DNA from: Albidovulum sediminicola | GTDB taxonomy: Bacteria > Pseudomonadota > Alphaproteobacteria > Rhodobacterales > Rhodobacteraceae | DNA length: 64,000 nucleotides | NCBI RefSeq assembly: GCF_025751575.1 | Contig: NZ_JAOWLA010000008.1 | Coordinates: forward strand, 62,001-126,000 | Reading direction: 5' to 3' | In this document: in pieces, positions 1 to 64,000 of the stretch | How positions within the stretch are numbered: the first letter of the stretch is position 1 | Layout: every line of letters starts with the position of its first letter | Notes under the pieces: generated by a model | What the model was told of the DNA's origin: nothing | The model's database searches: none | Seen by the model: only the letters and a program-made list of their open reading frames with translations | Made by a program: the position numbers and the translations under genes

Positions 1-1428
1 CAGCGCCGCGCCGCGCTCCATCGCCGCGGCCTCCCGGTGGACGATCTCTTGCCAGGGTTGCTCAGTGACCGAGTAGGGCAAGCGGCGCTCATCATCGTTC
101 GCCGCGTACCACAGCCCCCGTTCCCATCCCGCCGTCAGGCCAAAGACCGCGCCCGCCTCCGCCCAACGGTCGTGGAGAGCCGAACGGCGCAGGCCCCGGC
201 CCGCCTTGGGCTGCTTGTAGGGCCAGTGGATCGCAAAGACATCGGCCACCGCCTCCTCCATCCGTGCCTCCACATGCGCGGCGGCGGCGGTCAGCGGATC
301 GGCACGGGCCACGTCGATGGGCCAGAGATCGAGCGGCGCGGCGCCCTCCATCATCCAGTCCGCCAGCACCCGCCCCACCCCGGCCGAGGACATGACGCCG
401 ACCGAGTTCATTCCGGCGGCGACGAACAGCCCATCGACCTCATTGGTCTGACCGATAAGAGGCCGGCTGTCGGTGGTAAAGCTTTCCGGCCCGTTCATGA
501 AATGCTGGATGCCCGTGCGCTCAAGCGCGGGGATCAGGGCTAGGGCCGCCTCCATGAAGGGGGCGAACTGGTCCCAGTCCTCCGGCAGTTCGAGGAAGGG
601 GCGGCTGCCCTCCGGCCCGTAGGGGTTCCAGCACTTGGCCCCCGGCTCGAAACCGCCGATCACCAGCTTCCCGGCGTCGCCTTTCACGTAGATGCCCCGG
701 TCCAGGTCGCGCAGCACCGGATAGGGCTGCGGCAGGCCGGCCATCGGCTCGGTGACGATATACATGTGCTCCACCGCCTGAAGCGGCAGCGCCACGCCTG
801 CCGCCTCCGCCAGCCGTTTCGACCAGGCCCCGGCGCAGAGCGCCACGCGATCCGCCCGGATCTCGGAGCCGTCCGCAAGCCGCGCGCCGCGCGCCACACC
901 GCCTTCGACGATCAGCGCGGCGACCGCCGTGTGTTCCCGGATCTCGGCCCCCAGCGTTCGAGCCGCCTTGGCATAGGCCATACAGAGGTCGACGGGATTG
1001 ACGTTCGCGTCCTCCTCGACCCGGAGCGCGCCGAGGATGCCCGCCGTCTCCAGCCCCGGAACCCGCACCTCCTCGCCCGGAACAATCGAAGGCGTCAGGC
1101 CGAAATGCCGCCCCAGCGCGGCGATGCGGCGCAGCTCGTCCATCCGCGCCGGGTCGCGCGCCAGCCAGTAGCCGCCAGTCCGGCGGTAGCCGGTGGACAG
1201 GCCGCATTCAGCCTCAAGTCGCGGGAAAAGTTCGCCCGCGTACATCGCAAGCCGCGTCATGTTGGGCGTGGCGCGCAGCGGCCCGACGATGCCCGCCGCA
1301 TGCCAGCTGGTGCCGGAGGTCAGCCGATCGCGTTCGACCAGCAGGACCTCGCGCTCGCCCCTTCGCGCCAGGTGATAGGCGAGGCTGAGCCCGATCGCGC
1401 CGCCGCCGATGATGAGTGTTCCTGCCAT
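1..1428 (-). CDS. FAD-dependent demethylase, dimethylglycine/sarcosine dehydrogenase family (3' end outside window)
   Basis: The reading frame is open from an ATG at 1428 to the left edge (476 codons), so the C-terminus is missing. The N-terminus MAGTLIIGGGAIGLSLAYHL is a Rossmann FAD-binding loop (GGGAIG), followed by a TSWHAAG stretch where this family attaches FAD to a histidine. Around residues 297-325 GIQHFMNGPESF and then DSRPLIG are typical of dimethylglycine/sarcosine dehydrogenases. The last ~100 codons enter the aminomethyltransferase-like (GcvT) domain. Known family role: oxidative N-demethylation of methylated glycines, passing the one-carbon unit to tetrahydrofolate. It is divergent from a LysR gene and near an MttB-like methyltransferase, so a role in methylated-amine breakdown is likely; the exact substrate is not readable from sequence. 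Confidence 0.88.
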   Translation of the reverse strand, partial: MAGTLIIGGGAIGLSLAYHLARRGEREVLLVERDRLTSGTSWHAAGIVGPLRATPNMTRLAMYAGELFPRLEAECGLSTGYRRTGGYWLARDPARMDELRRIAALGRHFGLTPSIVPGEEVRVPGLETAGILGALRVEEDANVNPVDLCMAYAKAARTLGAEIREHTAVAALIVEGGVARGARLADGSEIRADRVALCAGAWSKRLAEAAGVALPLQAVEHMYIVTEPMAGLPQPYPVLRDLDRGIYVKGDAGKLVIGGFEPGAKCWNPYGPEGSRPFLELPEDWDQFAPFMEAALALIPALERTGIQHFMNGPESFTTDSRPLIGQTNEVDGLFVAAGMNSVGVMSSAGVGRVLADWMMEGAAPLDLWPIDVARADPLTAAAAHVEARMEEAVADVFAIHWPYKQPKAGRGLRRSALHDRWAEAGAVFGLTAGWERGLWYAANDDERRLPYSVTEQPWQEIVHREAAAMERGAAL

Positions 1429-1498
1429 GCGCCACCCGGTTGTGCCTGACGCCACCTGATCCCGTGCCCGGGGCATTGATCAAGCCCGCGCAAACACT

Positions 1499-1515
1499 AT
1501 TAAACTTTCTAATGA
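1499..1515. promoter_or_regulatory. Candidate LysR-type operator between divergent genes
   Basis: An ATTA-N7-TAAT imperfect palindrome (T-N11-A form) lies between the demethylase start (1428) and the LysR start (1585), where an autoregulating LysR protein would bind. The stretch also reads ATTA-N9-ATGA, a pattern that recurs at 2604-2620 ahead of the MttB-like gene. Inferred from position and symmetry only. Confidence 0.4.
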
Positions 1516-1584
1516 AAGACAGAACCTTCGCCGGATTCGGGCCGCGCGGGCGAAGGCCGCTTTCCGGCCCGGCAGGTGAAACAG

Positions 1585-2595
1585 ATGCGAAACCCCAAGG
1601 ATTCTGACCCGAAGTCAAACCAGACGCCGGATTTCAACCTCTTCCGGGCGGTCGAGATCTTCATGGCCGTGGCCGAGATGCAGCAGGTCACGACCGCGGC
1701 GCGTGCGTTGGGGATGACGCAGTCCGCGGCCTCCCAACATCTCAAAAACCTCGAAACCGCCTTTGGGGTGAAGTTCATAGACCGGTCGCACCGGCCTGTG
1801 ACACTCACCCATGCGGGCGGCATCCTGCAACGCCACGGATACCGCATCCTGAACGAGATCGAGGACCTGAAGGCCAATATCCGGCGGCTGAACGCGACCT
1901 CTCTGCCGGTCCTCAGGATGGGGCTCCTGGCCTCGATCGCGACGACGCTGACGCCGGGCCTCTTCGACTTCGCGGTGGAGGAGCTGGGCGTGCCGGAACT
2001 GATCCTGTCGGCGGGCCTTGCCATCGACCACCGCGCGGCGCTGAACGCGCGCCAGATCGACATCGCCGTGACCTCGGAACTGGTGCGCAACGACGAGGAC
2101 GACCATGTGGTCCCAATTCTGGATGAGTCATTTTATCTCGTTCTGCCAGAATCTTACGGCGGGAACCCCAAGGACATCGACGAGATCTCCTCCCGCCTGT
2201 CGCTGGTGCGCTTCGGCGTGGCCACGCCGGTCGGCCGCCGGACTGACCAGCACCTGCAACGCTGCCGCCTGCACTTCCCCCGCGCGATGGAGGCCGACCG
2301 GTCGTCCATGGTGGTGGCCGGTGTGGCGACCGGGAAATGCTTCGCGCTTCTGACGCCCTCGCTCCTGATCGACGCGGTGGCGGAGGGCATGAAGCTGCGG
2401 ATCGAACCCCTGCCCTTTCCGGGTTTCCGGCGGCGCATTCAGGTCGTCAGCCGCGACGGCGATCATCAGGCGATCGCGGAGGCGCTGGCGCGGCAATGCG
2501 CGCAGATCCTGCGGGAACACTTCGCGTTGCGCTTTCCCGCAATCGCCGATGAGGTCGAATATCACTTCCCCGCCCCGGAAGGCACGAAGGGCTAA
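1585..2595 (+). CDS. LysR-family transcriptional regulator
   Basis: A 336-residue protein starting from ATG 1585 (a GTG at 1576 in the same frame would add three residues; AGGTG at 1573-1577 is a better-placed ribosome site for the ATG). Residues ~10-70 form the LysR winged helix-turn-helix: FRAVEIFMAVAE, then TTAARALGMTQSAASQHLKN, then FGVKFIDRSHRPVTLTHAG. The remainder is the periplasmic-binding-protein-like effector domain. It is divergent from the FAD demethylase and 100 bp upstream of the MttB-like/aminotransferase pair, so it probably controls both, with a methylated amine or its breakdown product as inducer (inference). Confidence 0.9.
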   Translation: MRNPKDSDPKSNQTPDFNLFRAVEIFMAVAEMQQVTTAARALGMTQSAASQHLKNLETAFGVKFIDRSHRPVTLTHAGGILQRHGYRILNEIEDLKANIRRLNATSLPVLRMGLLASIATTLTPGLFDFAVEELGVPELILSAGLAIDHRAALNARQIDIAVTSELVRNDEDDHVVPILDESFYLVLPESYGGNPKDIDEISSRLSLVRFGVATPVGRRTDQHLQRCRLHFPRAMEADRSSMVVAGVATGKCFALLTPSLLIDAVAEGMKLRIEPLPFPGFRRRIQVVSRDGDHQAIAEALARQCAQILREHFALRFPAIADEVEYHFPAPEGTKG

Positions 2596-2601
2596 TCCCC
2601 A

Positions 2602-2620
2602 TCATTAGTAAATTCGATGA
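2602..2620. promoter_or_regulatory. Second candidate LysR operator, upstream of mttB-like gene
   Basis: TCAT..ATGA inverted half-sites with the same ATTA-N9-ATGA core as at 1499-1515, placed 76 bp before the mttB-like ATG. Two copies of one pattern flanking one regulator gene suggest a shared LysR target. Evidence is pattern-level only. Confidence 0.35.
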
Positions 2621-2695
2621 TCCACGGCACCTCTAGGCGGAAGCCTGGGCGGCTGCGTAGACTTGCCGGGACAAGGCGCAAACCCGCAGGATGCC

Positions 2696-4249
2696 ATGCA
2701 GCAGGATGACGAAACCAGGGAAAGGCCCGCGCCTCATCGCGCGGGCAGGAGCGAGAAGATCCGCGCCCGCACCGCCCGCAACGCGCTCAGCGCGCCCTAC
2801 ACGATCCGGCGGATCGGACAGGTCAGCCTGATCGATGCGGAAAGCGTCGAGATCATCGAGCGGAACGCCGACCGCATCCTGGACGAGATCGGGATGGAGT
2901 TTCGCGGCGACCCCGAAACGCTGGAGATCTTCCGCAAGCATGGCGCACGGGTCGAGGGCCAGCGCGTCCGCTTCGACCCCGGCTGGTGCCGTGACAAGAT
3001 CCGAACCGCGCCGCGCGTCTTCACCCAGCATGCGCGCAATCCGGCCCGTTCGATCCAGATCGGGGGCGATGCGCAGGTCTATTGCCCCAGCTTCGGCCCC
3101 CCCTTCGTCCATGATATCGAACGCGGCCGCCGCTACGCGACCATCGCGGATTTCCGCGATATCACCAAGATCCACCACCAGTTGGCGGCGGTGAACCACT
3201 CCGGCGGCGTGGTGGTCGAACCGGTGGACCTGCCGGTGCCGCTGCGCCACTTGCATATGGCGCATGCGCATCTGACGCTGAACGACAAGCCCTTCATGGG
3301 GGCCGTGACCGCCCCCGAGCGCGCCCGCGACACGATCGAGATGTGCAAGCTCGCCATGGGCGCGGAGTTCGTCGAGCGGAACTGCGTCCTTTATTCGGTC
3401 GTCAACACCAACGCGCCGCTGGTTCTGGACGAAACCATGCTCTGGGCGCTGAAGGAATATGCCCGCGCGGGGCAGTGCACGGTGGTGTCGCCCTTCGTCC
3501 TGGGCGGCGCGATGTCGCCCGTCACCATCGCCGGCACGCTGGCGCAGGTGCTGGCCGAGGTCATGGCCTCGGTCGCGCTGATCCAGCTCATCCGCCCCGG
3601 CGCGCCGGCGGCCTTCGGCACGTTCTTTTCGCCGATCTCGCTCAGGACCGGGGCGCCGACCTTCGGCACGCCCGAGGGCACGCAGTTCCAGATGTGCGCC
3701 AAGACGCTTGCCGACCGGCTGGGCCTGCCCTTCCATTCGGTCGGGGCGCTGACGGCCTCGAAGGTCCCGGACGCCCAGGCGGGCTACGAAAGCCAGGCGC
3801 AGCTGATGGGTGCGGCCATGGCCGGGGTCAACTTCATCATCCACGCCACCGGCTGCCTGGAGGGGCTGCTGACCACGGGCTATGAGAAGATCGTGATGGA
3901 TGCAGACCGCTGCTCGGCGATGATGCGCTTCGTCCAGGGGGTCGATTTCTCGGAATCCGCGCAAGCGATGGACGCGTTTCGGGAGGTCCCCCCCGGCGGC
4001 CACTTCCTGGGCGCGGCCCACACGCAGGCGCTTTTCGAAACCGCGCTCTGGATGGGCGAGATGTCGGACAACGGCACCTATGAGCAATGGAGCGCCGAGG
4101 GCGCGCTGTGGGAACATGAGCGCGCCGCGCTGAAGGTCAAGAAGCTGCTGGCGGACTACCAGCCGCCGGACATGGACATCGCCGTGCGCGAAGCCCTGGA
4201 CGATTTCGTCGCCCGCCGCACCCGAGAGATAGAAGGAACAAGCGCATGA
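2696..4249 (+). CDS. Non-pyrrolysine MttB-family corrinoid methyltransferase
   Basis: Belongs to the trimethylamine methyltransferase (MttB) superfamily, read from the N-terminal stretch LDEIGMEFRGDPETLEIFRK and long blocks such as HLHMAHAHLTLNDKPFMGAV and QAGYESQAQLMGAAMAGVNF. The 517-codon frame (ATG 2696, GCAGG ribosome site; an in-frame TTG at 2663 is less likely) has no in-frame amber, so it lacks the pyrrolysine of true MttB, like glycine betaine methyltransferase MtgB. Family members move a methyl group from a quaternary amine to a corrinoid protein. No corrinoid protein or reactivase is in the window. Its stop overlaps the next start (ATGA), so it is co-translated with the aminotransferase. 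Confidence 0.87.
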   Translation: MQQDDETRERPAPHRAGRSEKIRARTARNALSAPYTIRRIGQVSLIDAESVEIIERNADRILDEIGMEFRGDPETLEIFRKHGARVEGQRVRFDPGWCRDKIRTAPRVFTQHARNPARSIQIGGDAQVYCPSFGPPFVHDIERGRRYATIADFRDITKIHHQLAAVNHSGGVVVEPVDLPVPLRHLHMAHAHLTLNDKPFMGAVTAPERARDTIEMCKLAMGAEFVERNCVLYSVVNTNAPLVLDETMLWALKEYARAGQCTVVSPFVLGGAMSPVTIAGTLAQVLAEVMASVALIQLIRPGAPAAFGTFFSPISLRTGAPTFGTPEGTQFQMCAKTLADRLGLPFHSVGALTASKVPDAQAGYESQAQLMGAAMAGVNFIIHATGCLEGLLTTGYEKIVMDADRCSAMMRFVQGVDFSESAQAMDAFREVPPGGHFLGAAHTQALFETALWMGEMSDNGTYEQWSAEGALWEHERAALKVKKLLADYQPPDMDIAVREALDDFVARRTREIEGTSA

Positions 4250-5559
4250 CCCTGCCCATCGACTGGAGCCTTGAGGGCACAGCCCGCCGCCGCGACACCT
4301 ACTATGCCGCGAGCCAAAAGAAGTTCGTCCCCTTCGCGGAGCCGATGATCTTTCGCCGGGGGTCGATGCAATACCTCTGGGACGAGGCGGGGAGGAAATA
4401 CGTCGATCTTCTGGGCATGAACGTCTGTGTCTCGGTCGGGCATTCGCATCCCGTGGTGGTCAAGGCCGCGGCGGAGCAGGCCGCCGAACTGACCCATTGC
4501 ACCACGATGTTCTACCACCCCGTCCCCGCCCATCTGGCGGAGGAACTGGCGGCGACCATGCCGAAGGGGCCGAAGGGCGATATCGAGTGGGTGGTGCATT
4601 TCACCAACTCCGGCTCCGAGGCGATCGACCTCGCCATGGTGATGGCGCGCGGATACACCGGCAATCTCGACCTGCTGGCGCTCCGGAACGGCTATCATGG
4701 GCCCACCTCGGCCGCGCAGTCGGTGACCGGGATCGCGGCCTTCCGCCACCCCGGCATGCCCGGCAACGTCGCCTTCGTCGCCGAACCAAACCAGTATCGC
4801 GGCGTCTTCGGCCCCGGCACCCAGCCCTACCTGGACGAGATCGAGCGCACCATCGCCGTCGCCACCACCGGCCGCATCGCGGGGATGCTGGTGGAATCGG
4901 TGCAAGGCTACGGCGGGATCATCGAGATGCCGCCGGGCTACATGTCGGGCGCGGCGGAACGGGTGCGCGCGGCGGGCGGGCTTTACATCGCCGACGAGGT
5001 GCAGTCCGGCTTCGGGCGCACCGGCGATCACATGTGGGGCTTCGAGGCCGACGGCGTGATCCCCGATATCGTGGTCATGGCCAAGGGGATCGGCAACGGC
5101 TTCCCCCTCGGCGCGGTGGTGGCGCAACGGCAGATCGCCCAGCCGATGGCCGAGAAATTCATGTTCCACACCTATGGCGCCAACCCCACAAGCTGCGCGG
5201 CGGGCCGCGCCGTCCTTCAGGTGCTGCGCGAGGAGAGGCTTCAGCAGAACGCCAAGACCGTCGGCGGCGCGCTGCTTGAACGGCTGAACGACCTACGCCA
5301 ACGCCATCCGGCCATCGGCGACGTGCGCGGGCGCGGCCTGATGCTCGCCATCGAGATGGTGCGGGACCGCAATTCCAAGGAACCCGACCCCGAAACCACC
5401 GCAGCCGTCTTCGAGCAGTGCCGCGAAAGCGGGCTGATCCTGTCGAAGTCCGGGCCGACGCGGTCGACCCTGCGGATGGTGCCGCCGCTCTGCCTGTCGC
5501 TGGCCGATGTCGACCAGGTGTCCGAAGGACTGGACCGCGCCTTCACCAAGGCAAGGTAG
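4246..5559 (+). CDS. Class III PLP aminotransferase (AGXT2-like)
   Basis: A 437-residue class III aminotransferase. Features in order: VGHSHPVVVKA near residue 65; FTNSGSEAIDLAM at 119-131 (phosphate-binding GSE); NGYHGPT at 149-154; LYIADEVQSGFGRTG with the PLP-contacting Asp250; and the Schiff-base lysine K280 in VVMAKGIGNGFPLG. The closest familiar group is the alanine-glyoxylate aminotransferase 2 type. Coupling to an MttB-like enzyme and a demethylase suggests it deaminates a product of methylated-amine breakdown, with pyruvate or glyoxylate as acceptor (inference). Confidence 0.9.
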   Translation: MTLPIDWSLEGTARRRDTYYAASQKKFVPFAEPMIFRRGSMQYLWDEAGRKYVDLLGMNVCVSVGHSHPVVVKAAAEQAAELTHCTTMFYHPVPAHLAEELAATMPKGPKGDIEWVVHFTNSGSEAIDLAMVMARGYTGNLDLLALRNGYHGPTSAAQSVTGIAAFRHPGMPGNVAFVAEPNQYRGVFGPGTQPYLDEIERTIAVATTGRIAGMLVESVQGYGGIIEMPPGYMSGAAERVRAAGGLYIADEVQSGFGRTGDHMWGFEADGVIPDIVVMAKGIGNGFPLGAVVAQRQIAQPMAEKFMFHTYGANPTSCAAGRAVLQVLREERLQQNAKTVGGALLERLNDLRQRHPAIGDVRGRGLMLAIEMVRDRNSKEPDPETTAAVFEQCRESGLILSKSGPTRSTLRMVPPLCLSLADVDQVSEGLDRAFTKAR

Positions 5560-5564
5560 CGCCC

Positions 5565-6407
5565 CTATCCGGCGAAGGCGCGCTGCCGCTGGCGGCCAAG
5601 CCCCTCGACACCCAGTTCGATCATGTCTCCGGGACGAAGGTAGACCTGCGGATTCTGCCCCATCCCCACGCCCGGCGGCGTGCCGGTGGCGATGATGTCG
5701 CCCGGATGCAGGCTCATGAACTGCGAAAGGTACGCGATCACGGCCGCGACGCCGAAATGCATCGTCCGGGTGGAGCCGTCCTGGTACCGGCGGCCGTTGA
5801 CTTCCAGCCACATGCCCAGCGCCTGCGGGTTGGGCACCTCGTCCCGCGTCACGAGCCAGGGACCGATGGGCCCGAAGCTGTCGGCGGACTTGCCCTTCAC
5901 CCATTGGCCCGAGCGGTGCATCTGGAAGTCACGTTCCGACAGGTCGTTGACGACGCAGTAGCCCGCGACATGGTTCAGCGCCTCCGCCTCGGTGACGTAT
6001 TTCGCGGTCTTGCCGATGACCACGCCCAACTCCACCTCCTAGTCGGTCTTGACCGATCCGCGCGGGATCTCCACCCCGTCATTGGGTCCGCAGATCGCCG
6101 AGGTCGCCTTGAAGAAGACGATCGGCTCATCGGGCAGATCCATCCCGCTTTCAGCGGCATGATCGGCGTAGTTCAGGCCGATGCAGACGAACTTGCCGAC
6201 ACCACCGACGCAAGGCCCGATGCGTGGATCGCCGGTCACAAGCGGTAGCTGCGCGGGGTCAAGCGCGCGGAGTGCCTCAAGCCCCGCATCCCCCAAGACC
6301 GGCCCGGCGATATCCGTGACCGCGTCCGACAGGTCGCGAATGTTGCCCTCCGCATCCAGCATGCCGGGCTTTTCCTGCCCCGGATATCCATAGCGCAGCA
6401 GCTTCAT
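5565..6407 (-). pseudogene. Fumarylacetoacetate hydrolase-family gene with in-frame amber
   Basis: From ATG 6407 the frame reads MKLLRYGYPGQEKPG and continues with VCIGLNYADHAAESG and PIVFFKATSAICGP, then stops at TAG (6041-6039, codon 123). The same frame continues directly as EVELGVVIGKTAKYV to a normal stop at 5565, so a full 280-residue FAH-fold protein would result from one codon change. The interrupted residue precedes the metal-binding E-V-E motif and is normally Trp or Tyr; TGG, TAC or TAT can each become TAG by one base. Intact relatives hydrolyse C-C bonds in acylpyruvates, or act as dehydratases. It could be a real nonsense mutation, a sequencing error, or a suppressed codon; no suppressor or pyrrolysine gene is visible here. 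Confidence 0.85.
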
Positions 6408-6502
6408 CCCGATCCTCGCATACCCTTGCCGGAGGCCCTGGATGACACGCCCCCGCGCGCCGGTATATCCTTTTTCGCCAGCAGTCCCCTGCCAGGGGAG
6501 AC

Positions 6503-6748
6503 CTAGCCCGCGCGCGCCGCCAGATAGTCCAGAAGATCGGCGTAACTTTCCATCTGCGGATAATCGGCCTCCGGGATGTCGATCTTCAACGCCTTGGAAA
6601 GCGCGGTGACGAGGGTGAGAACATCGATTGAGTCGATGTCGAACTCTTCCCGCAGGGGCGCGGCGGGGTCGATCCGGTCGATGGCGATGTCCGGAGCGAT
6701 GCGGTTCAACTCGGCCCTGAGGATCTGCTCGATCTGATCGCGGGTCAT
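6503..6748 (-). CDS. Acyl carrier protein
   Basis: An 81-residue acidic protein with the phosphopantetheine attachment motif FDIDSID (Ser40) and downstream helix LVTALSKALKIDIPE. The start overlaps the end of the E2 gene (ATG 6748, E2 stop 6745), so it is translationally coupled to a 2-oxoacid dehydrogenase-like operon, unlike the housekeeping acpP. It probably carries an acyl group made or used by the neighbouring acyl-CoA synthetase or E1/E2 enzymes; the substrate is unknown. Confidence 0.88.
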   Translation of the reverse strand: MTRDQIEQILRAELNRIAPDIAIDRIDPAAPLREEFDIDSIDVLTLVTALSKALKIDIPEADYPQMESYADLLDYLAARAG

Positions 6749-7923
6749 AGCGCCTCCGGCTGTTGCAGGTGGGTATCGATGGCCCGCAGGAACAACGCCC
6801 CCCGGTGGCCGTCGCTGACGCGGTGATCGGCGGCAAGGGTCAGGGTCGCCATGGTGCGCGCCACCACCTGGCCTGCGACGACACAGGGGCGCGGCGCGGG
6901 CGTGCCGATGCCGACGATGGCCACCTGCGGCGGGTAGATGATGCCGAACAACCCGTCGACGCCGCGCTCGCCCAGGCTGGTCAGCGTGATCGTGGCGTCC
7001 GACAACTCGCGCGCCCGGAAGCGTCCCGCGCGCGCCCGCTGGACGAGGTCCCGCACTGCTGCCATCACCGCGTCAATATCTGATCGGTCCACGTCGAAGA
7101 TCGCGGGGGCGACAAGGCCCCTGCCCCGCAGGTTGATGGCAAGACCGATATGCGCGCCGCCAGCTGGGCGAAAGCGGCCGCCGATGTAGTGGCCCGCGAA
7201 TTCCGGGTACTTGTCCAGCGCCCTGGCCATCGCCCGCAGGTAGAGCGCCGCCGGCACCAGCCGCGCCTCGGGCGGGCGGTCAGCGTTCCGCTGCGCGACG
7301 AAATCGAGGACCGCCGTCACGTCAAGCTGGTGGGACAGGTAATAATGCGGGATCTCGCGTTTGGAGCGCGCCATGGCGGCGGCGATGGCCTGACGCATGT
7401 CTGGCGCGGGCGGCGCCCCGGCCGCGGCATCGACATCGGCAAGCCGGATTGTCCCGTCGCGGCGCGGCGCGAGGCGGCTCAGGTCGATGCCCCGTCGCGC
7501 CGCCAGCCGCCGCGCGGCGGGCGAGGCGCGGGGCCGGCGCAGTTCCGGATAGGGTTGCTCCGGCGAGGGGATATCGGGGGGCGGCACCTCGGGTTCGGTC
7601 GACGGGGGGCCAGGCTCCGCCGGCGGCGGCACCTCCGGGGCGGGCGGTTCGGGGGCCGGATCTTGCGGTTGCGGCGCCTCGGGCTCGCCCGCCGCGCGGA
7701 TCATGGCCAGGGGCGTCCCGACCGGAACCTTCTGCCCGACCCCGACCAGCCAGCCCTCCAGCCGCCCATCCTGAAAGACCTCGATCTCGATCGCGCCCTT
7801 CTGGGTTTCGACCACGGCGATGATGTCGCCGCGATGCACTTCGCCGCCCGTCGGCACCAGTTGTTCGATCAAGGTCCCGGCCTCCATATCCGCGCCGAGC
7901 GAGGGCATGAGAAACGCGCTCAT
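6745..7923 (-). CDS. Dihydrolipoamide acyltransferase (E2) of a 2-oxoacid dehydrogenase-like complex
   Basis: A 392-residue E2 starting at ATG 7923, which overlaps the E1 stop (ATGA). Domains: lipoyl domain (residues ~1-75) with the lipoylated Lys42 in [13 protein letters not shown] (ETQKG rather than the common ETDKA); a long Pro/Glu/Ala-rich linker; a peripheral subunit-binding domain ([20 protein letters not shown]); and the catalytic 2-oxoacid acyltransferase domain ending with the active-site HRVSDGHRG. It transfers an acyl group from the E1-bound intermediate to CoA. No E3 gene is present, so E3 must be shared. Acetoin- or pyruvate-type substrates are both possible. Confidence 0.9.
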
Positions 7924-9919
7924 GGGCGTTCCCCCATCACGGCCATGACGGTTTCGACGATCCGCGCCGGTTGCGGGATCGCCGACTGTTCCAAATGCGC
8001 GGCGTAGGGGATCGGCACCTCGGCGCTGCACACCCGCCCAAGCGGCGCGTCGAGGTCCCAGAACGCCTCCTCCGCGAGCCGCATCCCGATCTCGGCGGCC
8101 AGGCTGCCGCTTTTCCAGCCCTCGTCCACCGCGACCGCCCGGCGCGTCTTGCGGACCGAGGTGAGGATGGTTTCCATATCGAGCGGGCGCAGGCTGCGCA
8201 GGTCAATGACCTCGGCCTCGATCCCCTGTGCGGCCAATGTCCCGGCCGCCTCCAGCGTTTTCCAAAGCGATCCGCCATAGGTCAGAAGTGTGATGTCGGT
8301 GCCTTCGCGCCGGACCACGGCGCGGTCGATGTCGACGGCGCCCGCGTTCTCGGCAAGCTCCCCATCCATGTTGTAAAGCATGACGTTTTCGAAGATCAGG
8401 ACCGGGTCAGGGTCCTGAAGCGCCGTCCAGAGCATTCCCCGCGCGTCCTCGATCGTGGCGGGTGCCAGAACCCGCAGTCCGGGGATATGGGCATACCACC
8501 CTTCGAGCGAGTGGGAATGCTGGGCCGCCAGCTGCCGCCCCGCGCCGGTCGCCATGCGGATCACGACCGGCACCCCGAACTGGCCGTTCGACATGTGCCG
8601 GAAGGTCGCGGCGGTGTTGAGGATCTGGTCCAGCGCGAGGAGCGAGAAGTTGACCGTCATCACCTCGACAATCGGGCGCATTCCGGCGATGGCGGCGCCG
8701 ATGCCCGCGCCGGTGAACCCAGATTCCGACAGCGGCGTGTCGCGGATGCGTTCAGCTCCGAAGCGATCCAGCAGCCCTTTGGAAACCGCGTAGCAGCCGC
8801 CGTAGCGCCCCACGTCTTCCCCCATCAGGAACACGCGGTCGTCCCGCTCCATCGCCTCGGTGATCGCGGCCTTGATCGCCTCGCGGTAGGTGGTGGAGAT
8901 CGGCTTGCCCGGCGGGACGAGGGCGGGCGGCTCCGGGCGGGTGTCGGAGAGGACATGCCGGGTCAGGTTTGCGACGGGTTCGTCGCTACCCGCCTCGGCG
9001 AAGGCCACCGCCGAGGCGATCTCGGCGTCTACCTCGGCGGTGATCCTGGCCACCTCATTGGCATGCAGCAGATGGTTTTCTTCCAGCCACCCCTGGAAGC
9101 GCAGGATCGGGCCCTTCTGGCGCCATTCCTCGACCTCCGCCTTGGGGCGGTAAAGCTGGGCGTCGAACATCGAATGCGCGCGGAACCGGTAGGTGCGGCA
9201 TTCGAGAAAGAAGGGCTCCCGCGTTTCGCGCATCTGGGCGATCGCCCGGCGCGCGGCGGCCTCGACCGCGACGACATCCATGCCGTCCACGACCTCGGAC
9301 GCGATCGCGTAGCTGCGGGCCTTGGCGGCGATGTCGGTCTCGGCCTCCGACAGCGACAGCGCGGTGCCCATCGCATAGCCGTTGTTTTCGCAGACGAACA
9401 ACACCGGCAGGTCCCAGAGCGAGGCGAGGTTCATCGCCTCGTGGAACTCGCCCTCCGCGACGGCGCCCTCGCCGAAGAAGCAGGCGGTCATGGCGTCGCT
9501 TCCCTGCATCCGATCGGCCAGCGCGAGGCCCGTTGCCAGCGGCAACCCGCCCCCCACGATGGCGTTGCCGCCGTAGAAGTTGTGATCGCTGCTGAACAGG
9601 TGCATCGACCCGCCGCGCCCGCCCGCGCAGCCCTCCGCCTTGCCGAACATCTCGGCCAGGACCGCGTTCATGGGAACCCCGCGCGCCAATGCATGGCCAT
9701 GCTCGCGGTAGGTCGCCACCAGCCGGTCCTTCGCCCCGAGTACCGGAATGATCCCCGCCGCGATCGCCTCTTCGCCGTCGTAAAGGTGCAGGAAGCCGCG
9801 AATCTTCTGTTCGGTGTAAAGCTCGGCGCATTTGTCCTCGAACCGGCGGATGCGGATCATCGCCTTGAGAAGCCCGCGCACATGGTCATGATCGAGATGG
9901 GGTTTGAGGCTGCCAGACG

Positions 9920-9923
<4 letters not shown>
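7920..9923 (-). CDS. Fused E1 alpha-beta, thiamine-diphosphate 2-oxoacid (pyruvate/acetoin-type) dehydrogenase
   Basis: A 667-residue protein joining both E1 subunits. Residues 1-~325 are E1 alpha ([28 protein letters not shown]; the ThDP motif [20 protein letters not shown]...CENN). After a linker ([12 protein letters not shown]) comes E1 beta ([24 protein letters not shown]; the loop [15 protein letters not shown]). E1 is usually two polypeptides in bacteria, so the fusion is notable. It decarboxylates a 2-oxoacid (or cleaves acetoin) and acylates E2. Start ATG 9923 overlaps the acyl-CoA synthetase stop (ATGA), giving a coupled acs-E1-E2-ACP operon. Confidence 0.92.
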
Positions 9924-11665
<1,742 letters not shown>

Positions 11666-11719
11666 CGGCTGATTCCCGGATTGACCCCTCCCAGTCTAGG
11701 GATCGCGGCGGCGCCGGCG

Positions 11720-11733
11720 TTGATACCGATCAA
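11720..11733. promoter_or_regulatory. Perfect FNR/FnrL box
   Basis: TTGATACCGATCAA matches the FNR consensus TTGAT-N4-ATCAA at every position. Its centre is ~61 bp upstream of the acs-like ATG (11665), fitting a -41.5 activator site with a short leader. It also lies ~60 bp upstream of the decayed gene at 11785 on the other strand. A Crp/Fnr gene is encoded 2.5 kb away. Confidence 0.8.
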
Positions 11734-11784
11734 TATGCCCGCCCCGCAGGGGTATGTGCCGAATGCGCTTGAAGGAGCCTGACG

Positions 11785-12250
11785 ATGCCCGGGTCGCTCG
11801 ACCCAAAGGCCGTGCCGTCCGAAAGCCTTTGCGCGCCCGGGTCGGCGGCCGACGACCACCTTGCCACCAGTGCCGATCTGGCCGTGCGCTGGGCGCGATC
11901 CGCTTGCCGCCCGGCGATGCGGTTCCGCGCCGCGATGGAGCGGCTTATCGACGAACTGGCCAACGACATCCATGCGCTGTCCAACTCCGAGGCTTACCAG
12001 GAGTTGGCAGAGACGGCGCAGGAAGCGCGCGACAAGGTGATCGCCCAGACGGAGGAAGAGCTGTCGGAGGTGCTCAAGTCTGCCCCACGCGCGAGAAGGG
12101 CCACCGCCACGAGGTCGAGGGACCGAACCACGCGATGGCGACCACCGGACTCAACGCCGCGATCGGTGAGGTGCGGAAGGCGTTTTCGGCTGTGTCCGCG
12201 GTGCAGCGGCATCTGGACGCGGTCCCGACGCGTTTTATCCGGAGGGCAGC
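11785..12250 (+). pseudogene. Unidentified decayed gene
   Basis: The frame from ATG 11785 gives a plausible acidic helical segment (AMERLIDELANDIHALSNSE, then AETAQEARDKVIAQTEEELS), then turns into Arg-rich noise near 12090. Sense resumes in another frame (NAMATTGLNAAIGEVRKAFS-like, with HLDAVPTRF) to about 12240. This looks like a frameshifted helical or coiled-coil protein. I do not recognise the family. The FNR box at 11720 may once have driven it. The next stretch, 12251-12760, has no convincing coding frame. Confidence 0.4.
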
Positions 12251-12759
12251 GTGAACCGGCGCGCCGAGGACCAGTTGCGCGCCTTCGCCAAGTCCTCGCG
12301 CGGTGGGGTGGTGGATGAGAGAGCCCACCCCTTGCCATCCCCCCCTTGTGTGATCCTGAGCGCCACTTGCCATGCCGGCGCGGAGGCCGCGATGCGGCGA
12401 TCCGTCTTGTTGGCGCGGGAGGTGGCGCGAGCCGCGAAGGGCCTCTGGTCCGCAACAGGGGCGTCCTTTGGACGGTGCAGCGGCCAAGGGCACGGGTCGT
12501 CTCCTTCTCGGGCAGCAGTGTCCGGCGGGCGACGGATGCCACGATGCGCCCGGCCTTTCGCCCTGATGCGCGGCTGGTCGAAAGCGCGCTTTCCCGCCTG
12601 GCGCGGCAGCGGGCGGCTGGTTCCGGCTCTGGCGGGGCTGGCGGCGGTCGGCGGCCTTGTCGTGGTCGGCGTGAGACGCGATCCGCGACTGGCTTTCGCG
12701 CAATGCCCCTGCGGCAGAGTTGCGGCCCTGCCCCGGCAAGATGGAACGTCTGGCAGAGA

Positions 12760-12955
12760 TTAACCGGATCAGCCCCGCGGTGCGGGCGCGGAGGCGGTGT
12801 CGGAGAACGACGCTGTCAGCCGCCGGATCGCCCCCCACAGCATGCCGCGCCGCAGGCTCGACCCTGCCCTTCACGGCCGCCGGGTCGAGGTCGTCAGCGT
12901 CGCGCCCCTGCTGGCCGATGGCTCGCTCAGCGAGCTTATCCGCCCTCCAGGCTAA
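12760..12955 (+). pseudogene. Remnant resembling the C-terminus of a ribose-phosphate pyrophosphokinase
   Basis: One frame ends in LHGRRVEVVSVAPLLADGSL...IRPPG and a TAA at 12953-12955. This resembles the C-terminal VEVVSVAPLLAEAIRR segment of phosphoribosyl-pyrophosphate synthetases. No N-terminal PRPP-binding domain is readable upstream, so at best it is a truncated remnant. The identification rests on a short motif. Confidence 0.3.
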
Positions 12956-13973
12956 GGGCCGCCTCTTCGGCAAGGGCTAGGTAGCGCGCGGCCTGCGGCA
13001 CCCATTTTTCCGGCGTCCTCGGCGTAGGGTCAAGGAGGTGCGCAAGCGCCTGACGGGTGCGCAATGTCGCCCGGAACACGGTATAGAAAGCGATGAGCCG
13101 GGGCGGTGGCACCGGCCCCAGAACCATAGCGGCACGCTCGAACAGCACCTCTTGCACACCCCGCGCGCCGAGCGCCGCGCATTCCATCGCGAGCGTTGCG
13201 TATTCCTCGTAGGGATCAAGGGCGCGATGATCGGCCGAGCCTTCGAGGCAGTCGATGATCAGGACCGGCGGGCCCAGCCAGACATGTTCGGGCCGAAGAT
13301 CGCCATGGCCGTCGACGACATGCCCATCGTCCAGCCGCGACAGGATCAGCCCGATGTCGTCGGCCAGGAACTGGTCGAGCAACTCGGCAAGGCGGTCCAG
13401 GTGAGGGGCAAACTCCTGGAACGGCGGTTCGTTCAGCAGATGACGCAATTCCTGGATCTCATGCCGATAGCGACCAAGATAGCGGAAATGGCCGATGGGT
13501 GGCCGCGCCGCCCCGGCGTGAAACCTCGTCAGGCGGTCCGCCGCCGCAGCGATCTCGCCCGGCGTGGCATCCCCCGACCGGATCGCCTGGTCCAGGAAGC
13601 GCGCGGCCTCAAGCCTTCGCATGTGAACCAGCCATTCCGCCGTCGCCCCGTCGCCGTCGATGGCGAAGCTGCCGCCCTGCAATCGCGTCAGTCGCGACAG
13701 CCCCAGATAGACATCGGGGGCAAGACGCCGGTTCAGCCGCAGTTCCTCGTTGCAGGCATCGCGGCGAGCGCGCAGCGACCGGCAGTCGCTGAGCGCGCTT
13801 CGGACCGGCTTCTTCGCCTTGAAGACGGCGTCACGGGTCAGAAAGACCCAAGCCATGTTGGTCTCTCTCACCTCCTCAGCCGGCGTGCCGCGGTCGCGCA
13901 GGGCGGCGGCGATCTTGGCCACCTTTGAGGGGGCCGAAGGGACAGGACCGGGGGGCACCGAGGAGGGCTTCAT
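12936..13973 (-). CDS. Aminoglycoside phosphotransferase-like kinase (COG2187 type)
   Basis: A 345-residue protein from ATG 13973; the frame is open to an ATG at 14105, but residues upstream look non-coding. NMAWVFLTRDAVFKAKKPVR gives the ATP-binding lysine region. HVVDGHGDLRPEHVWLGPP is the kinase catalytic loop (HGD....H) and PVLIIDCLEG supplies the metal-binding Asp of the I/VDxxE motif. This family sits in stress and microaerobic clusters and has no established substrate. Antibiotic resistance should not be inferred. Its 3' end overlaps the decayed stretch by 20 bp. Confidence 0.75.
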   Translation of the reverse strand: MKPSSVPPGPVPSAPSKVAKIAAALRDRGTPAEEVRETNMAWVFLTRDAVFKAKKPVRSALSDCRSLRARRDACNEELRLNRRLAPDVYLGLSRLTRLQGGSFAIDGDGATAEWLVHMRRLEAARFLDQAIRSGDATPGEIAAAADRLTRFHAGAARPPIGHFRYLGRYRHEIQELRHLLNEPPFQEFAPHLDRLAELLDQFLADDIGLILSRLDDGHVVDGHGDLRPEHVWLGPPVLIIDCLEGSADHRALDPYEEYATLAMECAALGARGVQEVLFERAAMVLGPVPPPRLIAFYTVFRATLRTRQALAHLLDPTPRTPEKWVPQAARYLALAEEAALSLEGG

Positions 13974-14184
13974 GCGCGCAGAATTCACGGTCGCGTGACC
14001 TTGCGCACTGACGCCGATCATCTCGCCCGCCGAATTATGTGCGTGAAGCCGCCGCCCCGGCCGACGTAGAACATCACTGAAGTCGCGCAAAGGATTGGAG
14101 GTCATAGTTCATACCGTTCAACTGACGCACGAGTGGTTCAACCACCTTCAAAGGCGCGTCGCGCAGGCCGCCCCCTGACCGGGA

Positions 14185-14865
14185 TCAGCCGCCCTCCGCC
14201 AATACCCTCATCCCGTCGGGGTCGAGGATCACCACGGTCTGCGCCCCATCCAGCGCAAGCAGCCCGCTTTCGCGCAACTGCGTGATCGTGCGGCTGACCG
14301 TTTCAGGGGTAAGGCCCAGATGGTCGGCGATGTCCGCGCGGTTCATCGCGAGGTGTACGCGCCGATGCCGTCCCGCGCGCGCTCCGACGCGGCTGCCAAG
14401 CCAGAGGAGGAAGGCCGCGACCTTTTCGCACGCGGACCGCCGGCCAAGCGTGAGGAAATGGTCCTGAAGCGCGTGGATCTCCTCCAGCGCCGCGTTCAAG
14501 ACACGCGCATTCAGGTCGGGCCAGCGCTCCGGCGGTGAAAGCGGATCGAAGCGGTGCGCGATAACTTCGCAGGGCTCCACCGCATCGCATTCGGCCGAAT
14601 GCCTGCCATCGACCGGAAGGCCGACCAGATCCCCCGGCAGACCGAAGGTCATGACCTGTCGGCGCCCGTCCCGCTGGACCCGCGCCAGGCGAAGCGTCCC
14701 GGAGATGACCTCGAAAACATGCTTAGCCGTGTCGCCCTCGTAGAACAGATGCTCCCCCTGCCGCAGGTGGCGCCGGCATCCCTCGGGGGCTTCCCGGGCG
14801 CGTTCGCGTTTCAGGACGGGGCAGGATTGGAACGACAGGACATTGCAGGCAGTGTTCGCAAACAT
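14185..14865 (-). CDS. Crp/Fnr-family transcriptional regulator
   Basis: A 226-residue regulator: cyclic-nucleotide-binding-like beta barrel (LRQGEHLFYEGDTAKHVFEV...GRRQVMTFGLPGDLVG), dimer helix, and C-terminal helix-turn-helix RADIADHLGLTPETVSRTIT. The recognition helix has the E--SR pattern that reads TTGAT half-sites, matching the boxes at 11720 and 18646. Cysteines at ~7, 15 and 30 plus 93 and 99 could hold an oxygen-sensing Fe-S cluster, but spacing differs from E. coli FNR (20, 23, 29, 122), so it may instead be FixK-like. It probably controls the adjacent low-oxygen genes. Confidence 0.87.
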   Translation of the reverse strand: MFANTACNVLSFQSCPVLKRERAREAPEGCRRHLRQGEHLFYEGDTAKHVFEVISGTLRLARVQRDGRRQVMTFGLPGDLVGLPVDGRHSAECDAVEPCEVIAHRFDPLSPPERWPDLNARVLNAALEEIHALQDHFLTLGRRSACEKVAAFLLWLGSRVGARAGRHRRVHLAMNRADIADHLGLTPETVSRTITQLRESGLLALDGAQTVVILDPDGMRVLAEGG

Positions 14866-15031
14866 GATGGCCCCCTAGCGGTATGCGCGGTATATTGGTT
14901 GCGACATGTCGCAGAAGTATCTTTGGCCCTGTATCAAAGTGTAATTGCCGCGCTTGCCGCTTGCCGTTTCCTTTCGGGAAAACAATATGTCCCAGAACAA
15001 TTAGACATGTGGTTCCGGATGAGGAGGGGTC

Positions 15032-15760
15032 GTGGTCGGGAAGTCCATCCTGGTCGTCGAAGACGATCCTGGCGTGCGTCAGCTCCTGCGCCGGAGTCTT
15101 GAGGCCGACGGCTTCGCCGTGAGCGAGGCCGAGACGGGCGAGGCAGCCATCGAGATGGTGCAAAGGCAGTCGTTCGACCTGATCACGCTCGACCTGAACC
15201 TTACGGGCGCCGACGGCCTGGACGTCGCACGGCGTGTCGGCAAGATATCCAACGTCCCGATTGTGATGGTGACGGGCCGCGGCGACGTCATCGACCGGAT
15301 CGTCGGGCTGGAACTGGGCGCGGACGACTACATCACCAAGCCCTTCCACCCGCGCGAGGTGCTGGCGCGCATCCATTCGATCCTGCGCCGCTCCGGGGTC
15401 GAGGGGGCGGGCAAGCCCGCGACCCCCCTGGCCGGACCGCCGCGCGAATACGCCTTCGCAGGGTTCCGGGCAATCCCTGAAACGCTGGAACTTTTCGACG
15501 CCGAGGGCGCGCCCATCGAACTGACCGCTGGCGATTTCCGCCTGCTCACGGTCTTTCTCGACCACCCCAGGGAGGTGCTGTCGCGCGAAAGGATCATGAA
15601 CCTGGTGAACGGCTTCGAATGGGCGCCCCTCGACCGGACGATCGACAATCAGGTCGCGCGCCTTCGCAAGAAGATCGAGGCGGTGCCCAGCGCCCCCAAG
15701 CTGATCAAGACGGTGCGCGGCGTGGGTTACACCTTTGCGACCGAGGTCTTCGTGTCGTAG
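15032..15760 (+). CDS. OmpR/PhoB-family response regulator
   Basis: A 242-residue regulator from GTG 15032, preceded by GGAGGGG. The receiver domain has acidic pocket VVEDDP, phospho-acceptor Asp54 (ITLDLNL), switch Thr (VMVTGRG) and Lys in GADDYITKPFHP. The C-terminal winged helix (ELTAGDFRLLTVFLDHPREV...IDNQVARLRKKIE...VRGVGYTF) is the OmpR DNA-binding domain. It ends 3 bp from the convergent hybrid kinase, suggesting a pair despite opposite strands. Confidence 0.92.
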   Translation: MVGKSILVVEDDPGVRQLLRRSLEADGFAVSEAETGEAAIEMVQRQSFDLITLDLNLTGADGLDVARRVGKISNVPIVMVTGRGDVIDRIVGLELGADDYITKPFHPREVLARIHSILRRSGVEGAGKPATPLAGPPREYAFAGFRAIPETLELFDAEGAPIELTAGDFRLLTVFLDHPREVLSRERIMNLVNGFEWAPLDRTIDNQVARLRKKIEAVPSAPKLIKTVRGVGYTFATEVFVS

Positions 15761-15763
15761 CCG

Positions 15764-17320
15764 CTAGGCCCGGCTGTCGGGCAAAAGGGCCTTCAGTCGC
15801 GCGGCAAGCTCGACCTGGCGGTAGGGCTTCTGCAAAAGCTGCAATGTCTCGTCGCTTTTCCCGGGCGGCATCATTTTCCCGGGCGGCATCAGCAGATCAC
15901 CGGAAAACCCCGAAGTCATGAGGATCCCGACCCCCGGCCGTTCGGCCCTGATCCTTTGCGCGAGATCGAAGCCGTTCAGCGGCCCCGGCATGATGAAGTC
16001 GGAGAATACGGCGGCAACCTCCGGATGCTGTTCCAGAACGTCCAGGGCTTCGGCCGCGCTCGCGGCGGCAAGCGTCCGGTAGCCCAGGGCCTCGATCCGC
16101 TTGTTTGTCAGCGTGCGGATGGCGCGATCGTCCTCGACAACAAGGATGACGCTGCCGTTTCCGGCCCCGGTCTGGCTCTCGCAGGCGGGCTCGGTCCCGC
16201 GCGCGGGCGGGTCCGCGACCGGCACCGGGAAATAGAGGCTGACGGTCGTGCCCAGACCGACCTCGCTGTAAAGGGTTACCTTGCCCCCGGCCTGCCGGGC
16301 AAAGCCCTGGACCGTGGCGAGGCCGAGGCCGGTGCCCCGCCCCGGCGCCTTGGTGGTGAAGAACGGCTCGAAGGCGCGGGCCTTGACCTCGTCGCTCATC
16401 CCCTTGCCGTTGTCGGTGACGGAGATCCGCACATAGCGCCCCGGCAGCAGCCCGACCTCGGCAAAGCCGAAATCGTCAATGCGGACATCGGCGGTGCTGA
16501 TCACGATCTCGCCCCCGTCGGGCATCGCGTCCTGCGCGTTGACGACGAGGTTGATCAGCGCATTCTCGAACGCGGAAGGGTCGATGTCGATCTGGTCGAT
16601 CGTCGAGCGGTAGACGTAGCGCACCGAGGTCTTGGGCGACAGGATACGATTGAGAAGCCTGAGCGATTCCGAGATCGCCTGATTGACCCTGAGGCGGACC
16701 GGGCTGACGGGCCCGTTGCGGCCATGGGCCAGCAGCTTGCCGATCAGCTTGGTCCCGAGCTCCGCCGCCGACATCGCCTCATCCAGAAGGGCGTGCTGCT
16801 TGGGGTCGGTGATGCAGTTGCCCAGAAGCTCCAGGTTGCCGATGACGATGGTCAGGATGTTGTTGAAATCATGCGCCACGCCCCCGGTCAGCTGGCCGAG
16901 CAGTTCCATGCGCTTGGCCGCCTCCATCGCGCGCTGGCTGGCATTGCGCGCCGACAGATCGCGCATGATCCCGACGAAGACCGGCGCCCCGTCGAGGTCG
17001 CACCGGCCGATATTCAGATGCACGGGGCAGATGCTGCCATCCTTGCGAAGCGCGTCGAGATCGCGGCCGTGGCCCATGATCCCCGCCTCACCGGTCCTGA
17101 GGTAGTCCCCGATCCGGCGCCGATGCGCGTCCGCGGCGACGTCAGGCACCAGCAGGTCTATCGACTGACCCAGAAGCTCCTCGGGTTCATACCCGAACAT
17201 CGCGCTGGCGGCCGGATTGATGCGGGTGACAAGCCCATCGGCATCGCAAACGACGATGGCATCCACAGCCGTCGCGAGGATGGTGTCGAGCAAGACGACG
17301 CTTGATGCCTCACACGACAT
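15764..17320 (-). CDS. Soluble hybrid histidine kinase (PAS-HisKA-HATPase-REC)
   Basis: A 518-residue protein with no membrane segment. Domains: PAS sensor (residues ~10-125; [20 protein letters not shown]...[11 protein letters not shown]), HisKA with phospho-His150 in [13 protein letters not shown], HATPase with N-box [10 protein letters not shown] and G-box [14 protein letters not shown], and a C-terminal receiver ([11 protein letters not shown]...FSDFIMPG). The architecture is FixL-like, but no heme-binding PAS residues are evident. Cytoplasmic location and neighbours suggest an internal redox or energy signal; the convergent response regulator is the likely partner. Confidence 0.9.
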
Positions 17321-17402
17321 CGGCCGGAATCTCCCAGGTTGGACGCGCCGGCAGCCTCGCCCGTTGCGACGACGGCGTCAACCGCCCGCAAACAGACGGC
17401 TT

Positions 17403-18587
17403 TCAGGCTCGCAGGTATCCAACCGGCTCCGCCAGTCCGGGCGCGCCCGTCTGGTCAAGCTCCTGCTGCATGGCGATATGTGAGGTCAGATCCGCGAGCG
17501 TCACGACGCCCAAGAGCCGCCCCTGCTCGGCGACCATGTACTTGCGCGGGCCGCCGGTGATCATGCGCCTCATCACGGTGCCCATCTCCAGGTCCGGGGG
17601 GATGGTGTTCGTCTCGTCGCTGCTGACATAGATGTCGGCGACATGGGTATCGTCCCAGTTTTCCCGGTCGATCGCGCTGATCAGTCTGGCATCGACATAG
17701 CCCAGAAGCTGCTCGCCTTCGGTCACCGGCACGAAGCTGCGCGAGTGGCGCAGGATGATCCGGTCTATCGCCTCGGCGAGCGTGTCCTCCGGCTTTGCGG
17801 TGTGGAGCGAGCCGCTCATGAACTGCGCCACCGTTCCGCCCGTCACCTGGGGCGCTTCCACCAAGGGTCGCTTCGGCAGCCTCGGCGCCTGCGGCGCGGC
17901 CAGGAACAACAGGATACCGATCAGCACCTGCCAACCGCCCACGATCATGGCCCCCGAAAACAGTGAGACGAAGCCCGATCCGACCAGAAGGAGGGCGACG
18001 AGCGCGGAGACCTGACCCGCCTCCCGCGTCGCGGCGGCCAGATCGTGCGAGGCGCGCCAGCGCGCGGCCCTCAGGATGCGACCGCCGTCCAGTGGATAGG
18101 CGGGCAGCAGGTTGAGCGATGCCAGCGCGAGGTTGATCAGCGCAAGGTATTCCAGCAGCGCCAGAACCGGCGGCGAGATGCCGGCCCGTGACAACGCCAC
18201 AAACGCCACCCAGGCGAGCGCGCCCAGCGCGAACGGCACCGCGAGGCCCGCGATCGCGATCCGGAGCTCCGAACCCGCGCTTTGCGGCGCCTCTTCGGGC
18301 ATGGCAACGCGATCGGGCGCCAGATCGTGCCGCAGGACGCGACCCTGCGAGACCCTCCGGCGAGCCAGGGCCTGGGCGACGTCGTGCAGAACGATGCTGC
18401 CGAAAAGCCCCGCCGTCGCGACGATCGCGAGCAGAACGTGATCGCCCTTGCCAAGATCGGGAAGGCGTCCAGGAAAGAAGCCAGACAACAGCGACCAGAC
18501 CATCAGCGCGGCGACAAGAATCCAGGCAGGGTCGAGCCTGATCTCGGCGCCGAAAAGATCGATGGACCAAACCGCACGCGCAAACAT
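17403..18587 (-). CDS. Site-2-protease-like membrane protein with CBS domains, degenerate zinc motif
   Basis: A 394-residue protein with about six membrane segments followed by two CBS domains (residues ~255-385; TVAQFMSGSLHTAKPEDTLA, then YVDARLISAIDREN). The fold is peptidase M50: LNLLPAYPLDGGRILRA (Asp167-Gly-Gly) matches the second zinc-ligand motif. The first motif, normally HExxH, reads LHDVAQALARR (His68-Asp-Val-Ala-Gln), so the catalytic Glu and second zinc His are missing. The protein is probably a pseudo-protease or has altered metal binding. An FNR-like site lies ~65 bp upstream. Confidence 0.87.
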   Translation of the reverse strand: MFARAVWSIDLFGAEIRLDPAWILVAALMVWSLLSGFFPGRLPDLGKGDHVLLAIVATAGLFGSIVLHDVAQALARRRVSQGRVLRHDLAPDRVAMPEEAPQSAGSELRIAIAGLAVPFALGALAWVAFVALSRAGISPPVLALLEYLALINLALASLNLLPAYPLDGGRILRAARWRASHDLAAATREAGQVSALVALLLVGSGFVSLFSGAMIVGGWQVLIGILLFLAAPQAPRLPKRPLVEAPQVTGGTVAQFMSGSLHTAKPEDTLAEAIDRIILRHSRSFVPVTEGEQLLGYVDARLISAIDRENWDDTHVADIYVSSDETNTIPPDLEMGTVMRRMITGGPRKYMVAEQGRLLGVVTLADLTSHIAMQQELDQTGAPGLAEPVGYLRA

Positions 18588-18645
18588 CGCTTACCCTGCC
18601 ACATGCTTCTTGAAGGTAATTTTATCAACCTCCGATCCGGGCCAA

Positions 18646-18659
18646 TTGATCCCGATCAT
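18646..18659. promoter_or_regulatory. FNR-like box upstream of the M50/CBS gene
   Basis: TTGATCCCGATCAT matches TTGAT-N4-ATCAA in all but the last consensus base. Its centre is ~65 bp upstream of the M50/CBS start (18587), the same distance as the perfect box at 11720 from its gene. The rest of 18588-18919 is AT-richer promoter DNA without another recognised element. Confidence 0.6.
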
Positions 18660-18919
18660 GCGGCCGCCGTTTCCGGGCACCGACCTGCGAGGCAAAGGCG
18701 ATTCTCTCCGCTTTGCCGCCCCACAACCCACGGATTGCGCGGTCTTTTGGCCGTTCTCGATGCTGCGGCCCAATCTCTGGGCGGAATCGTTTAACAAAAC
18801 GCATATAATAGAACGTATTCTATTAGATTATTGCGATTTTCACATCTCGCTTGAAGATAGGGTATGCGATGCCGCATTTTTGCCGCATTGTATGGACGAC
18901 TCCAAGCGAGGAATCTGAC

Positions 18920-19501
18920 ATGACAAGTGTGTTGATCGAAACGGCCGATCGGCCGAGCACGCTGTACGCCCCCGAAGTCGTCGGCGTTTTCAAATCCTAC
19001 GAAGCACTGCAAGCCACCTACAGCGACCTGCGCGCGGTCGGTTTCAGCCGGTACGATGTCGACCTTCTGGGCCGCAAGGACGCGCTGGCAAAGACGCTCG
19101 GCAACCGGTTCTGGTGGTCGCGCGAAGTGGAAAACGATCCTACCGTGCCGGTTTCAGCCTTTGTGCCCGAAGCGGCGATGGAGGACTACAAGGCCTTCCT
19201 GAAGTACGGTTTCGCCTTCATGGGATCCTACATCGCCATGGCGATGCTGGTAACGCCCGCGAGCACCCTTGCCGCGTCGATCTCGGTGGTGTCGATCGAG
19301 GGCATCCCCGGCGACGTGATGGGGGCGATCCTGGCCCATCGCAGCGGCCAGCACCTCAAACCCTTCTACGAGGACAAGCTCCACAAGGGGGGGATTATGA
19401 TGTGCGTGCGCGCCACGACAGCCGAGAAGGAGCGGCGCGCGGTCGCGATCATGGCCGAGCGGTCCGGGCAGGACGTCAACATCCACCGCTGGATCGACTA
19501 A
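18920..19501 (+). CDS. Uncharacterised membrane-associated stress-type protein
   Basis: A 193-residue protein from ATG 18920, with AGCGAGGA about 7 nt upstream (an in-frame ATG at 18851 lacks a ribosome site). The N-terminal part (YAPEVVGVFKSYEALQATYS...DLRAVGFSRYDVDLLG) resembles a small alpha/beta domain seen in general stress proteins. Residues ~95-135 form a hydrophobic hairpin (FAFMGSYIAMAMLVTPASTLA) and the C-terminus repeats the domain style. No catalytic motif is seen. Its promoter region faces the FNR-like site, so it may belong to the same island. Function unknown. Confidence 0.7.
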   Translation: MTSVLIETADRPSTLYAPEVVGVFKSYEALQATYSDLRAVGFSRYDVDLLGRKDALAKTLGNRFWWSREVENDPTVPVSAFVPEAAMEDYKAFLKYGFAFMGSYIAMAMLVTPASTLAASISVVSIEGIPGDVMGAILAHRSGQHLKPFYEDKLHKGGIMMCVRATTAEKERRAVAIMAERSGQDVNIHRWID

Positions 19502-19590
19502 GCCGCCCCTAGGCTGCCGCGTCGGCGGCGATGGTCATGCCAAGGGGGCAGGACCCGGCGGCACTGTTATGCCTCAAGGCGTGAAACCCG

Positions 19591-20158
19591 TTGATATCCG
19601 GGATCATGGCTCAAGGGCGCCGGTCGCGGCGCCCTGGCCACGGGTTCGGTGTCGAGGTCACCTTGGCTGACAACACGCGCCTTGGGCATAGCGTCGCGGC
19701 AGAGGGAACGGGCGCCGCTGTGCGTTTCGAACATGCGGCGCCCCGGATTGGCTCCCGGCTTCTCTTGCTGTCCGACGCCGCCATGACGCTGGAGGTTGCA
19801 AGCCTGCCCAGCCGCGAAGCCGCATGTGCTGGTCCTGAGCCTCTCCTCCGAGCTTCGGCTCGGAATGCCGGGCGCGATACCGGGCAACCCCTGACCGCCC
19901 CGACGGGCATGGCGCTGCTGGGGCAAATGCCGAACATCTTCGACGAGACCATCGACGGCAAGCCCCCACCGGTGTGCGCTTCCGCGCGTGCCGTGCAGAC
20001 GGCGCTGGCGGAATAGAAGGACCTCAACGACATCATCCCATGCCGGGGTTCGAGGAGCTGTCGGAAAAGGACGCGCCATCGTGCGGCGCGCGCTGGAACG
20101 GTTCCCGACGCAGCCCTTCTTCTCGACCGCAGGGATGACCGGGAAGCCAGGGCGATGA
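19591..20158 (+). pseudogene. atpD: Decayed atpD, N-ATPase beta subunit
   Basis: The 5' part reads RDTGQPLTAPTGMALLGQMP...DETIDGKPPP, matching the beta-subunit segment DTG-P--P-G---LGR--N--GEPIDG-PPP. It then jumps to SARAVQTALAE, a TAG stop at 20014-20016 (where Tyr is expected), KDLNDIIP, a frameshift, GFEELSEKDA and RALERFPTQPFF, the C-terminus of beta. The whole nucleotide-binding core (~270 residues, Walker A included) is deleted. The end (TGA 20156-20158) overlaps the next start, as in an intact operon. Confidence 0.85.
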
Positions 20159-20323
20159 CCTCGACACTCCATCTGGGCGCGATAGCCGGGGCGGCGCAGA
20201 GCCTTGGTCTGTTTCACCTCGCTCTGGCAGGCGGCCCAGGCGCTGCCGGCGCTGATCGCGGTGTCTGCCTTCTCGCTCTCGCGGCGCGGCCTTTGGGGCT
20301 AACTGCCCACTGATGTCCGGCCC
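20155..20323 (+). pseudogene. atpR: Decayed atpR-like membrane subunit remnant
   Basis: ATG 20155 overlaps the atpD end and gives MTSTLHLGAIAGAAQSLGLF, a start like the small N-ATPase membrane protein AtpR. After a frameshift the next frame reads LWQAAQALPALIAVSAFSLS, the expected second half. The epsilon (atpC) and atpQ genes that usually sit between atpD and atpR are absent. Assigned mainly from operon order. Confidence 0.5.
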
Positions 20324-20608
20324 TTGCCCGTGATGCTCCCCATCAACATCGTCTCCGAGATCTCCCGCGCCATCGCGCTGGCCGTCCGGCTGAACGGTCG
20401 TTTCATGAGCGGGACGGTCATCGCCGGCACCGACAGCAGCATCGCGCCCTTCTTCTTCCCCCTGATGATACAGGTTCTGGGACTGCGGACCGGCCTGATC
20501 CAGGCCTATATTTTTGCGGCCCTCGCGATGGGCTTCATCGCCTCCACCGTCCGTCCGGACAACGGACCCGCGCCCTCCCCCAAGCTCTCCAACGGAATGG
20601 AGCCCTGA
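20324..20608 (+). pseudogene. atpB: Decayed atpB, Fo subunit a, C-terminal third only
   Basis: Reads LPINIVSEISRAIALAVRLN, then FMSGTVIAG and PLMIQVLGLRTGLIQAYIFA. This is the conserved C-terminal half-channel of subunit a, including the essential arginine region (ISR.I.LAVRL.G..MSG). The N-terminal ~130 residues are missing, so it cannot make a working a subunit. It ends in TGA at 20606-20608. Confidence 0.85.
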
Positions 20609-20957
20609 AAAGGATGCCGCGGTCCGGTTCGCCATCGTCTCGATCATCACGGCCGGCCTGACGGTCGCGATCGGCGCGATCGCCTCGGCCACGGCAGAAG
20701 GGGCGTCGGCGCACGTCGAAAACTCGACCGATTTAACCCCGGCGGCACGCGACCGGATCGCGCGCGCGCTTCATGATCACATCGCCGAGGGGATCGACGT
20801 TGACTACCGCGCCGCAGAGGACGCGCCGGTCGGGATGTGGTTGACGCCGGGCCGCCCGGTCCTCGAATGGTCAGCGGCGCGCGACTTGGATCGGGTCGAG
20901 ACGCTGGTATCCGATAGCCTCGTCACCACGGCCAGCCAGGCGGTCGATGCCGCCTGA
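20609..20957 (+). pseudogene. Fused remnants of atpE (subunit c) and atpF (subunit b)
   Basis: The frame begins FAIVSIITAGLTVAIGAIAS, the first helix of an N-ATPase c subunit. The second helix with the ion-binding Glu is missing. It runs straight into LTPAARDRIARALHDHIAEG, VGMWLTPGRPVLEWSAARDL and VETLVSDSL, the C-terminal domain of the b subunit. A deletion has therefore joined two genes in frame. Stop TGA at 20955-20957. Confidence 0.75.
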
Positions 20958-21765
20958 ACGCTCCTCTCTGCCTGGCGACGTGTTCGCGGGACCTTTGGAC
21001 CGCATGACCCGCATCGTGGCGTAAACCCGGACCGAGGTGGAGCTTGGCAGCGTCGCCCGCGTGCTGAGCGTCGGAAACGGCAGCGCCCGGATCGCGGGCA
21101 TACCCGAGCTGCGGGCAGACGTGCTGGTGAGCTTCGAGCGGGCCGAGACCGGCATAGCGGCCAGCCTGGGCACCGACCGGTCGGGCGTCATCGTCCTTGG
21201 CTGCGGCGATGGGATACGCCACGGCGGCAAGGTTACCCGACTCCGGCGCGTGATCGGCACGCCGGTTGGTGGTGGGCTTCTGGGGCGGGTGATGGGCGCG
21301 CTTGGCCAGCCGCAGGGCGACCAGAGACGGGTCCGGAATGGTCACCCATCGAGCGGCCGCCGTCGCCCCGTTCCAAACCGGGATCGCGGCGGTCGATGGC
21401 GGCGGCGCCCTGACCGCGCACCCGGTGACGGAGACGCAAGCGCAGAACATCTCCGCCTTCATCCGGACCGAATTGATCTCGATCACTGACCATCGGATCT
21501 GTCTCGCGCCCGACCACTTCGAGAAGGGGCAGTTGCCCGCCCTGGACATCGGCAACTCGGTCAGCCGCGTCGGCGGCAAGGCGCAGCTTCCCGCCTTCCG
21601 CGCGCTCGCCGGGGACCTGCGGCCTTGCTGCGCCCAGGTCGAGGACTCGGAGACCTGCGCGCGGCTCGGCACCCAGATCGACACTGAGACCCGCCGAAAG
21701 CTTGGTCGCGGGCGGCGCGATCGACTCCGGGCCTGCCGCGATACGAGGAGCAAGCGAGGGCGGCG
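20957..21765 (+). pseudogene. atpA: Decayed atpA, N-ATPase alpha subunit
   Basis: After a stop in the leader, one frame reads VARVLSVGNGSARIAGIPEL...[14 protein letters not shown], the alpha beta-barrel. A frame change gives [20 protein letters not shown], then [20 protein letters not shown]...[19 protein letters not shown] and [19 protein letters not shown], the C-terminal half. The Walker A region between GIAAVD and GGALTA is deleted. At least one frameshift and one deletion make it non-functional. Confidence 0.87.
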
Positions 21766-22330
21766 ATGCAATCGCTTGAAGACGCGTCCGCGCATCTGCA
21801 GACGACGCGGGAAATCCACGCAATGGTGCGCGCGACAAGGGCACTGTCCGCGCCCCGGATCCATCAGGTTGTTGGCGCGGCGGAGGCCATCGGCGACTTC
21901 GAACACACGATCGAGATGGGGCTGCGGATCGTGCTACGCGGAAAGGGCGTCACGGCATGACCCCGGCCCGAGGGCGGCGGGTCCGGCCTGATCACGTTCG
22001 GCTCCGACCGGGTTCGCCTGCGACCGCCCGCGCACGGGGCGAAGCCGCGCCCCCCGCCATTGGGTCCGATCGCTCTTTTCCTGGCCGATCGGGCAACCAT
22101 CTTCACGCTTCTTTACAGACCTCCGGCAGAACCGCGTGCGAGTGAACATGCGGCGCGCCGAACGCAGTATCGGAGAACACCGTGACGCGCTGATGGATGC
22201 CTACCGCCTGTTGCGCCAGGGAGCGATTACCCGCGAACTGCGCGACATCCTTGCCGGGTTCGAGGCGGCCCGCCAAGGCCTTGATGCCGACGGCGCACCC
22301 TTGCCAGACGAACGGTCCCGCGCGATATAG
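21766..22330 (+). pseudogene. atpG: Decayed atpG, N-ATPase gamma subunit
   Basis: The 5' piece (21766-21960) begins [20 protein letters not shown] and ends [15 protein letters not shown], the N-terminal coiled-coil of gamma. The 3' piece (22136-22330) reads MRRAERSIGEHRDALMDAYR and ITRELRDILAGFEAARQGLD, the C-terminal helix. The sequence between keeps only scraps (ATIFTLLYRPPAE). A stop and frameshifts separate the two ends. Confidence 0.82.
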
Positions 22331-22334
22331 CGCC

Positions 22335-23336
22335 ATGGCGCCCGCACATCCCCAGGCTGAAATCTTCGACGTGATCTGCGTGGCCCAGGCCGGGCGTCTG
22401 GCCTATGAGGCGGTGATCTTCGCGGCCACGTTCCGCGCCGCCAATCCCGGTTTCGAGGGGCGCCTGGTGATGGCGGAACCTGAGCCCGGCCCTCTCTGGC
22501 AGGATGAGACGCGCCTTCCCGATGCGATCCGGGGCGTGCTTGACCGGCTGGGCGCAGAGATCGTGCCCTTCGAGAGCCGCCATTTCGGCCAGTCCTATCC
22601 CTATGGCAACAAGATCGAGGCGCTTTCGATCCTGCCGGGGGACCGCCCCTTCGTATTCTTCGATACGGACACCGCCTTCATGGCGCCCCTGTCCGATGTC
22701 GTCTTCGAATTCGATCGACCCGCCGCCTCAATGCGGCGCAAGGGCACCTGGCCGCAGATCGAACTTTACGGACCGGGCTACGGCCAGATCTGGAAGTCGC
22801 TCTACGACAAGTTCGGCCTCGACTTCGAAAGCTCTCTCGACCGGACGAAGCCGGATGAGCACTGGGAACGCTATCTCTATTTCAACGCGGGCTGGTTCTT
22901 TCACCGCGACGCGCGGGTCTTCGGCCAGCGGTTTCTCGACTACGCGCTGGCGATCCGCGACGATGCGCCCGACGCGCTTGTCTGCCAGTCGCTCGACCCC
23001 TGGCTGGACCAGGTGGCGCTTCCCCTCGTCATCCATTCACTGGGCGGCGGACGGCCGGGCCGGGGTCTCGACGGGCTCGATGGCAGCGTCAGCCGCCACT
23101 ATCGGGTGCTGCCGCTGCTTTACGCCAATCGCGACGACCGCGCGATTGCGGCGATCGAGGCAGCCCTGGCGCCGAACTGGATCAAGAAGGTCGTGAAGGA
23201 ACATGAACCGATCCGCAAGTTCATCTACCAGAGCAAGGGCGCCGAAGTCCGCGCCATGTTCGAGGGCGAAGCGCTGCCGCCGCAGGAACAGGCAGTCCGC
23301 AACCGGCTGAAGAAGGCGAAGCTTTGGCTGCGCTGA
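22335..23336 (+). CDS. Glycosyltransferase-like protein (DxD motif)
   Basis: A 333-residue protein from ATG 22335, 5 bp after the gamma remnant. VICVAQAGRLAYEAVIFAAT starts a Rossmann-like GT-A fold; PFVFFDTDTAFMAPL carries the metal/nucleotide-sugar DxD (Asp110-Thr-Asp112); YLYFNAGWFFHRD follows, typical of nucleotide-diphospho-sugar transferases. No signal peptide or membrane segment is seen. The sugar and acceptor are unknown. Unlike the upstream remnant, it is intact with normal codon use. Confidence 0.75.
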   Translation: MAPAHPQAEIFDVICVAQAGRLAYEAVIFAATFRAANPGFEGRLVMAEPEPGPLWQDETRLPDAIRGVLDRLGAEIVPFESRHFGQSYPYGNKIEALSILPGDRPFVFFDTDTAFMAPLSDVVFEFDRPAASMRRKGTWPQIELYGPGYGQIWKSLYDKFGLDFESSLDRTKPDEHWERYLYFNAGWFFHRDARVFGQRFLDYALAIRDDAPDALVCQSLDPWLDQVALPLVIHSLGGGRPGRGLDGLDGSVSRHYRVLPLLYANRDDRAIAAIEAALAPNWIKKVVKEHEPIRKFIYQSKGAEVRAMFEGEALPPQEQAVRNRLKKAKLWLR

Positions 23337-23404
23337 GCCTCAATCCCTTGAAAAAGCTGCGCACGAAACACAGGTGCTGGCCAAGAAGCCCGGGAACCGA
23401 GACC

Positions 23405-24787
23405 ATGAAATCCATGCTGATCCTGCCGCTCTGCGCGCTCGCCGCCCTGTCCCAGCCCGCGTTTGCCGAGACCCGTCTGCCCGCCTCCCAGGCCGAAATC
23501 AGCCTGAGCTTCGCGCCGCTGGTCAAGGCGACGGCCCCTGCGGTCGTCAACATCTACGCCCGCAGGATCGTCGAGCAGCGCCAGAGCCCCTTCGCCAACG
23601 ACCCGTTCTTTTCGCAGTTCTTCGGCTTCGGACAGGCCGCGCCAAGGGTCCAGAACTCCCTTGGCTCGGGCGTGATCCTGCGCGCGGACGGGATCGTGGT
23701 CTCGAACTACCATGTCGTCGGCGGCGCCGACACGATCCGCGTAGTCTTGTCGGACCGGCGCGAATTCGACGGGCGGGTGATCCTGTCCGATCCCGGCGCC
23801 GATATCGCCGTGATCCAGCTTGAAGACGCCTCCGGCCTGCCGGCGCTGGACCTGGCCGACTCCGACCGGGCGGAGGTCGGCGATCTTGTCCTGGCCATCG
23901 GCAACCCCTTTGGCGTCGGCCAGACCGTGACCTCGGGGATCGTGTCGGGCCTTGCCCGCTCCGGCGGGGGCATGGGCCAGGGGGGCGGTTATTTCATCCA
24001 GACCGATGCGCCGATCAACCCCGGCAACTCCGGCGGGGCGCTGATCGACATGACGGGGCGGGTCCTCGGGATCAACAGCCAGATCGTCACCCGATCGGGC
24101 GGATCGAACGGCATCGGCTTCGCGATTCCGGCGAACCTTGTCCGGCAGTATGTCAGCCAGGCCGAAGCCGGCCGCACCGAGATCGAGCGCCCCTGGTCGG
24201 GGATCGAGGTCCAGGTCGTGGATGCCGCCATGGCAGAGGCCATGGGCATGCCCGCGCCGCGCGGCGTCGTGATCACGCGCCTGCATCCAGAAAGCCCCTT
24301 CGCACATTCGGGACTGCAAACCGGCGATGTCATCACCTCGGTCGGCGGCCTTGATGTCGATGGACCGCAGGAGCTTGAGTTCCGCCTGACCACGATGGGA
24401 ACCGGCGGCACCGCGCCGGTCGCCTACTGGCGCGACGGGCGCATGGAGGAAGCCGATGTCACCCTCTCGCCCGCGCCGGTCTCCGATGCGCAAAGCCTTC
24501 GCATCACGGCGAACACGATCTTCGACGGGCTTTCGGCCGCGATCCTGAGCCCCGCTCTGATCCAGAAATACGGGCTGCCATTGTCCGCCGAGGGGATCAT
24601 CGTGACCGGCGTTGGTGGCGCCGCGCGGGGAACGCGGCTGCAAAGCGGCGATGTGATCCTTGCGATCAACGGGGTGGAGATCCGCTCGCTCCGCGACCTC
24701 GAAGCGGTTGCGAGCCAGCCAAGCCGGCGGTGGCAGATCACCTTCGTTCGCGATGGGCAGCGCCTGGTCCTCAGGCTGCGCGGATAA
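23405..24787 (+). CDS. Periplasmic HtrA/Deg serine protease
   Basis: A 460-residue DegP/DegQ-type protease with a cleavable signal peptide (MKSMLILPLCALAALSQPAFA). The trypsin-like domain has catalytic His103 (VSNYHVVGGA), Asp133 (SDPGADIAVIQ) and Ser209 (NPGNSGGALID). Two PDZ domains follow (PESPFAHSGLQTGDVITSVG, then GTRLQSGDVILAINGVEIRS). It degrades or refolds damaged envelope proteins. It is monocistronic, 68 bp after the glycosyltransferase gene. Confidence 0.93.
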   Translation: MKSMLILPLCALAALSQPAFAETRLPASQAEISLSFAPLVKATAPAVVNIYARRIVEQRQSPFANDPFFSQFFGFGQAAPRVQNSLGSGVILRADGIVVSNYHVVGGADTIRVVLSDRREFDGRVILSDPGADIAVIQLEDASGLPALDLADSDRAEVGDLVLAIGNPFGVGQTVTSGIVSGLARSGGGMGQGGGYFIQTDAPINPGNSGGALIDMTGRVLGINSQIVTRSGGSNGIGFAIPANLVRQYVSQAEAGRTEIERPWSGIEVQVVDAAMAEAMGMPAPRGVVITRLHPESPFAHSGLQTGDVITSVGGLDVDGPQELEFRLTTMGTGGTAPVAYWRDGRMEEADVTLSPAPVSDAQSLRITANTIFDGLSAAILSPALIQKYGLPLSAEGIIVTGVGGAARGTRLQSGDVILAINGVEIRSLRDLEAVASQPSRRWQITFVRDGQRLVLRLRG

Positions 24788-24873
24788 CCGCCGCCCAGAC
24801 CCCTCCCGCGCATGTGATTTCCGTGTGAACGGTGAATGGCCGCACAATAGCCCCACCCGGAAAGGAGGCCATC

Positions 24874-25014
24874 ATGACCTTTGCCGCCATCCTTGCTGCC
24901 CTGACGCTGTTTTCCGTCGCGCTTGTCTGCGTGGCTAGGGCGCAATCCCCGTCCGAGTCGCGCAGCGCGACCCAACACGCAGACCACCGCGGTCCAAAAG
25001 GCTGCAACTGCTAA
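24874..25014 (+). CDS. Small secreted peptide, 46 residues
   Basis: A very strong ribosome site (AAAGGAGG, 6 nt before ATG 24874) precedes a 46-codon frame. Residues 1-23 are a signal peptide or anchor (MTFAAILAALTLFSVALVC...ARA). The short remainder is polar and ends HRGPKGCNC, with two cysteines and two histidines that could bind metal. No family is recognised. It lies between htrA-like and metY. Confidence 0.6.
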   Translation: MTFAAILAALTLFSVALVCVARAQSPSESRSATQHADHRGPKGCNC

Positions 25015-25106
25015 GCACGCTGTGAAACGCGCGCCCAGCGCACCTGTTGTCTTGGGGGGGCGCTTGCCCTAACCTCGGCGCCGCATCATTTCCCGCGGAG
25101 ACCCCG

Positions 25107-26393
25107 ATGACCAAGACCTACGGCTTTGACACGCTTCAGATCCACGCCGGCGCCCGGCCCGATCCCGCCACGGGCGCGCGTCAGGTTCCGATCTACCAGA
25201 CCACGGCCTTCGTCTTTCGCGACGCGGATCACGCGGCGGCCCTCTTCAACCTGCAAGAGGTCGGCTACATCTATTCGCGCCTGACCAACCCCACGGTCGC
25301 GGCCCTGGGCGAGCGCATCGCCACGCTCGAAGGCGGCGTCGGCGCGGTCTGCTGCTCTTCGGGCCACGCGGCGCAGATCATGGCGCTCTTCCCGCTGATG
25401 GGGCCGGGGCGCAACATCATCGCCTCCACCCGGCTTTACGGCGGGACGGTCACCCAGTTCAGCCAGTCCATCAAGCGCTTCGGCTGGTCGGCGAAGTTCG
25501 TCGATTTCGACGACCTGGACGCGCTGGCCGCGGCCATCGACGATGACACCCGCGCGATCTTCTGCGAGTCGATCGCCAACCCGGGCGGCTATGTGACCGA
25601 CATCCGCGCCGTCGCCGATGTGGCCGACAAGGCCGGGCTGCCGCTGATCGTCGACAACACCTCCGCCACGCCCTACCTTTGCCGCCCGATCGACCTCGGC
25701 GCGACGCTGGTCGTGCATTCGACCACCAAGTATCTGACCGGCAACGGCACCGTGACCGGCGGCGCGATCGTGGATTCGGGCAACTTCAACTGGTCGGCCT
25801 CGGACAAGTTCCCCTCGCTTTCCGCGCCCGAGCCCGCCTATCACGGGCTGAAGTTCCATGAGACCTTCGGGCCGCTGGCCTTCACCTTCCACTCGATCGC
25901 GGTCGGCCTGCGCGACCTGGGCATGACCATGAACCCGCAGGGCGCGCATTACACGCTTCTGGGGATCGAGACGCTGTCGCTCAGGATGCAGCGCCATGTC
26001 GAGAACGCCCGCAAGGTCGCCGAATGGTTGGAGAACGATCCGCGCGTGGACTATGTGACCTACGCCGGCCTGCCCTCCTCGCCCTATTACGAGCGGGCCC
26101 AGAGGGTCTACCCCAAGGGCGCGGGCGCGCTTTTCACCTTCGCGGTGAAGGGCGGCTACGAGGCCTGCGTGAAGCTCGTCGACTCGCTGGAGCTTTTCAG
26201 CCACGTCGCGAACCTGGGCGACACCCGCTCGCTCATCATCCACTCCGCCTCGACGACGCACCGCCAGCTGTCGCCCGAGCAGCAGAAGGCCGCCGGGGCC
26301 GCGCCCAATGTCGTGCGCCTTTCGATCGGGATCGAGGATGCCAACGACATCATCGCCGACCTCGATCAGGCGCTTGCGAAGGCAACGGCCTGA
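25107..26393 (+). CDS. metY: O-acetylhomoserine aminocarboxypropyltransferase (sulfhydrylase)
   Basis: A 428-residue Cys/Met-metabolism PLP enzyme from ATG 25107. The start YGFDTLQIHAGARPDPATGA and YSRLTNPTVAALGERIATLE are hallmark segments. The PLP lysine lies in VVHSTTKYLTGNGTVTGG. Inserts and length match the MetY group rather than MetZ/MetB. It forms homocysteine from O-acetylhomoserine and sulfide. A strong hairpin follows the gene. The 90-bp leader shows no SAM riboswitch I could recognise. Confidence 0.93.
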   Translation: MTKTYGFDTLQIHAGARPDPATGARQVPIYQTTAFVFRDADHAAALFNLQEVGYIYSRLTNPTVAALGERIATLEGGVGAVCCSSGHAAQIMALFPLMGPGRNIIASTRLYGGTVTQFSQSIKRFGWSAKFVDFDDLDALAAAIDDDTRAIFCESIANPGGYVTDIRAVADVADKAGLPLIVDNTSATPYLCRPIDLGATLVVHSTTKYLTGNGTVTGGAIVDSGNFNWSASDKFPSLSAPEPAYHGLKFHETFGPLAFTFHSIAVGLRDLGMTMNPQGAHYTLLGIETLSLRMQRHVENARKVAEWLENDPRVDYVTYAGLPSSPYYERAQRVYPKGAGALFTFAVKGGYEACVKLVDSLELFSHVANLGDTRSLIIHSASTTHRQLSPEQQKAAGAAPNVVRLSIGIEDANDIIADLDQALAKATA

Positions 26394-26413
26394 TCGGGTA
26401 GCCGCACAACTAG

Positions 26414-26438
26414 AAGGGGGGGCGGGACGCCCCCTCTT
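26414..26438 (+). terminator. Hairpin downstream of metY
   Basis: AAGGGGGGGCG pairs with CGCCCCCTCTT across a 3-nt loop, 20 bp after the metY stop. The stem is 11 bp with one G-T pair. It marks the end of the ordered genes before the insertion-sequence graveyard. No long T-run follows. Confidence 0.6.
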
Positions 26439-26565
26439 GCCAGCCCGCTCTTACCAAATGCGTTGAGGGTCGCGATCGATTGGAAGGTGCGATCATCCCC
26501 AAGACGTATGAGCTTCTGCCGGTTCCATGGGCACGAAGATAAGATCGTGACCATGGAGTTGGAGA

Positions 26566-27110
26566 GTGGAAATGGCGCGACGGATGTTCAGCCGCGAGTT
26601 CGAGATCGAGGCGGCGAAGCTGGTGACGGAGCGGGGCGTTTGGGTGGCCCAGGCGCGCCGGGATCTGGACCTGACAGAGAGTGTGCTGCGGCGCCGGACC
26701 AAGGAATTGACGGCGGCGCCTGCTGCGGCCTTTCCCGGTAACGGGCAGATGGGATCGGACCTGGCCGAGATTGCAGCGCTGTAGAAAGAGGCCGTCCGGT
26801 TCCGGGCGGAGCGGGGCATCCTCAAGAAAGCGGCGACCTTGTTCGCGCGGGGAGGCGACATGACGTTCGCCTTCATCGCAAAGCACGGCGATATCTGGAC
26901 CGTGAACGGGCTTTGTGAGGTCATGGAGGCCTCACGTTCCGGCTTTCATGCTTGGTTCCATCGTCCGGCCCGCGCTCGCGCGATCCTTGGTACAAAGCTC
27001 ATCACCGTGATTGACAGGAGCTTCAAGGCAAGCGACCGCACCTATGGGATGCTGACCCTGAGCGTGGTGTAGCTTCTGGCGGAGGGGGGCACAGGCGGCG
27101 TTCGGTTGGG
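26566..27110 (+). pseudogene. IS3-family transposase, 5' part (orfA and start of orfB)
   Basis: orfA reads MARRMFSREFEIEAAKLVTE and ends at a premature TAG (26782-26784). Codons continue as an orfA tail (FRAERGILKKAATLFARGG), and orfB begins MTFAFIAKHGDIWTVNGLCE with SGFHAWFHRPARAR, typical of IS3. It breaks off at about 27072-27110 (SFKASDRTYG, stop) where the IS256 remnant begins. Its 3' end is probably the fragment at 28745-29039. Confidence 0.78.
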
Positions 27111-27141
27111 GCCTGGTTTCTGACACCAATCTGGACCACCG

Positions 27142-28238
27142 ATGACCACCGACATAATGAACTCCCGCCACCGCGTCGGGAGGCCCCCTGAGGCGGACTT
27201 TTGGGCGAGATGATTGGCTTTGCCGCCGAGCGGCTGATGGAATTGGGGGTCGGCGCTGCAACGGGTGCGGTCTGTGGCGAGAAGGACCCGGCACGGCTCG
27301 CGCAGCGCAACGGCTATCGCGACCGGGATTAGGTTACGCGCGCCGGGACGGTCGAGCTGCGCATTCCGAAGCTCAGGAAGGGCAGCTACTTCCCGGGCTT
27401 TCTCGAACCCCGGCGGATGGCCGAGAAGGCGCTGACCGCGGTCATCCAGGAGGCTTATGTTCCGGGCATCTCGACGCGGCCCGTGGACGATCTCGTCAAG
27501 GCGATGGGGATGTCGGGGATCAGCAAGAGCCAGGTCAGCCGCCCGTGCGAAGAGATCGACGGCAAGGTGAAGGCCCTCCTCAACGGGCCTCTCGAAGGCG
27601 ATTGGTCCTACCTCTGGATCGACGCGACTTACCTCAAGGTCCGGCGCGGCCTTCGGGGCGTAAAGCCGGTGATCTCGGGCGCGCACCGGGGGGCATCAAA
27701 GCCTCCGTCTCGAAGGTACTCAGCGCCATCTGGCAATGCTGCCGCGTCCATTTCCAGAACAATGCCCTCGCCCGTGCCGGGAAGAGCGGGCGGCGCGTCG
27801 TCACGGCGCTCATCGCCACTGCCTTCGCGCAGGACACGGCCGAGGCCGCCAGCACCCAGGGGCGGCCCGTCGCCGACCAGATCCGGCCCAAGGTGCCGAA
27901 GCTCGCCACGCTGATGGACGACGCCAAGCACGATGTCCTCGCCTGCATGTCCTTCCCGAAGGAGCACCGAGCGAAGTTGCACAGCACCAACCCAATCGAG
28001 CGCCTGAACGGCGAAATCAGGCGCCGCACCGATGTCGTCGGCCCTCGGGCATCCCCTCGGACCAGTGGCAGGAATGCCCTCGATCCCAAACGACGACGCC
28101 ATCGTTCGCCTCATCGGAGCCCTGCTCCTGGAACAAAATGACGAATGGGCCGTCCAGCGCGCCCGCTACATGACGTTGGAAACCATCGCGCCCTTGGGCG
28201 ATGATGCCGTCATCAGCCTGCCCGCCGTGGCATCCTGA
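27142..28238 (+). pseudogene. IS256-family transposase remnant
   Basis: Reads MIGFAAERLMELGVGAATGA, RNGYRDRD, a TAG at 27330-27332 where Trp is usual, then [20 protein letters not shown] and [19 protein letters not shown]. The catalytic region DATYLKVR then joins [13 protein letters not shown] with ~40 residues missing. A frameshift follows and the C-terminus continues as [15 protein letters not shown]-type sequence ([20 protein letters not shown]) and [15 protein letters not shown]. One stop, at least two frameshifts and a deletion: inactive. It sits inside the split IS3 copy. Confidence 0.85.
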
Positions 28239-28249
28239 TCAACCATGCC

Positions 28250-28744
28250 CGCGCCGAACACAACAGTGACCGTCAGCGCCAGCTACACCATCCAAGGGAC
28301 AGCATCATGCTGGACCGCCGCGAAGGAAGGCAGATAGTGGGGAGCCGAGAGTACCTAACCTGTCTTCCGTGGACCGTTTTCCGTCCGATCGGAGGTCTTC
28401 GATGCCCAAGGTGCACACCGGCACGGAACGGCTGTTCGAGTGGGCCGAGAGGGACTTCGACACCCTGCGCCGCCCCAACGACGCGGTCGTGACGATCGTG
28501 CAGGGGGGCTTGACGCTTGACCCTGTCCCCAAACCAGATCGAGGTCTTTTCCGCGGAGCAGGCGCTGGAGGCCTATTCATCCTCGGGCATGGCGCTGATG
28601 TACGGGCGCTGGACCCTCGGCAGGCATTTCGCCTTTCACGAGCGTCACTATAGCCGCGGGTTGCGCGGGTTGGCCTTTGCGATCGTCTTCAACCGGAATG
28701 CCGCCGCTGAAGTGGCCCACCAACCGGCGAAGATATACCCCTCG
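28250..28744 (+). other. Unidentified remnant between IS fragments
   Basis: Two short overlapping frames are protein-like: PKVHTGTERLFEWAERDFDT from 28402 and EVFSAEQALEAYSSSGMALM with GRWTLGRHFAFHERHYSRGL from 28517. Neither is complete and I recognise neither. They may be cargo or a host gene split by insertions. Confidence 0.25.
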
Positions 28745-29039
28745 AAGTGCAAGACCAGGAGATGGCTGTCTGGCGCCGCGGCAAGACCGACGCGCTGCTC
28801 CACCATTCGGACCAGGGATCGCTATATGCCAGTGCGTAGGTCCAACGCCTGCTGCTCGACAATGGCATTACCCGCTTGATGAGCCGGGCCGGCAATGCCT
28901 GGGACAATGCGGCAACGGAGAGCTTCTTCTCGTCGCTGCAGAACGGGCCCACGGCCCGCAAGCTCTACCGCACCCGTGACGCGGCACGCGCCGACGTGTT
29001 CGACGACATTGAGCGCTTCTTGAGCTGCCCCGAGTTTCC
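28745..29039 (+). pseudogene. IS3-family transposase, 3' part
   Basis: Reads MAVWRRGKTDALLHHSDQGS, a TAG, then VQRLLLDNGITRLMSRAGNA, WDNAATESFFSSLQ and TRDAARADVFDDIERF. This is the end of an IS3 orfB, with the DDE glutamate in the ATESFF block. It abuts the next IS copy at 29039 on the opposite strand. It matches the missing end of the 26566-27110 fragment. Confidence 0.75.
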
Positions 29040-30221
29040 TAGAGACCCGCCTTGGTCGGTTTCTGCTGCCTGATCTCGAAGTCAGCGGGCGACAGCATAC
29101 CGTTGTTCGTGTGTTTACGCTTCGGGTTGTAGAACAGCTCGATGTAGTCGAACACGTCTGGCCGCGCGTCTTCGCGGGTCGGATATGTCCGACGCCTGAT
29201 CCGCTCTCTCTTCAGCAACTGGAAGAAGCTTTCGGCGACCGCGTTGTCATGGCGGTTGCCGCGGCGGCGCATGCTGGGTTCGAGGCCGTGTTGGCGAAGG
29301 AACGTCTGCCATTCCCGGCTGGTGAACTGGGAACCCTGATCGGGATGTACCATGACCCTACCTGAGGGTTTGCGCCGCCACACGGCCATCAGCAGGGCTT
29401 GCAGGGCGAGGTCCGTCGTCATGCGGGATTGAGCGGACCAGCCAACGACACGGCGGGAGAACAGGTCGATGACGACGCAGAGATAGAGCCAGCCTTCGTG
29501 TGTCCTCAGGTAGGTGATATCGGTGACCCAAAGCTGATCGGGGCGAGATGCCTCGAAGCGCTGCTCCAGCCTGTTCTCGGCCACCACCGCGGGCTTGCCG
29601 CCATATCGGCCGGGCGGCGCCTGTAGCCCACCTGCGCAGCGATCCCGGCCAGCGACGCCAGCCGGGCCACACGGTTCTCCGAGATGCGTTCGCCCCGGTC
29701 GCGCAGATCGTCAGCCGGCTTGCGGTAGCCATAGATCTTGCCGCTGTCGCGCCAGGCTTGGCGGACCAGCGCGGTCTGACGCGCATCCTCCTGCGCGCGG
29801 TGGCTTGACGGTTCCTTGAGCCAGGCATGGAAGCCGGAGAAATGGACCCGCAGCACCCGGCACATGGCCCGGGCGCCGAACTCTTCGCGATGCGCCCGGA
29901 TGAAGGCGTACTTCACTGGGACCCTCGCGCGAAGTCCGCGCTCGTCCATTGCCCTCGGACCAATGGCGGACATGGCTCGCCCTTTCTCAGGATGTCGCGC
30001 TCCTCGGTCACCCTGGCCAGCTCGCGCTTCAGCCGCCGGTTCCCGGCCTCATGATCCACGCCCGGCTTTGGAACGGGTTCCCCGAACAGCTTCCGCCACT
30101 TGCAGAGGGAATGTGTGCTCACGCCCAACCGCCGGGACACCTCCCGAACCGGAGACCCCCGCACCGTGATCTGAGGCACCGCGTCCCGCTGGACCGCGTC
30201 ACTGTAATTGCTTGTCCCAAT
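29039..30221 (-). mobile_element. IS3-family insertion sequence, frameshifted, orfA start lost
   Basis: The most complete IS here. orfA (29913-30221) encodes SPVREVSRRLGVSTHSLCKW and the leucine-zipper part. Its expected start codon reads ATT (30221-30219) behind a good GAGGAGG site, so ATG appears mutated. orfB begins near 29973 (VPVKYAFIRAHREEFGARAM) and runs in one frame to YRRRPAD at ~29610. It must shift one base to read YGGKPAVVAENRLEQRFEAS, WVTDITYLRTHEGW, HPDQGSQFTSREWQ and NAVAESFFQLLKRE (complete DDE set). A one-base deletion near 29612 therefore breaks it. Confidence 0.82.
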
Positions 30222-30309
30222 GCTCGCCTCCTCGGCTCAAAGCAAGGCGGCAAAGCGTCTACAAATCCAGGCGCACCTCAGTCTTCCCTCCGGTGTCTCC
30301 GGTAACCCG

Positions 30310-31415
30310 CCACTTTGCTCGGGGTAGCGAGCCGTCCAGCCCACCGACTGGCGCTCAAGATATGACGGCATGGGCGTGTCAGACGCTCGGCGGCTGAAGG
30401 CGCTTGAGGAGGAGGACCGTCGGTTGAAGCGCATGCTTGCCGATCTCCGCATGCAAGCCGATCTGCTCCAAGAGGCCCACGGAAAAAAGTGAGGCAGCCA
30501 GCTCAGCGCCGGGAGTTGGCAGAGAAAGCGGTGGCGACAAGAGGGGTCAGCATCGCGCTGGCCCGCCGGGCGTTCGGCGTCAGCGCGACCTGCGTCCGCT
30601 ACAGCCCGAAGCGCGACGAGGAGAACGAGATGATCGCCGACCTGCTGGTCGGGCTGACCAGGGCGCACAAGACCTGGGGTTTTGGCCTGTGTTTTCTGCA
30701 CCTTCGGAACGTGAAGCGTCGAGCCATTGGGAACCTTTGGCTCAAGCCCAATGGCGAGGGCCTGGAACCACAAGCGGGTCCACCGGATCTATTGCGAGCT
30801 GGAGCGGAATCTGCGGATCAAGCCGCGGCGCCAACTCGAACGCGAGAAGCCCGATGAATTGGCCATGCCGGAGGCGCCCAACCTGGTCTGGTCCATGGAA
30901 TTCGCTTCGCGGACCTTCGGTCTATGGCCGAGCGCCCGGCCGACGGGCGACAGTTCCGGCTCTTGAACGTGCTGGGCGATTCCAACAACGAAGGCCTTGG
31001 CATCGAGATCGACTTCTCGCTGCCCGCCGAGCGGCTCGTTCGGTCGCTGAAGCCGTCGTCGGGGAGACGGTCCCCCGGACCGCTTCCTGCCCCTCCTCCA
31101 CATCAAGTGGCGCGGCAAGCCGCTGGCCTTCAGGGTCGACAACGGCCCCGAATACATCAGTTCCACGCTGATGACTTGGGCCGAAAAGCAAGGCATCGCG
31201 CTGACCTACATCCAACCCGGCCAACCGCAGCAAAACGCCTATGTCGAGCGCCATAACCGGACGGTCCGGCACGAATGGCCGGACCTTTAAATCTTTGAAA
31301 CCATGGAGGAGGTGCAGCAGATCGCCACCGAATGGCTATGGGCCTACAACAACGAACGCCCCGACATGGGCATCGGCGGCCCAACCCCGCCATGAAGCAG
31401 AAAATGGCCGCATAA
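30310..31415 (+). pseudogene. Third IS3-family transposase, multiply broken
   Basis: The orfA tail DARRLKALEEEDRRLKRMLA ends at 30492. orfB follows as RELAEKAVATRGVSIALARR, then changes frame repeatedly: [59 protein letters not shown], then [24 protein letters not shown] interrupts at ~31288 before FETMEEVQQIATEWLWAYNN and the natural end at 31415. Different subgroup from the neighbouring IS3 copies. Confidence 0.8.
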
Positions 31416-31454
31416 GTTTCACGGTCGCGCCCCACTAAAACGGGGAGGATTACC

Positions 31455-31570
31455 CCGCTCGGGCGGCAAGCTGGATCAGCGCGACTTCGCCCATGACGCA
31501 AGCGCAGATCTCTACCGCTGCCCCGAGGGCCGCGCCTTGCGCCAGTGCAGCGCCGACGACGGACTCCCGG
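31455..31570 (+). pseudogene. IS1182-like transposase fragment
   Basis: A short frame reads KLDQRDFAHDASADLYRCPE followed by GRALR, resembling the segment of IS1182 transposases before the zinc-finger-like cysteine region. No start, no DDE core and no end are present. The DNA from 31571 to 31700 shows no gene. Confidence 0.45.
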
Positions 31571-31700
31571 AATCTACGACAGGCGCAGGCTGTCGCGGTA
31601 CAGGCCCAAGACGCCCGACGGCGTCACGCCCCACGATTTCATCCGAAGAGGCTGGGCTGCAAAGCCAGGCCGGCAGATGCCGGGACTGAACACCCGAAGA

Positions 31701-32159
31701 TCAGGATTCGGCGTGATACTTGGCATCGACATCGTTGATCGCGGCAACGTTTGCAGCGGACCGGCCCTTTTCGTCGAAGGTTTCCTTCAGGAACGCATCG
31801 GCTATCGCCTTGGCGAGTTCCGGCCCGATAACTCGCGCGCCCATGGTGATGATCTGGGCGTTGTTCGACAGCGCGGCGCGCTCGGCGGAATAGGTATCGT
31901 GGCACAACGCCGCGCGAATGCCCGGCACCTTGTTTGCCGCGATCGAAACGCCGATGCCCGTGCCACAAACCAGAATCGCGCGGTCGTATTCCCCGGCGAT
32001 CACCGCCGACGCGACGCGGTCCGAGAGGTTGGCGTAGAACGCGTCAGGCCCCGCATCCGTGCGCGACACTTCAGAAACCTCGAACCGACCCTTGAGGTGG
32101 TCGGCCAGAGCCGCCGCCAAGCCCTCGCCTGCGCTGTCCCCAGCGATTGCGATTTTCAT
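31701..32159 (-). CDS. RpiB/LacAB-type sugar-phosphate isomerase (EryI-like)
   Basis: A 152-residue RpiB-fold protein: [20 protein letters not shown], the active-site loop [20 protein letters not shown], and [20 protein letters not shown]. In Brucella and rhizobia the homologue EryI converts D-erythrulose-4-phosphate to D-erythrose-4-phosphate. Here it is the last gene of a deoR-tpi-rpiB unit facing an erythritol-like cluster, which favours EryI over ribose-5-phosphate isomerase, though sequence alone cannot exclude RpiB. Confidence 0.85.
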
Positions 32160-32193
32160 AGCTAGTTCCTTTCCCTATCGGCGAATGTTGATG

Positions 32194-32964
32194 TCAAAGC
32201 GCGGCCGAGACGCGCGCCAGGATGTCGAGATAGCCCGAGACGTCCCAGGCCGAGCGACCGATGAACAACCCGTCGATATGCGGGCAGGCGATCAGCTCGG
32301 CGCAGTTGCCGGGGTTGACGGAGCCGCCGTAAAGACAGGGGATACGCCGACCCAGGATACCCTCGGCGACGGCGATAATCTCGGCCTGCCGGGCGTCGGC
32401 ATAGTCGGCGCTGGCCGGGATTCCATGCTCCCCAATGGCCCAGACAGGCTCATAGGCCAGAAGGATCGGCGCCGATTTCTGCGCGCCATCCAACTTGCCA
32501 AGCGCCCCCTGCACCTCCCGTGCAAGCACCTCGTCGGCGCGACCGCCTTCGCGATCGGCCAGGGTTTCGCCAATGCAGATCAGCGGCGTCAGGCCGTGGC
32601 GCACAGCGGCCTCAACCTTCAGGCCAACCGTCTCATCGGTTTCGCCGAAATGTTCGCGCCGCTCGGAATGGCCCAGTTCGACCAGGTCAAGGCCGCAGTC
32701 CACTAGCATCGGCGCGGAAACCTCGCCCGTCCAGGCGCCCTTCTCGGCCCAGTGCATGTTCTGCGCCCCGACCTTGACGGAGGACTTCGCCAGCCGCGCC
32801 TTGACCTCCCTGACCGCAGTGAAGGGCGGGACGATGAAGCGTTGCACGCGCGGATCGCGGCCCCCATCGGCCGCAGCGAGACCATCGGCAAAGGCCATCG
32901 CCTCGGCCAGTGTCTTGTTCATCTTCCAACTCGTGCCGATCCAGACGTGCGGTTCGTCGATCAT
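32194..32964 (-). CDS. Triose-phosphate-isomerase-like tetrulose-phosphate isomerase (EryH-like)
   Basis: A 256-residue TIM-barrel with all TPI catalytic residues: Lys in GTSWKMNKTLA, His in LVELGHSERREHFGE, Glu in LLAYEPVWAIGE, and the phosphate loop LYGGSVNPGN. The GTSWKMNK start (instead of GNWKMN) is typical of the TpiA2/EryH/LerI group that acts on erythrulose phosphates. Overlaps the DeoR gene by 4 bp. Confidence 0.85.
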   Translation of the reverse strand: MIDEPHVWIGTSWKMNKTLAEAMAFADGLAAADGGRDPRVQRFIVPPFTAVREVKARLAKSSVKVGAQNMHWAEKGAWTGEVSAPMLVDCGLDLVELGHSERREHFGETDETVGLKVEAAVRHGLTPLICIGETLADREGGRADEVLAREVQGALGKLDGAQKSAPILLAYEPVWAIGEHGIPASADYADARQAEIIAVAEGILGRRIPCLYGGSVNPGNCAELIACPHIDGLFIGRSAWDVSGYLDILARVSAAL

Positions 32965-33731
32965 TCCTCATCCTTTGCGATCAGGATACGCACCCCTGAC
33001 TCGACCAGCGGCGTCGCATGGTCGGGTGGAAGTGCCGCATCGGTAATGACGGTATCAAAGCGGCCCAGATCGGTCAGCCGGTAAAGGGCGGTGCGCCCGA
33101 ACTTCTGCCGGTCGGCCAGGAGCACGGCCCGCGAGGCGCTCTCGATCATCATGCGTTTGGACCGCATGACCTCCTGGTCCATGTGATAGCAAACCCCGCC
33201 CGAGATCGCGGGAGAGGACAGAAAGGCCAGATCTGCGCGCAGATGCGCCAGAGCCTCTTCGGTGACGACGCCGAAAAAGCCGTTGAACTTTCGGCTGTAG
33301 GTGCCTCCAAGCGCCAGGAGCGTGATGCCCGGCGCCTCGGTCAGCGCCTCGATCGCGGCAAGGTTGTTGGTGATCACGGTTAGCGGCCGCTTTTCCGCCA
33401 GCCTCTCGGCCAGCAGGCCTGCGGTGGTACCGTCGTTGATCAGGACCGTCATCCCCGGCTCGGCCAGATCCACCGCGGCGCGGGCAATCCGCCTTTTCGC
33501 GTCGGTATCTCGGCGCGCGCGGTAGCGGTAGTCGCTTTCGAATTGCAGGCTGGTCTCGATCGAGGCCCCGCCGCGCACCTTGCGCAGCAGTCCCGCACTT
33601 TCGAGATCATCGAGATCCCGGTGAATCGTCATCTTCGACACGCCGAAACGCACCGCGAGATCGTCCAGCCCGACGGTCCCCTGCTCGATCAGCAGGTCGA
33701 TGATTTCCTTGCGGCGGTCTTCCAGCTTCAT
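32961..33731 (-). CDS. DeoR-family transcriptional regulator
   Basis: A 256-residue DeoR repressor: N-terminal helix-turn-helix LDDLAVRFGVSKMTIHRDLD, then the sugar-phosphate-binding DeoRC domain (VLINDGTTAGLLAERL, VVTEEALAHLRADLAFLSS, LADRQKFGRTALYRL). It heads the operon with the eryH- and eryI-like genes and is divergent from transketolase. Position equals EryR of rhizobial erythritol loci. It probably binds the TTGTGA repeats at 33800-33827 and is released by a sugar phosphate. Confidence 0.9.
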   Translation of the reverse strand: MKLEDRRKEIIDLLIEQGTVGLDDLAVRFGVSKMTIHRDLDDLESAGLLRKVRGGASIETSLQFESDYRYRARRDTDAKRRIARAAVDLAEPGMTVLINDGTTAGLLAERLAEKRPLTVITNNLAAIEALTEAPGITLLALGGTYSRKFNGFFGVVTEEALAHLRADLAFLSSPAISGGVCYHMDQEVMRSKRMMIESASRAVLLADRQKFGRTALYRLTDLGRFDTVITDAALPPDHATPLVESGVRILIAKDEE

Positions 33732-33799
33732 GCTCGTCCCCTTGGGATGCGGCGAAACATAACGCCGGAAAATTACATATCAACATTATTATCGTTATT

Positions 33800-33827
33800 T
33801 TGTGATTTATTGTTGTGACATTTGTGA
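33800..33827. promoter_or_regulatory. Three TTGTGA repeats in the deoR/transketolase divergent promoter
   Basis: TTGTGA begins at 33800, 33813 and 33822, in an AT-rich island between the DeoR start (33731) and the transketolase start (33865). DeoR proteins often bind short direct repeats. The AT-richness is striking against the GC-rich surroundings. Confidence 0.45.
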
Positions 33828-33864
33828 TTCTGACTTAGGCCCCACTCAGAATGAGGAGGAAGCG

Positions 33865-35865
33865 ATGCCCAACGAACTGCACCCGGGAACCGATAAGGCG
33901 CTGGCAAACTGCATTCGCGCGCTGGCCATCGACGCTGTCGAGGCGGCAAAATCCGGGCATCCCGGCGCACCCATGGGCATGGCGGATGCCGCGACCGTGC
34001 TATTCGCCCGCCACCTGAAATTCGACGCGCTGAACCCGGACTGGCCGGACCGCGACCGCTTCGTCCTGTCGAACGGCCACGCCTCGATGCTGCTCTATGC
34101 GCTCCTGCATCTGACCGGCTCACCCGACATGACGATGGAGGAACTGCGCAACTTCCGGCAATGGGGCGCGCGCACGGCAGGTCACCCGGAGTTCGGGCAT
34201 GCACCGGGCATCGAGACCACGACCGGGCCGCTTGGCCAGGGCCTCGCGAACGCGGTCGGCATGGCGCTGGCGGAACGCATCCTGTCCGAAGAATTCGGCG
34301 GCGACCTTGTCGATCACCGCACCTGGGTCTTCGTGGGCGATGGCTGTCTTCAGGAGGGGATCGGGCAAGAGGCGATCAGCCTTGCCGGGCACCTGAAGCT
34401 CGGCAAGCTCAAGGTGGTCTACGACGACAACGCCATCACCATCGATGGCGCGACCTCTGTCTCGTTCTCCGAGGATGTGCCCGCTCGGTTCCGGGCCTGC
34501 GGCTGGCATTTCGTGCAGGCGGACGGACACGATCACGCCGCCATTGACGCGGCCCTGACCGAGGCCGCATCGGTGACGGATCGCCCGAGCCTTATCGCGT
34601 TGAAGACCGTCATCGGCTACGGCGCGCCGAAAAAGGCAGGCACGGCGGCGGCTCACGGATCGCCGCTTGGCGCCGAAGAGGCGCAGGCGGCGAAGCAGGC
34701 GCTTGGATGGGCCCACCCGCCCTTCGAAATCCCGGCGGTGCTTCTGGACCAATGGCGCGGGATCGGCAACCGCGGCGCTGCCGCCCGCGAGGCGTGGGGG
34801 CAGCGGCTGGCATCCGACCCGAAGGGCGCGGCGCTTGCGCAGCGCCTGGCCGGCGGGGAACCAGCGGGCCTGAAAGCCGCCTTCAAGACAGCGCGCGACG
34901 CGCTCTTCGCCACGCCGCAAGCCGTCGCGACCCGCCGCGCCAGCCAGATCGCGCTGGAAAGCCTGACAGCGGCACTGCCGGAGATGGTGGGCGGATCGGC
35001 GGACCTGACCGGATCGAATCTGACCCGCGTCAAGTCGGTGGAGCCGGCCTTCACCCCCGATGCGCCCGGGCGTTACATCGGCTTCGGCGTGCGGGAGTTC
35101 GGCATGGCCGCCGCGATGAACGGCATGGCCCTGCATGGCGGCATCATTCCCTACGGCGGAACCTTCCTGGTCTTTTCCGACTATTCCCGCAACGCCATCC
35201 GGCTTGCCGCGCTGATGGGGGTCGGCAGCATCCATGTGATGACCCATGACAGCATCGGCCTTGGTGAGGACGGGCCAACCCATCAGCCCATCGAGCATCT
35301 GGCCAGCCTGCGGGCGATCCCGAACCTGCTGGTGTTCCGGCCTGCCGACGCGGTCGAGACGCTGGAATGCTGGGAGATCGCGGTGAAGAACCGCAAGCGC
35401 CCCTCGGTTCTGGCGCTGTCACGTCAGGCAGTGCCGCAGCTTCGCGGCGGCCGACCGGGCCTGGACGCCCCGAACATGTCGTCGCACGGCGCCTACGTCA
35501 TCCGGTCCTACGGTGCCGCGCGCGATGTGACGCTCTTGGCCACGGGCACCGAGGTGTCGATGGCGGTCGAAGCCGCCGAGGCGCTGGCGGCCGAGGGCCT
35601 CGGCGTCGCGGTCGTCTCGATGCCAAGTTGGGAGCTCTTTGAGGCGCAGCCCGCGGAATATCGCAGGCGGACTCTGGGCACCGCACCGCGCATTGCCGTG
35701 GAGGCGGCGGGCAAGTTCGGCTGGACCCGCTATGTCGCCAGCGAGGACGACGTGATCGGCATGAACGGCTTCGGCGCCTCCGCCCCGGCCGAAGTGCTTT
35801 ACGAAAAGTTCGGCATCACCAAGGACGCCATTATCGCCCGGGCCCACGCGCTGACGGGCAAATAA
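33865..35865 (+). CDS. tkt: Transketolase
   Basis: A 666-residue transketolase from ATG 33865 (GAGGAAGCG ahead). Motifs: [20 protein letters not shown]; ThDP-binding [20 protein letters not shown] with DDNAITIDG; the second-domain [18 protein letters not shown]; and [20 protein letters not shown]. It moves two-carbon ketol units. Placed opposite EryH/EryI-like isomerases and next to a transaldolase, it should take up D-erythrose-4-phosphate from the polyol pathway. Probably a second, dedicated copy. Confidence 0.95.
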
Positions 35866-35875
35866 GGAGACGGAC

Positions 35876-36529
35876 ATGAAATTCTTCGCAGACACCGCAG
35901 TCGTCGCCGAGATCGACGAGTTGAACAGCTACGGCCTTTTGGATGGCGTGACGACGAACCCCAGCCTGATCGCCAAGTCTGGGCGCGACTTCAAGGAGGT
36001 CGTGGCCGAGATCTGCGCGCTGGTCGACGGCCCCGTGTCGGCCGAGGTCGCGGCGCTGGACTTCGACGGCATGGTCGCGGAGGGCGAGCACCTGGCGAAG
36101 ATCGCGCCGAATGTCGTGATCAAGCTGCCGCTAACACTCGACGGGTTGAAGGCCTGCCGACACTTCACCGCGAAGGGCATCAAGACCAACGTGACGCTGT
36201 GCTTTTCCGCCAACCAGGCGCTGCTGGCGGCCAAGGCCGGTGCGACCTATGTGTCGCCCTTCGTCGGGCGGCTGGACGACATCCATATTGACGGGATGGA
36301 TCTGGTCCGAGAGATCCGCCAGATCTTCGACAATTACGGGTTCGAGACGCAGATTCTCGCGGCCTCGGTCCGCAGCGCCAACCATGTCAAGGAAGCAGCC
36401 CTTGCGGGCGCGGACGTGGCGACGGTCCCAGCGGCGGTGATCAAGGGGCTGGCCTCGCACGTCCTGACGGACAAGGGCCTGGCGCAGTTCGCGAAGGACT
36501 GGGCGGCCACGGGTCAAAGCATCCTTTGA
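35876..36529 (+). CDS. Transaldolase / fructose-6-phosphate aldolase family
   Basis: A 217-residue short-type protein ([38 protein letters not shown]). The Schiff-base lysine is in [15 protein letters not shown], and [20 protein letters not shown] and [12 protein letters not shown] are typical. Length fits the TalC/Fsa/MipB subgroup, whose members are transaldolases or fructose-6-phosphate aldolases. Ten bases after transketolase, AAGGAG ahead: co-transcribed. Converges on dhaL. Confidence 0.92.
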
Positions 36530-36550
36530 GCCTTGTCGCGGCAGCGGGCC

Positions 36551-37177
36551 TCACGCCCCGTCCGGCCGCGACCAGCTCTCTGCCATCACCGCAATGATCA
36601 TCGCGGCGGAAACCGCGCCGGGGTCCCTGTGGCCCCGGCTCCGTTCGCCCAGGCGTGCCGCGCGGCCGAGGGTGGCGATCATCTCCGCCGTCGCCTCGGC
36701 ACCCGCATGGGCAACGGCGGAGATCGCAACCAGATCGTCGCCGCGCCGCGCCGCTTCGGCCGCTGGTGCCCAGGCATCGAGCATGGTTTTCTGCCCAGGC
36801 TCCGCCTTGCCGCGCGCCGCGATCCCCTCCGCCATGGCCGCGATCAGGGAAGGCGTCTCGGCCAGGGGCATCGCGGCGTGGGGGCCGGCCGCCTTCCCCG
36901 CCCGCAGGAAGGCCGTGGCATAAAGCGGGCCAGAAGAGGCACCGACGGCGTTCAGAAACGCCTTCGCGGCGGCGTTGAACACGTCCTGAAGGCTTGCGCC
37001 CTCCGGCAGGTCCGCCGCCGCCCCGGAAGCCGCCGCCATGCCCTGCGCCATGGCGATCCCGTGGTCCGCATCGCCAATTACGCCGTCGAGCCGACACAGC
37101 GTGTCTCGTTCCGCATCCATCTTCTCGGCCAGTGCCGCGAAACTCGCGACCAGTCGTTGGGGCGTCAGTTCGGCCAT
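36551..37177 (-). CDS. DhaL-type kinase subunit (ADP/ATP-binding)
   Basis: A 208-residue Dak2-domain protein: LCRLDGVIGDADHGIAMAQG carries the three Asp/His residues for Mg-nucleotide (GDxDHG), and GRAARLGERSRGHRDPGAVS the C-terminal phosphate loop. It is the phosphoryl donor half of dihydroxyacetone-type kinases. Four bases after dhaK. No DhaM phosphotransferase gene is in the window, so it may use ATP or share a PTS protein. Last gene of the leftward run. Confidence 0.88.
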   Translation of the reverse strand: MAELTPQRLVASFAALAEKMDAERDTLCRLDGVIGDADHGIAMAQGMAAASGAAADLPEGASLQDVFNAAAKAFLNAVGASSGPLYATAFLRAGKAAGPHAAMPLAETPSLIAAMAEGIAARGKAEPGQKTMLDAWAPAAEAARRGDDLVAISAVAHAGAEATAEMIATLGRAARLGERSRGHRDPGAVSAAMIIAVMAESWSRPDGA

Positions 37178-37181
37178 GCTT

Positions 37182-38192
37182 TCACCCCTGCCTGAACATC
37201 GCGCAATCGCAGGGGTGATCGATCATCCGCTGCAACTCATCATCCAGATGCATGATCGTGATCGATGCCCCCGCCATTTCCATCGAGGTGCAATAGGGTC
37301 CGACCAGCGTGCGGTGAACCTCAAGTTCCGCCGCCTTCAGCCGCGCGTTGACGCGGGCGTGAAGGATGTAAAGCTCCATCAACGGCGTCGATCCGAGCGA
37401 GTTGACCAGCACCGCAACCCGATCCCCCGGCGCGGCGGCCATTTCCGAGAGGATCGCATCCATGATCTCGTCGGTGACCGCATCGGCGGGGCGCAGGGCC
37501 TCGCGCCGAATTCCGGGCTCTCCGTGGATGCCCATGCCGATCTCCATCTCGCCCGCGGGCAGGTCGAAGTTCGGCCGCCTCGTCTGCGGCAGAGAACAGG
37601 CGGACAGGGCGACCCCCATCGTGTAGGTGCGCGCGTTCGCATGCCGCGCGATCCGCTCCACCTCGTCAAGGGGCAGACCTAGATCCGCCGCCGCGCCTGC
37701 CGCCTTGAAGATGAAGACATTGCCCGCCACGCCGCGCCGCTTGTCGCGCGCCTCGCGTGGGGCAGAGGCGATGTCGTCCGTCGTCAGCACGGTGCGCGTC
37801 TCGATCCCTTCCATCTCCAGCATTTCGGCGGCCATGTCGAAGTTCATGACGTCGCCGGCATAGTTGCCGTACATGAAAAGAACCCCTGCCCCGCCGTGGG
37901 CCGCCATCGCGGCGTCCATCACCGGTTGCGGCGGCGGCGAGGCGAAGACGTTCCCGATCGCGGCGGCATCGGCCAGACCCTTGCCGACGAAGCCAAGGAA
38001 CGTCGGCTCATGGCCCGATCCGCCACCGATGACCAGCGCGACCTTGCCCTCGCGCGGGCCGTGCCGCGCGATCACCGCGCGCGGCGCGTGGTCGGGGCGC
38101 CAGAGGTGATCGGGATGCGCCGCCATCACCCCGGCCAGCATCTCGTCAACCGTGTCGTTGCCGTCGTTGATCAGTTTCTGGGTGAGGGTCAT
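37182..38192 (-). CDS. DhaK-type kinase subunit, dihydroxyacetone or tetrulose kinase
   Basis: A 336-residue Dak1-domain protein: VIGGGSGHEPTFLGFVGKGL, GVLFMYGNYAGDVMNFDMA, and the substrate-hemiaminal His in IGMGIHGEPG. Related enzymes phosphorylate dihydroxyacetone, D- or L-erythrulose (LerK/DerK of Mycobacterium). In this cluster, erythrulose would feed the EryC/H/I isomerases directly, so tetrulose kinase is as likely as dihydroxyacetone kinase. Fifteen bases downstream of the eryC-like gene. Confidence 0.88.
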   Translation of the reverse strand: MTLTQKLINDGNDTVDEMLAGVMAAHPDHLWRPDHAPRAVIARHGPREGKVALVIGGGSGHEPTFLGFVGKGLADAAAIGNVFASPPPQPVMDAAMAAHGGAGVLFMYGNYAGDVMNFDMAAEMLEMEGIETRTVLTTDDIASAPREARDKRRGVAGNVFIFKAAGAAADLGLPLDEVERIARHANARTYTMGVALSACSLPQTRRPNFDLPAGEMEIGMGIHGEPGIRREALRPADAVTDEIMDAILSEMAAAPGDRVAVLVNSLGSTPLMELYILHARVNARLKAAELEVHRTLVGPYCTSMEMAGASITIMHLDDELQRMIDHPCDCAMFRQG

Positions 38193-38207
38193 GGCGCGCT
38201 ACTCCGC

Positions 38208-39140
38208 TCAGATGTTCAGATCCTGCACCCCGGTATCGACATGGGGCGCCCAGAAGGCAACGCTTTCCGCGATCTGGGGGATCACCTCGCGGTCATTCGG
38301 CTCCCGTTCCTTGAAGCTCAGTTCCAGGCAGATCTCGTTGTCCTCGCCCCCGCCCTCCCGGAAGGCCGCCAGAAGCGGCCCGGGCTGGATGCGCCCCCGC
38401 GCGTTGAAATCCGCCGTGAAGGGGCGGTGGCCGCCCTTGTCCATCAGCGATTGCTTGATGTGGATGATCGGCGAAACCTTCGGCACCGCGCGCGCCCAGG
38501 CATAGGGATCGTAGTCATCGGGATTGGGCGAGGTCACGTCGCCGTGGTCGATGTCGGCCATCATCCACATCGGGATCGCCATGTCTGCTGCCGTCAGACG
38601 GTCCTGCAACGCGAGACAGGCTTCGATCGTCTCGCCGAATTCCCGCCCGATGCTCATCGGTTCCCAGAAGACATAGCTGAGCCCCGCATCCTTCGCGTGC
38701 TGGGCCACTTCGGCCCAGCCGTCGATGGCGATGCGGATCAGCTCCTCCCGCCGCGCCGGGTCGTCGAAGTCCTTGTAGGTGAAAATCGCGAACTGGGTGC
38801 CGACGGACTGGCCGCCGAGGTCGGCCGTGATCTCTGCGAAGGTCTTGAACCAGTCGATGTAGTATCGCCGGACCTCGGCGTCGGGGTGGCCGAAATGGTT
38901 CAGCCGGCCATAGGGCCCCGTCATCCCCGAGGTCACGCGGACGCCGGTTCGCGCGCATGCCTGCTGCATCTGCCGGGTCTGGCGGCGGATGACATGGGCG
39001 GGCCAGCTTGGGTTGATGAACTCATGTGTCAGTTGCAGGTCGCGGATGCGCAGATCCCGCGCCACGACCTCGATCAGGTCGTCGGGGTCGGCGAAACGAT
39101 TGACCAGCGGATTGGTGTTCAGGGACAACGTGAAGGGCAT
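38208..39140 (-). CDS. TIM-barrel sugar-phosphate isomerase/epimerase (EryC-like)
   Basis: A 310-residue protein from ATG 39140 in the xylose-isomerase-like AP-endonuclease 2 fold. SLNTNPLVNRFADPDDLIEV, GMTGPYGRLNHFGHPDAEVR, metal-binding EPMSIGREFGETIE and MADIDHGDVTSPNPDDYD are notable. The start and the GMTGPYGRLNHFGHPD block match my recollection of EryC, the isomerase that acts first after EryB in erythritol catabolism. Together with EryH- and EryI-like genes it completes the three-isomerase set. Confidence 0.75.
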   Translation of the reverse strand: MPFTLSLNTNPLVNRFADPDDLIEVVARDLRIRDLQLTHEFINPSWPAHVIRRQTRQMQQACARTGVRVTSGMTGPYGRLNHFGHPDAEVRRYYIDWFKTFAEITADLGGQSVGTQFAIFTYKDFDDPARREELIRIAIDGWAEVAQHAKDAGLSYVFWEPMSIGREFGETIEACLALQDRLTAADMAIPMWMMADIDHGDVTSPNPDDYDPYAWARAVPKVSPIIHIKQSLMDKGGHRPFTADFNARGRIQPGPLLAAFREGGGEDNEICLELSFKEREPNDREVIPQIAESVAFWAPHVDTGVQDLNI

Positions 39141-39988
39141 CAGGCCTCCGGAGGGTCGAAGCAGAAACAGGGGATCACGAAATCGGGCACCGCGCCTTCG
39201 TTTTCGCACAGGGCCGCGCGGGACGTATCGTCGAGCTCCGCGTGAAGTCCGGTCCGGACTAGCGCGGTCGCATAGCCTGCCGCCTGCCCGCCCGCCACGT
39301 CATGCGCCGGGCTGTCGCCGATACAAAGGATCCGATCCGGCGCAATCCCAGGCAGGAGGCGCGCGGCCTCGGCATAGATCAGCGGATGCGGTTTGCCGAT
39401 CCATTCCACCGGGCCGCCAAGCTCTTCGTAAAGCCGCGCGATGCGCCCGGCTCCGAAACGGATCCCCTGGGGCGTCAGCATCTCCATGTCCGGATTGGTG
39501 CACAAGCAGGGCACCGCGCGCCGCGCCGCCGGCGCCAGAAGCGCCCGGTAGTCATCGAGCGTCAGGACATCGCCCAGGCTTCCTGCCAGAACGATCAGCC
39601 CGGCGTCGGCCGGGGAATCGACCGGCACCAGGCCCAGGCCCGCGACATTGCTCTGGTCGCCGTCGCGGGCATGGACCCAGACGGCGGTCCCCGGCGCGAG
39701 GTCCGCGCCGATCCGGTGACGAAGCGCGGAATAGGCGGCCTCGCCTGAGGACATGACGGTCAGATAGCTGCCCCGCGCGAAACCCAGCCGGGTCAGGCGC
39801 GCCTCATTCGGGGCGGATCGCTTGCCCGAGTTCGACAGCAGGATCACCGGTTTGCCATACGACGACAGACGCGAAAGCGCGGCCGGGGCAAAATCATAGG
39901 CGCCACTTCCCGTCAGAAGGACACCGAACTGATCGACAAGAAACGCGTCGAAGCGGGCCGCCAGTTCTTTCAGCGTCGCGGGTTTCAT
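39140..39988 (-). CDS. HAD-superfamily class IIA hydrolase
   Basis: A 282-residue HAD IIA protein: motif I FLVDQFGVLLTGSGAYDF, motif II VILLSNSGKRS, motif III IGKPHPLIYAEAARLLP, and CIGDSPAHDVAGGQAAGYAT. Motif I is D-x-F-G rather than DxDG, the same style as the DVWGV subgroup. It probably dephosphorylates a sugar phosphate as a side or detoxifying step. Start overlaps the FGGY stop (ATGA). Confidence 0.85.
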   Translation of the reverse strand: MKPATLKELAARFDAFLVDQFGVLLTGSGAYDFAPAALSRLSSYGKPVILLSNSGKRSAPNEARLTRLGFARGSYLTVMSSGEAAYSALRHRIGADLAPGTAVWVHARDGDQSNVAGLGLVPVDSPADAGLIVLAGSLGDVLTLDDYRALLAPAARRAVPCLCTNPDMEMLTPQGIRFGAGRIARLYEELGGPVEWIGKPHPLIYAEAARLLPGIAPDRILCIGDSPAHDVAGGQAAGYATALVRTGLHAELDDTSRAALCENEGAVPDFVIPCFCFDPPEA

Positions 39989-41247
39989 GCGCCGGCCCCG
40001 GCCTTGGCCAGAAGTGCGGCGCCAAAGGCCGCCTCGCTCGATTGCGGCGCCTCCATGCGAACGCCCAGCCTGCGTTCCCGGATCCGGGTCCAGACCGGGT
40101 TTTGCGCCCCGCCGCCGACCGACCGGACCGAACGCAGGGGCGGCGCGCCAAGCTCGGCCAAACGGCGAAATGCCAGCGCCTCGACCCCGGCCACGCCTTC
40201 GAAAAGCGCCTTCAGAAACTCCGCGCGGCTTTCAGGCCGGGGATCGGTACGCGGCGCAAGAAGCGGGTCCGCGACCGGGAACCGCTCCCCGGGTTTGGGC
40301 AGCGGGTAATAGTCTAGGCCGGTGTCGGTTTCGGGGTCGATCTCGGGCGTCAGCGCCGTCATCTCCTCGGCGGTGAAATGCGCAAGAAGCGCCGCGCCGC
40401 CCGAATTCGATGCCCCGCCGGCCAGCCATTTGCCAAGAATGCGGTGGCTGTAGATGCCATATTCCGGCGCGAAGATCGGTTTGTCCGACAGGATCTTGAT
40501 GGTCAGCGTCGTGCCCAGCGCGCTGACCCCGTCCCCGGCCTCGGACGCGCCAGTTGCCAGGAACGAGGCGCAACCATCCGTCGTCCCCGCCATCAGCAAC
40601 GTGTCGGAAGGGAGGCCAAAGGCCGCCGCGGCATCGGCGGTAATCGGCCCGGCCGGCATGCCGGGCTCCGACACCGGGGGCAAGAGCGAGATGTCTAAAC
40701 CCGTCTCGGCGATCCAGCGTGGCCATTCGGCGGACACCGGATCGTAGCCGGTCTTCAGGGCGTTGTTGGCGTCGCTGACAAACCGCCCCGAGAGGTTGAA
40801 GGCGATCCAGTCGGCCTGGTGCAGGATAGCGGCGGGTCTCAGGCGTTGGAACAGGATGGCTCGCGCCAGCCCGCTTGTCGGTCCGTGCGCGGCGCTGGAG
40901 GCGGGCGCGTGGCGGGCGATCGCCTCCAGCACCGCGTTGTCCGGGCAGGCATCGTTATACATCAGCCCGTCTGAGAGTGGCACCCCGCGGGGATCGACCG
41001 GAACCATGGTGCCCGAGGTGCCATCGACGGCGACCGCGCGCACGCGCGCACGCTCGACGCCCTCAAGCGCGCCGCCCAAGGCGGCCTCGGCCGCCTGCCA
41101 CCAGATCGCGGGGGCGCGGTGATTGCTGCCAAAGTCGCTCATCGCCGCCTTCGCGGTACCGTGGACGCGACCGTCGCCGTCGATCACGATCGCCCGGGCC
41201 CCGGAGGTCCCCAGATCAATCCCGACGAACAGATCTCTATCCGGCAT
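39985..41247 (-). CDS. FGGY carbohydrate kinase, D-ribulokinase-like
   Basis: A 420-residue kinase: N-terminal phosphate loop FVGIDLGTSGARAIVIDGDG, AVDGTSGTMVPVDPRG, LMAGTTDGCASFLATG, C-terminal VRSVGGGAQNPVWTRIRERR. It is shorter than EryA/XylB and resembles the plant/cyanobacterial D-ribulokinase type. Overlaps the aldolase gene by 11 bp. Likely substrate is a ketopentose or ketotetrose; with the class II aldolase it could form a kinase-aldolase pair. Confidence 0.87.
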   Translation of the reverse strand: MPDRDLFVGIDLGTSGARAIVIDGDGRVHGTAKAAMSDFGSNHRAPAIWWQAAEAALGGALEGVERARVRAVAVDGTSGTMVPVDPRGVPLSDGLMYNDACPDNAVLEAIARHAPASSAAHGPTSGLARAILFQRLRPAAILHQADWIAFNLSGRFVSDANNALKTGYDPVSAEWPRWIAETGLDISLLPPVSEPGMPAGPITADAAAAFGLPSDTLLMAGTTDGCASFLATGASEAGDGVSALGTTLTIKILSDKPIFAPEYGIYSHRILGKWLAGGASNSGGAALLAHFTAEEMTALTPEIDPETDTGLDYYPLPKPGERFPVADPLLAPRTDPRPESRAEFLKALFEGVAGVEALAFRRLAELGAPPLRSVRSVGGGAQNPVWTRIRERRLGVRMEAPQSSEAAFGAALLAKAGAGA

Positions 41248-42283
41248 TGAGCGCCTGCCGGTATTTCTCCGCGTCCCAGTTGGTCAGTTCCTGATCCTGT
41301 TCGGCCGTCAGATGGGTGACAGCGGCCCCCTTTTCCAGCCGCGACAACACGTCGCCCAGGCATCGCACCAAGGCCCGCGCGCCCGAACTGGCGTCACTGC
41401 GAACCAGCGCCCCTGTCTCCGGTACCAGCAGGAAGACCGGCGGCGGAAACCCTTCCGCAAGCCGTCGGTCGACTGCCTGTCGCGGCGCCTCCCCGGCGTT
41501 CAGGGTCGCGGCACCGGGGCCGCAAAAGATCACGTGATCAGGGTAAAGGCTTCCTGCCGTGGCCAGTTCGCACAGCTGCGGCACCTGCGCGACAATATGC
41601 AAAGGGTGCCCCACCGGCAACGGCTCGAACCCGTCCCCGGCGCGCGCGGCAAGCTTTGCCGTGTCGATCGGTGGTTGGGTGAGCGGATCGGCCCTGAGCG
41701 CCGCGACCACGGCCAGCAATAGCTCCTCGACCGCCTCTACGGTGTCGGCGGCGACGATCAGGCCGTGATTGCCAAGCACGATGACATCCGTCTTGGGTCC
41801 GCGCGTCTGCCGCACAAGCGCCGCAAGCTGGGCGCCGGGCTTCACATAGGGCACAAAGGCCCAGTCGAAGGCCGACAGGCGGCGGGCGAGCGCTTGCTCG
41901 GCATCCGCGCAGATTGCCAGCGCGATGGTGTTGACGCAATGGACATGCACGACCACGGCCTGCGGGAAGACCGCGTGAAGCGAGGTCTCGATCGAGGGTC
42001 GCAAGCCGTCCTTATCCAAGGCGAATTCGGCGGGCTGGTCCGCCCGCGCGGCGCCTTCGGCCAAAGCCGCGCGCATGCCCGGCAGGTCACAGGCGACAAA
42101 GACATCGCGATCGAGAGCGTCGGCCAGAAGCGTGCCCGAGGCCTTGATCCACATGACGTCGCCGTCCTTGATCGAGGTATTTCCGCCGGCCGCCTGTATC
42201 AGCAGCGGGTCCGCCCCGATCCGGGCGGACAGGTCGGCCAGGCGGGCAAGTCCCTCGGGTCGCGTCCGTTGTGCGGGGTTCAT
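41237..42283 (-). CDS. Class II aldolase/adducin-domain protein (RhaD N-terminal type)
   Basis: A 348-residue protein from ATG 42283, overlapping the GlpD stop (ATGA). LLIQAAGGNTSIKDGDVMWI, KASGTLLADA, zinc ligands in VVHVHCVNTIALAI and VIVLGNHGLIVAADT. This version resembles the aldolase half of the bifunctional rhamnulose-phosphate aldolase/alcohol dehydrogenases, but the dehydrogenase half is absent. It would cleave a ketose phosphate to dihydroxyacetone phosphate and an aldehyde. Confidence 0.83.
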   Translation of the reverse strand: MNPAQRTRPEGLARLADLSARIGADPLLIQAAGGNTSIKDGDVMWIKASGTLLADALDRDVFVACDLPGMRAALAEGAARADQPAEFALDKDGLRPSIETSLHAVFPQAVVVHVHCVNTIALAICADAEQALARRLSAFDWAFVPYVKPGAQLAALVRQTRGPKTDVIVLGNHGLIVAADTVEAVEELLLAVVAALRADPLTQPPIDTAKLAARAGDGFEPLPVGHPLHIVAQVPQLCELATAGSLYPDHVIFCGPGAATLNAGEAPRQAVDRRLAEGFPPPVFLLVPETGALVRSDASSGARALVRCLGDVLSRLEKGAAVTHLTAEQDQELTNWDAEKYRQALNAG

Positions 42284-43788
42284 GCGCTGCGGGCCTCCCG
42301 GTTTGAGGCGAACCAGGCCTCGAACGCCGCGATCTGGCTCTGGGACATGTGCAGGCGGTGCTTGGTCCGGCGCCAGAGGATGTCTTCCGCGCTTTCGGCC
42401 CATTCGTGGTCGACAAGATAGCGCACCTCGGCCTCATAAAGCTGCGGGCCAAAGTTTTGGCCCAGGTCGGAAAGGCCCTTGGCCCCGCCGATCAGCGCCC
42501 GGGTCCGGGTGCCGTAAAGGCGTGCATAATGCCGGGCGAGGTGCCGCGGCAACCAGGGATATTCCTGCGCCAACGCCTCCAGGAACAACGGCACGTCGGC
42601 GTTGTCGATGTCTCCGCCCGGCAGATGGGCCTTCGCCGTCCAATCGGCGCCCATGTTCGGGAAGGTCGCCTTCAGGCGCTGCACGCCGTGCTCGGCCAGC
42701 TTTCGGAAGGTCGTGATCTTGCCGCCGAAGATGTTCAGAAGCGGCGCGCCGCCCGCCGTGTCGAGGTCGAACACATAGTCGCGCGTCACGGCAGAGGGGT
42801 TACCCTGCCCGTCGTCATAAAGCGGCCGGACGCCGGAGAAACTGGTCAGCACATCCTCCCGCCTCAAGGCCTGCTTGAAGTAGCGGTTCACGGTGGCGAT
42901 CAGGTAGGCGATTTCATCCTCACCGGCCGCAACATCCTCGGGCGCGCCGTCGTAGGGGATATCCGTCGTGCCGATCAGCGCCTTGTCGCCCTCGTAGGGG
43001 TTGATGAAGATGACGCGCTTGTCGGTATTCTGAACGAGATAGGCCTGCGCCCCCTCCCAGAACTTCGGAACGATGATGTGGCTTCCCTTGACCAGGCGCA
43101 CGTTGCGGCGGCTGTTGGAGCCGGCGACCCGGTTGATGATGTCGTTGACCCAAGGTCCGCCGGCGTTCACCAGGGCCCGCGCCATCACGATGCGCGACGC
43201 GCCGGTTCGTGTGTCGGTCATCTCGACCTTCCACAAGTCGCCCTCGCGCCGGGCCAGGGTGCAGGCCGTGCGCGTCAGGACCTTCGCCCCCCGTTCGGCC
43301 GCGTCCAGCGCGTTCAGGATCACGAGGCGTGCATCGTCCACCCAGCAGTCGGAGTATTCGAAGCCCTTGGTGTAGGCGTCCTTGATCGGCGCGCCCTCGG
43401 GATCGCGGCGCAGGTCAAGCGTCCGCGTCCCCGGCAGCCGTTTGCGCCCGCCGAGATGATCGTACAGAAACAGCCCCAGCCGCACGAGCCACGCGGGGCG
43501 ATCCTGTGGCGAATGCGGCAGCACGAAGCGCATGGGCCAGATGATGTGCGGCGCGCTTTCCAGAAGCACCTCGCGCTCAATCAGGGCCTCGCGCACCAAC
43601 CGGAACTCGTAATATTCCAGGTAGCGCAGCCCGCCATGCACGAGCTTTCCGGAGCGGGACGAGGTGCCCTGAGCCAGGTCGTCCTTTTCACACAGGATCA
43701 CCGATAGCCCGCGACCGGCTGCGTCCCGCGCGATGCCCGCGCCATTGATGCCGCCGCCGATGATGAAAAGATCGACCGTTTCGGTCAT
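42280..43788 (-). CDS. GlpD-family FAD polyol-phosphate dehydrogenase (EryB-like)
   Basis: A 502-residue GlpD-type flavoprotein: FAD loop LFIIGGGINGAGIARDAAGR, LCEKDDLAQGTSSRSGKLVH, HGGLRYLEYYEFRLVREALI, GTTDIPYDGAPEDVAAGEDE, and C-terminal LLNIFGGKITTFRKLAEHGV. Members oxidise glycerol-3-phosphate; EryB of Brucella oxidises erythritol phosphate. Placement inside an EryA/C/D-like operon favours EryB, but aerobic GlpD is not excluded by sequence. It acts at the inner membrane and passes electrons to quinone. Confidence 0.87.
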   Translation of the reverse strand: MTETVDLFIIGGGINGAGIARDAAGRGLSVILCEKDDLAQGTSSRSGKLVHGGLRYLEYYEFRLVREALIEREVLLESAPHIIWPMRFVLPHSPQDRPAWLVRLGLFLYDHLGGRKRLPGTRTLDLRRDPEGAPIKDAYTKGFEYSDCWVDDARLVILNALDAAERGAKVLTRTACTLARREGDLWKVEMTDTRTGASRIVMARALVNAGGPWVNDIINRVAGSNSRRNVRLVKGSHIIVPKFWEGAQAYLVQNTDKRVIFINPYEGDKALIGTTDIPYDGAPEDVAAGEDEIAYLIATVNRYFKQALRREDVLTSFSGVRPLYDDGQGNPSAVTRDYVFDLDTAGGAPLLNIFGGKITTFRKLAEHGVQRLKATFPNMGADWTAKAHLPGGDIDNADVPLFLEALAQEYPWLPRHLARHYARLYGTRTRALIGGAKGLSDLGQNFGPQLYEAEVRYLVDHEWAESAEDILWRRTKHRLHMSQSQIAAFEAWFASNREARSA

Positions 43789-44435
43789 GCGCTTTCTCCC
43801 CTGGCCTTGGCTCCGTAGGATTTGAAGCCCTGCGCCGTCTCCGCGATCTGCTCATCGCTAAGAACGTGCGCGCCGCCGATCAAGAGGCTGTGGAAGTGCT
43901 GATGGGCCAGCGCCTCAAGCTCATTCGCGAGCCAGAGCGCCTTGGTCAGGTTTTCGCCCCCCACCACCATTCCGTGGTTGGCCATGAGGCATCCAGCGCG
44001 GTTTTTCAGCGCCGCCAGGACCGCGGCCGATAGTTCGGGCGTCCCGTAGGTCGCGTAATCGCTGCAACGGATTTCGGAACCGCCAAAAGCCGCGATCATG
44101 TAATGGACGGCGGGGATGGATTTCCGTGCGACCGCCAGGGCCGTGCACCACTGTGCATGCGTGTGAACGACGGCGTTCATCTCGGGACGCGCATTCAGGA
44201 TATCGCGGTGGAACCGCCATTCGACGGACGGCGCCAGTGGCCCCTCCCACTCCCCGTCTCCTGCAAGCGGCATGCGGGCGATGTCGTTCGGCAGGATGTC
44301 GCGCGGCGGCACACCGGAAGGCGTGATCAGCATGTGCTCGCCATCCCGGACCGAGATATTGCCGGACGCGCCCCGGTTGAGCCCGCTGTCCACAAGCGCC
44401 ACCATTGCGGCGCAGATATCTTCTCGATGTGCCAT
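43785..44435 (-). CDS. Class II aldolase, L-fuculose-phosphate aldolase-like
   Basis: A 216-residue FucA/AraD-type zinc aldolase: SGLNRGASGNISVRDGEHML, SVEWRFHRDILNARPEMNAV (catalytic Glu), VVHTHAQWCTALAVARKSIP (zinc HxH), CLMANHGMVVGG (third zinc His). It cleaves a ketose-1-phosphate into dihydroxyacetone phosphate and an aldehyde, or epimerises a ketopentose phosphate. A second class II aldolase in one operon implies more than one substrate. ATGA overlap with eryB-like gene. Confidence 0.9.
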   Translation of the reverse strand: MAHREDICAAMVALVDSGLNRGASGNISVRDGEHMLITPSGVPPRDILPNDIARMPLAGDGEWEGPLAPSVEWRFHRDILNARPEMNAVVHTHAQWCTALAVARKSIPAVHYMIAAFGGSEIRCSDYATYGTPELSAAVLAALKNRAGCLMANHGMVVGGENLTKALWLANELEALAHQHFHSLLIGGAHVLSDEQIAETAQGFKSYGAKARGESA

Positions 44436-45475
44436 CAGCAGGGGTTCCTTGCGGGCTCGCCGGCAAGGAACCGGCGCACCTCTTCGGCAGCCTGTTCGGC
44501 GGCAAAGGTAACCGTGCGCACCGAGGCGCCGGCGATATGCGGCGTCAGGGTCACGTTCGGCAGTTGGAGAAGCGGCCAGTCCGCCGGCACCGGCTCGACC
44601 GCGAAAGTCTCCAGCATCGCGCCGCCAAGGTGCCCGGACTGCAACGCCTGGCAGAGTGCGTCATAGTCGCAAAGCGGCCCGCGCGCGGTGTTGAGAAACA
44701 GGGCCCCTAGCTTCATTCTGGCGAAGGCCCCGGCATTCATCATGTTCCGGGTCTCTTCCGTGACACGAGGATGCAGGCTGACGATATCGGACTCCGCGAG
44801 CAGCCGGTCGAGAGACACCAGCTCCACGCCCCCTGCCGCGTCCTCCGGCGCAAGCTGCACATAGGGATCGGTAACCAGCACCTTCGCACCGAAGGCCCGC
44901 AGCAGTTTCACGACCTTGGTGCCGATGTTGCCATAGCCGATCACACCGATGGTCAGTTCATTCAACTCGCGGCCCGTGACATCCGCACGGTAAAGATCGC
45001 CGCGCCATTCGCCCCTTCTTAGCGCCTCGTGACCCTCGGTGATCTTGCGGCTGAGCGCTATCATCGCGCCGATGGTGAATTCCGCCACCGCGCTGGCGTT
45101 GCGCCCCGGCGTATTGACGACCAGAACCCCGTGATCGCGCGCCGCCTTCATGTCGATATTGACCGGGCCGCCGCGCGACACCGCGATCATCTTCAGATTG
45201 GGCAGGCGCTCAAACATGACGCGCGACATCGGCGCAAGTTGCGTCACGAGGATCTCGGCATCGCCAACGAATTCGCAGACATCATCTGCGGTGCCAAAGT
45301 ATTCCTTCAGCCCGTCCATGCCCGCGACCGCGTAACCATGCTCCATCGGTTCGTCGGGCCAGTTGTCCTTGCGGGTGCGGGTCGCAATCTGTGGGCCGCA
45401 GGCCTCGATCAACTTGGTCTCGAAAACCTCGGGTAACATGAAGTGATCGCCGATGATGGCAACTTGCCTAGCCAT
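44435..45475 (-). CDS. D-2-hydroxyacid dehydrogenase family (SerA/GyaR-like)
   Basis: A 346-residue NAD-dependent enzyme from ATG 45475. Substrate-loop Arg region KMIAVSRGGPVNIDMKAARD, Rossmann loop IGVIGYGNIGTKVVKLLRAF, catalytic Arg in LFLNTARGPLCDYDAL, Glu in GGAMLETFAVEPVP, His in LTPHIAGASV. It would interconvert a 2-hydroxyacid and 2-oxoacid, for example glycolate or glycerate from an aldehyde released by the aldolases. Starts inside the end of the FGGY gene. Confidence 0.87.
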   Translation of the reverse strand: MARQVAIIGDHFMLPEVFETKLIEACGPQIATRTRKDNWPDEPMEHGYAVAGMDGLKEYFGTADDVCEFVGDAEILVTQLAPMSRVMFERLPNLKMIAVSRGGPVNIDMKAARDHGVLVVNTPGRNASAVAEFTIGAMIALSRKITEGHEALRRGEWRGDLYRADVTGRELNELTIGVIGYGNIGTKVVKLLRAFGAKVLVTDPYVQLAPEDAAGGVELVSLDRLLAESDIVSLHPRVTEETRNMMNAGAFARMKLGALFLNTARGPLCDYDALCQALQSGHLGGAMLETFAVEPVPADWPLLQLPNVTLTPHIAGASVRTVTFAAEQAAEEVRRFLAGEPARNPC

Positions 45476-47042
45476 TTGATCCGTCCTGTCTTTTCGAAAG
45501 GGCACTCCAGACCGGCTGCAAGGCCAGCCGGGTGTCCCTGTAGGTGGGATAAAGTCGCGCATAGGTGCGAACGGTGACCGGGTCCGGCGCTTCGGCGGCG
45601 CCGAGTTGAGGGACGACCCAGTCGGCGATGCAGGCCTCCATGTCAGGATAGGCGCCAATCGCAACCGCAGACATCATGGCCGCCCCGGCGGCGCCGGCCT
45701 CCTCGCGCGACGAAACACGGGTGGGCGCGCCGATGGCCGCGGAAAGGATGCCCCGCAGGCCGGCGGAGCGTGCGGCACCGCCGGTCAGGCGAACCTCGGC
45801 CGGCATCTCGCCCATCGCGGCGTAGCAGTCATGCGCGGCAAGGCCCAATCCCTCGATCACGGCGCGGATCAGGTCCGGGAACCGGTGCCCGATGCTGAGG
45901 CCCACGAGGCTCGCCCGTGCCGCGCTGTCGATGAAGGGCCCGCGTTCGCCAGCATCGGAGATATAGGGGTGGTAAAGGATCTGCCCCGGCGTCGATGCCG
46001 CCAACCAGCCCTCGATGCGGCCGATCAGTTCGGACTGCGAAACCGTGCCGCCCATTTCGGCCACCAAGTCTCCGGCCAGTTGCAGGGCCCAGTCAATGTT
46101 CAGCGTTGCCGCCATGTTGGACTGGATTTGCGCGACCATGCCGGGCATCGGCAGAAGCATCACATAACCGGTGCGGTCCTCGTTCAGATGCACATCCTCG
46201 GCCCGTCGCGCGCGCATGTGCATCCCGGTCGATCCGATGATGGTGCAGCCCGCCGATCCCCCATCCGGCGTGTGGATGCCAGCGCCAAGCGCAGTACAGG
46301 CCACATCGACATAGCCGAGGCTGACCGGCGTGCCCGCAAGCAGTCCGGTCTCTTCCGCTGCGGCCTCGGTCAAGGCGTGCGTCACCTGCGTTCCGTCCAC
46401 GATCTCGGGCAAAAGGGCCCTGCGCCCTGTCAGACCCAGCGTATCGATAACCGCCTCGTCATATCGACGGGTGCGGAAATCGCCGAAGGTAAATGTGGCC
46501 TCACAGGGATCGGTGACGCGCTGTCCGGTCAGGTTCAGGTAGAGCCAGTCCTTGGCGTGCAGCGACACTTCGGCGCGATCCAGAAGCTCGGGCGTCGTCG
46601 CCTGCATCTGCGCCAGCTGCGCGCCCATCTGGCAGGCGTTCAGCCCGGTGCCCGTCGCCTCGAACCGTGCCCGGTCCGAGGGCCGGCTGCGCATCTCACG
46701 CACGAGCGCCGCCGCCCTCGCGTCGAGCCAGAGCCAACCATCGGTGACGGGCACGTTCCCGGCCCCGACAAGCCATGTGCCATCACCTTGCGCCGTCACG
46801 GCGATGCCTGCCGTCCGCCGGGCCAGATCCGGCACCTTCTCCGCGAGGTCCCGCAGCGTTCGTGCGCAATCGGCCCAGGTCTGGCCAAGCGGCTGGAACG
46901 CGGCCCCGTCGGGCCGCATGGTGTAACGGTTTGGAACCGACGCGACCCCGATCTGGCGCCCGCCGAGCTCAAACGCAACGGATTTGATGACCGAGGTTCC
47001 GGCATCGATCCCGATGAGGATGTCGCGCCCGGAGGGTTGCAT
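45468..47042 (-). CDS. FGGY polyol kinase, erythritol kinase (EryA)-like
   Basis: A 524-residue FGGY kinase from ATG 47042: ILIGIDAGTSVIKSVAFELG, AVTAQGDGTWLVGAGNVPVT, DGWLWLDARAAALVREMRS, C-terminal EVRLTGGAARSAGLRGILSA. Length and the QGDGTWLV block fit erythritol/xylitol-type kinases such as EryA rather than glycerol kinase. It phosphorylates the imported polyol for the EryB-like dehydrogenase. Overlaps the ABC ATPase stop by 1 base. Confidence 0.83.
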   Translation of the reverse strand: MQPSGRDILIGIDAGTSVIKSVAFELGGRQIGVASVPNRYTMRPDGAAFQPLGQTWADCARTLRDLAEKVPDLARRTAGIAVTAQGDGTWLVGAGNVPVTDGWLWLDARAAALVREMRSRPSDRARFEATGTGLNACQMGAQLAQMQATTPELLDRAEVSLHAKDWLYLNLTGQRVTDPCEATFTFGDFRTRRYDEAVIDTLGLTGRRALLPEIVDGTQVTHALTEAAAEETGLLAGTPVSLGYVDVACTALGAGIHTPDGGSAGCTIIGSTGMHMRARRAEDVHLNEDRTGYVMLLPMPGMVAQIQSNMAATLNIDWALQLAGDLVAEMGGTVSQSELIGRIEGWLAASTPGQILYHPYISDAGERGPFIDSAARASLVGLSIGHRFPDLIRAVIEGLGLAAHDCYAAMGEMPAEVRLTGGAARSAGLRGILSAAIGAPTRVSSREEAGAAGAAMMSAVAIGAYPDMEACIADWVVPQLGAAEAPDPVTVRTYARLYPTYRDTRLALQPVWSALSKRQDGSNG

Positions 47043-48190
47043 CAGGCCAGCTCCTGGCCGTGGCTCATCGCCATTCCGGTTTCGGCATCGAAGACATGAA
47101 GATCGTTGGGCCGGATCTCGACCGCGATGGTCTCCCCTTCGGACAGCACCGCCCGGTCGTGTTCCACCAGAACGATCGACTTGCCTGCGAAAGATGCGGC
47201 AATATGGCTTTGGTCGCCAAGCCACTGGTTCGCCACGACTTGCGCCGCAGCCCCCTGCGCCGCGCGATGGACGGCGTAGGGGCGAACACCGATGACCACA
47301 TCGCGCTTGCCCAGCATCCGCTCGCGCACAGGCTGCGCAAAATCGCTCTCTGCGTAGATCAGGTCCAGTCCCGCGCGCAGGTCGCCCCGCGTATCGCCGC
47401 GCAGATCAATGTGCAGCTTGCCGCCTGCCGCCGTGACCGACGCCGGGAAGACGTTCATCGGCGGCTCGCCCACGAAGGTTCCGGTGAAGAGGTTGGCAGG
47501 CCGCTCCTTGATCTCCTCGGGGCTCGCGTATTGCTGCAACACGCCCCCCTCCATGACGGCGATCCGGTCGGCCAGCGCGTTGGCCTCGGTCTGGTCATGG
47601 GTCACGAGGATCGCCGTCAGCCCGCGTTCCTTGATGTAGTACTTGATCCGGCCCCTCAACAGCGTCCTCAGCTGCGGCTCAAGCTGCCCCATGGGTTCGT
47701 CCAGAAGATGCAGGTCCGCATCCCGGATAAGCGCGCGGGCAAGCGATGCCCGCTGTTGCTGACCACCTGAGATGGATGAGGGGAAGCGGTCGAGAATACT
47801 CGTTATCTCAAGCATCTCCGAAACTTCGGCCACGCGCTTGGTGACCTCGCTTTCCGGCAGCCGCGCGGCCTTGAGCGCAAAGGCGATGTTATCGCGCACG
47901 GTGACGGTCGGATAAAGCGAATAACCCTCGAACGCCATCGCGACGTTGCGCTTGACCGGAGGCAGGTTCTGTACCTCGCGCCCGCTCAGGAAGACCTTGC
48001 CGCGCGAGACCGCCTCGAAGCCAGCGACCATGCGCAGGGTCGAGGTCTTGCCGCAGCCTGATGACCCCAGAAGCGCGATGATCTCGCCCTTCTCGACCTC
48101 CAGGTTGATGTTCTTCACCGCGGCGACGCCGTGGTCGAGCGGCCCGTAATACTTGTCGACGTTCACCAGCCGAAGCATTGCGTCGCTCAT
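47042..48190 (-). CDS. ABC transporter ATP-binding protein (polyol uptake)
   Basis: A 382-residue carbohydrate-type (UgpC/MalK class) ATPase. Walker A LLGSSGCGKTSTLR, Q-loop MAFEGYSLYP (Glu where Gln is usual), signature SISGGQQQRASLARALIRDA, Walker B LHLLDEPMGQLEPQLR, H-loop VTHDQTEAN, then a TOBE-like domain. Catalytic Glu is present but the D-loop reads MGQLE rather than SNLD. Acts as one half of a heterodimer with the next gene. Confidence 0.92.
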   Translation of the reverse strand: MSDAMLRLVNVDKYYGPLDHGVAAVKNINLEVEKGEIIALLGSSGCGKTSTLRMVAGFEAVSRGKVFLSGREVQNLPPVKRNVAMAFEGYSLYPTVTVRDNIAFALKAARLPESEVTKRVAEVSEMLEITSILDRFPSSISGGQQQRASLARALIRDADLHLLDEPMGQLEPQLRTLLRGRIKYYIKERGLTAILVTHDQTEANALADRIAVMEGGVLQQYASPEEIKERPANLFTGTFVGEPPMNVFPASVTAAGGKLHIDLRGDTRGDLRAGLDLIYAESDFAQPVRERMLGKRDVVIGVRPYAVHRAAQGAAAQVVANQWLGDQSHIAASFAGKSIVLVEHDRAVLSEGETIAVEIRPNDLHVFDAETGMAMSHGQELA

Positions 48191-49299
48191 GCCACGTCCT
48201 CCTGAAGACCGTTATGTGTGCTCGGGGCGATCCGCGCGCCGCTTTCCCGATCGAAAAGAAGCGCTTGCCCGGCGTCCACCAAAAGATAGGCGCGCCCCCT
48301 GCTCGGTCCCGGACTGCCCGCCGGGCGGGAGACCATGATCTCGCGCTTGCGGGCGGTCAGCGCCAGGGTCACCGTCTTTTCGTTCAGCGGCGTCTCGGTT
48401 TCGACCTCGACGGGGATGGCACCCGGGGTGCCTTCCGGGACGAAATGCAGCGCCTCGGGGCGCAGGCCAAGAACGCAGTCCGTGCCGATCGTCGCCTCGA
48501 AGCCCGCCGCCATCTCAATCGGCGTGTCCGAGAGGTTGACCACGACGCCGTTCGCGCCGCGCTCCGGTCTCACGGACAGAAGGTTGATGACCGGATCGCC
48601 GAAAAGCCGCGCGATCTCGATATTCGCGGGGCGCAGGTAGATATCCTCCGGCGTTCCGATCTGCTGGATCCCATGGTTGGACATGACGGCGATCCGGTGC
48701 CCCAGCGCCATCGCCTCCTTGTAGTCCTGCGTAACGTAGATGACCGTCGCGTTCTGGTCCTTGAGAAGCCGGGGGAGTTCAAGCCGCATCTCGAAGCGCA
48801 GCTTTGCGTCAACGTTGCGCAGCGGGTCGTCGAGCAAAAGGATCGACGGCTGCGCGGCCAGCGCCCGGGCCAGGGCGGTGCGCTGCTTCTGGCCGTTCGA
48901 CAGTTCCTTGGGCTTGTGATGAAGGACATGGTCGATCTTCAGCAGCTTCGCCACCTGGTCGACCGTTTGCCGCATCACCGATTTCGACTGCCGCCGCGCC
49001 GTCAACGGCGAGGCGATGTTGGCGAAGGCGTCCATATGCGGAAACAGAGCGAAGTTCTGGAAGGCCATGCCGATGCCCCGATCCTCGGGCTCCACGCCAT
49101 CCATGTTCACGCCGTTCACCCAGATCTCGCCCGCTTCCGGCTCGATCACGCCCGCGATCAGGCGCAGCAGAACCGTCTTGCCCGCCCCCGACGGCCCGAA
49201 CAGGACGAGCGTTTCGCCCGTATCGACCGAGAGTGAGACGCCGTCCAGAACGGTATCCGTCTTGAACGATTTCTCGATGTTTTTCAGAGATATGGTCAT
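48187..49299 (-). CDS. ABC transporter ATP-binding protein with Walker B Asp
   Basis: A 370-residue ATPase from ATG 49299. Walker A LFGPSGAGKTVLLR, Q-loop MAFQNFALFPHM, signature ELSNGQKQRTALARALAAQP, Walker B LLLDDPLRNVDAKLR, where Asp replaces the catalytic Glu, and switch VTQDYKEAMALG, where Gln replaces the H-loop His. This subunit is expected to be hydrolysis-poor, so the pair with the preceding ATPase is asymmetric. ATGA overlap with it. Confidence 0.9.
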   Translation of the reverse strand: MTISLKNIEKSFKTDTVLDGVSLSVDTGETLVLFGPSGAGKTVLLRLIAGVIEPEAGEIWVNGVNMDGVEPEDRGIGMAFQNFALFPHMDAFANIASPLTARRQSKSVMRQTVDQVAKLLKIDHVLHHKPKELSNGQKQRTALARALAAQPSILLLDDPLRNVDAKLRFEMRLELPRLLKDQNATVIYVTQDYKEAMALGHRIAVMSNHGIQQIGTPEDIYLRPANIEIARLFGDPVINLLSVRPERGANGVVVNLSDTPIEMAAGFEATIGTDCVLGLRPEALHFVPEGTPGAIPVEVETETPLNEKTVTLALTARKREIMVSRPAGSPGPSRGRAYLLVDAGQALLFDRESGARIAPSTHNGLQEDVA

Positions 49300-49303
49300 C
49301 GTT

Positions 49304-50161
49304 TTATCCTTTGACCGCGCCAAGCGACAGACCTTCGACAAGGTAACGCTGAGCATAGAGTGCGAGGGCGAAGGTCGGCGCGATCGACAGGACGATCCCG
49401 GCTGCGACCTGGCCATACTGGATGCCGGAAGCCGTGACGAAAGCCAGCGCGCCCACGGTCACCGGCTGCTTGTCGGCCGAGGCCAGCACCAGCGCGAAGA
49501 CGAAGTTGTTCCAAGCGAAGATGAAGGACAGAAGTCCGGCGGCGGCGATCCCGGGACCGGCCAGAGGCAGCGCGATCCGGCGGAACGTCGACCAGAAGTC
49601 ATGGCCCGCGATGCGGTAGGCGTATTCGATGTCGGCCGGGATATCCTCGAAGTAGCCGCGCACGATCCAGAGGATGAGCGGCAGCACGATCAGCTGGTAG
49701 ACCCAGATCAGCCCGCCATAGGTATTCGCCAGACCCAGTTGCTGGAAATAGATGGTCAGCGGCAGCAGAACCAGAAGCGGCGGCGCGAAGCGGAAGGACA
49801 GCAGCGTGAAGGCGATGTCCTCAGAGCCCTTGAACTTCAGCCGTGCAAAGGCATAGGCGGCGGGTACGCCGAGCAGGAGGCCGATCGCCACCGAGGTCGC
49901 CGACAGGAAGAGCGAGTTCCCAAGGTTGCGCATGAAGTTGATCTCAAGCATCCCCGCTGCCGTTTCCAGCTTGCCCGTGATCAGCGCCTGGTAGTTGTCC
50001 AGGGTCGGGGCGAACACGACAGAGGGCGGAATCCGCAGGATCGTCTCGTTGGTCTGGAAGCTCATCAGGAAGATCCAGACGATCGGGAACATGAAGAACA
50101 GGCAGACCAGCGTGATGGCAAGGCCGCGCAGGATCCGTTCGATCGGGCTTGTGGTCAGCAT
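49304..50161 (-). CDS. ABC transporter permease (MalG type)
   Basis: A 285-residue inner-membrane protein from ATG 50161, behind a strong AAGGAGG. Six predicted membrane segments. The EAA-loop is EYAYRIAGHDFWSTFRRIAL, which contacts the ATPases. Opening LRGLAITLVCLFFMFPIVWI is typical of MalG-type permeases. Four bases separate its stop from the ATPase start. Confidence 0.92.
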   Translation of the reverse strand: MLTTSPIERILRGLAITLVCLFFMFPIVWIFLMSFQTNETILRIPPSVVFAPTLDNYQALITGKLETAAGMLEINFMRNLGNSLFLSATSVAIGLLLGVPAAYAFARLKFKGSEDIAFTLLSFRFAPPLLVLLPLTIYFQQLGLANTYGGLIWVYQLIVLPLILWIVRGYFEDIPADIEYAYRIAGHDFWSTFRRIALPLAGPGIAAAGLLSFIFAWNNFVFALVLASADKQPVTVGALAFVTASGIQYGQVAAGIVLSIAPTFALALYAQRYLVEGLSLGAVKG

Positions 50162-50171
50162 GATGGCCTCC

Positions 50172-51095
50172 TTACGCCTCACCGCGCTGCTTTTCGCGCA
50201 GCCGGAGCCAGTTCTTGATGAAGATGTTCGACAGCGCGTAGGTGATCGCCCAGAGGATCATCAGCAGCGCGGCCGAGCGGCCAACGTTCGTCGATTGGAA
50301 GAAGTTGAGGTAGGCTTCGACCTGGAAGACCGTCAGACGGTCGCCGGGACCGCCTTGGGTCATGGCATAGATGATATCGAATTGCTGGATCGACTCGATC
50401 ACGCGGAACAGCGTCGCCGTCAGCAGGAAGGGTGTCAGCATCGGCAGCGTGATGCGCCAGAAGACGAACAGGCGGGGCACACCGTCAAGTGCTGCGGCCT
50501 CGAACGGCTGCTGCGGCAGCGACCTGAGACCGGCGAGAAGCAGGATCATGATGAAGGGCGTGTAGACCCAGATGTCCACGATCACGACGGTCAGCATCGC
50601 CGTCGACGGATCGGAGGCCCAGTTGAAATCCTCCAGCCCGATCAGGGTGGCAAAGTAGGACAGGATGCCGAAGCCCGGGTTGGTCATCAGCTTCCACATC
50701 AGCGCCGCCAGCGCCGGCGCCGTCATCAGCGGCATCAGGAGCATGATCGACACGAAATTGTTCACGCGGCTGCGCTTTTGCAGAAGCAGCGCGATGCCGA
50801 GGCCGAGCAGAAGCTCCAGCACCACGGTCAGCCCGGCATAGACGACCGAGACCTTGAGGGTGTTCCAGAAGGCGGAATCCGACAGGAAGTTGAAGTAGTT
50901 CTCGCCCCAGTTGAACTTGCGCGCCCAGGGCTGTGAAAGCCGGTAGCGCTGGAGCGAATAGATCACCGCCGTTCCAAACGGGATCAGGATGCCGATACAG
51001 GTCAGGAGCGCGGGAAGGCTCAGAAGATAGGGCAGCACGCGGCGGCTCACGCGGAAGCGGCGGGGGCGCGGCTGGCCTGTCATAGCGGTTGTCAT
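50172..51095 (-). CDS. ABC transporter permease (MalF type)
   Basis: A 307-residue protein with six membrane segments (LLSLPALLTCIGILIPFGTA at the N-terminus). EAA loop: EAAALDGVPRLFVFWRITLP. FDIIYAMTQGGPGDRLTVF is a conserved MalF-type loop. It forms the channel with the MalG-type partner, 10 bp downstream. Confidence 0.92.
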   Translation of the reverse strand: MTTAMTGQPRPRRFRVSRRVLPYLLSLPALLTCIGILIPFGTAVIYSLQRYRLSQPWARKFNWGENYFNFLSDSAFWNTLKVSVVYAGLTVVLELLLGLGIALLLQKRSRVNNFVSIMLLMPLMTAPALAALMWKLMTNPGFGILSYFATLIGLEDFNWASDPSTAMLTVVIVDIWVYTPFIMILLLAGLRSLPQQPFEAAALDGVPRLFVFWRITLPMLTPFLLTATLFRVIESIQQFDIIYAMTQGGPGDRLTVFQVEAYLNFFQSTNVGRSAALLMILWAITYALSNIFIKNWLRLREKQRGEA

Positions 51096-51176
51096 GGCGA
51101 ATTCCTTCCGTGCGCCCCGCGAACGCGATGCCGGGCGGTCGATGATCGGATGATGGCCGGTTTGAAAGAGAGGGGT

Positions 51177-51208
51177 GGGTCCGCCCGCGGGAGCGGGCGG
51201 GCGGACCC
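51177..51208 (-). terminator. Hairpin between binding-protein and permease genes
   Basis: GGGTCCGCCCGC pairs perfectly with GCGGGCGGACCC (12 bp, 8-nt loop) just after the binding-protein stop at 51216. There is no long T-run, so it is probably a partial terminator or 3' stabiliser that keeps the binding protein in excess over the permeases. Confidence 0.65.
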
Positions 51209-51215
51209 TGTCGGG

Positions 51216-52652
51216 TTAGAGCCCGGCGTCCGCCAACTGGCTGTTGACGCTTTCGGCCAGCATGTCGAGGCCTTCGTCGACCGGCACTTCGTTCGCGACC
51301 ATCTTCTGGAGCGTTGCGGCCCATTCGGTGGTCAGATCGAAGAACAGCGGCTGGGCCGTAAACTTGATCGAGGCGCCGGGGGCCGAGGTGTCGTGCATCT
51401 CGACGTAGCCCGGGTAGCTGCCCGACAGCTTGTCGCGGAAGGCGCCGTCCGCCCAGACGCTCGACCGCGCCGGGTTGACGAGGTCCATCTTCTGCGCGCC
51501 GAACAGATCATGCTCGGGGCCGGTGACCCACTGCAGGAAGTACCAGGTCGCGTCCTTGTTCTTCGAGAACGAGGACATCGCCATCGCCCAGATCCAGATG
51601 TTCGGGGTCGGGCCCGAAGCAGCCGGGTTCGCCGCAAAGGCCGAGAACGCGAGGTTGCCGGCCTCGGCGGTGCCACCGTTCATGAAGTAGCCGAGGATGT
51701 CGGCGTCAAACATCATGGCCGACTTGCCGGCGCCCACGTCGGTGCCGACCTGATACCAGGTGTGCGTCGACCAGTCAGGCGCGCCGCTTTCCTGGATCAT
51801 CTGGACCCATTTCTTGTGGTATTCCTTCGACACGTCGGTGTTCATCGCGGCCGTCAGCTTGCCGTCGGCGTCGATGTTCAGGTCCTTCTGGTCGAAGTTC
51901 GCGTAGCCCGACAGGAAGCCCGGGTGGATCGTCGCCCAGGAGCGCGAGCCGCGCACGCCGATGCCGTAGCCGCCGTTCATGACCGCTTTCGCAGCCTTGG
52001 CGGTGTCAAGCAGTTCGTCGATATTGGTCGGAACCTTGAGGCCGTTCGCGTCGAAGATACGCTTGTTGTAGGTCAGGTTGTTCTGCTCGTAGGCGAGCGG
52101 AATGCACCATTGCTTGGCGTCGTCCGAGCCCAAGGCGCCGCCGGGCTGGCCGTTCCAGGCGCAGGACTTGATCACGCCGGGAAGGAAGTCGTCGAACGCA
52201 TAAAGCGGGTTCGTCTTTTCCGGATCGTTGATGTATTCGCTCAGGTCGTCGACCCAGCCCGCAGGACCGTAGGTCCAGGTCATGTAGGCGCCGGTCATGA
52301 ACGCGTCGTATTCGGACGACCCCGAGGAAAGCGCGGCGGTGACCTTGTCGAAGTACACGTCTTCGGGGAAGACGTCATACTGGACGTCCATTCCCGTCAA
52401 CTCCTTGAAGTTGTCGAGGTTTGCGATCAGCGCGTCGGCATAGGGGTGCTTGTTGAGAAGAAGCTTCACGGTCGTGCCGGAATGCTTCTTCCAGTCGAAA
52501 TCGGCGGCCAGCGCACGCGTGGCGCCGAGGTTCAGCAGCGTACCAGCCGTCGCGGCGGTCACACCCAGCGAACCCAAGCCGCGGATCAGGCTGCGGCGGC
52601 TCATTTGTCCGCGCAGGTACGCGTCGACCAACCCTTTTTCTTTTTCGTACAT
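51216..52652 (-). CDS. ABC transporter substrate-binding protein (polyol/sugar)
   Basis: A 478-residue family 1 extracellular solute-binding protein from ATG 52652. The N-terminus MSRRSLIRGLGSLGVTAATA is a twin-arginine-like signal (Arg19-Arg20), ending ATRALAADFD, so Tat export is likely. FKELTGMDVQYDVFPEDVYF and YDAFMTGAYMTWTYGPAGWV are solute-binding lobes. It brings the polyol to the MalF/G-type permeases. 25 bp after the SorC regulator. Confidence 0.92.
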   Translation of the reverse strand: MYEKEKGLVDAYLRGQMSRRSLIRGLGSLGVTAATAGTLLNLGATRALAADFDWKKHSGTTVKLLLNKHPYADALIANLDNFKELTGMDVQYDVFPEDVYFDKVTAALSSGSSEYDAFMTGAYMTWTYGPAGWVDDLSEYINDPEKTNPLYAFDDFLPGVIKSCAWNGQPGGALGSDDAKQWCIPLAYEQNNLTYNKRIFDANGLKVPTNIDELLDTAKAAKAVMNGGYGIGVRGSRSWATIHPGFLSGYANFDQKDLNIDADGKLTAAMNTDVSKEYHKKWVQMIQESGAPDWSTHTWYQVGTDVGAGKSAMMFDADILGYFMNGGTAEAGNLAFSAFAANPAASGPTPNIWIWAMAMSSFSKNKDATWYFLQWVTGPEHDLFGAQKMDLVNPARSSVWADGAFRDKLSGSYPGYVEMHDTSAPGASIKFTAQPLFFDLTTEWAATLQKMVANEVPVDEGLDMLAESVNSQLADAGL

Positions 52653-52677
52653 TAACGTTCCTCCCTTGTGTCCCGGT

Positions 52678-53643
52678 CTAGGGACGATGGTAGTTTGCAA
52701 GCGCAAGAGCCGTGCGCTCATCGGTGATGAGGCCGCTGAGATAGCCGCTCATCAGTACAGACCTGATCGCACAGGTCTTTTCCGGGCCGCCTGCGATGGC
52801 GACAATTCTGCGCTCCCTAAGGACATCCAGCCCCAGGGACAGCGTGCGCGCGGCAATCGAGGTTTCGACCGAATTGCCGTCGATGTCGAAGAAGTGTCCA
52901 AGTATTTCGCCGACGCCGCCCATTTCCTTCACTTCGCTGATCTCGGAGGGTTCGATCATCTGCGAAGACACGAGCTGCGCGTCAGGCTCGACATTGCCGA
53001 TGCCGACGATCATCAGGTCCGCTTTCCCCGCCAACTGGAACACGTCCGAAACGCCGCGCTGTGCCAGAAGCACTTCACGGTCTTCGACCGAGTTGGCGAA
53101 GAAGGGAACCGGCATGACATAAGCCGTCGCACCGGTCTTCTCGGCCAGGCGATGCATCACGTCATGCGGGTTGGCCGCATAGTTGCGCGTCAGGCCGCCA
53201 AGCAGGGATACGAAGCGGGTGCTTCCCGCCTGGAGCCGGTGCATGTCGGCGACAGCGGCGGCCAGCGTCCGCCCGTGGCCGATCCCGATGACGCTGGTCT
53301 GCTGGTTTTCGATCTCGCGCTGCAGAAACCCGGCCCCGGCGACACCAAGCGCGCGGATCGGGAGCCCCTCTTCGTGCAGGTCGGGAACGACCTCGCAATA
53401 GCTGAGCCCGTAGGTCTCGGCGAGCTTCTGCTCCAGAAGGATGCAATCGGCCACCGTGCCATCAATGGTCACCTTGATCGCGCCTTTTTCGTTGGCGCGC
53501 GCGATCAGACGATGCGCCTTGACGCCCGTCACGCCCAGACGGGTCGCCACCTCGGCCTGGGTCAGGCCACCAGCGTAATGCAGCCATGCCGCGCGTATCG
53601 CGAGACTGTCGTCGCTATCGCGTCTGATCGCAGGTCTTGCCAT
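52678..53643 (-). CDS. SorC/DeoR-type sugar-binding regulator (EryD-like)
   Basis: A 321-residue SorC-family protein from ATG 53643 (GGAGG ahead): helix-turn-helix GLTQAEVATRLGVTGVKAHR, then a sugar-binding domain (VIGIGHGRTLAAAVADMHRL, DVMHRLAEKTGATAYVMPVP, FFDIDGNSVETSIAARTLSL). EryD is the SorC repressor of Brucella and Sinorhizobium erythritol operons. It heads a run in which all 16 genes point the same way with overlaps or short gaps, so it probably autoregulates that operon. Confidence 0.9.
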   Translation of the reverse strand: MARPAIRRDSDDSLAIRAAWLHYAGGLTQAEVATRLGVTGVKAHRLIARANEKGAIKVTIDGTVADCILLEQKLAETYGLSYCEVVPDLHEEGLPIRALGVAGAGFLQREIENQQTSVIGIGHGRTLAAAVADMHRLQAGSTRFVSLLGGLTRNYAANPHDVMHRLAEKTGATAYVMPVPFFANSVEDREVLLAQRGVSDVFQLAGKADLMIVGIGNVEPDAQLVSSQMIEPSEISEVKEMGGVGEILGHFFDIDGNSVETSIAARTLSLGLDVLRERRIVAIAGGPEKTCAIRSVLMSGYLSGLITDERTALALANYHRP

Positions 53644-53683
53644 GGCTCCTCCCAAGACACCCTGACAAAGGTCGTCTTCATTT

Positions 53684-53699
53684 CTGTAATTTTTTACAG
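53684..53699. promoter_or_regulatory. Palindrome upstream of the SorC-headed operon
   Basis: CTGTAA-TTTT-TTACAG, a perfect 6-bp inverted repeat in an AT-rich stretch 41-56 bp before the SorC ATG. It is the best candidate operator for the EryD-like regulator. From here to 54080 there is no gene that I can support. Confidence 0.5.
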
Positions 53700-54082
53700 C
53701 TTGTGTAATTATTTGCACTCATGAGGCGGCGTGTCAACATGTTGAACGCACCAGATGGGAGTTCTCGAAAACGAGGTTTTTGTTATATAAAATAGATATT
53801 TGCTTGATATAACTCCTTGATCGACCCTCGCCACCCCGCGTGCCCGCTCATGAAAGCGCGACCCGAATCCACCCAAGCATGCGCCGCGCAAGGCCGCGAA
53901 ACGGGCAATCGAGTCGATATTGGGACGCACCCGGAGCCTGTGATCACGAGAGGGGCTGCGAGTGCCGGCAAGACACTCGAAGACGGCGCGTTCGCGGCGC
54001 CAGGAGGGGTTCTACGTTCGACGACGGACCTCGCCCGGTGATTTGGACTTGGCCGCGGGCGTTTCTTCCGGTAGTCGGTGAA

Positions 54083-54211
54083 ACACTCAGGGCGGGGTGA
54101 AATTCCCCACCGGCGGTCATAGCCCGCGAGCGCCGTTCTTCGGAACGGGTCAGCAGATCCGGTGGAACTCCGGGGCCGACGGTCATAGTCCGGATGGGAG
54201 AGAATGGGGTG
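54083..54211 (+). ncRNA. FMN riboswitch (RFN element)
   Basis: The conserved RFN blocks are present in order: TCAGGGCGGGGTGAAATTCC from 54086, CCACCGGCGGT, AGCCCGCGAGC, GATCCGGTGGAACTCCGGGG, CCGACGGTCATAGTCCGGAT, then a GGAGAGAATG tail near 54197-54206. This is the FMN-binding aptamer. It lies 67 bp before ribH and should lower its expression when flavin mononucleotide is plentiful. Confidence 0.95.
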
Positions 54212-54277
54212 TTCGGGCTGCTGGCCCGGGCAGCTTGTGCGCTCTGGGATCTTGTCTGCTAGAAAGGATCTGGAGCT

Positions 54278-54748
54278 ATGACAAAATCCCCCAAATTCGC
54301 ATTCATCAAGGCCCGTTGGCATGCCGAGATCGTTGATCAGGCGCTGGTGGGGTTCACGGCAAGGCTGGCCGAACTCGGCATCGCGGCAGAGGTCGATACC
54401 TTCGACGTGCCAGGCGCGTTCGAGATGCCATTGCTTGCTCAGAAGCTTGCCGAAAGCGGGCTCTATGATGCCATCGCCGCGGCCGCACTGGTCGTCGACG
54501 GCGGGATATACCGGCATGATTTCGTAGCGCAGGCCGTCGTCTCGGGCCTCATGGAGGCCAGCTTGAGAACGGGCGTGCCGGTGCTGTCTGTGTCTCTGAC
54601 ACCGCACCATTTCCAGCCGTCGAAAGACCATCAGGGCTTCTTCTTCGACCACTTCGTCAAGAAGGGCCGGGAGGCCGCCGACGCCGCGATCCAGATCACT
54701 GCGACGCACGCAGCGCTTCCCCTGCCGACGCAGGTTGCGGCCGAGTAG
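54278..54748 (+). CDS. ribH2: 6,7-dimethyl-8-ribityllumazine synthase, type II (RibH2-like)
   Basis: A 156-residue lumazine synthase: PKFAFIKARWHAEIVDQAL, FDVPGAFEMPLLAQKLAE, LVVDGGIYRHDFVAQAVVSG and VLSVSLTPHHFQPSKDHQGF. The GGIYRHDFVA and LTPHHF signatures match the decameric type II enzymes of Brucella/Mesorhizobium, not the icosahedral RibH1. It condenses the ribitylamino-uracil with dihydroxybutanone phosphate in riboflavin synthesis. Monocistronic behind an FMN riboswitch; the other rib genes lie elsewhere. Confidence 0.93.
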   Translation: MTKSPKFAFIKARWHAEIVDQALVGFTARLAELGIAAEVDTFDVPGAFEMPLLAQKLAESGLYDAIAAAALVVDGGIYRHDFVAQAVVSGLMEASLRTGVPVLSVSLTPHHFQPSKDHQGFFFDHFVKKGREAADAAIQITATHAALPLPTQVAAE

Positions 54749-55109
54749 CACGGGCCTTGTTAGTGGAAAGCGGCCCGCCTCTGCCTTGAATGGGCACAGT
54801 CTCGATTTCTTGGCAGCGGCGGGCCTTCGGCAAGAATGCCGGCCCATTCAGCCGGTTTTTCGCATGCAATGCTGAAAGAGGGCCAACCGATCCACTATCT
54901 GTCGCTGCGCCCGGACATTGCCGATGGGCCACAACGAATACCGGCCTCGTTCGGCGTTCGGAAGCTTGACGCCAAGCGCCTTTGCTGCCCAACCTCAACC
55001 AACCCGAGGGGGCGCAGGAAGCCAAGACCAGAAACAGGGTGAGGTCGCGCCCCGTCTTGAACCGAGACCTGGACCGGACCAACCGATCGGGGCAGACCAG
55101 GAGGATGGG

Positions 55110-56855
55110 ATGCGCGATACCGAGCATGTAGCCGAGATCGACCGTGTTCTGCGCGGCTACGAGACCGGGCGGGACCGTACCGTCTCGGAAAGCTGGCGGC
55201 GCTGTGTCGAAACCTACGGCATGGACCCGACACGCCCCGATCCCGCGTTTATCGTCACGGAGATGGAACTGCGCGAGCACCGCGAACAGTCGGAGCGCCT
55301 GATCGCGACGGCGCGCTCGGGACTTCAGGCGCTCTTCCGGCAGGTGGCGGGGCAGAACTACGTCCTGCTTCTGGCCGATGCGCAGGGCGTTTGTGTCGAC
55401 TTTTTCGGCGATCCGCGCTTTGAGGACGAACTGCGCACAGCTGGCCTCTATCTCGGGTCGCACTGGTCCGAGGATCTGGCCGGGACCTGCGGCGTCGGCT
55501 CCTGCATCGTCAACGGCAAGGCGCTCACCATCCACCAGGGCGACCATTTCGGCCTGTCGCATGTGCCGCTCTCCTGTACCGCGGCACCGATCCATGACAC
55601 CAAGGGTGAGCTTTCGGCGGTGCTGGACATCTCGCTTTTGCGCTCGCCCTCGCCCAAATCGTCGCAGAACCTCGCAATGAGCCTCGTGACCGCCTCGACC
55701 CGGCGTGTCGAGATGGCGAACCTGATGGCGATGACGCGCCGCGACTGGGTCTTGCGTTTATCGACGAGTCCAGAGTTTCTGGAGGTCGATCCCGAAGCGG
55801 CAGTGGCCCTCGACGGGTCCGGCCGTATCGTCGGCATGACCATGGGCGCGCGCAAGGCGCTCGATCCCGATGGCGAGGGCCGGCTCATCGGGACACGGAT
55901 CGATGACTGGATCGAGATCGGCGTGGACGACTTGCCCGACCTGATGCGCGGCCGCCCGCCCGAGGAACGCGTTCTGCGCCTCACGGACGGGCGCGGGCTT
56001 TTCGGACATGCGATCGCCCCGCAGGCGACGCGCAGCCTTGCCGGCGCGCGCCGGATGGGGGCGGATCTGCCGGGCGCCCTTGGCAGCTTCGCGGGGCCGG
56101 ACCCCGGGCTTGCGCGCCTCCTGCAGGGGGCCGCGCGCGTCGCCCGGACCCAGGTTCCCCTCCTCATCACCGGAGAGACGGGTACCGGCAAGGAAAAACT
56201 GGCCCGCGCGATCCATGTCTGCGGACCGGAGGGCCGGGCATTTCACGAGATGCGCTGCGCCGTGACGGTCACCGCGTCTCAGATGCCGCAAGGCGCGCGC
56301 GGCACGCTCTTCCTGCGGGGGGTGGAGGATCTTTCGCCCGAGGCCCAAGGCGCCGTTCTGGCGCTGCTCGATGGCGCGCCCGATCTTCGGGTCATTGCCT
56401 CGACGCGGATCGACCCCGCCGCGCTTGCCGAGCGTCTGCGCGCCGATCTTTTCTACAGGATCGCCGGGATGACACTCAGCCTGCCGCCGCTCCGGCATCG
56501 CGCGGATTTCGACTGGCTGCTCGACCGCTTGCTGCGGCGGCGCACGGCGGACAACACGCGGCTTTCCCCTGCGGCACGGATCGAACTGAAATCGCGCGAC
56601 TGGCGCGGCAACATCCGCGAGCTGGAGCGGGTGATCGACGTGGCCGTCGCGATGGCCGAGGGCAATGTCATCGACCTGACCGACCTGCCCGCGGCGACGG
56701 GCGTCCGGACCGAAGAGACCGGCGAGGATGAGGCCCTTGAGCTGGTGTTGCACGCCTGCGGGTGGAACATGTCGCAGGCCGCGCGGCGGCTTGGGGTCAA
56801 CCGCTCAACCATCCTGCGCCGCGCGCGCAAGCTGGGCATCGCGCCGCCGCACTGA
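55110..56855 (+). CDS. AcoR-type transcriptional regulator lacking the sigma-54 contact loop
   Basis: A 581-residue protein from ATG 55110 (AGGAGGA ahead). N-terminal GAF-like sensor (residues ~55-190; GTCGVGSCIVNGKALTIHQG, HFGLSHVPLSCTAAPIHD), a linker/PAS-like segment, an AAA+ domain with Walker A ITGETGTGKEKLARAIHVCG, and a Fis-type helix-turn-helix (MSQAARRLGVNRSTILRRAR). The AAA+ domain is shortened: the stretch that normally holds GAFTGA, between the first strand and GTLFLRGVEDLSPE, is absent. It probably regulates sigma-70 promoters. It is upstream of the monooxygenase gene and a 16-bp palindrome. The 54749-55109 stretch before it holds no gene I can support. Confidence 0.87.
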   Translation: MRDTEHVAEIDRVLRGYETGRDRTVSESWRRCVETYGMDPTRPDPAFIVTEMELREHREQSERLIATARSGLQALFRQVAGQNYVLLLADAQGVCVDFFGDPRFEDELRTAGLYLGSHWSEDLAGTCGVGSCIVNGKALTIHQGDHFGLSHVPLSCTAAPIHDTKGELSAVLDISLLRSPSPKSSQNLAMSLVTASTRRVEMANLMAMTRRDWVLRLSTSPEFLEVDPEAAVALDGSGRIVGMTMGARKALDPDGEGRLIGTRIDDWIEIGVDDLPDLMRGRPPEERVLRLTDGRGLFGHAIAPQATRSLAGARRMGADLPGALGSFAGPDPGLARLLQGAARVARTQVPLLITGETGTGKEKLARAIHVCGPEGRAFHEMRCAVTVTASQMPQGARGTLFLRGVEDLSPEAQGAVLALLDGAPDLRVIASTRIDPAALAERLRADLFYRIAGMTLSLPPLRHRADFDWLLDRLLRRRTADNTRLSPAARIELKSRDWRGNIRELERVIDVAVAMAEGNVIDLTDLPAATGVRTEETGEDEALELVLHACGWNMSQAARRLGVNRSTILRRARKLGIAPPH

Positions 56856-56867
56856 TCCGTTGCGTTC

Positions 56868-56883
56868 TGTTGCGCGCGCAACA
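56868..56883. promoter_or_regulatory. 16-bp perfect palindrome before the monooxygenase gene
   Basis: TGTTGCGCGCGCAACA is its own reverse complement, with an extra GTTGCG half-site 10 bp upstream and GCGC downstream. It is 13 bp after the regulator stop and ~120 bp before the monooxygenase ATG, so it is a likely binding site for the Fis-type helix-turn-helix of the neighbouring regulator. Confidence 0.55.
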
Positions 56884-56999
56884 AGCGCACCGTGCAAGCC
56901 GCGATTAGCACGCGGTTTGGTGCCAAACCCATTGCCTGCGCAAAGCGCGCTCGGCCACGATTTCTCCCGGAGGACGACAGGATTTGAAAGGGAGGATCA

Positions 57000-58799
57000 A
57001 TGCTCGACTCAACGATATCCGAACAGACGCAGGCGTTTCTTGACGACTTCGGGGCGGCGCTGGAAGCGGGCGACATCGCGCGCGCGAAGGGGATGTTCGT
57101 CGCGGACTGCTATTGGCGCGACCTTGTGACCTTCACGTGGAACATCAAGACGGTCGAAGGCCCCGATCAGGTCGAGGACATGCTGAAACACCAGCTTGCC
57201 ACGACCAAGCCCACGGGCTGGGCGCTGGCCGAAGGTGAAATTCCCAGTGAAGATGGCGGGGTCGTCACGGCCTGGATCACCTTTGAAACCGCCGTGGCGC
57301 GCGGCTACGGCCTTTTGCGCCTCAAGGACGGCAAGATCTGGACGCTGCTCACCACGATGGTCGAACTGAAGGGCCATGAAGAGCCCCGTGGCTTTGCCCG
57401 CCCGCTTGGCGCCAAGCACGGCGCAGGCAAGCACCGCACGACTTGGAAGGAAGAACGCGAGACCGAGGCGAGGGAGCTTGGCTACACCCGTCAGCCCTAT
57501 TGCGTGATCATCGGCGGCGGTCAGGGGGGCATCGCCCTCGGGGCGCGGCTGCGCCAACTCGGCGTACCGACGATCATCGTCGAACGCAACGACCGGCCGG
57601 GCGACAGCTGGCGCAAGCGCTACAAGTCGCTCTGCCTGCACGACCCGGTCTGGTACGATCACCTGCCCTACATCAAATTCCCGGACAACTGGCCGATCTT
57701 CAGCCCGAAGGACAAGATCGGCGACTGGCTCGAGATGTACACCAAGGTGATGGAGCTGAACTACTGGACGAAATCCACCGCCAAATCAGCAAGCTACGAT
57801 GAAGCCACGGGGGAATGGTCCATCGTCGTCGACCGGGATGGTGAAGAGGTCGTCCTGAAGCCGAAGCAGCTTGTCATGGCCACCGGCATGTCCGGAAAGG
57901 CACGGATGCCCAGCTTCCCCGGGATGGAGAGATTCAAGGGCGACCAGCACCATTCCAGCCAGCACCCCGGCCCGGAGAAGTACCGGGGCAAGAAGGCGGT
58001 TGTCGTCGGCTCGAACAACTCGGCGCATGACATCTGTGCCGCGCTTTGGGAAAACGACGTCGATGTGACGATGGTGCAGAGGTCCTCGACCCATATCGTG
58101 CGATCGGACACGCTGATGGATGTGGGCCTCGGCGCGCTTTATTCCGAGGAAGCCGTCAAGGCGGGCGTCACGACCGAGAAGGCGGACCTGATCTTCGCCT
58201 CGCTGCCCTACCGCATCCTGCACGAGTTCCAGATCCCGGCCTATGCCGAGATGAAAAAACGCGATGCAGACTTCTACGCGGGGCTTGAAAAGGCGGGGTT
58301 CTGGCTCGACTGGGGCGACGACGACAGCGGGCTTTTCATGAAGTACCTGCGCCGCGGGTCGGGATACTACATCGACATCGGCGCGAGCCAGCTGATCATC
58401 GACGGCAAGATCAAGCTTGAGCGCGGCCAGGTCGTCGAAGTGGATGAAACCGGCGTCACCCTGGACAGCGGCAAGCATCTTGATGCCGACCTGATCGTCT
58501 ACGCCACCGGCTACAACTCGATGAACGGTTGGGTGGCCGACCTGATGGGTCAGGAGAAGGCCGACCAGCTTGGCAAGTGCTGGGGGCTAGGATCTGACAC
58601 GACCAAGGACCCGGGCCCGTGGGAAGGCGAGGAGCGGAACATGTGGAAGCCGACGCAGGTGCCGAACCTCTGGATGCATGGCGGCAATCTCCACCAGTCG
58701 CGGCACTACTCGCAGTTCCTCTCCCTCCAGATCAAGGCACGCATGGAAGGTATCGCGACGCCTGTCTACGGGCTGCAACAGGTGCACCACCTGTCGTAA
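57000..58799 (+). CDS. Flavin-containing monooxygenase with N-terminal NTF2-like domain
   Basis: A 599-residue protein. Residues ~1-130 form a SnoaL/NTF2-like domain (FLDDFGAALEAGDIARAKGM). FAD loop VIIGGGQGGIALGARLRQLG at ~170; ERNDRPGDSWRKRYKSLCLH; FKGDQHHSSQHPG, the monooxygenase FxGxxxH motif; second Rossmann VVVGSNNSAHDICAALWEND for NADPH; LIVYATGYNSMNGWV. Family members oxygenate ketones, amines or sulfides. The substrate is not readable. It is followed by a strong hairpin, so it is a single-gene unit under the adjacent regulator. Confidence 0.9.
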   Translation: MLDSTISEQTQAFLDDFGAALEAGDIARAKGMFVADCYWRDLVTFTWNIKTVEGPDQVEDMLKHQLATTKPTGWALAEGEIPSEDGGVVTAWITFETAVARGYGLLRLKDGKIWTLLTTMVELKGHEEPRGFARPLGAKHGAGKHRTTWKEERETEARELGYTRQPYCVIIGGGQGGIALGARLRQLGVPTIIVERNDRPGDSWRKRYKSLCLHDPVWYDHLPYIKFPDNWPIFSPKDKIGDWLEMYTKVMELNYWTKSTAKSASYDEATGEWSIVVDRDGEEVVLKPKQLVMATGMSGKARMPSFPGMERFKGDQHHSSQHPGPEKYRGKKAVVVGSNNSAHDICAALWENDVDVTMVQRSSTHIVRSDTLMDVGLGALYSEEAVKAGVTTEKADLIFASLPYRILHEFQIPAYAEMKKRDADFYAGLEKAGFWLDWGDDDSGLFMKYLRRGSGYYIDIGASQLIIDGKIKLERGQVVEVDETGVTLDSGKHLDADLIVYATGYNSMNGWVADLMGQEKADQLGKCWGLGSDTTKDPGPWEGEERNMWKPTQVPNLWMHGGNLHQSRHYSQFLSLQIKARMEGIATPVYGLQQVHHLS

Positions 58800-58806
58800 T
58801 GCAAGT

Positions 58807-58834
58807 GGCGCCCGGGGCTTGCCACCCGGGCGCC
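58807..58834 (+). terminator. Terminator hairpin after the monooxygenase gene
   Basis: GGCGCCCGGG pairs perfectly with CCCGGGCGCC (10 bp, 8-nt loop), 8 bp after the stop at 58799. It ends in a C-rich rather than T-rich tail, so termination may be Rho-assisted. It also faces the LysR gene converging from the right. Confidence 0.65.
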
Positions 58835-58886
58835 CCCCATCCCGTTGGAAACGTCCTCCCGCTTGCCGAGATGCCCTGCCCTGCCC

Positions 58887-59804
58887 TCAAAGGTTTCGCA
58901 GGACCTGGTCCAGGAACAGCCGCGCGCCGCTCGGAAGCTCGCGCGTCCGGTTGCGCACGACCGAGTAGGGGGTCACGGTCATGTCGCTGGCGGTGTCGAT
59001 CAGCCTCAACCGGGCGCCGAAGGCCGCGCCCGTCAACAGCTCGGCCACCTCGCGCGATTGCGGCGCGATGACGTCCGAGGTTGCCAGCAGCGCCTCGACC
59101 ATCAGCAGGGACGAGGAGTGGATCACCCGGTGGGGCACCGGCACACCCTCGGCATAAAATGCCTGTTCGACCGCTTCCCGGATGGGCGATCCGCGTTCCT
59201 GGATGACCCATTCGTAGGCCAGCAGATCCTCCAGCGCCACGCCCTGCCTGAGCGCCAGAGGGTGCTCCTCCCGCACGAGGAGCCGCACCACCTCGGAGCG
59301 CGCGGGGTGCACGATCAGGTCGCGGCTGTCATGTGTCGCCGGAACCCGGGCCAGGATGAAATCGAAGCGCCCTTCGTCAAGCCCCCGCACCAGTTCGGTC
59401 GAGGGGGCGACATCGATCGCGAAGGAGATGTCGGGCGCCAGTTCCCGCATCGCGGTCATCGACGGCAAGAGGATCCCCACGGCCGGGCCGGTGACCGAAC
59501 CGATGCGCACATGCCCCGCCACGCCCGCGACCAGCGAGAGGACCTCTTTCTCAAGGCTTTCCAGGCCTGTCAGGACCATGCGCGCATGGCGGGCAAAGGC
59601 CTCCCCGACCGGGGTCGCCTCCATCCCCTTGGCCGTGCGCTTGAAGATGGGCGCGCCGCACCGTTCCTCGACCTCGCTCAGGATACGAGAGGCCGCCGGC
59701 TGCGACATGTTGAGCGCGCGGGCCGCCACCTGCAATTGCCCGACCTCATGCACCTTCAGCACCAGCTTAAGATGGCGGGGGCTGATCTGCCTGACGAAAC
59801 GCAT
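58887..59804 (-). CDS. LysR-family regulator, GbpR-like
   Basis: A 305-residue LysR protein: VARALNMSQPAASRILSEVE (helix-turn-helix within HEVGQLQVAARALN), FKRTAKGMEATPVGEAFARH, then an effector domain. GbpR of Agrobacterium is a LysR protein divergent from chvE and controls it in response to sugars; the same arrangement occurs here (gap 165 bp to the chvE-like ATG). Confidence 0.9.
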   Translation of the reverse strand: MRFVRQISPRHLKLVLKVHEVGQLQVAARALNMSQPAASRILSEVEERCGAPIFKRTAKGMEATPVGEAFARHARMVLTGLESLEKEVLSLVAGVAGHVRIGSVTGPAVGILLPSMTAMRELAPDISFAIDVAPSTELVRGLDEGRFDFILARVPATHDSRDLIVHPARSEVVRLLVREEHPLALRQGVALEDLLAYEWVIQERGSPIREAVEQAFYAEGVPVPHRVIHSSSLLMVEALLATSDVIAPQSREVAELLTGAAFGARLRLIDTASDMTVTPYSVVRNRTRELPSGARLFLDQVLRNL

Positions 59805-59826
59805 TGAAGCCTCAACATATCATTCT

Positions 59827-59840
59827 CGGTATACATACCG
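59827..59840. promoter_or_regulatory. Inverted repeat in the gbpR/chvE divergent promoter
   Basis: CGGTAT-AC-ATACCG is a perfect inverted repeat 23-36 bp upstream of the LysR ATG. It overlaps where the LysR promoter should lie, so it is a candidate autoregulatory/activator site. Confidence 0.45.
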
Positions 59841-59969
59841 CGTTTAATCTCATTTTACAGTGATATTGTTTTGGGACTAACTCTTGCCAAGGCCGATTGG
59901 GGCCCGTTGAAAAACAGAGGGGCGCGCGCACGGAGACAGGGAGTGCCGCGCATCTTTCGGGAGGAAGAA

Positions 59970-61022
59970 ATGAAGCTCAGAACGATTCTGACCGCGGCCA
60001 CCGCGGCCATCGCCTTTACGTCCGCCGCCTATGCGGACGGCCTGGTGGGCATTGCCATGCCGACGAAGTCCTCGGCGCGCTGGATCGCCGACGGCGACAA
60101 CATGGTCAAGGAACTGCAAGCCGCGGGCTACGAGACCGATCTGCAATATGCCGAGGACGACATCCCGAACCAGCTCGCCCAGATCGAGAACATGGTGACC
60201 AAGGGCGTGAACGTGCTCGTGATCGCGGCCATCGACGGCACCACGCTGTCGAACGCGCTCGAAAACGCGGCCGCCGCCGGCGTGAAGATCATCGCCTACG
60301 ACCGCCTGATCCGTGATTCCGGCGATGTCGACTATTACGCCACCTTCGACAACTTCAAGGTCGGCGTTCAGCAGGCGACGAGCCTTGTCGATGGCCTGAA
60401 GGAACGCTTCGGCGACGGCCCCTACAATGTCGAACTCTTCGGCGGCTCGCCCGACGACAACAACGCCTACTTCTTCTACAATGGCGCGATGAGCGTGCTT
60501 CAGCCGCTGATCGACAACGGCACCATCGTGATCCAGTCCGGTCAGATGGGCATGGACACGGTCGGCACGCTGCGCTGGGACGGCGCGGTGGCGCAGGCGC
60601 GCATGGATAACATCCTTTCGGCCAACTACACCGACAAGGACGTGCATGGCGTGCTGGCACCCTATGACGGGCTTTCGATCGGCATCCTGTCCTCGCTCAA
60701 GGGCGTGGGCTATGGTTCGGGCGATCTGAAGATGCCGATCGTGACCGGCCAGGACGCCGAGATCCCCTCGATCAAGTCGATCCTCGCGGGTGAGCAGTAC
60801 TCGACCGTCTTCAAGGACACCCGCGAACTGGCGAAGGTCACCGTGGGCATGGTCAACGCGGTTCTCGAAGGCACCGACCCCGAGATCAACGACACGACGA
60901 CCTATGACAACGGCGTGAAGGTCGTGCCGTCCTACCTCCTTGAACCCGTCTCGGTCGATGGGTCGAACTGGGAAGAGATCCTGATCGGTTCCGGCTACTA
61001 CACGGCCGACCAGATCCAGTAG
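59970..61022 (+). CDS. chvE: Periplasmic sugar-binding protein, ChvE family
   Basis: A 350-residue family from ATG 59970 (GAGGAAG ahead) with a signal peptide ([16 protein letters not shown]). [60 protein letters not shown] and [20 protein letters not shown] match ChvE/MmsE, the glucose, galactose, arabinose and xylose-binding component. First gene of chvE-gguA-gguB; a hairpin follows it. Confidence 0.93.
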
Positions 61023-61036
61023 CCCACTCCTCCCGG

Positions 61037-61071
61037 CCCGTCCGCCGCGACTTCCGGTTTCGGCGGACGGG
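61037..61071 (+). terminator. Hairpin between chvE and gguA
   Basis: CCCGTCCGCCG pairs with CGGCGGACGGG (11 bp, 13-nt loop) and is followed by TTCCTCTTT. It fits a partial terminator keeping the binding protein more abundant than the transporter, the same design as 51177-51208. Confidence 0.75.
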
Positions 61072-61094
61072 TTCCTCTTTGGAACGAGGTCAGC

Positions 61095-62618
61095 ATGACA
61101 ATGCTTCTCGAAATGCGTTCCATCACCAAGGAGTTCCCGGGGGTCAAGGCACTCGACCGCGTGAACCTGCAGGTGAAGGCGGGCGAAATCCACGCGATCT
61201 GCGGCGAAAACGGCGCCGGCAAGTCAACCCTGATGAAGGTCCTGTCCGGCGTCTACCCCGCCGGCAGCTACGACGGCGAAATCCATTACGAAGGTTCCGT
61301 GGCCGAGTTCCGGGGCATCCGCGACAGCGAACACCGCGGGATCATCATCATCCACCAGGAACTGGCGCTGGTGCCGCAGCTTTCCATCGCCGAGAACATC
61401 TTCCTGGGCAACGAAACCGCGCGCGGCGGGGTCATCGACTGGCACGAGGCGAACCATCGCACCGAGGCCCTTCTGAAGAAGGTCGGGCTGAAGGAAAGCC
61501 CGATGACGATCGTGGACAGCCTGGGCGTCGGCAAGCAGCAACTGGTCGAGATCGCGAAGGCGCTGTCCAAGGACGTAAAGCTCCTGATCCTCGACGAACC
61601 GACGGCGGCGCTTCAGGAAAACGACTCCCAGAAGCTCCTTGACCTGATGCTGGACCTGAAGGCGCAGGGCGTGACCTGCATCATCATCTCGCACAAGCTG
61701 AACGAGGTCCGTTACGTTGCGGATACGGTGACTGTCATTCGCGACGGCATGTCGGTGTCGACGCTCGATGCCAAGCAGGGGCTGTCCGAGGACGACATCG
61801 TCCGCGACATGGTCGGGCGAGAGATGTCGGACCGCTACCCGGAACGGGACCGCCGCGCGGGCGATATCCTGATGGAGGTGCAGGACTGGAACGTCTGGCA
61901 CCCCGAACATGCCGAGCGCCAGGTCATCAAGAACATCTCGATGAGTGTGCGCGCAGGCGAGGTCGTGGGCATCGCGGGGCTCATGGGCTCGGGCCGGACC
62001 GAGCTTGCGATGTCGATCTTCGGCAAGTCCTACGGACGGCGGATCGGCGGCACCGTGAAGCTGCACGGTCAGCCCACCGACGTGTCCCGCGTGGACCGCG
62101 CGATCGCGGCGGGGCTCGCCTACGTGACCGAGGATCGCAAGAGCCTGGGCCTGATCCTGGACGAGAACATCCGCTTCAACACGACGCTCGCCAACCTTCA
62201 GGGCGTATCCTCGAACGGGGTGCTTGACGGGAACGAGGAAACCACCGTCGCCGAGAAATACCGCGAGGCGCTGCGCATTCGCACGCCCTCCGTCTTCCAG
62301 AAGGTCGGCAACCTCTCGGGCGGCAACCAGCAGAAGGTGGTCCTCGCCAAGTGGCTGAACACCGCGCCCGAGGTTCTGATCCTGGACGAGCCGACGCGCG
62401 GCATCGACGTGGGCGCGAAATACGAAATCTACGCGATCATCAACCAGCTTTCGGCCGAGGGCAAAGGGGTCATCATGATCTCATCCGAAATGCCGGAGCT
62501 TCTGGGCATGTGCGATCGCATTTACGTCATGAACGAAGGCGCCTTCGTCGGCGAACTTGCCGCAGACGAAGCCAGCCAGGAGCGCATCATGTCGCTCATC
62601 GTCGACGAGAAGGGGTAA
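61095..62618 (+). CDS. gguA: Sugar ABC transporter ATP-binding protein GguA (MmsA-type)
   Basis: A 507-residue tandem ABC ATPase. First half: Walker [21 protein letters not shown], signature [20 protein letters not shown], Walker [13 protein letters not shown]. Second half: [17 protein letters not shown], signature [20 protein letters not shown], Walker [17 protein letters not shown]. The first signature is degenerate (SLGVG), as usual in this family. Powers ChvE-dependent sugar uptake. Confidence 0.93.
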
Positions 62619-62622
62619 GGGG

Positions 62623-63870
62623 ATGACGACCGACACCAACGACATGTCGCCGCACGGCGGCGCCACCGAGGCGAAGGGGCTGAAATCCTACCTCGCGTCC
62701 CACATGCGCGAATTCGGGCTTCTCTTCGCGCTGATCGCCATCATGGTCTTCTTCCAGATCGTGACGGCCGGCACGCTGATGCGCCCGGTGAACATCACCA
62801 ACCTGTTCCTTCAGAACAGCTACATCATCATCATGGCGCTGGGGATGCTGATCGTCATCGTCTCAGGCCACATCGACCTGTCGGTCGGCTCGGTCATGGG
62901 CTTCGTCGGCGCGCTGGCGGCCGTGCTGATCGTGAACCACGGCGTGCCAATCATCGTCACGGTCGCCATCTGCCTGGCCGTCGGCGCCTCCATCGGGGCG
63001 GCGCAGGGCTACTTCGTCGCGATCTGGCGCATCCCGTCCTTCATCGTGACCCTGGCCGGGATGCTGGTCTTTCGCGGCCTGTCGCTCTGGCTGCTTGAGG
63101 GCCAGTCCGTCGGCCCTTTCCCCAAGAGCTTCCAGGTTCTCTCAACGGGCTTCGTGCCGGAAATCTTCCCGGCCGTGATCGGCGACAACCTTGCCGCCTT
63201 CTTCGGCGCGCGCAACTTCAATGTCCTGTCCTTCGCGCTTGGCCTGATCGCGGCCGGGGCGGTCATCCGCATGGGCCTCAAGAAACGCGCGCGCAACGCG
63301 CTTTACGGCATCGCCGACGAACCGCCGGGACTGTTCTGGGCGCGCACGGCGATCATCGCCGCCGCGATCATCTTCCTGATGTTCAAGCTTTCGACCTTCC
63401 GCGGCCTTCCGAACGTCGTGGTGACGATGGGCGTTCTGATCCTGATCTACGCCTTCATCACCGAAAAGACCGTGATCGGCCGCCGCGTCTACGCGCTTGG
63501 CGGGAACGAGAAGGCGGCGAAACTCTCGGGCATCAAGACCGAGCGGCTGACGTTCCTCGCCTTCGTCAACATGGGCGTTCTGGCAGCGCTGGCGGGCCTG
63601 ATCTTCGCCGCCCGCCTCAACACCGCGACGCCCAAGGCCGGGTTCGCGCTGGAACTTGACGTGATCGCGGCCGTCTTCATCGGCGGGGCGTCCATGTCGG
63701 GCGGTTCGGGCAAGATCATCGGCGCGGTCGTCGGCGCCTTCATCATGGGCGTGATGAACAACGGCATGTCCATCATGGGCATCGGCATCGACTACCAGCA
63801 GGTCATCAAGGGCCTGGTGCTGCTCGCCGCTGTTTTCTTCGACGTCTACAACAAGAACAAGCAGGCCTGA
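62623..63870 (+). CDS. gguB: Sugar ABC transporter permease GguB
   Basis: A 415-residue permease from ATG 62623, 5 bases after gguA. About 10-12 membrane segments; NITNLFLQNSYIIIMALGML, SGHIDLSVGSVMGFVGALAA, and the ATPase-contact region GGASMSGGSGKIIGAVVGAF typical of the XylH/GguB class. It forms the membrane channel for ChvE-bound sugars. Confidence 0.93.
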   Translation: MTTDTNDMSPHGGATEAKGLKSYLASHMREFGLLFALIAIMVFFQIVTAGTLMRPVNITNLFLQNSYIIIMALGMLIVIVSGHIDLSVGSVMGFVGALAAVLIVNHGVPIIVTVAICLAVGASIGAAQGYFVAIWRIPSFIVTLAGMLVFRGLSLWLLEGQSVGPFPKSFQVLSTGFVPEIFPAVIGDNLAAFFGARNFNVLSFALGLIAAGAVIRMGLKKRARNALYGIADEPPGLFWARTAIIAAAIIFLMFKLSTFRGLPNVVVTMGVLILIYAFITEKTVIGRRVYALGGNEKAAKLSGIKTERLTFLAFVNMGVLAALAGLIFAARLNTATPKAGFALELDVIAAVFIGGASMSGGSGKIIGAVVGAFIMGVMNNGMSIMGIGIDYQQVIKGLVLLAAVFFDVYNKNKQA

Positions 63871-63895
63871 GGGCTGGCAGGGAAAGGATACTCCC

Positions 63896-64000
63896 ATGGC
63901 GTTCACACCCGCGAAATGGCCCCGCAGGCTGCGATCCCAGGAATGGTACGGCGGCACCTCCCGCGATACGATCTACCATCGCGGCTGGCTGAAGAACCAG
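63896..64000 (+). CDS. IlvD/Edd-family sugar-acid dehydratase, N-terminus only
   Basis: 35 codons from ATG 63896, ending at the window edge. LRSQEWYGGTSRDTIYHRGW and LKNQ match the start of L-arabinonate / sugar-acid dehydratases of the IlvD/Edd group. It sits 25 bp after gguB, so uptake and dehydration of the sugar acid are likely in one operon. L-arabinonate is the most familiar substrate but cannot be confirmed from 35 residues. Confidence 0.75.
   Translation, partial: MAFTPAKWPRRLRSQEWYGGTSRDTIYHRGWLKNQ

Follow-up and report, generated by a model that had tools for sequence, protein, structure and literature searches.

Between positions 19663 and 22279 on the plus strand of a 64,000-nucleotide stretch of Albidovulum sediminicola DNA (the window, bases 62001-126000 of contig NZ_JAOWLA010000008.1), pieces of an N-type F1Fo ATPase were found in the operon order beta, R, a, c, b, alpha and gamma. 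They are what is left of an entire second (N-type) rotary ATPase operon that is dead and has undergone heavy deletion. What is new is that a sister genome, G015, has a different broken N-ATPase remnant at the same syntenic place. The literature searched (titles and abstract openings) yielded no description of a decayed N-ATPase operon, and an excerpt of PMC4154653 mentions a single possible pseudogene, which groups with N-ATPase genes. The initial annotation had proposed that a complete N-ATPase operon was inherited and is now decaying, and family models, intact operons of congeners and the sister remnant all agree with this view.

Two intact congeneric operons were used as references, op37 (genome G002, locus L037) and op38 (genome G019, locus L038). 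Eight frames from 19591-22330 were analyzed by hmmscan against Pfam (E<=1) and NCBIfam, all 64 kb were searched by tblastn with the subunits of the two operons (E<=1e-3), and a frameshift-aware alignment was performed. Together the three approaches confirmed the ordered fragments that had been proposed; the pieces end at about 22279 and not at 22330. The anatomy given here is that of the alignment, with residue numbers of op37 and approximate deletion ends; the evidence and, where applicable, the model positions are added in brackets.

19663..19968, plus strand: beta residues 7-109, with frameshifts near 19823 and 19870 (TIGR03305 2e-7, positions 1-108; tblastn; alignment)
19971..20155, plus strand: beta residues 367-426, with TAG in frame at 20014, preceded by a possible 5-residue scrap (223-227) that may be chance (tblastn; alignment)
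20155..20225, plus strand: R residues 1 to about 22 (alignment; none of 300 random stretches as high with either of two references)
20231..20605, plus strand: a residues 112-234, with TAA in frame at 20300 (TIGR03306 1e-24, positions 142-215; tblastn; alignment)
20613..20702, plus strand: c residues 2-31, helix 1 only (TIGR03322 3e-6; alignment)
20709..20954, plus strand: b residues ~190-269 (TIGR03321 2e-5, positions 168-244; tblastn; alignment)
20947..21397, plus strand: alpha residues ~20-142 and 164-183, with TAA in frame at 21022 (TIGR03324 7e-16, positions 26-125; tblastn; alignment)
21398..21718, plus strand: alpha residues 337-443 (TIGR03324 5e-43, positions 304-419; tblastn; alignment)
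21766..22011, plus strand: gamma residues 12-96, frameshifted near the end (TIGR03323 8e-8, positions 4-54; tblastn; alignment)
22073..22279, plus strand: gamma residues 229-303, beyond a 396-nt deletion (TIGR03323 7e-9, positions 244-284; tblastn; alignment)

N-ATPase operons have the gene order atpDCQRBEFAG, and the presence of R is typical of the family. The seven subunits that left a trace follow this order, i.e., beta-(epsilon-Q)-R-a-c-b-alpha-gamma, which is also given in an excerpt of PMC3543383. The alternate-type models of NCBIfam (TIGR03305, 03306, 03321-03324) matched every subunit piece except R, the best values being those of alpha (5e-43) and a (~1e-24). An N-type model ranked first for beta, the c-b frame (TIGR03322 on top, with TIGR03321 matching the b part), the C-terminal alpha piece (TIGR03324 5e-43 versus atpA 4e-29) and both gamma pieces. 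For the N-terminal alpha piece the general atpA model was slightly better (1e-17) than the N-type TIGR03324 (7e-16), and the a piece yielded a near tie (NF004481 5e-25, TIGR03306 1e-24). Hence, N-type models were the best or nearly the best for each piece but R, which places the operon in the N-ATPase family. The full-length NCBIfam cut-off was reached by none of the frames, as expected for fragments. In Pfam, ATP-synt_A and the N-terminal and nucleotide-binding domains of alpha/beta scored above the gathering score. The C-terminal domain of alpha/beta and gamma stayed below it, and four of the eight frames hit nothing or just a weak, unrelated family (E<=1). For one of the eight, the frame 20158-20310 in the R region, both Pfam and NCBIfam were negative.

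The tblastn matches were confined to 19660-22279 and were in operon order, with none elsewhere in the 64-kb window; R was without a match in the window at E<=1e-3. As a null, 300 random stretches of the same window were subjected to frameshift-aware scoring with op37 and op38. The R scores exceeded those of all 300 stretches (72 versus a maximum of 48, and 60 versus 51, for the two references), and so did the scores of a with both references and of c with one. Remnants of epsilon and Q were sought in the same way. Epsilon scored within the null, and so did Q except for op38 Q in a short stretch near 20176, which was equalled by 9 of the 300 random stretches. Thus, the impression that atpC and atpQ are gone was borne out. 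The ordered match of the pieces to N-ATPase subunits is not due to chance.

The fossil has the same subunits, order and strand as N-ATPase operons, but epsilon and Q are absent and the other subunits are truncated and carry stops and frameshifts. The beta scrap is bounded by gaps of 339 and 417 nt, and the Walker A region of beta is deleted. A deletion of 826 nt, which took the beta C terminus, epsilon and Q, joins the scrap to R, and the boundary between R and a is an ambiguous overlap at ~20225-20317. Residues 1-111, nearly half of a, are deleted. In c everything after residue 31 is absent, including helix 2, and a deletion of ~727 nt fuses the b scrap in frame to the c scrap. Alpha has lost its Walker A by a 459-nt deletion before residue 337, and its C terminus is also gone. 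In comparison to op37 the missing intervals comprise 339, 417, 826, 548, 727, 459 and 396 nt, together 3712 nt, which are seven deletions if the 5-residue beta scrap is counted and six without it. Further, shorter losses exist in alpha, including that of its C terminus. By arithmetic, about 6.6 kb was reduced to an estimated 2.6 kb. No large insertions were seen in the alignment with the intact operons. Beta, a and alpha have one in-frame stop each, which makes three in the 722 retained codons, and there are several frameshifts besides. No microhomology can be claimed for the deletion ends, because the references are too distant.

The Walker A motifs of alpha and beta, both helices of c and the whole a subunit are essential to the enzyme. 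The initial annotation had listed the Walker A regions, the second c helix and the first part of a as lost, and the alignment recovered exactly these losses. As judged from the sequence, no N-ATPase could be made from this copy, because no catalytic subunit with a Walker A and no whole membrane subunit are left. The label "Na+-type", which had also been applied, cannot be inferred from the fossil, because c no longer has its second helix, and an N-type c-ring from elsewhere, a c17 ring, is H+ specific according to the abstract of PMC5376962.

The codon positions were used to characterize the decay. On the fossil branch the divergences at positions 1/2/3 were 0.208/0.194/0.475, versus 0.063/0.025/0.324 for op37 and 0.039/0.038/0.185 for op38, showing that the fossil is under relaxed constraint. 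Accordingly, both hallmarks of bacterial pseudogenes, relaxed codon constraint and disabling lesions, are present. At sites that are equal in both references third positions had changed about twice as often (0.367) as first (0.182) and second positions (0.167). The scraps thus keep a codon structure, and therefore the decay is not very old, or it is not wholly neutral. About 0.15 of the 0.475 substitutions per site would have occurred after death, a rough arithmetic that assumes the intact second/third ratio of 0.124 before death and equal change at all positions after it. The relaxation was broadly alike in all pieces, with ratios of first/second to third position changes of 0.37-0.63. Alpha 337-443 is best kept, with 21% of the conserved residues changed versus 29-38% elsewhere, possibly owing to a stronger constraint while the operon was alive.

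It is extremely improbable that an intact operon was broken by sequencing or assembly errors. The genome is a draft of 70 contigs (4.13 Mb), and the frameshifts alone could be explained in this way, but gaps of 339-826 nt and a raised amino acid divergence are not base-call errors, the flanking genes are open, and the locus in G015 also holds a broken remnant. Only slightly less remote is the idea that some scraps are functional small proteins, e.g., the open c-b fusion frame or the C-terminal piece of subunit a. The c and b scraps are indeed fused in frame without a stop, and changes still favour third positions; against this stand the internal stop in a, the similar relaxation of all pieces, and the absence of every piece but gamma from the locus in G015.

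Elsewhere in the genome an F-type alpha (534-aa frame), gamma (296 aa) and a (377 aa) are present, and a 486-aa frame adjoining the F-type alpha and gamma is probably beta. Among 22 genomes of the genus, own genome included, the a-subunit model scored above its cut-off in two, namely G002 and G019, while the set in G013 is more distant. In 17 of the 22, several of which are incomplete drafts, neither an N-type a nor a gamma was found. The other five are G000 (this genome), G002, G013, G015 and G019. The intact N-ATPases of G019 and G002 are nearest to the fossil (64 and 62% identity over the retained residues, respectively), and where 600 or more residues were compared, no other N-ATPase exceeds 56%. 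Unlike the fossil, the operons of G002 and G019 are complete, and they are at other loci. The sole match to a gene of the window near them is a distant dehydrogenase E1 (32-34%), about 350 nt past gamma in G002. The metagenome-assembled genome G019 has three N-type a-subunit copies on separate contigs (L038, L039, L040), and thus it contains either several N-ATPase operons or mixed strains.

For a comparison of the syntenic locus with sister species, which had been suggested as a check, the flanking genes served as landmarks.

22335..23336, plus strand: right flank gene without a Pfam match, present in 20 of the 22 genus genomes (own included), used as locus anchor
17403..18587, minus strand: left flank M50 protease with CBS domains, syntenic in G015

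The closest relatives of the right flank gene are found in G015 (81%) and G021 (80%). Its surroundings in the 19 other genomes were searched with N-ATPase subunits (E<=1e-3). Two of these stretches, L079 (G007) and L087 (G019), are uninformative, as they break off immediately upstream of it, and a third, L073, covers no more than 3 kb. An N-ATPase match at the locus was obtained in G015 (L070) only. It is a nearly full-length gamma at about L070:5484-6396 on the minus strand, without any other subunit. This gamma is a pseudogene: it contains one TAG, and a start codon is missing where one would be expected. As in the window, it lies between the orthologue of the right flank gene and those of the M50 protease, histidine kinase, response regulator and FNR. 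It shares with the fossil the locus and the orientation relative to the conserved flank gene, but in G015 gamma is nearly whole and the other subunits are gone, whereas the fossil has scraps of seven subunits. In G021 neither the island nor a remnant was detected at the locus, and the whole genome had no M50 match. In the adjacent FNR island, which had been called otherwise intact, the genes of FNR, the response regulator, the histidine kinase and the M50 protease are uninterrupted and encode the domains that such proteins should have.

The left neighbours of the two remnants are unlike, an orphan gene here (18851-19501), with a weak match in one of the 21 other genus genomes, and an extra Crp/FNR-like gene in G015 (L070:6420-7169), which abuts the gamma pseudogene. 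The protein of the gene 25047-26393 is 98% identical to that of G015, and that of its neighbour at 23324 is 84% identical. Two long minus-strand frames at 12074-14105 have no Pfam match (E<=0.001) and no tblastn match in the otherwise largely syntenic G015 island.

For the tree, the retained residues of the fossil (719 without stops), 61 N-ATPase loci, four further loci and op37 were compared; 14 short, partial or duplicate loci were left out, yielding 53 rows for the concatenated and 52 for the gamma tree. In maximum-likelihood trees the fossil and the G015 gamma formed a clade, with UFBoot values of 97 (concatenated, G015 with gamma only) and 98 (gamma). In raw identity the fossil gamma is barely closer to G015 (59%) than to G002 (58%), so it is the model-based trees that carry the clade. 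In these the fossil has a long branch, with 0.58 in the concatenated tree versus 0.11-0.16 for G002, G019 and G015, and 1.53 in the gamma tree. Some long-branch attraction is possible, yet locus and tree agree. Synteny and the gamma clade indicate that the operon was probably present in the common ancestor of A. sediminicola and G015.

Taken together, it is very probable that an ancestral accessory N-ATPase at this locus, dispensable beside the F-type enzyme, decayed to scraps here and to a gamma pseudogene in G015. Synteny and tree suggest that a complete N-type operon would have stood between the redox-regulator island and the right flank gene in the common ancestor. The extra enzyme may have lost its selective value, an F-type ATP synthase being present. 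In this lineage the operon died and shrank, mainly by internal deletions, to the ordered scraps seen today, and in G015 everything except the gamma pseudogene is missing from the locus.

Whether the one acquired operon died separately in the two sisters, by scattered internal deletions in one and near-total deletion in the other, is about an even bet, and a death that had already happened in their common ancestor seems rather unlikely. Both copies are broken today, and G015 has lost all subunits but gamma, hiding any earlier lesions elsewhere, which would fit an early death. The comparable gamma lesions are not shared, however: the fossil retains the ATG that was lost in G015, and the TAG of G015 is a sense codon here, so that separate decay may have occurred. 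In addition, the divergence between G000 and G015 at four-fold sites (JC 0.33-1.25) was more than twice the 0.15 estimated for the time after inactivation in 11 of 11 genes. Lesions and four-fold divergence favour separate death, without proving it, because G015 lacks the other subunits.

To put the fossil into a wider context, 394 genomes of 393 genera of the family were surveyed, with thresholds below which small remnants fall. TIGR03306 (E<=1e-23) gave 41 matches of at least 283 bits in 40 genomes and 36 more at 170-220 bits that possibly represent a different type; the matches of both groups are nearly full length and free of internal stops. The remaining matches listed, at ~85-101 bits, are at the level of the F-type a, and among the matches listed this fossil is the only partial, stop-bearing one. 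With TIGR03323 (E<=1e-32) 39 genomes yielded 40 matches, all of them free of stops. Small remnants are under-counted, because the gamma scraps of the fossil fall below the TIGR03323 threshold; the G015 gamma would pass it, yet is absent because G015 is outside the survey sample.

The flanks of the 61 N-ATPase loci (up to 8 kb, E<=1e-15) were compared with the genes around the fossil. A close tie of the island genes to N-ATPases was rejected, as the genes 14185-19501 and 22335-26393 have no homologue above 40% identity at the 61 loci; distant regulator/kinase matches (29-38%) lie beside three of them (L120, L132, L147). Further left, the block 6745-11665 encodes a 2-oxoacid dehydrogenase E2, a fused E1 and an AMP-binding ligase (Pfam). 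Homologues of its three genes (50-75%) are found at L133:10559-16315, about 1 kb beyond the gamma of an intact Roseitalea sp. N-ATPase. At L126 a ligase homologue (61%) is upstream of beta, and L099, L109 and L135 have an E1 dehydrogenase match of 30-34%. A metabolic or mobile link between the E2-E1-ligase block and N-ATPases is possible. Transposase remnants are located 4-8 kb right of the fossil (window 26400-30200), i.e., a Mutator-family piece at 27417-27914, which covers just profile positions 100-177, and an integrase-core frame at 29039-29587; 26839-27072 had no Pfam match.

N-ATPases have a patchy distribution, and Dibrova and colleagues are said to have described in 2010 that they are laterally transferred. 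Beyond mere presence or absence, the genome pair shows loss in progress, and it provides a spectrum of deletions across a bacterial operon of nine genes. Both remnants would escape surveys restricted to intact genes. The picture of the enzyme mechanism is unchanged by the fossil. Pseudogene operons are an already known kind, and the decay is well preserved here and a good example of it. If separate death were true, the two genomes would record two routes of the ongoing loss of a dispensable rotary ATPase.
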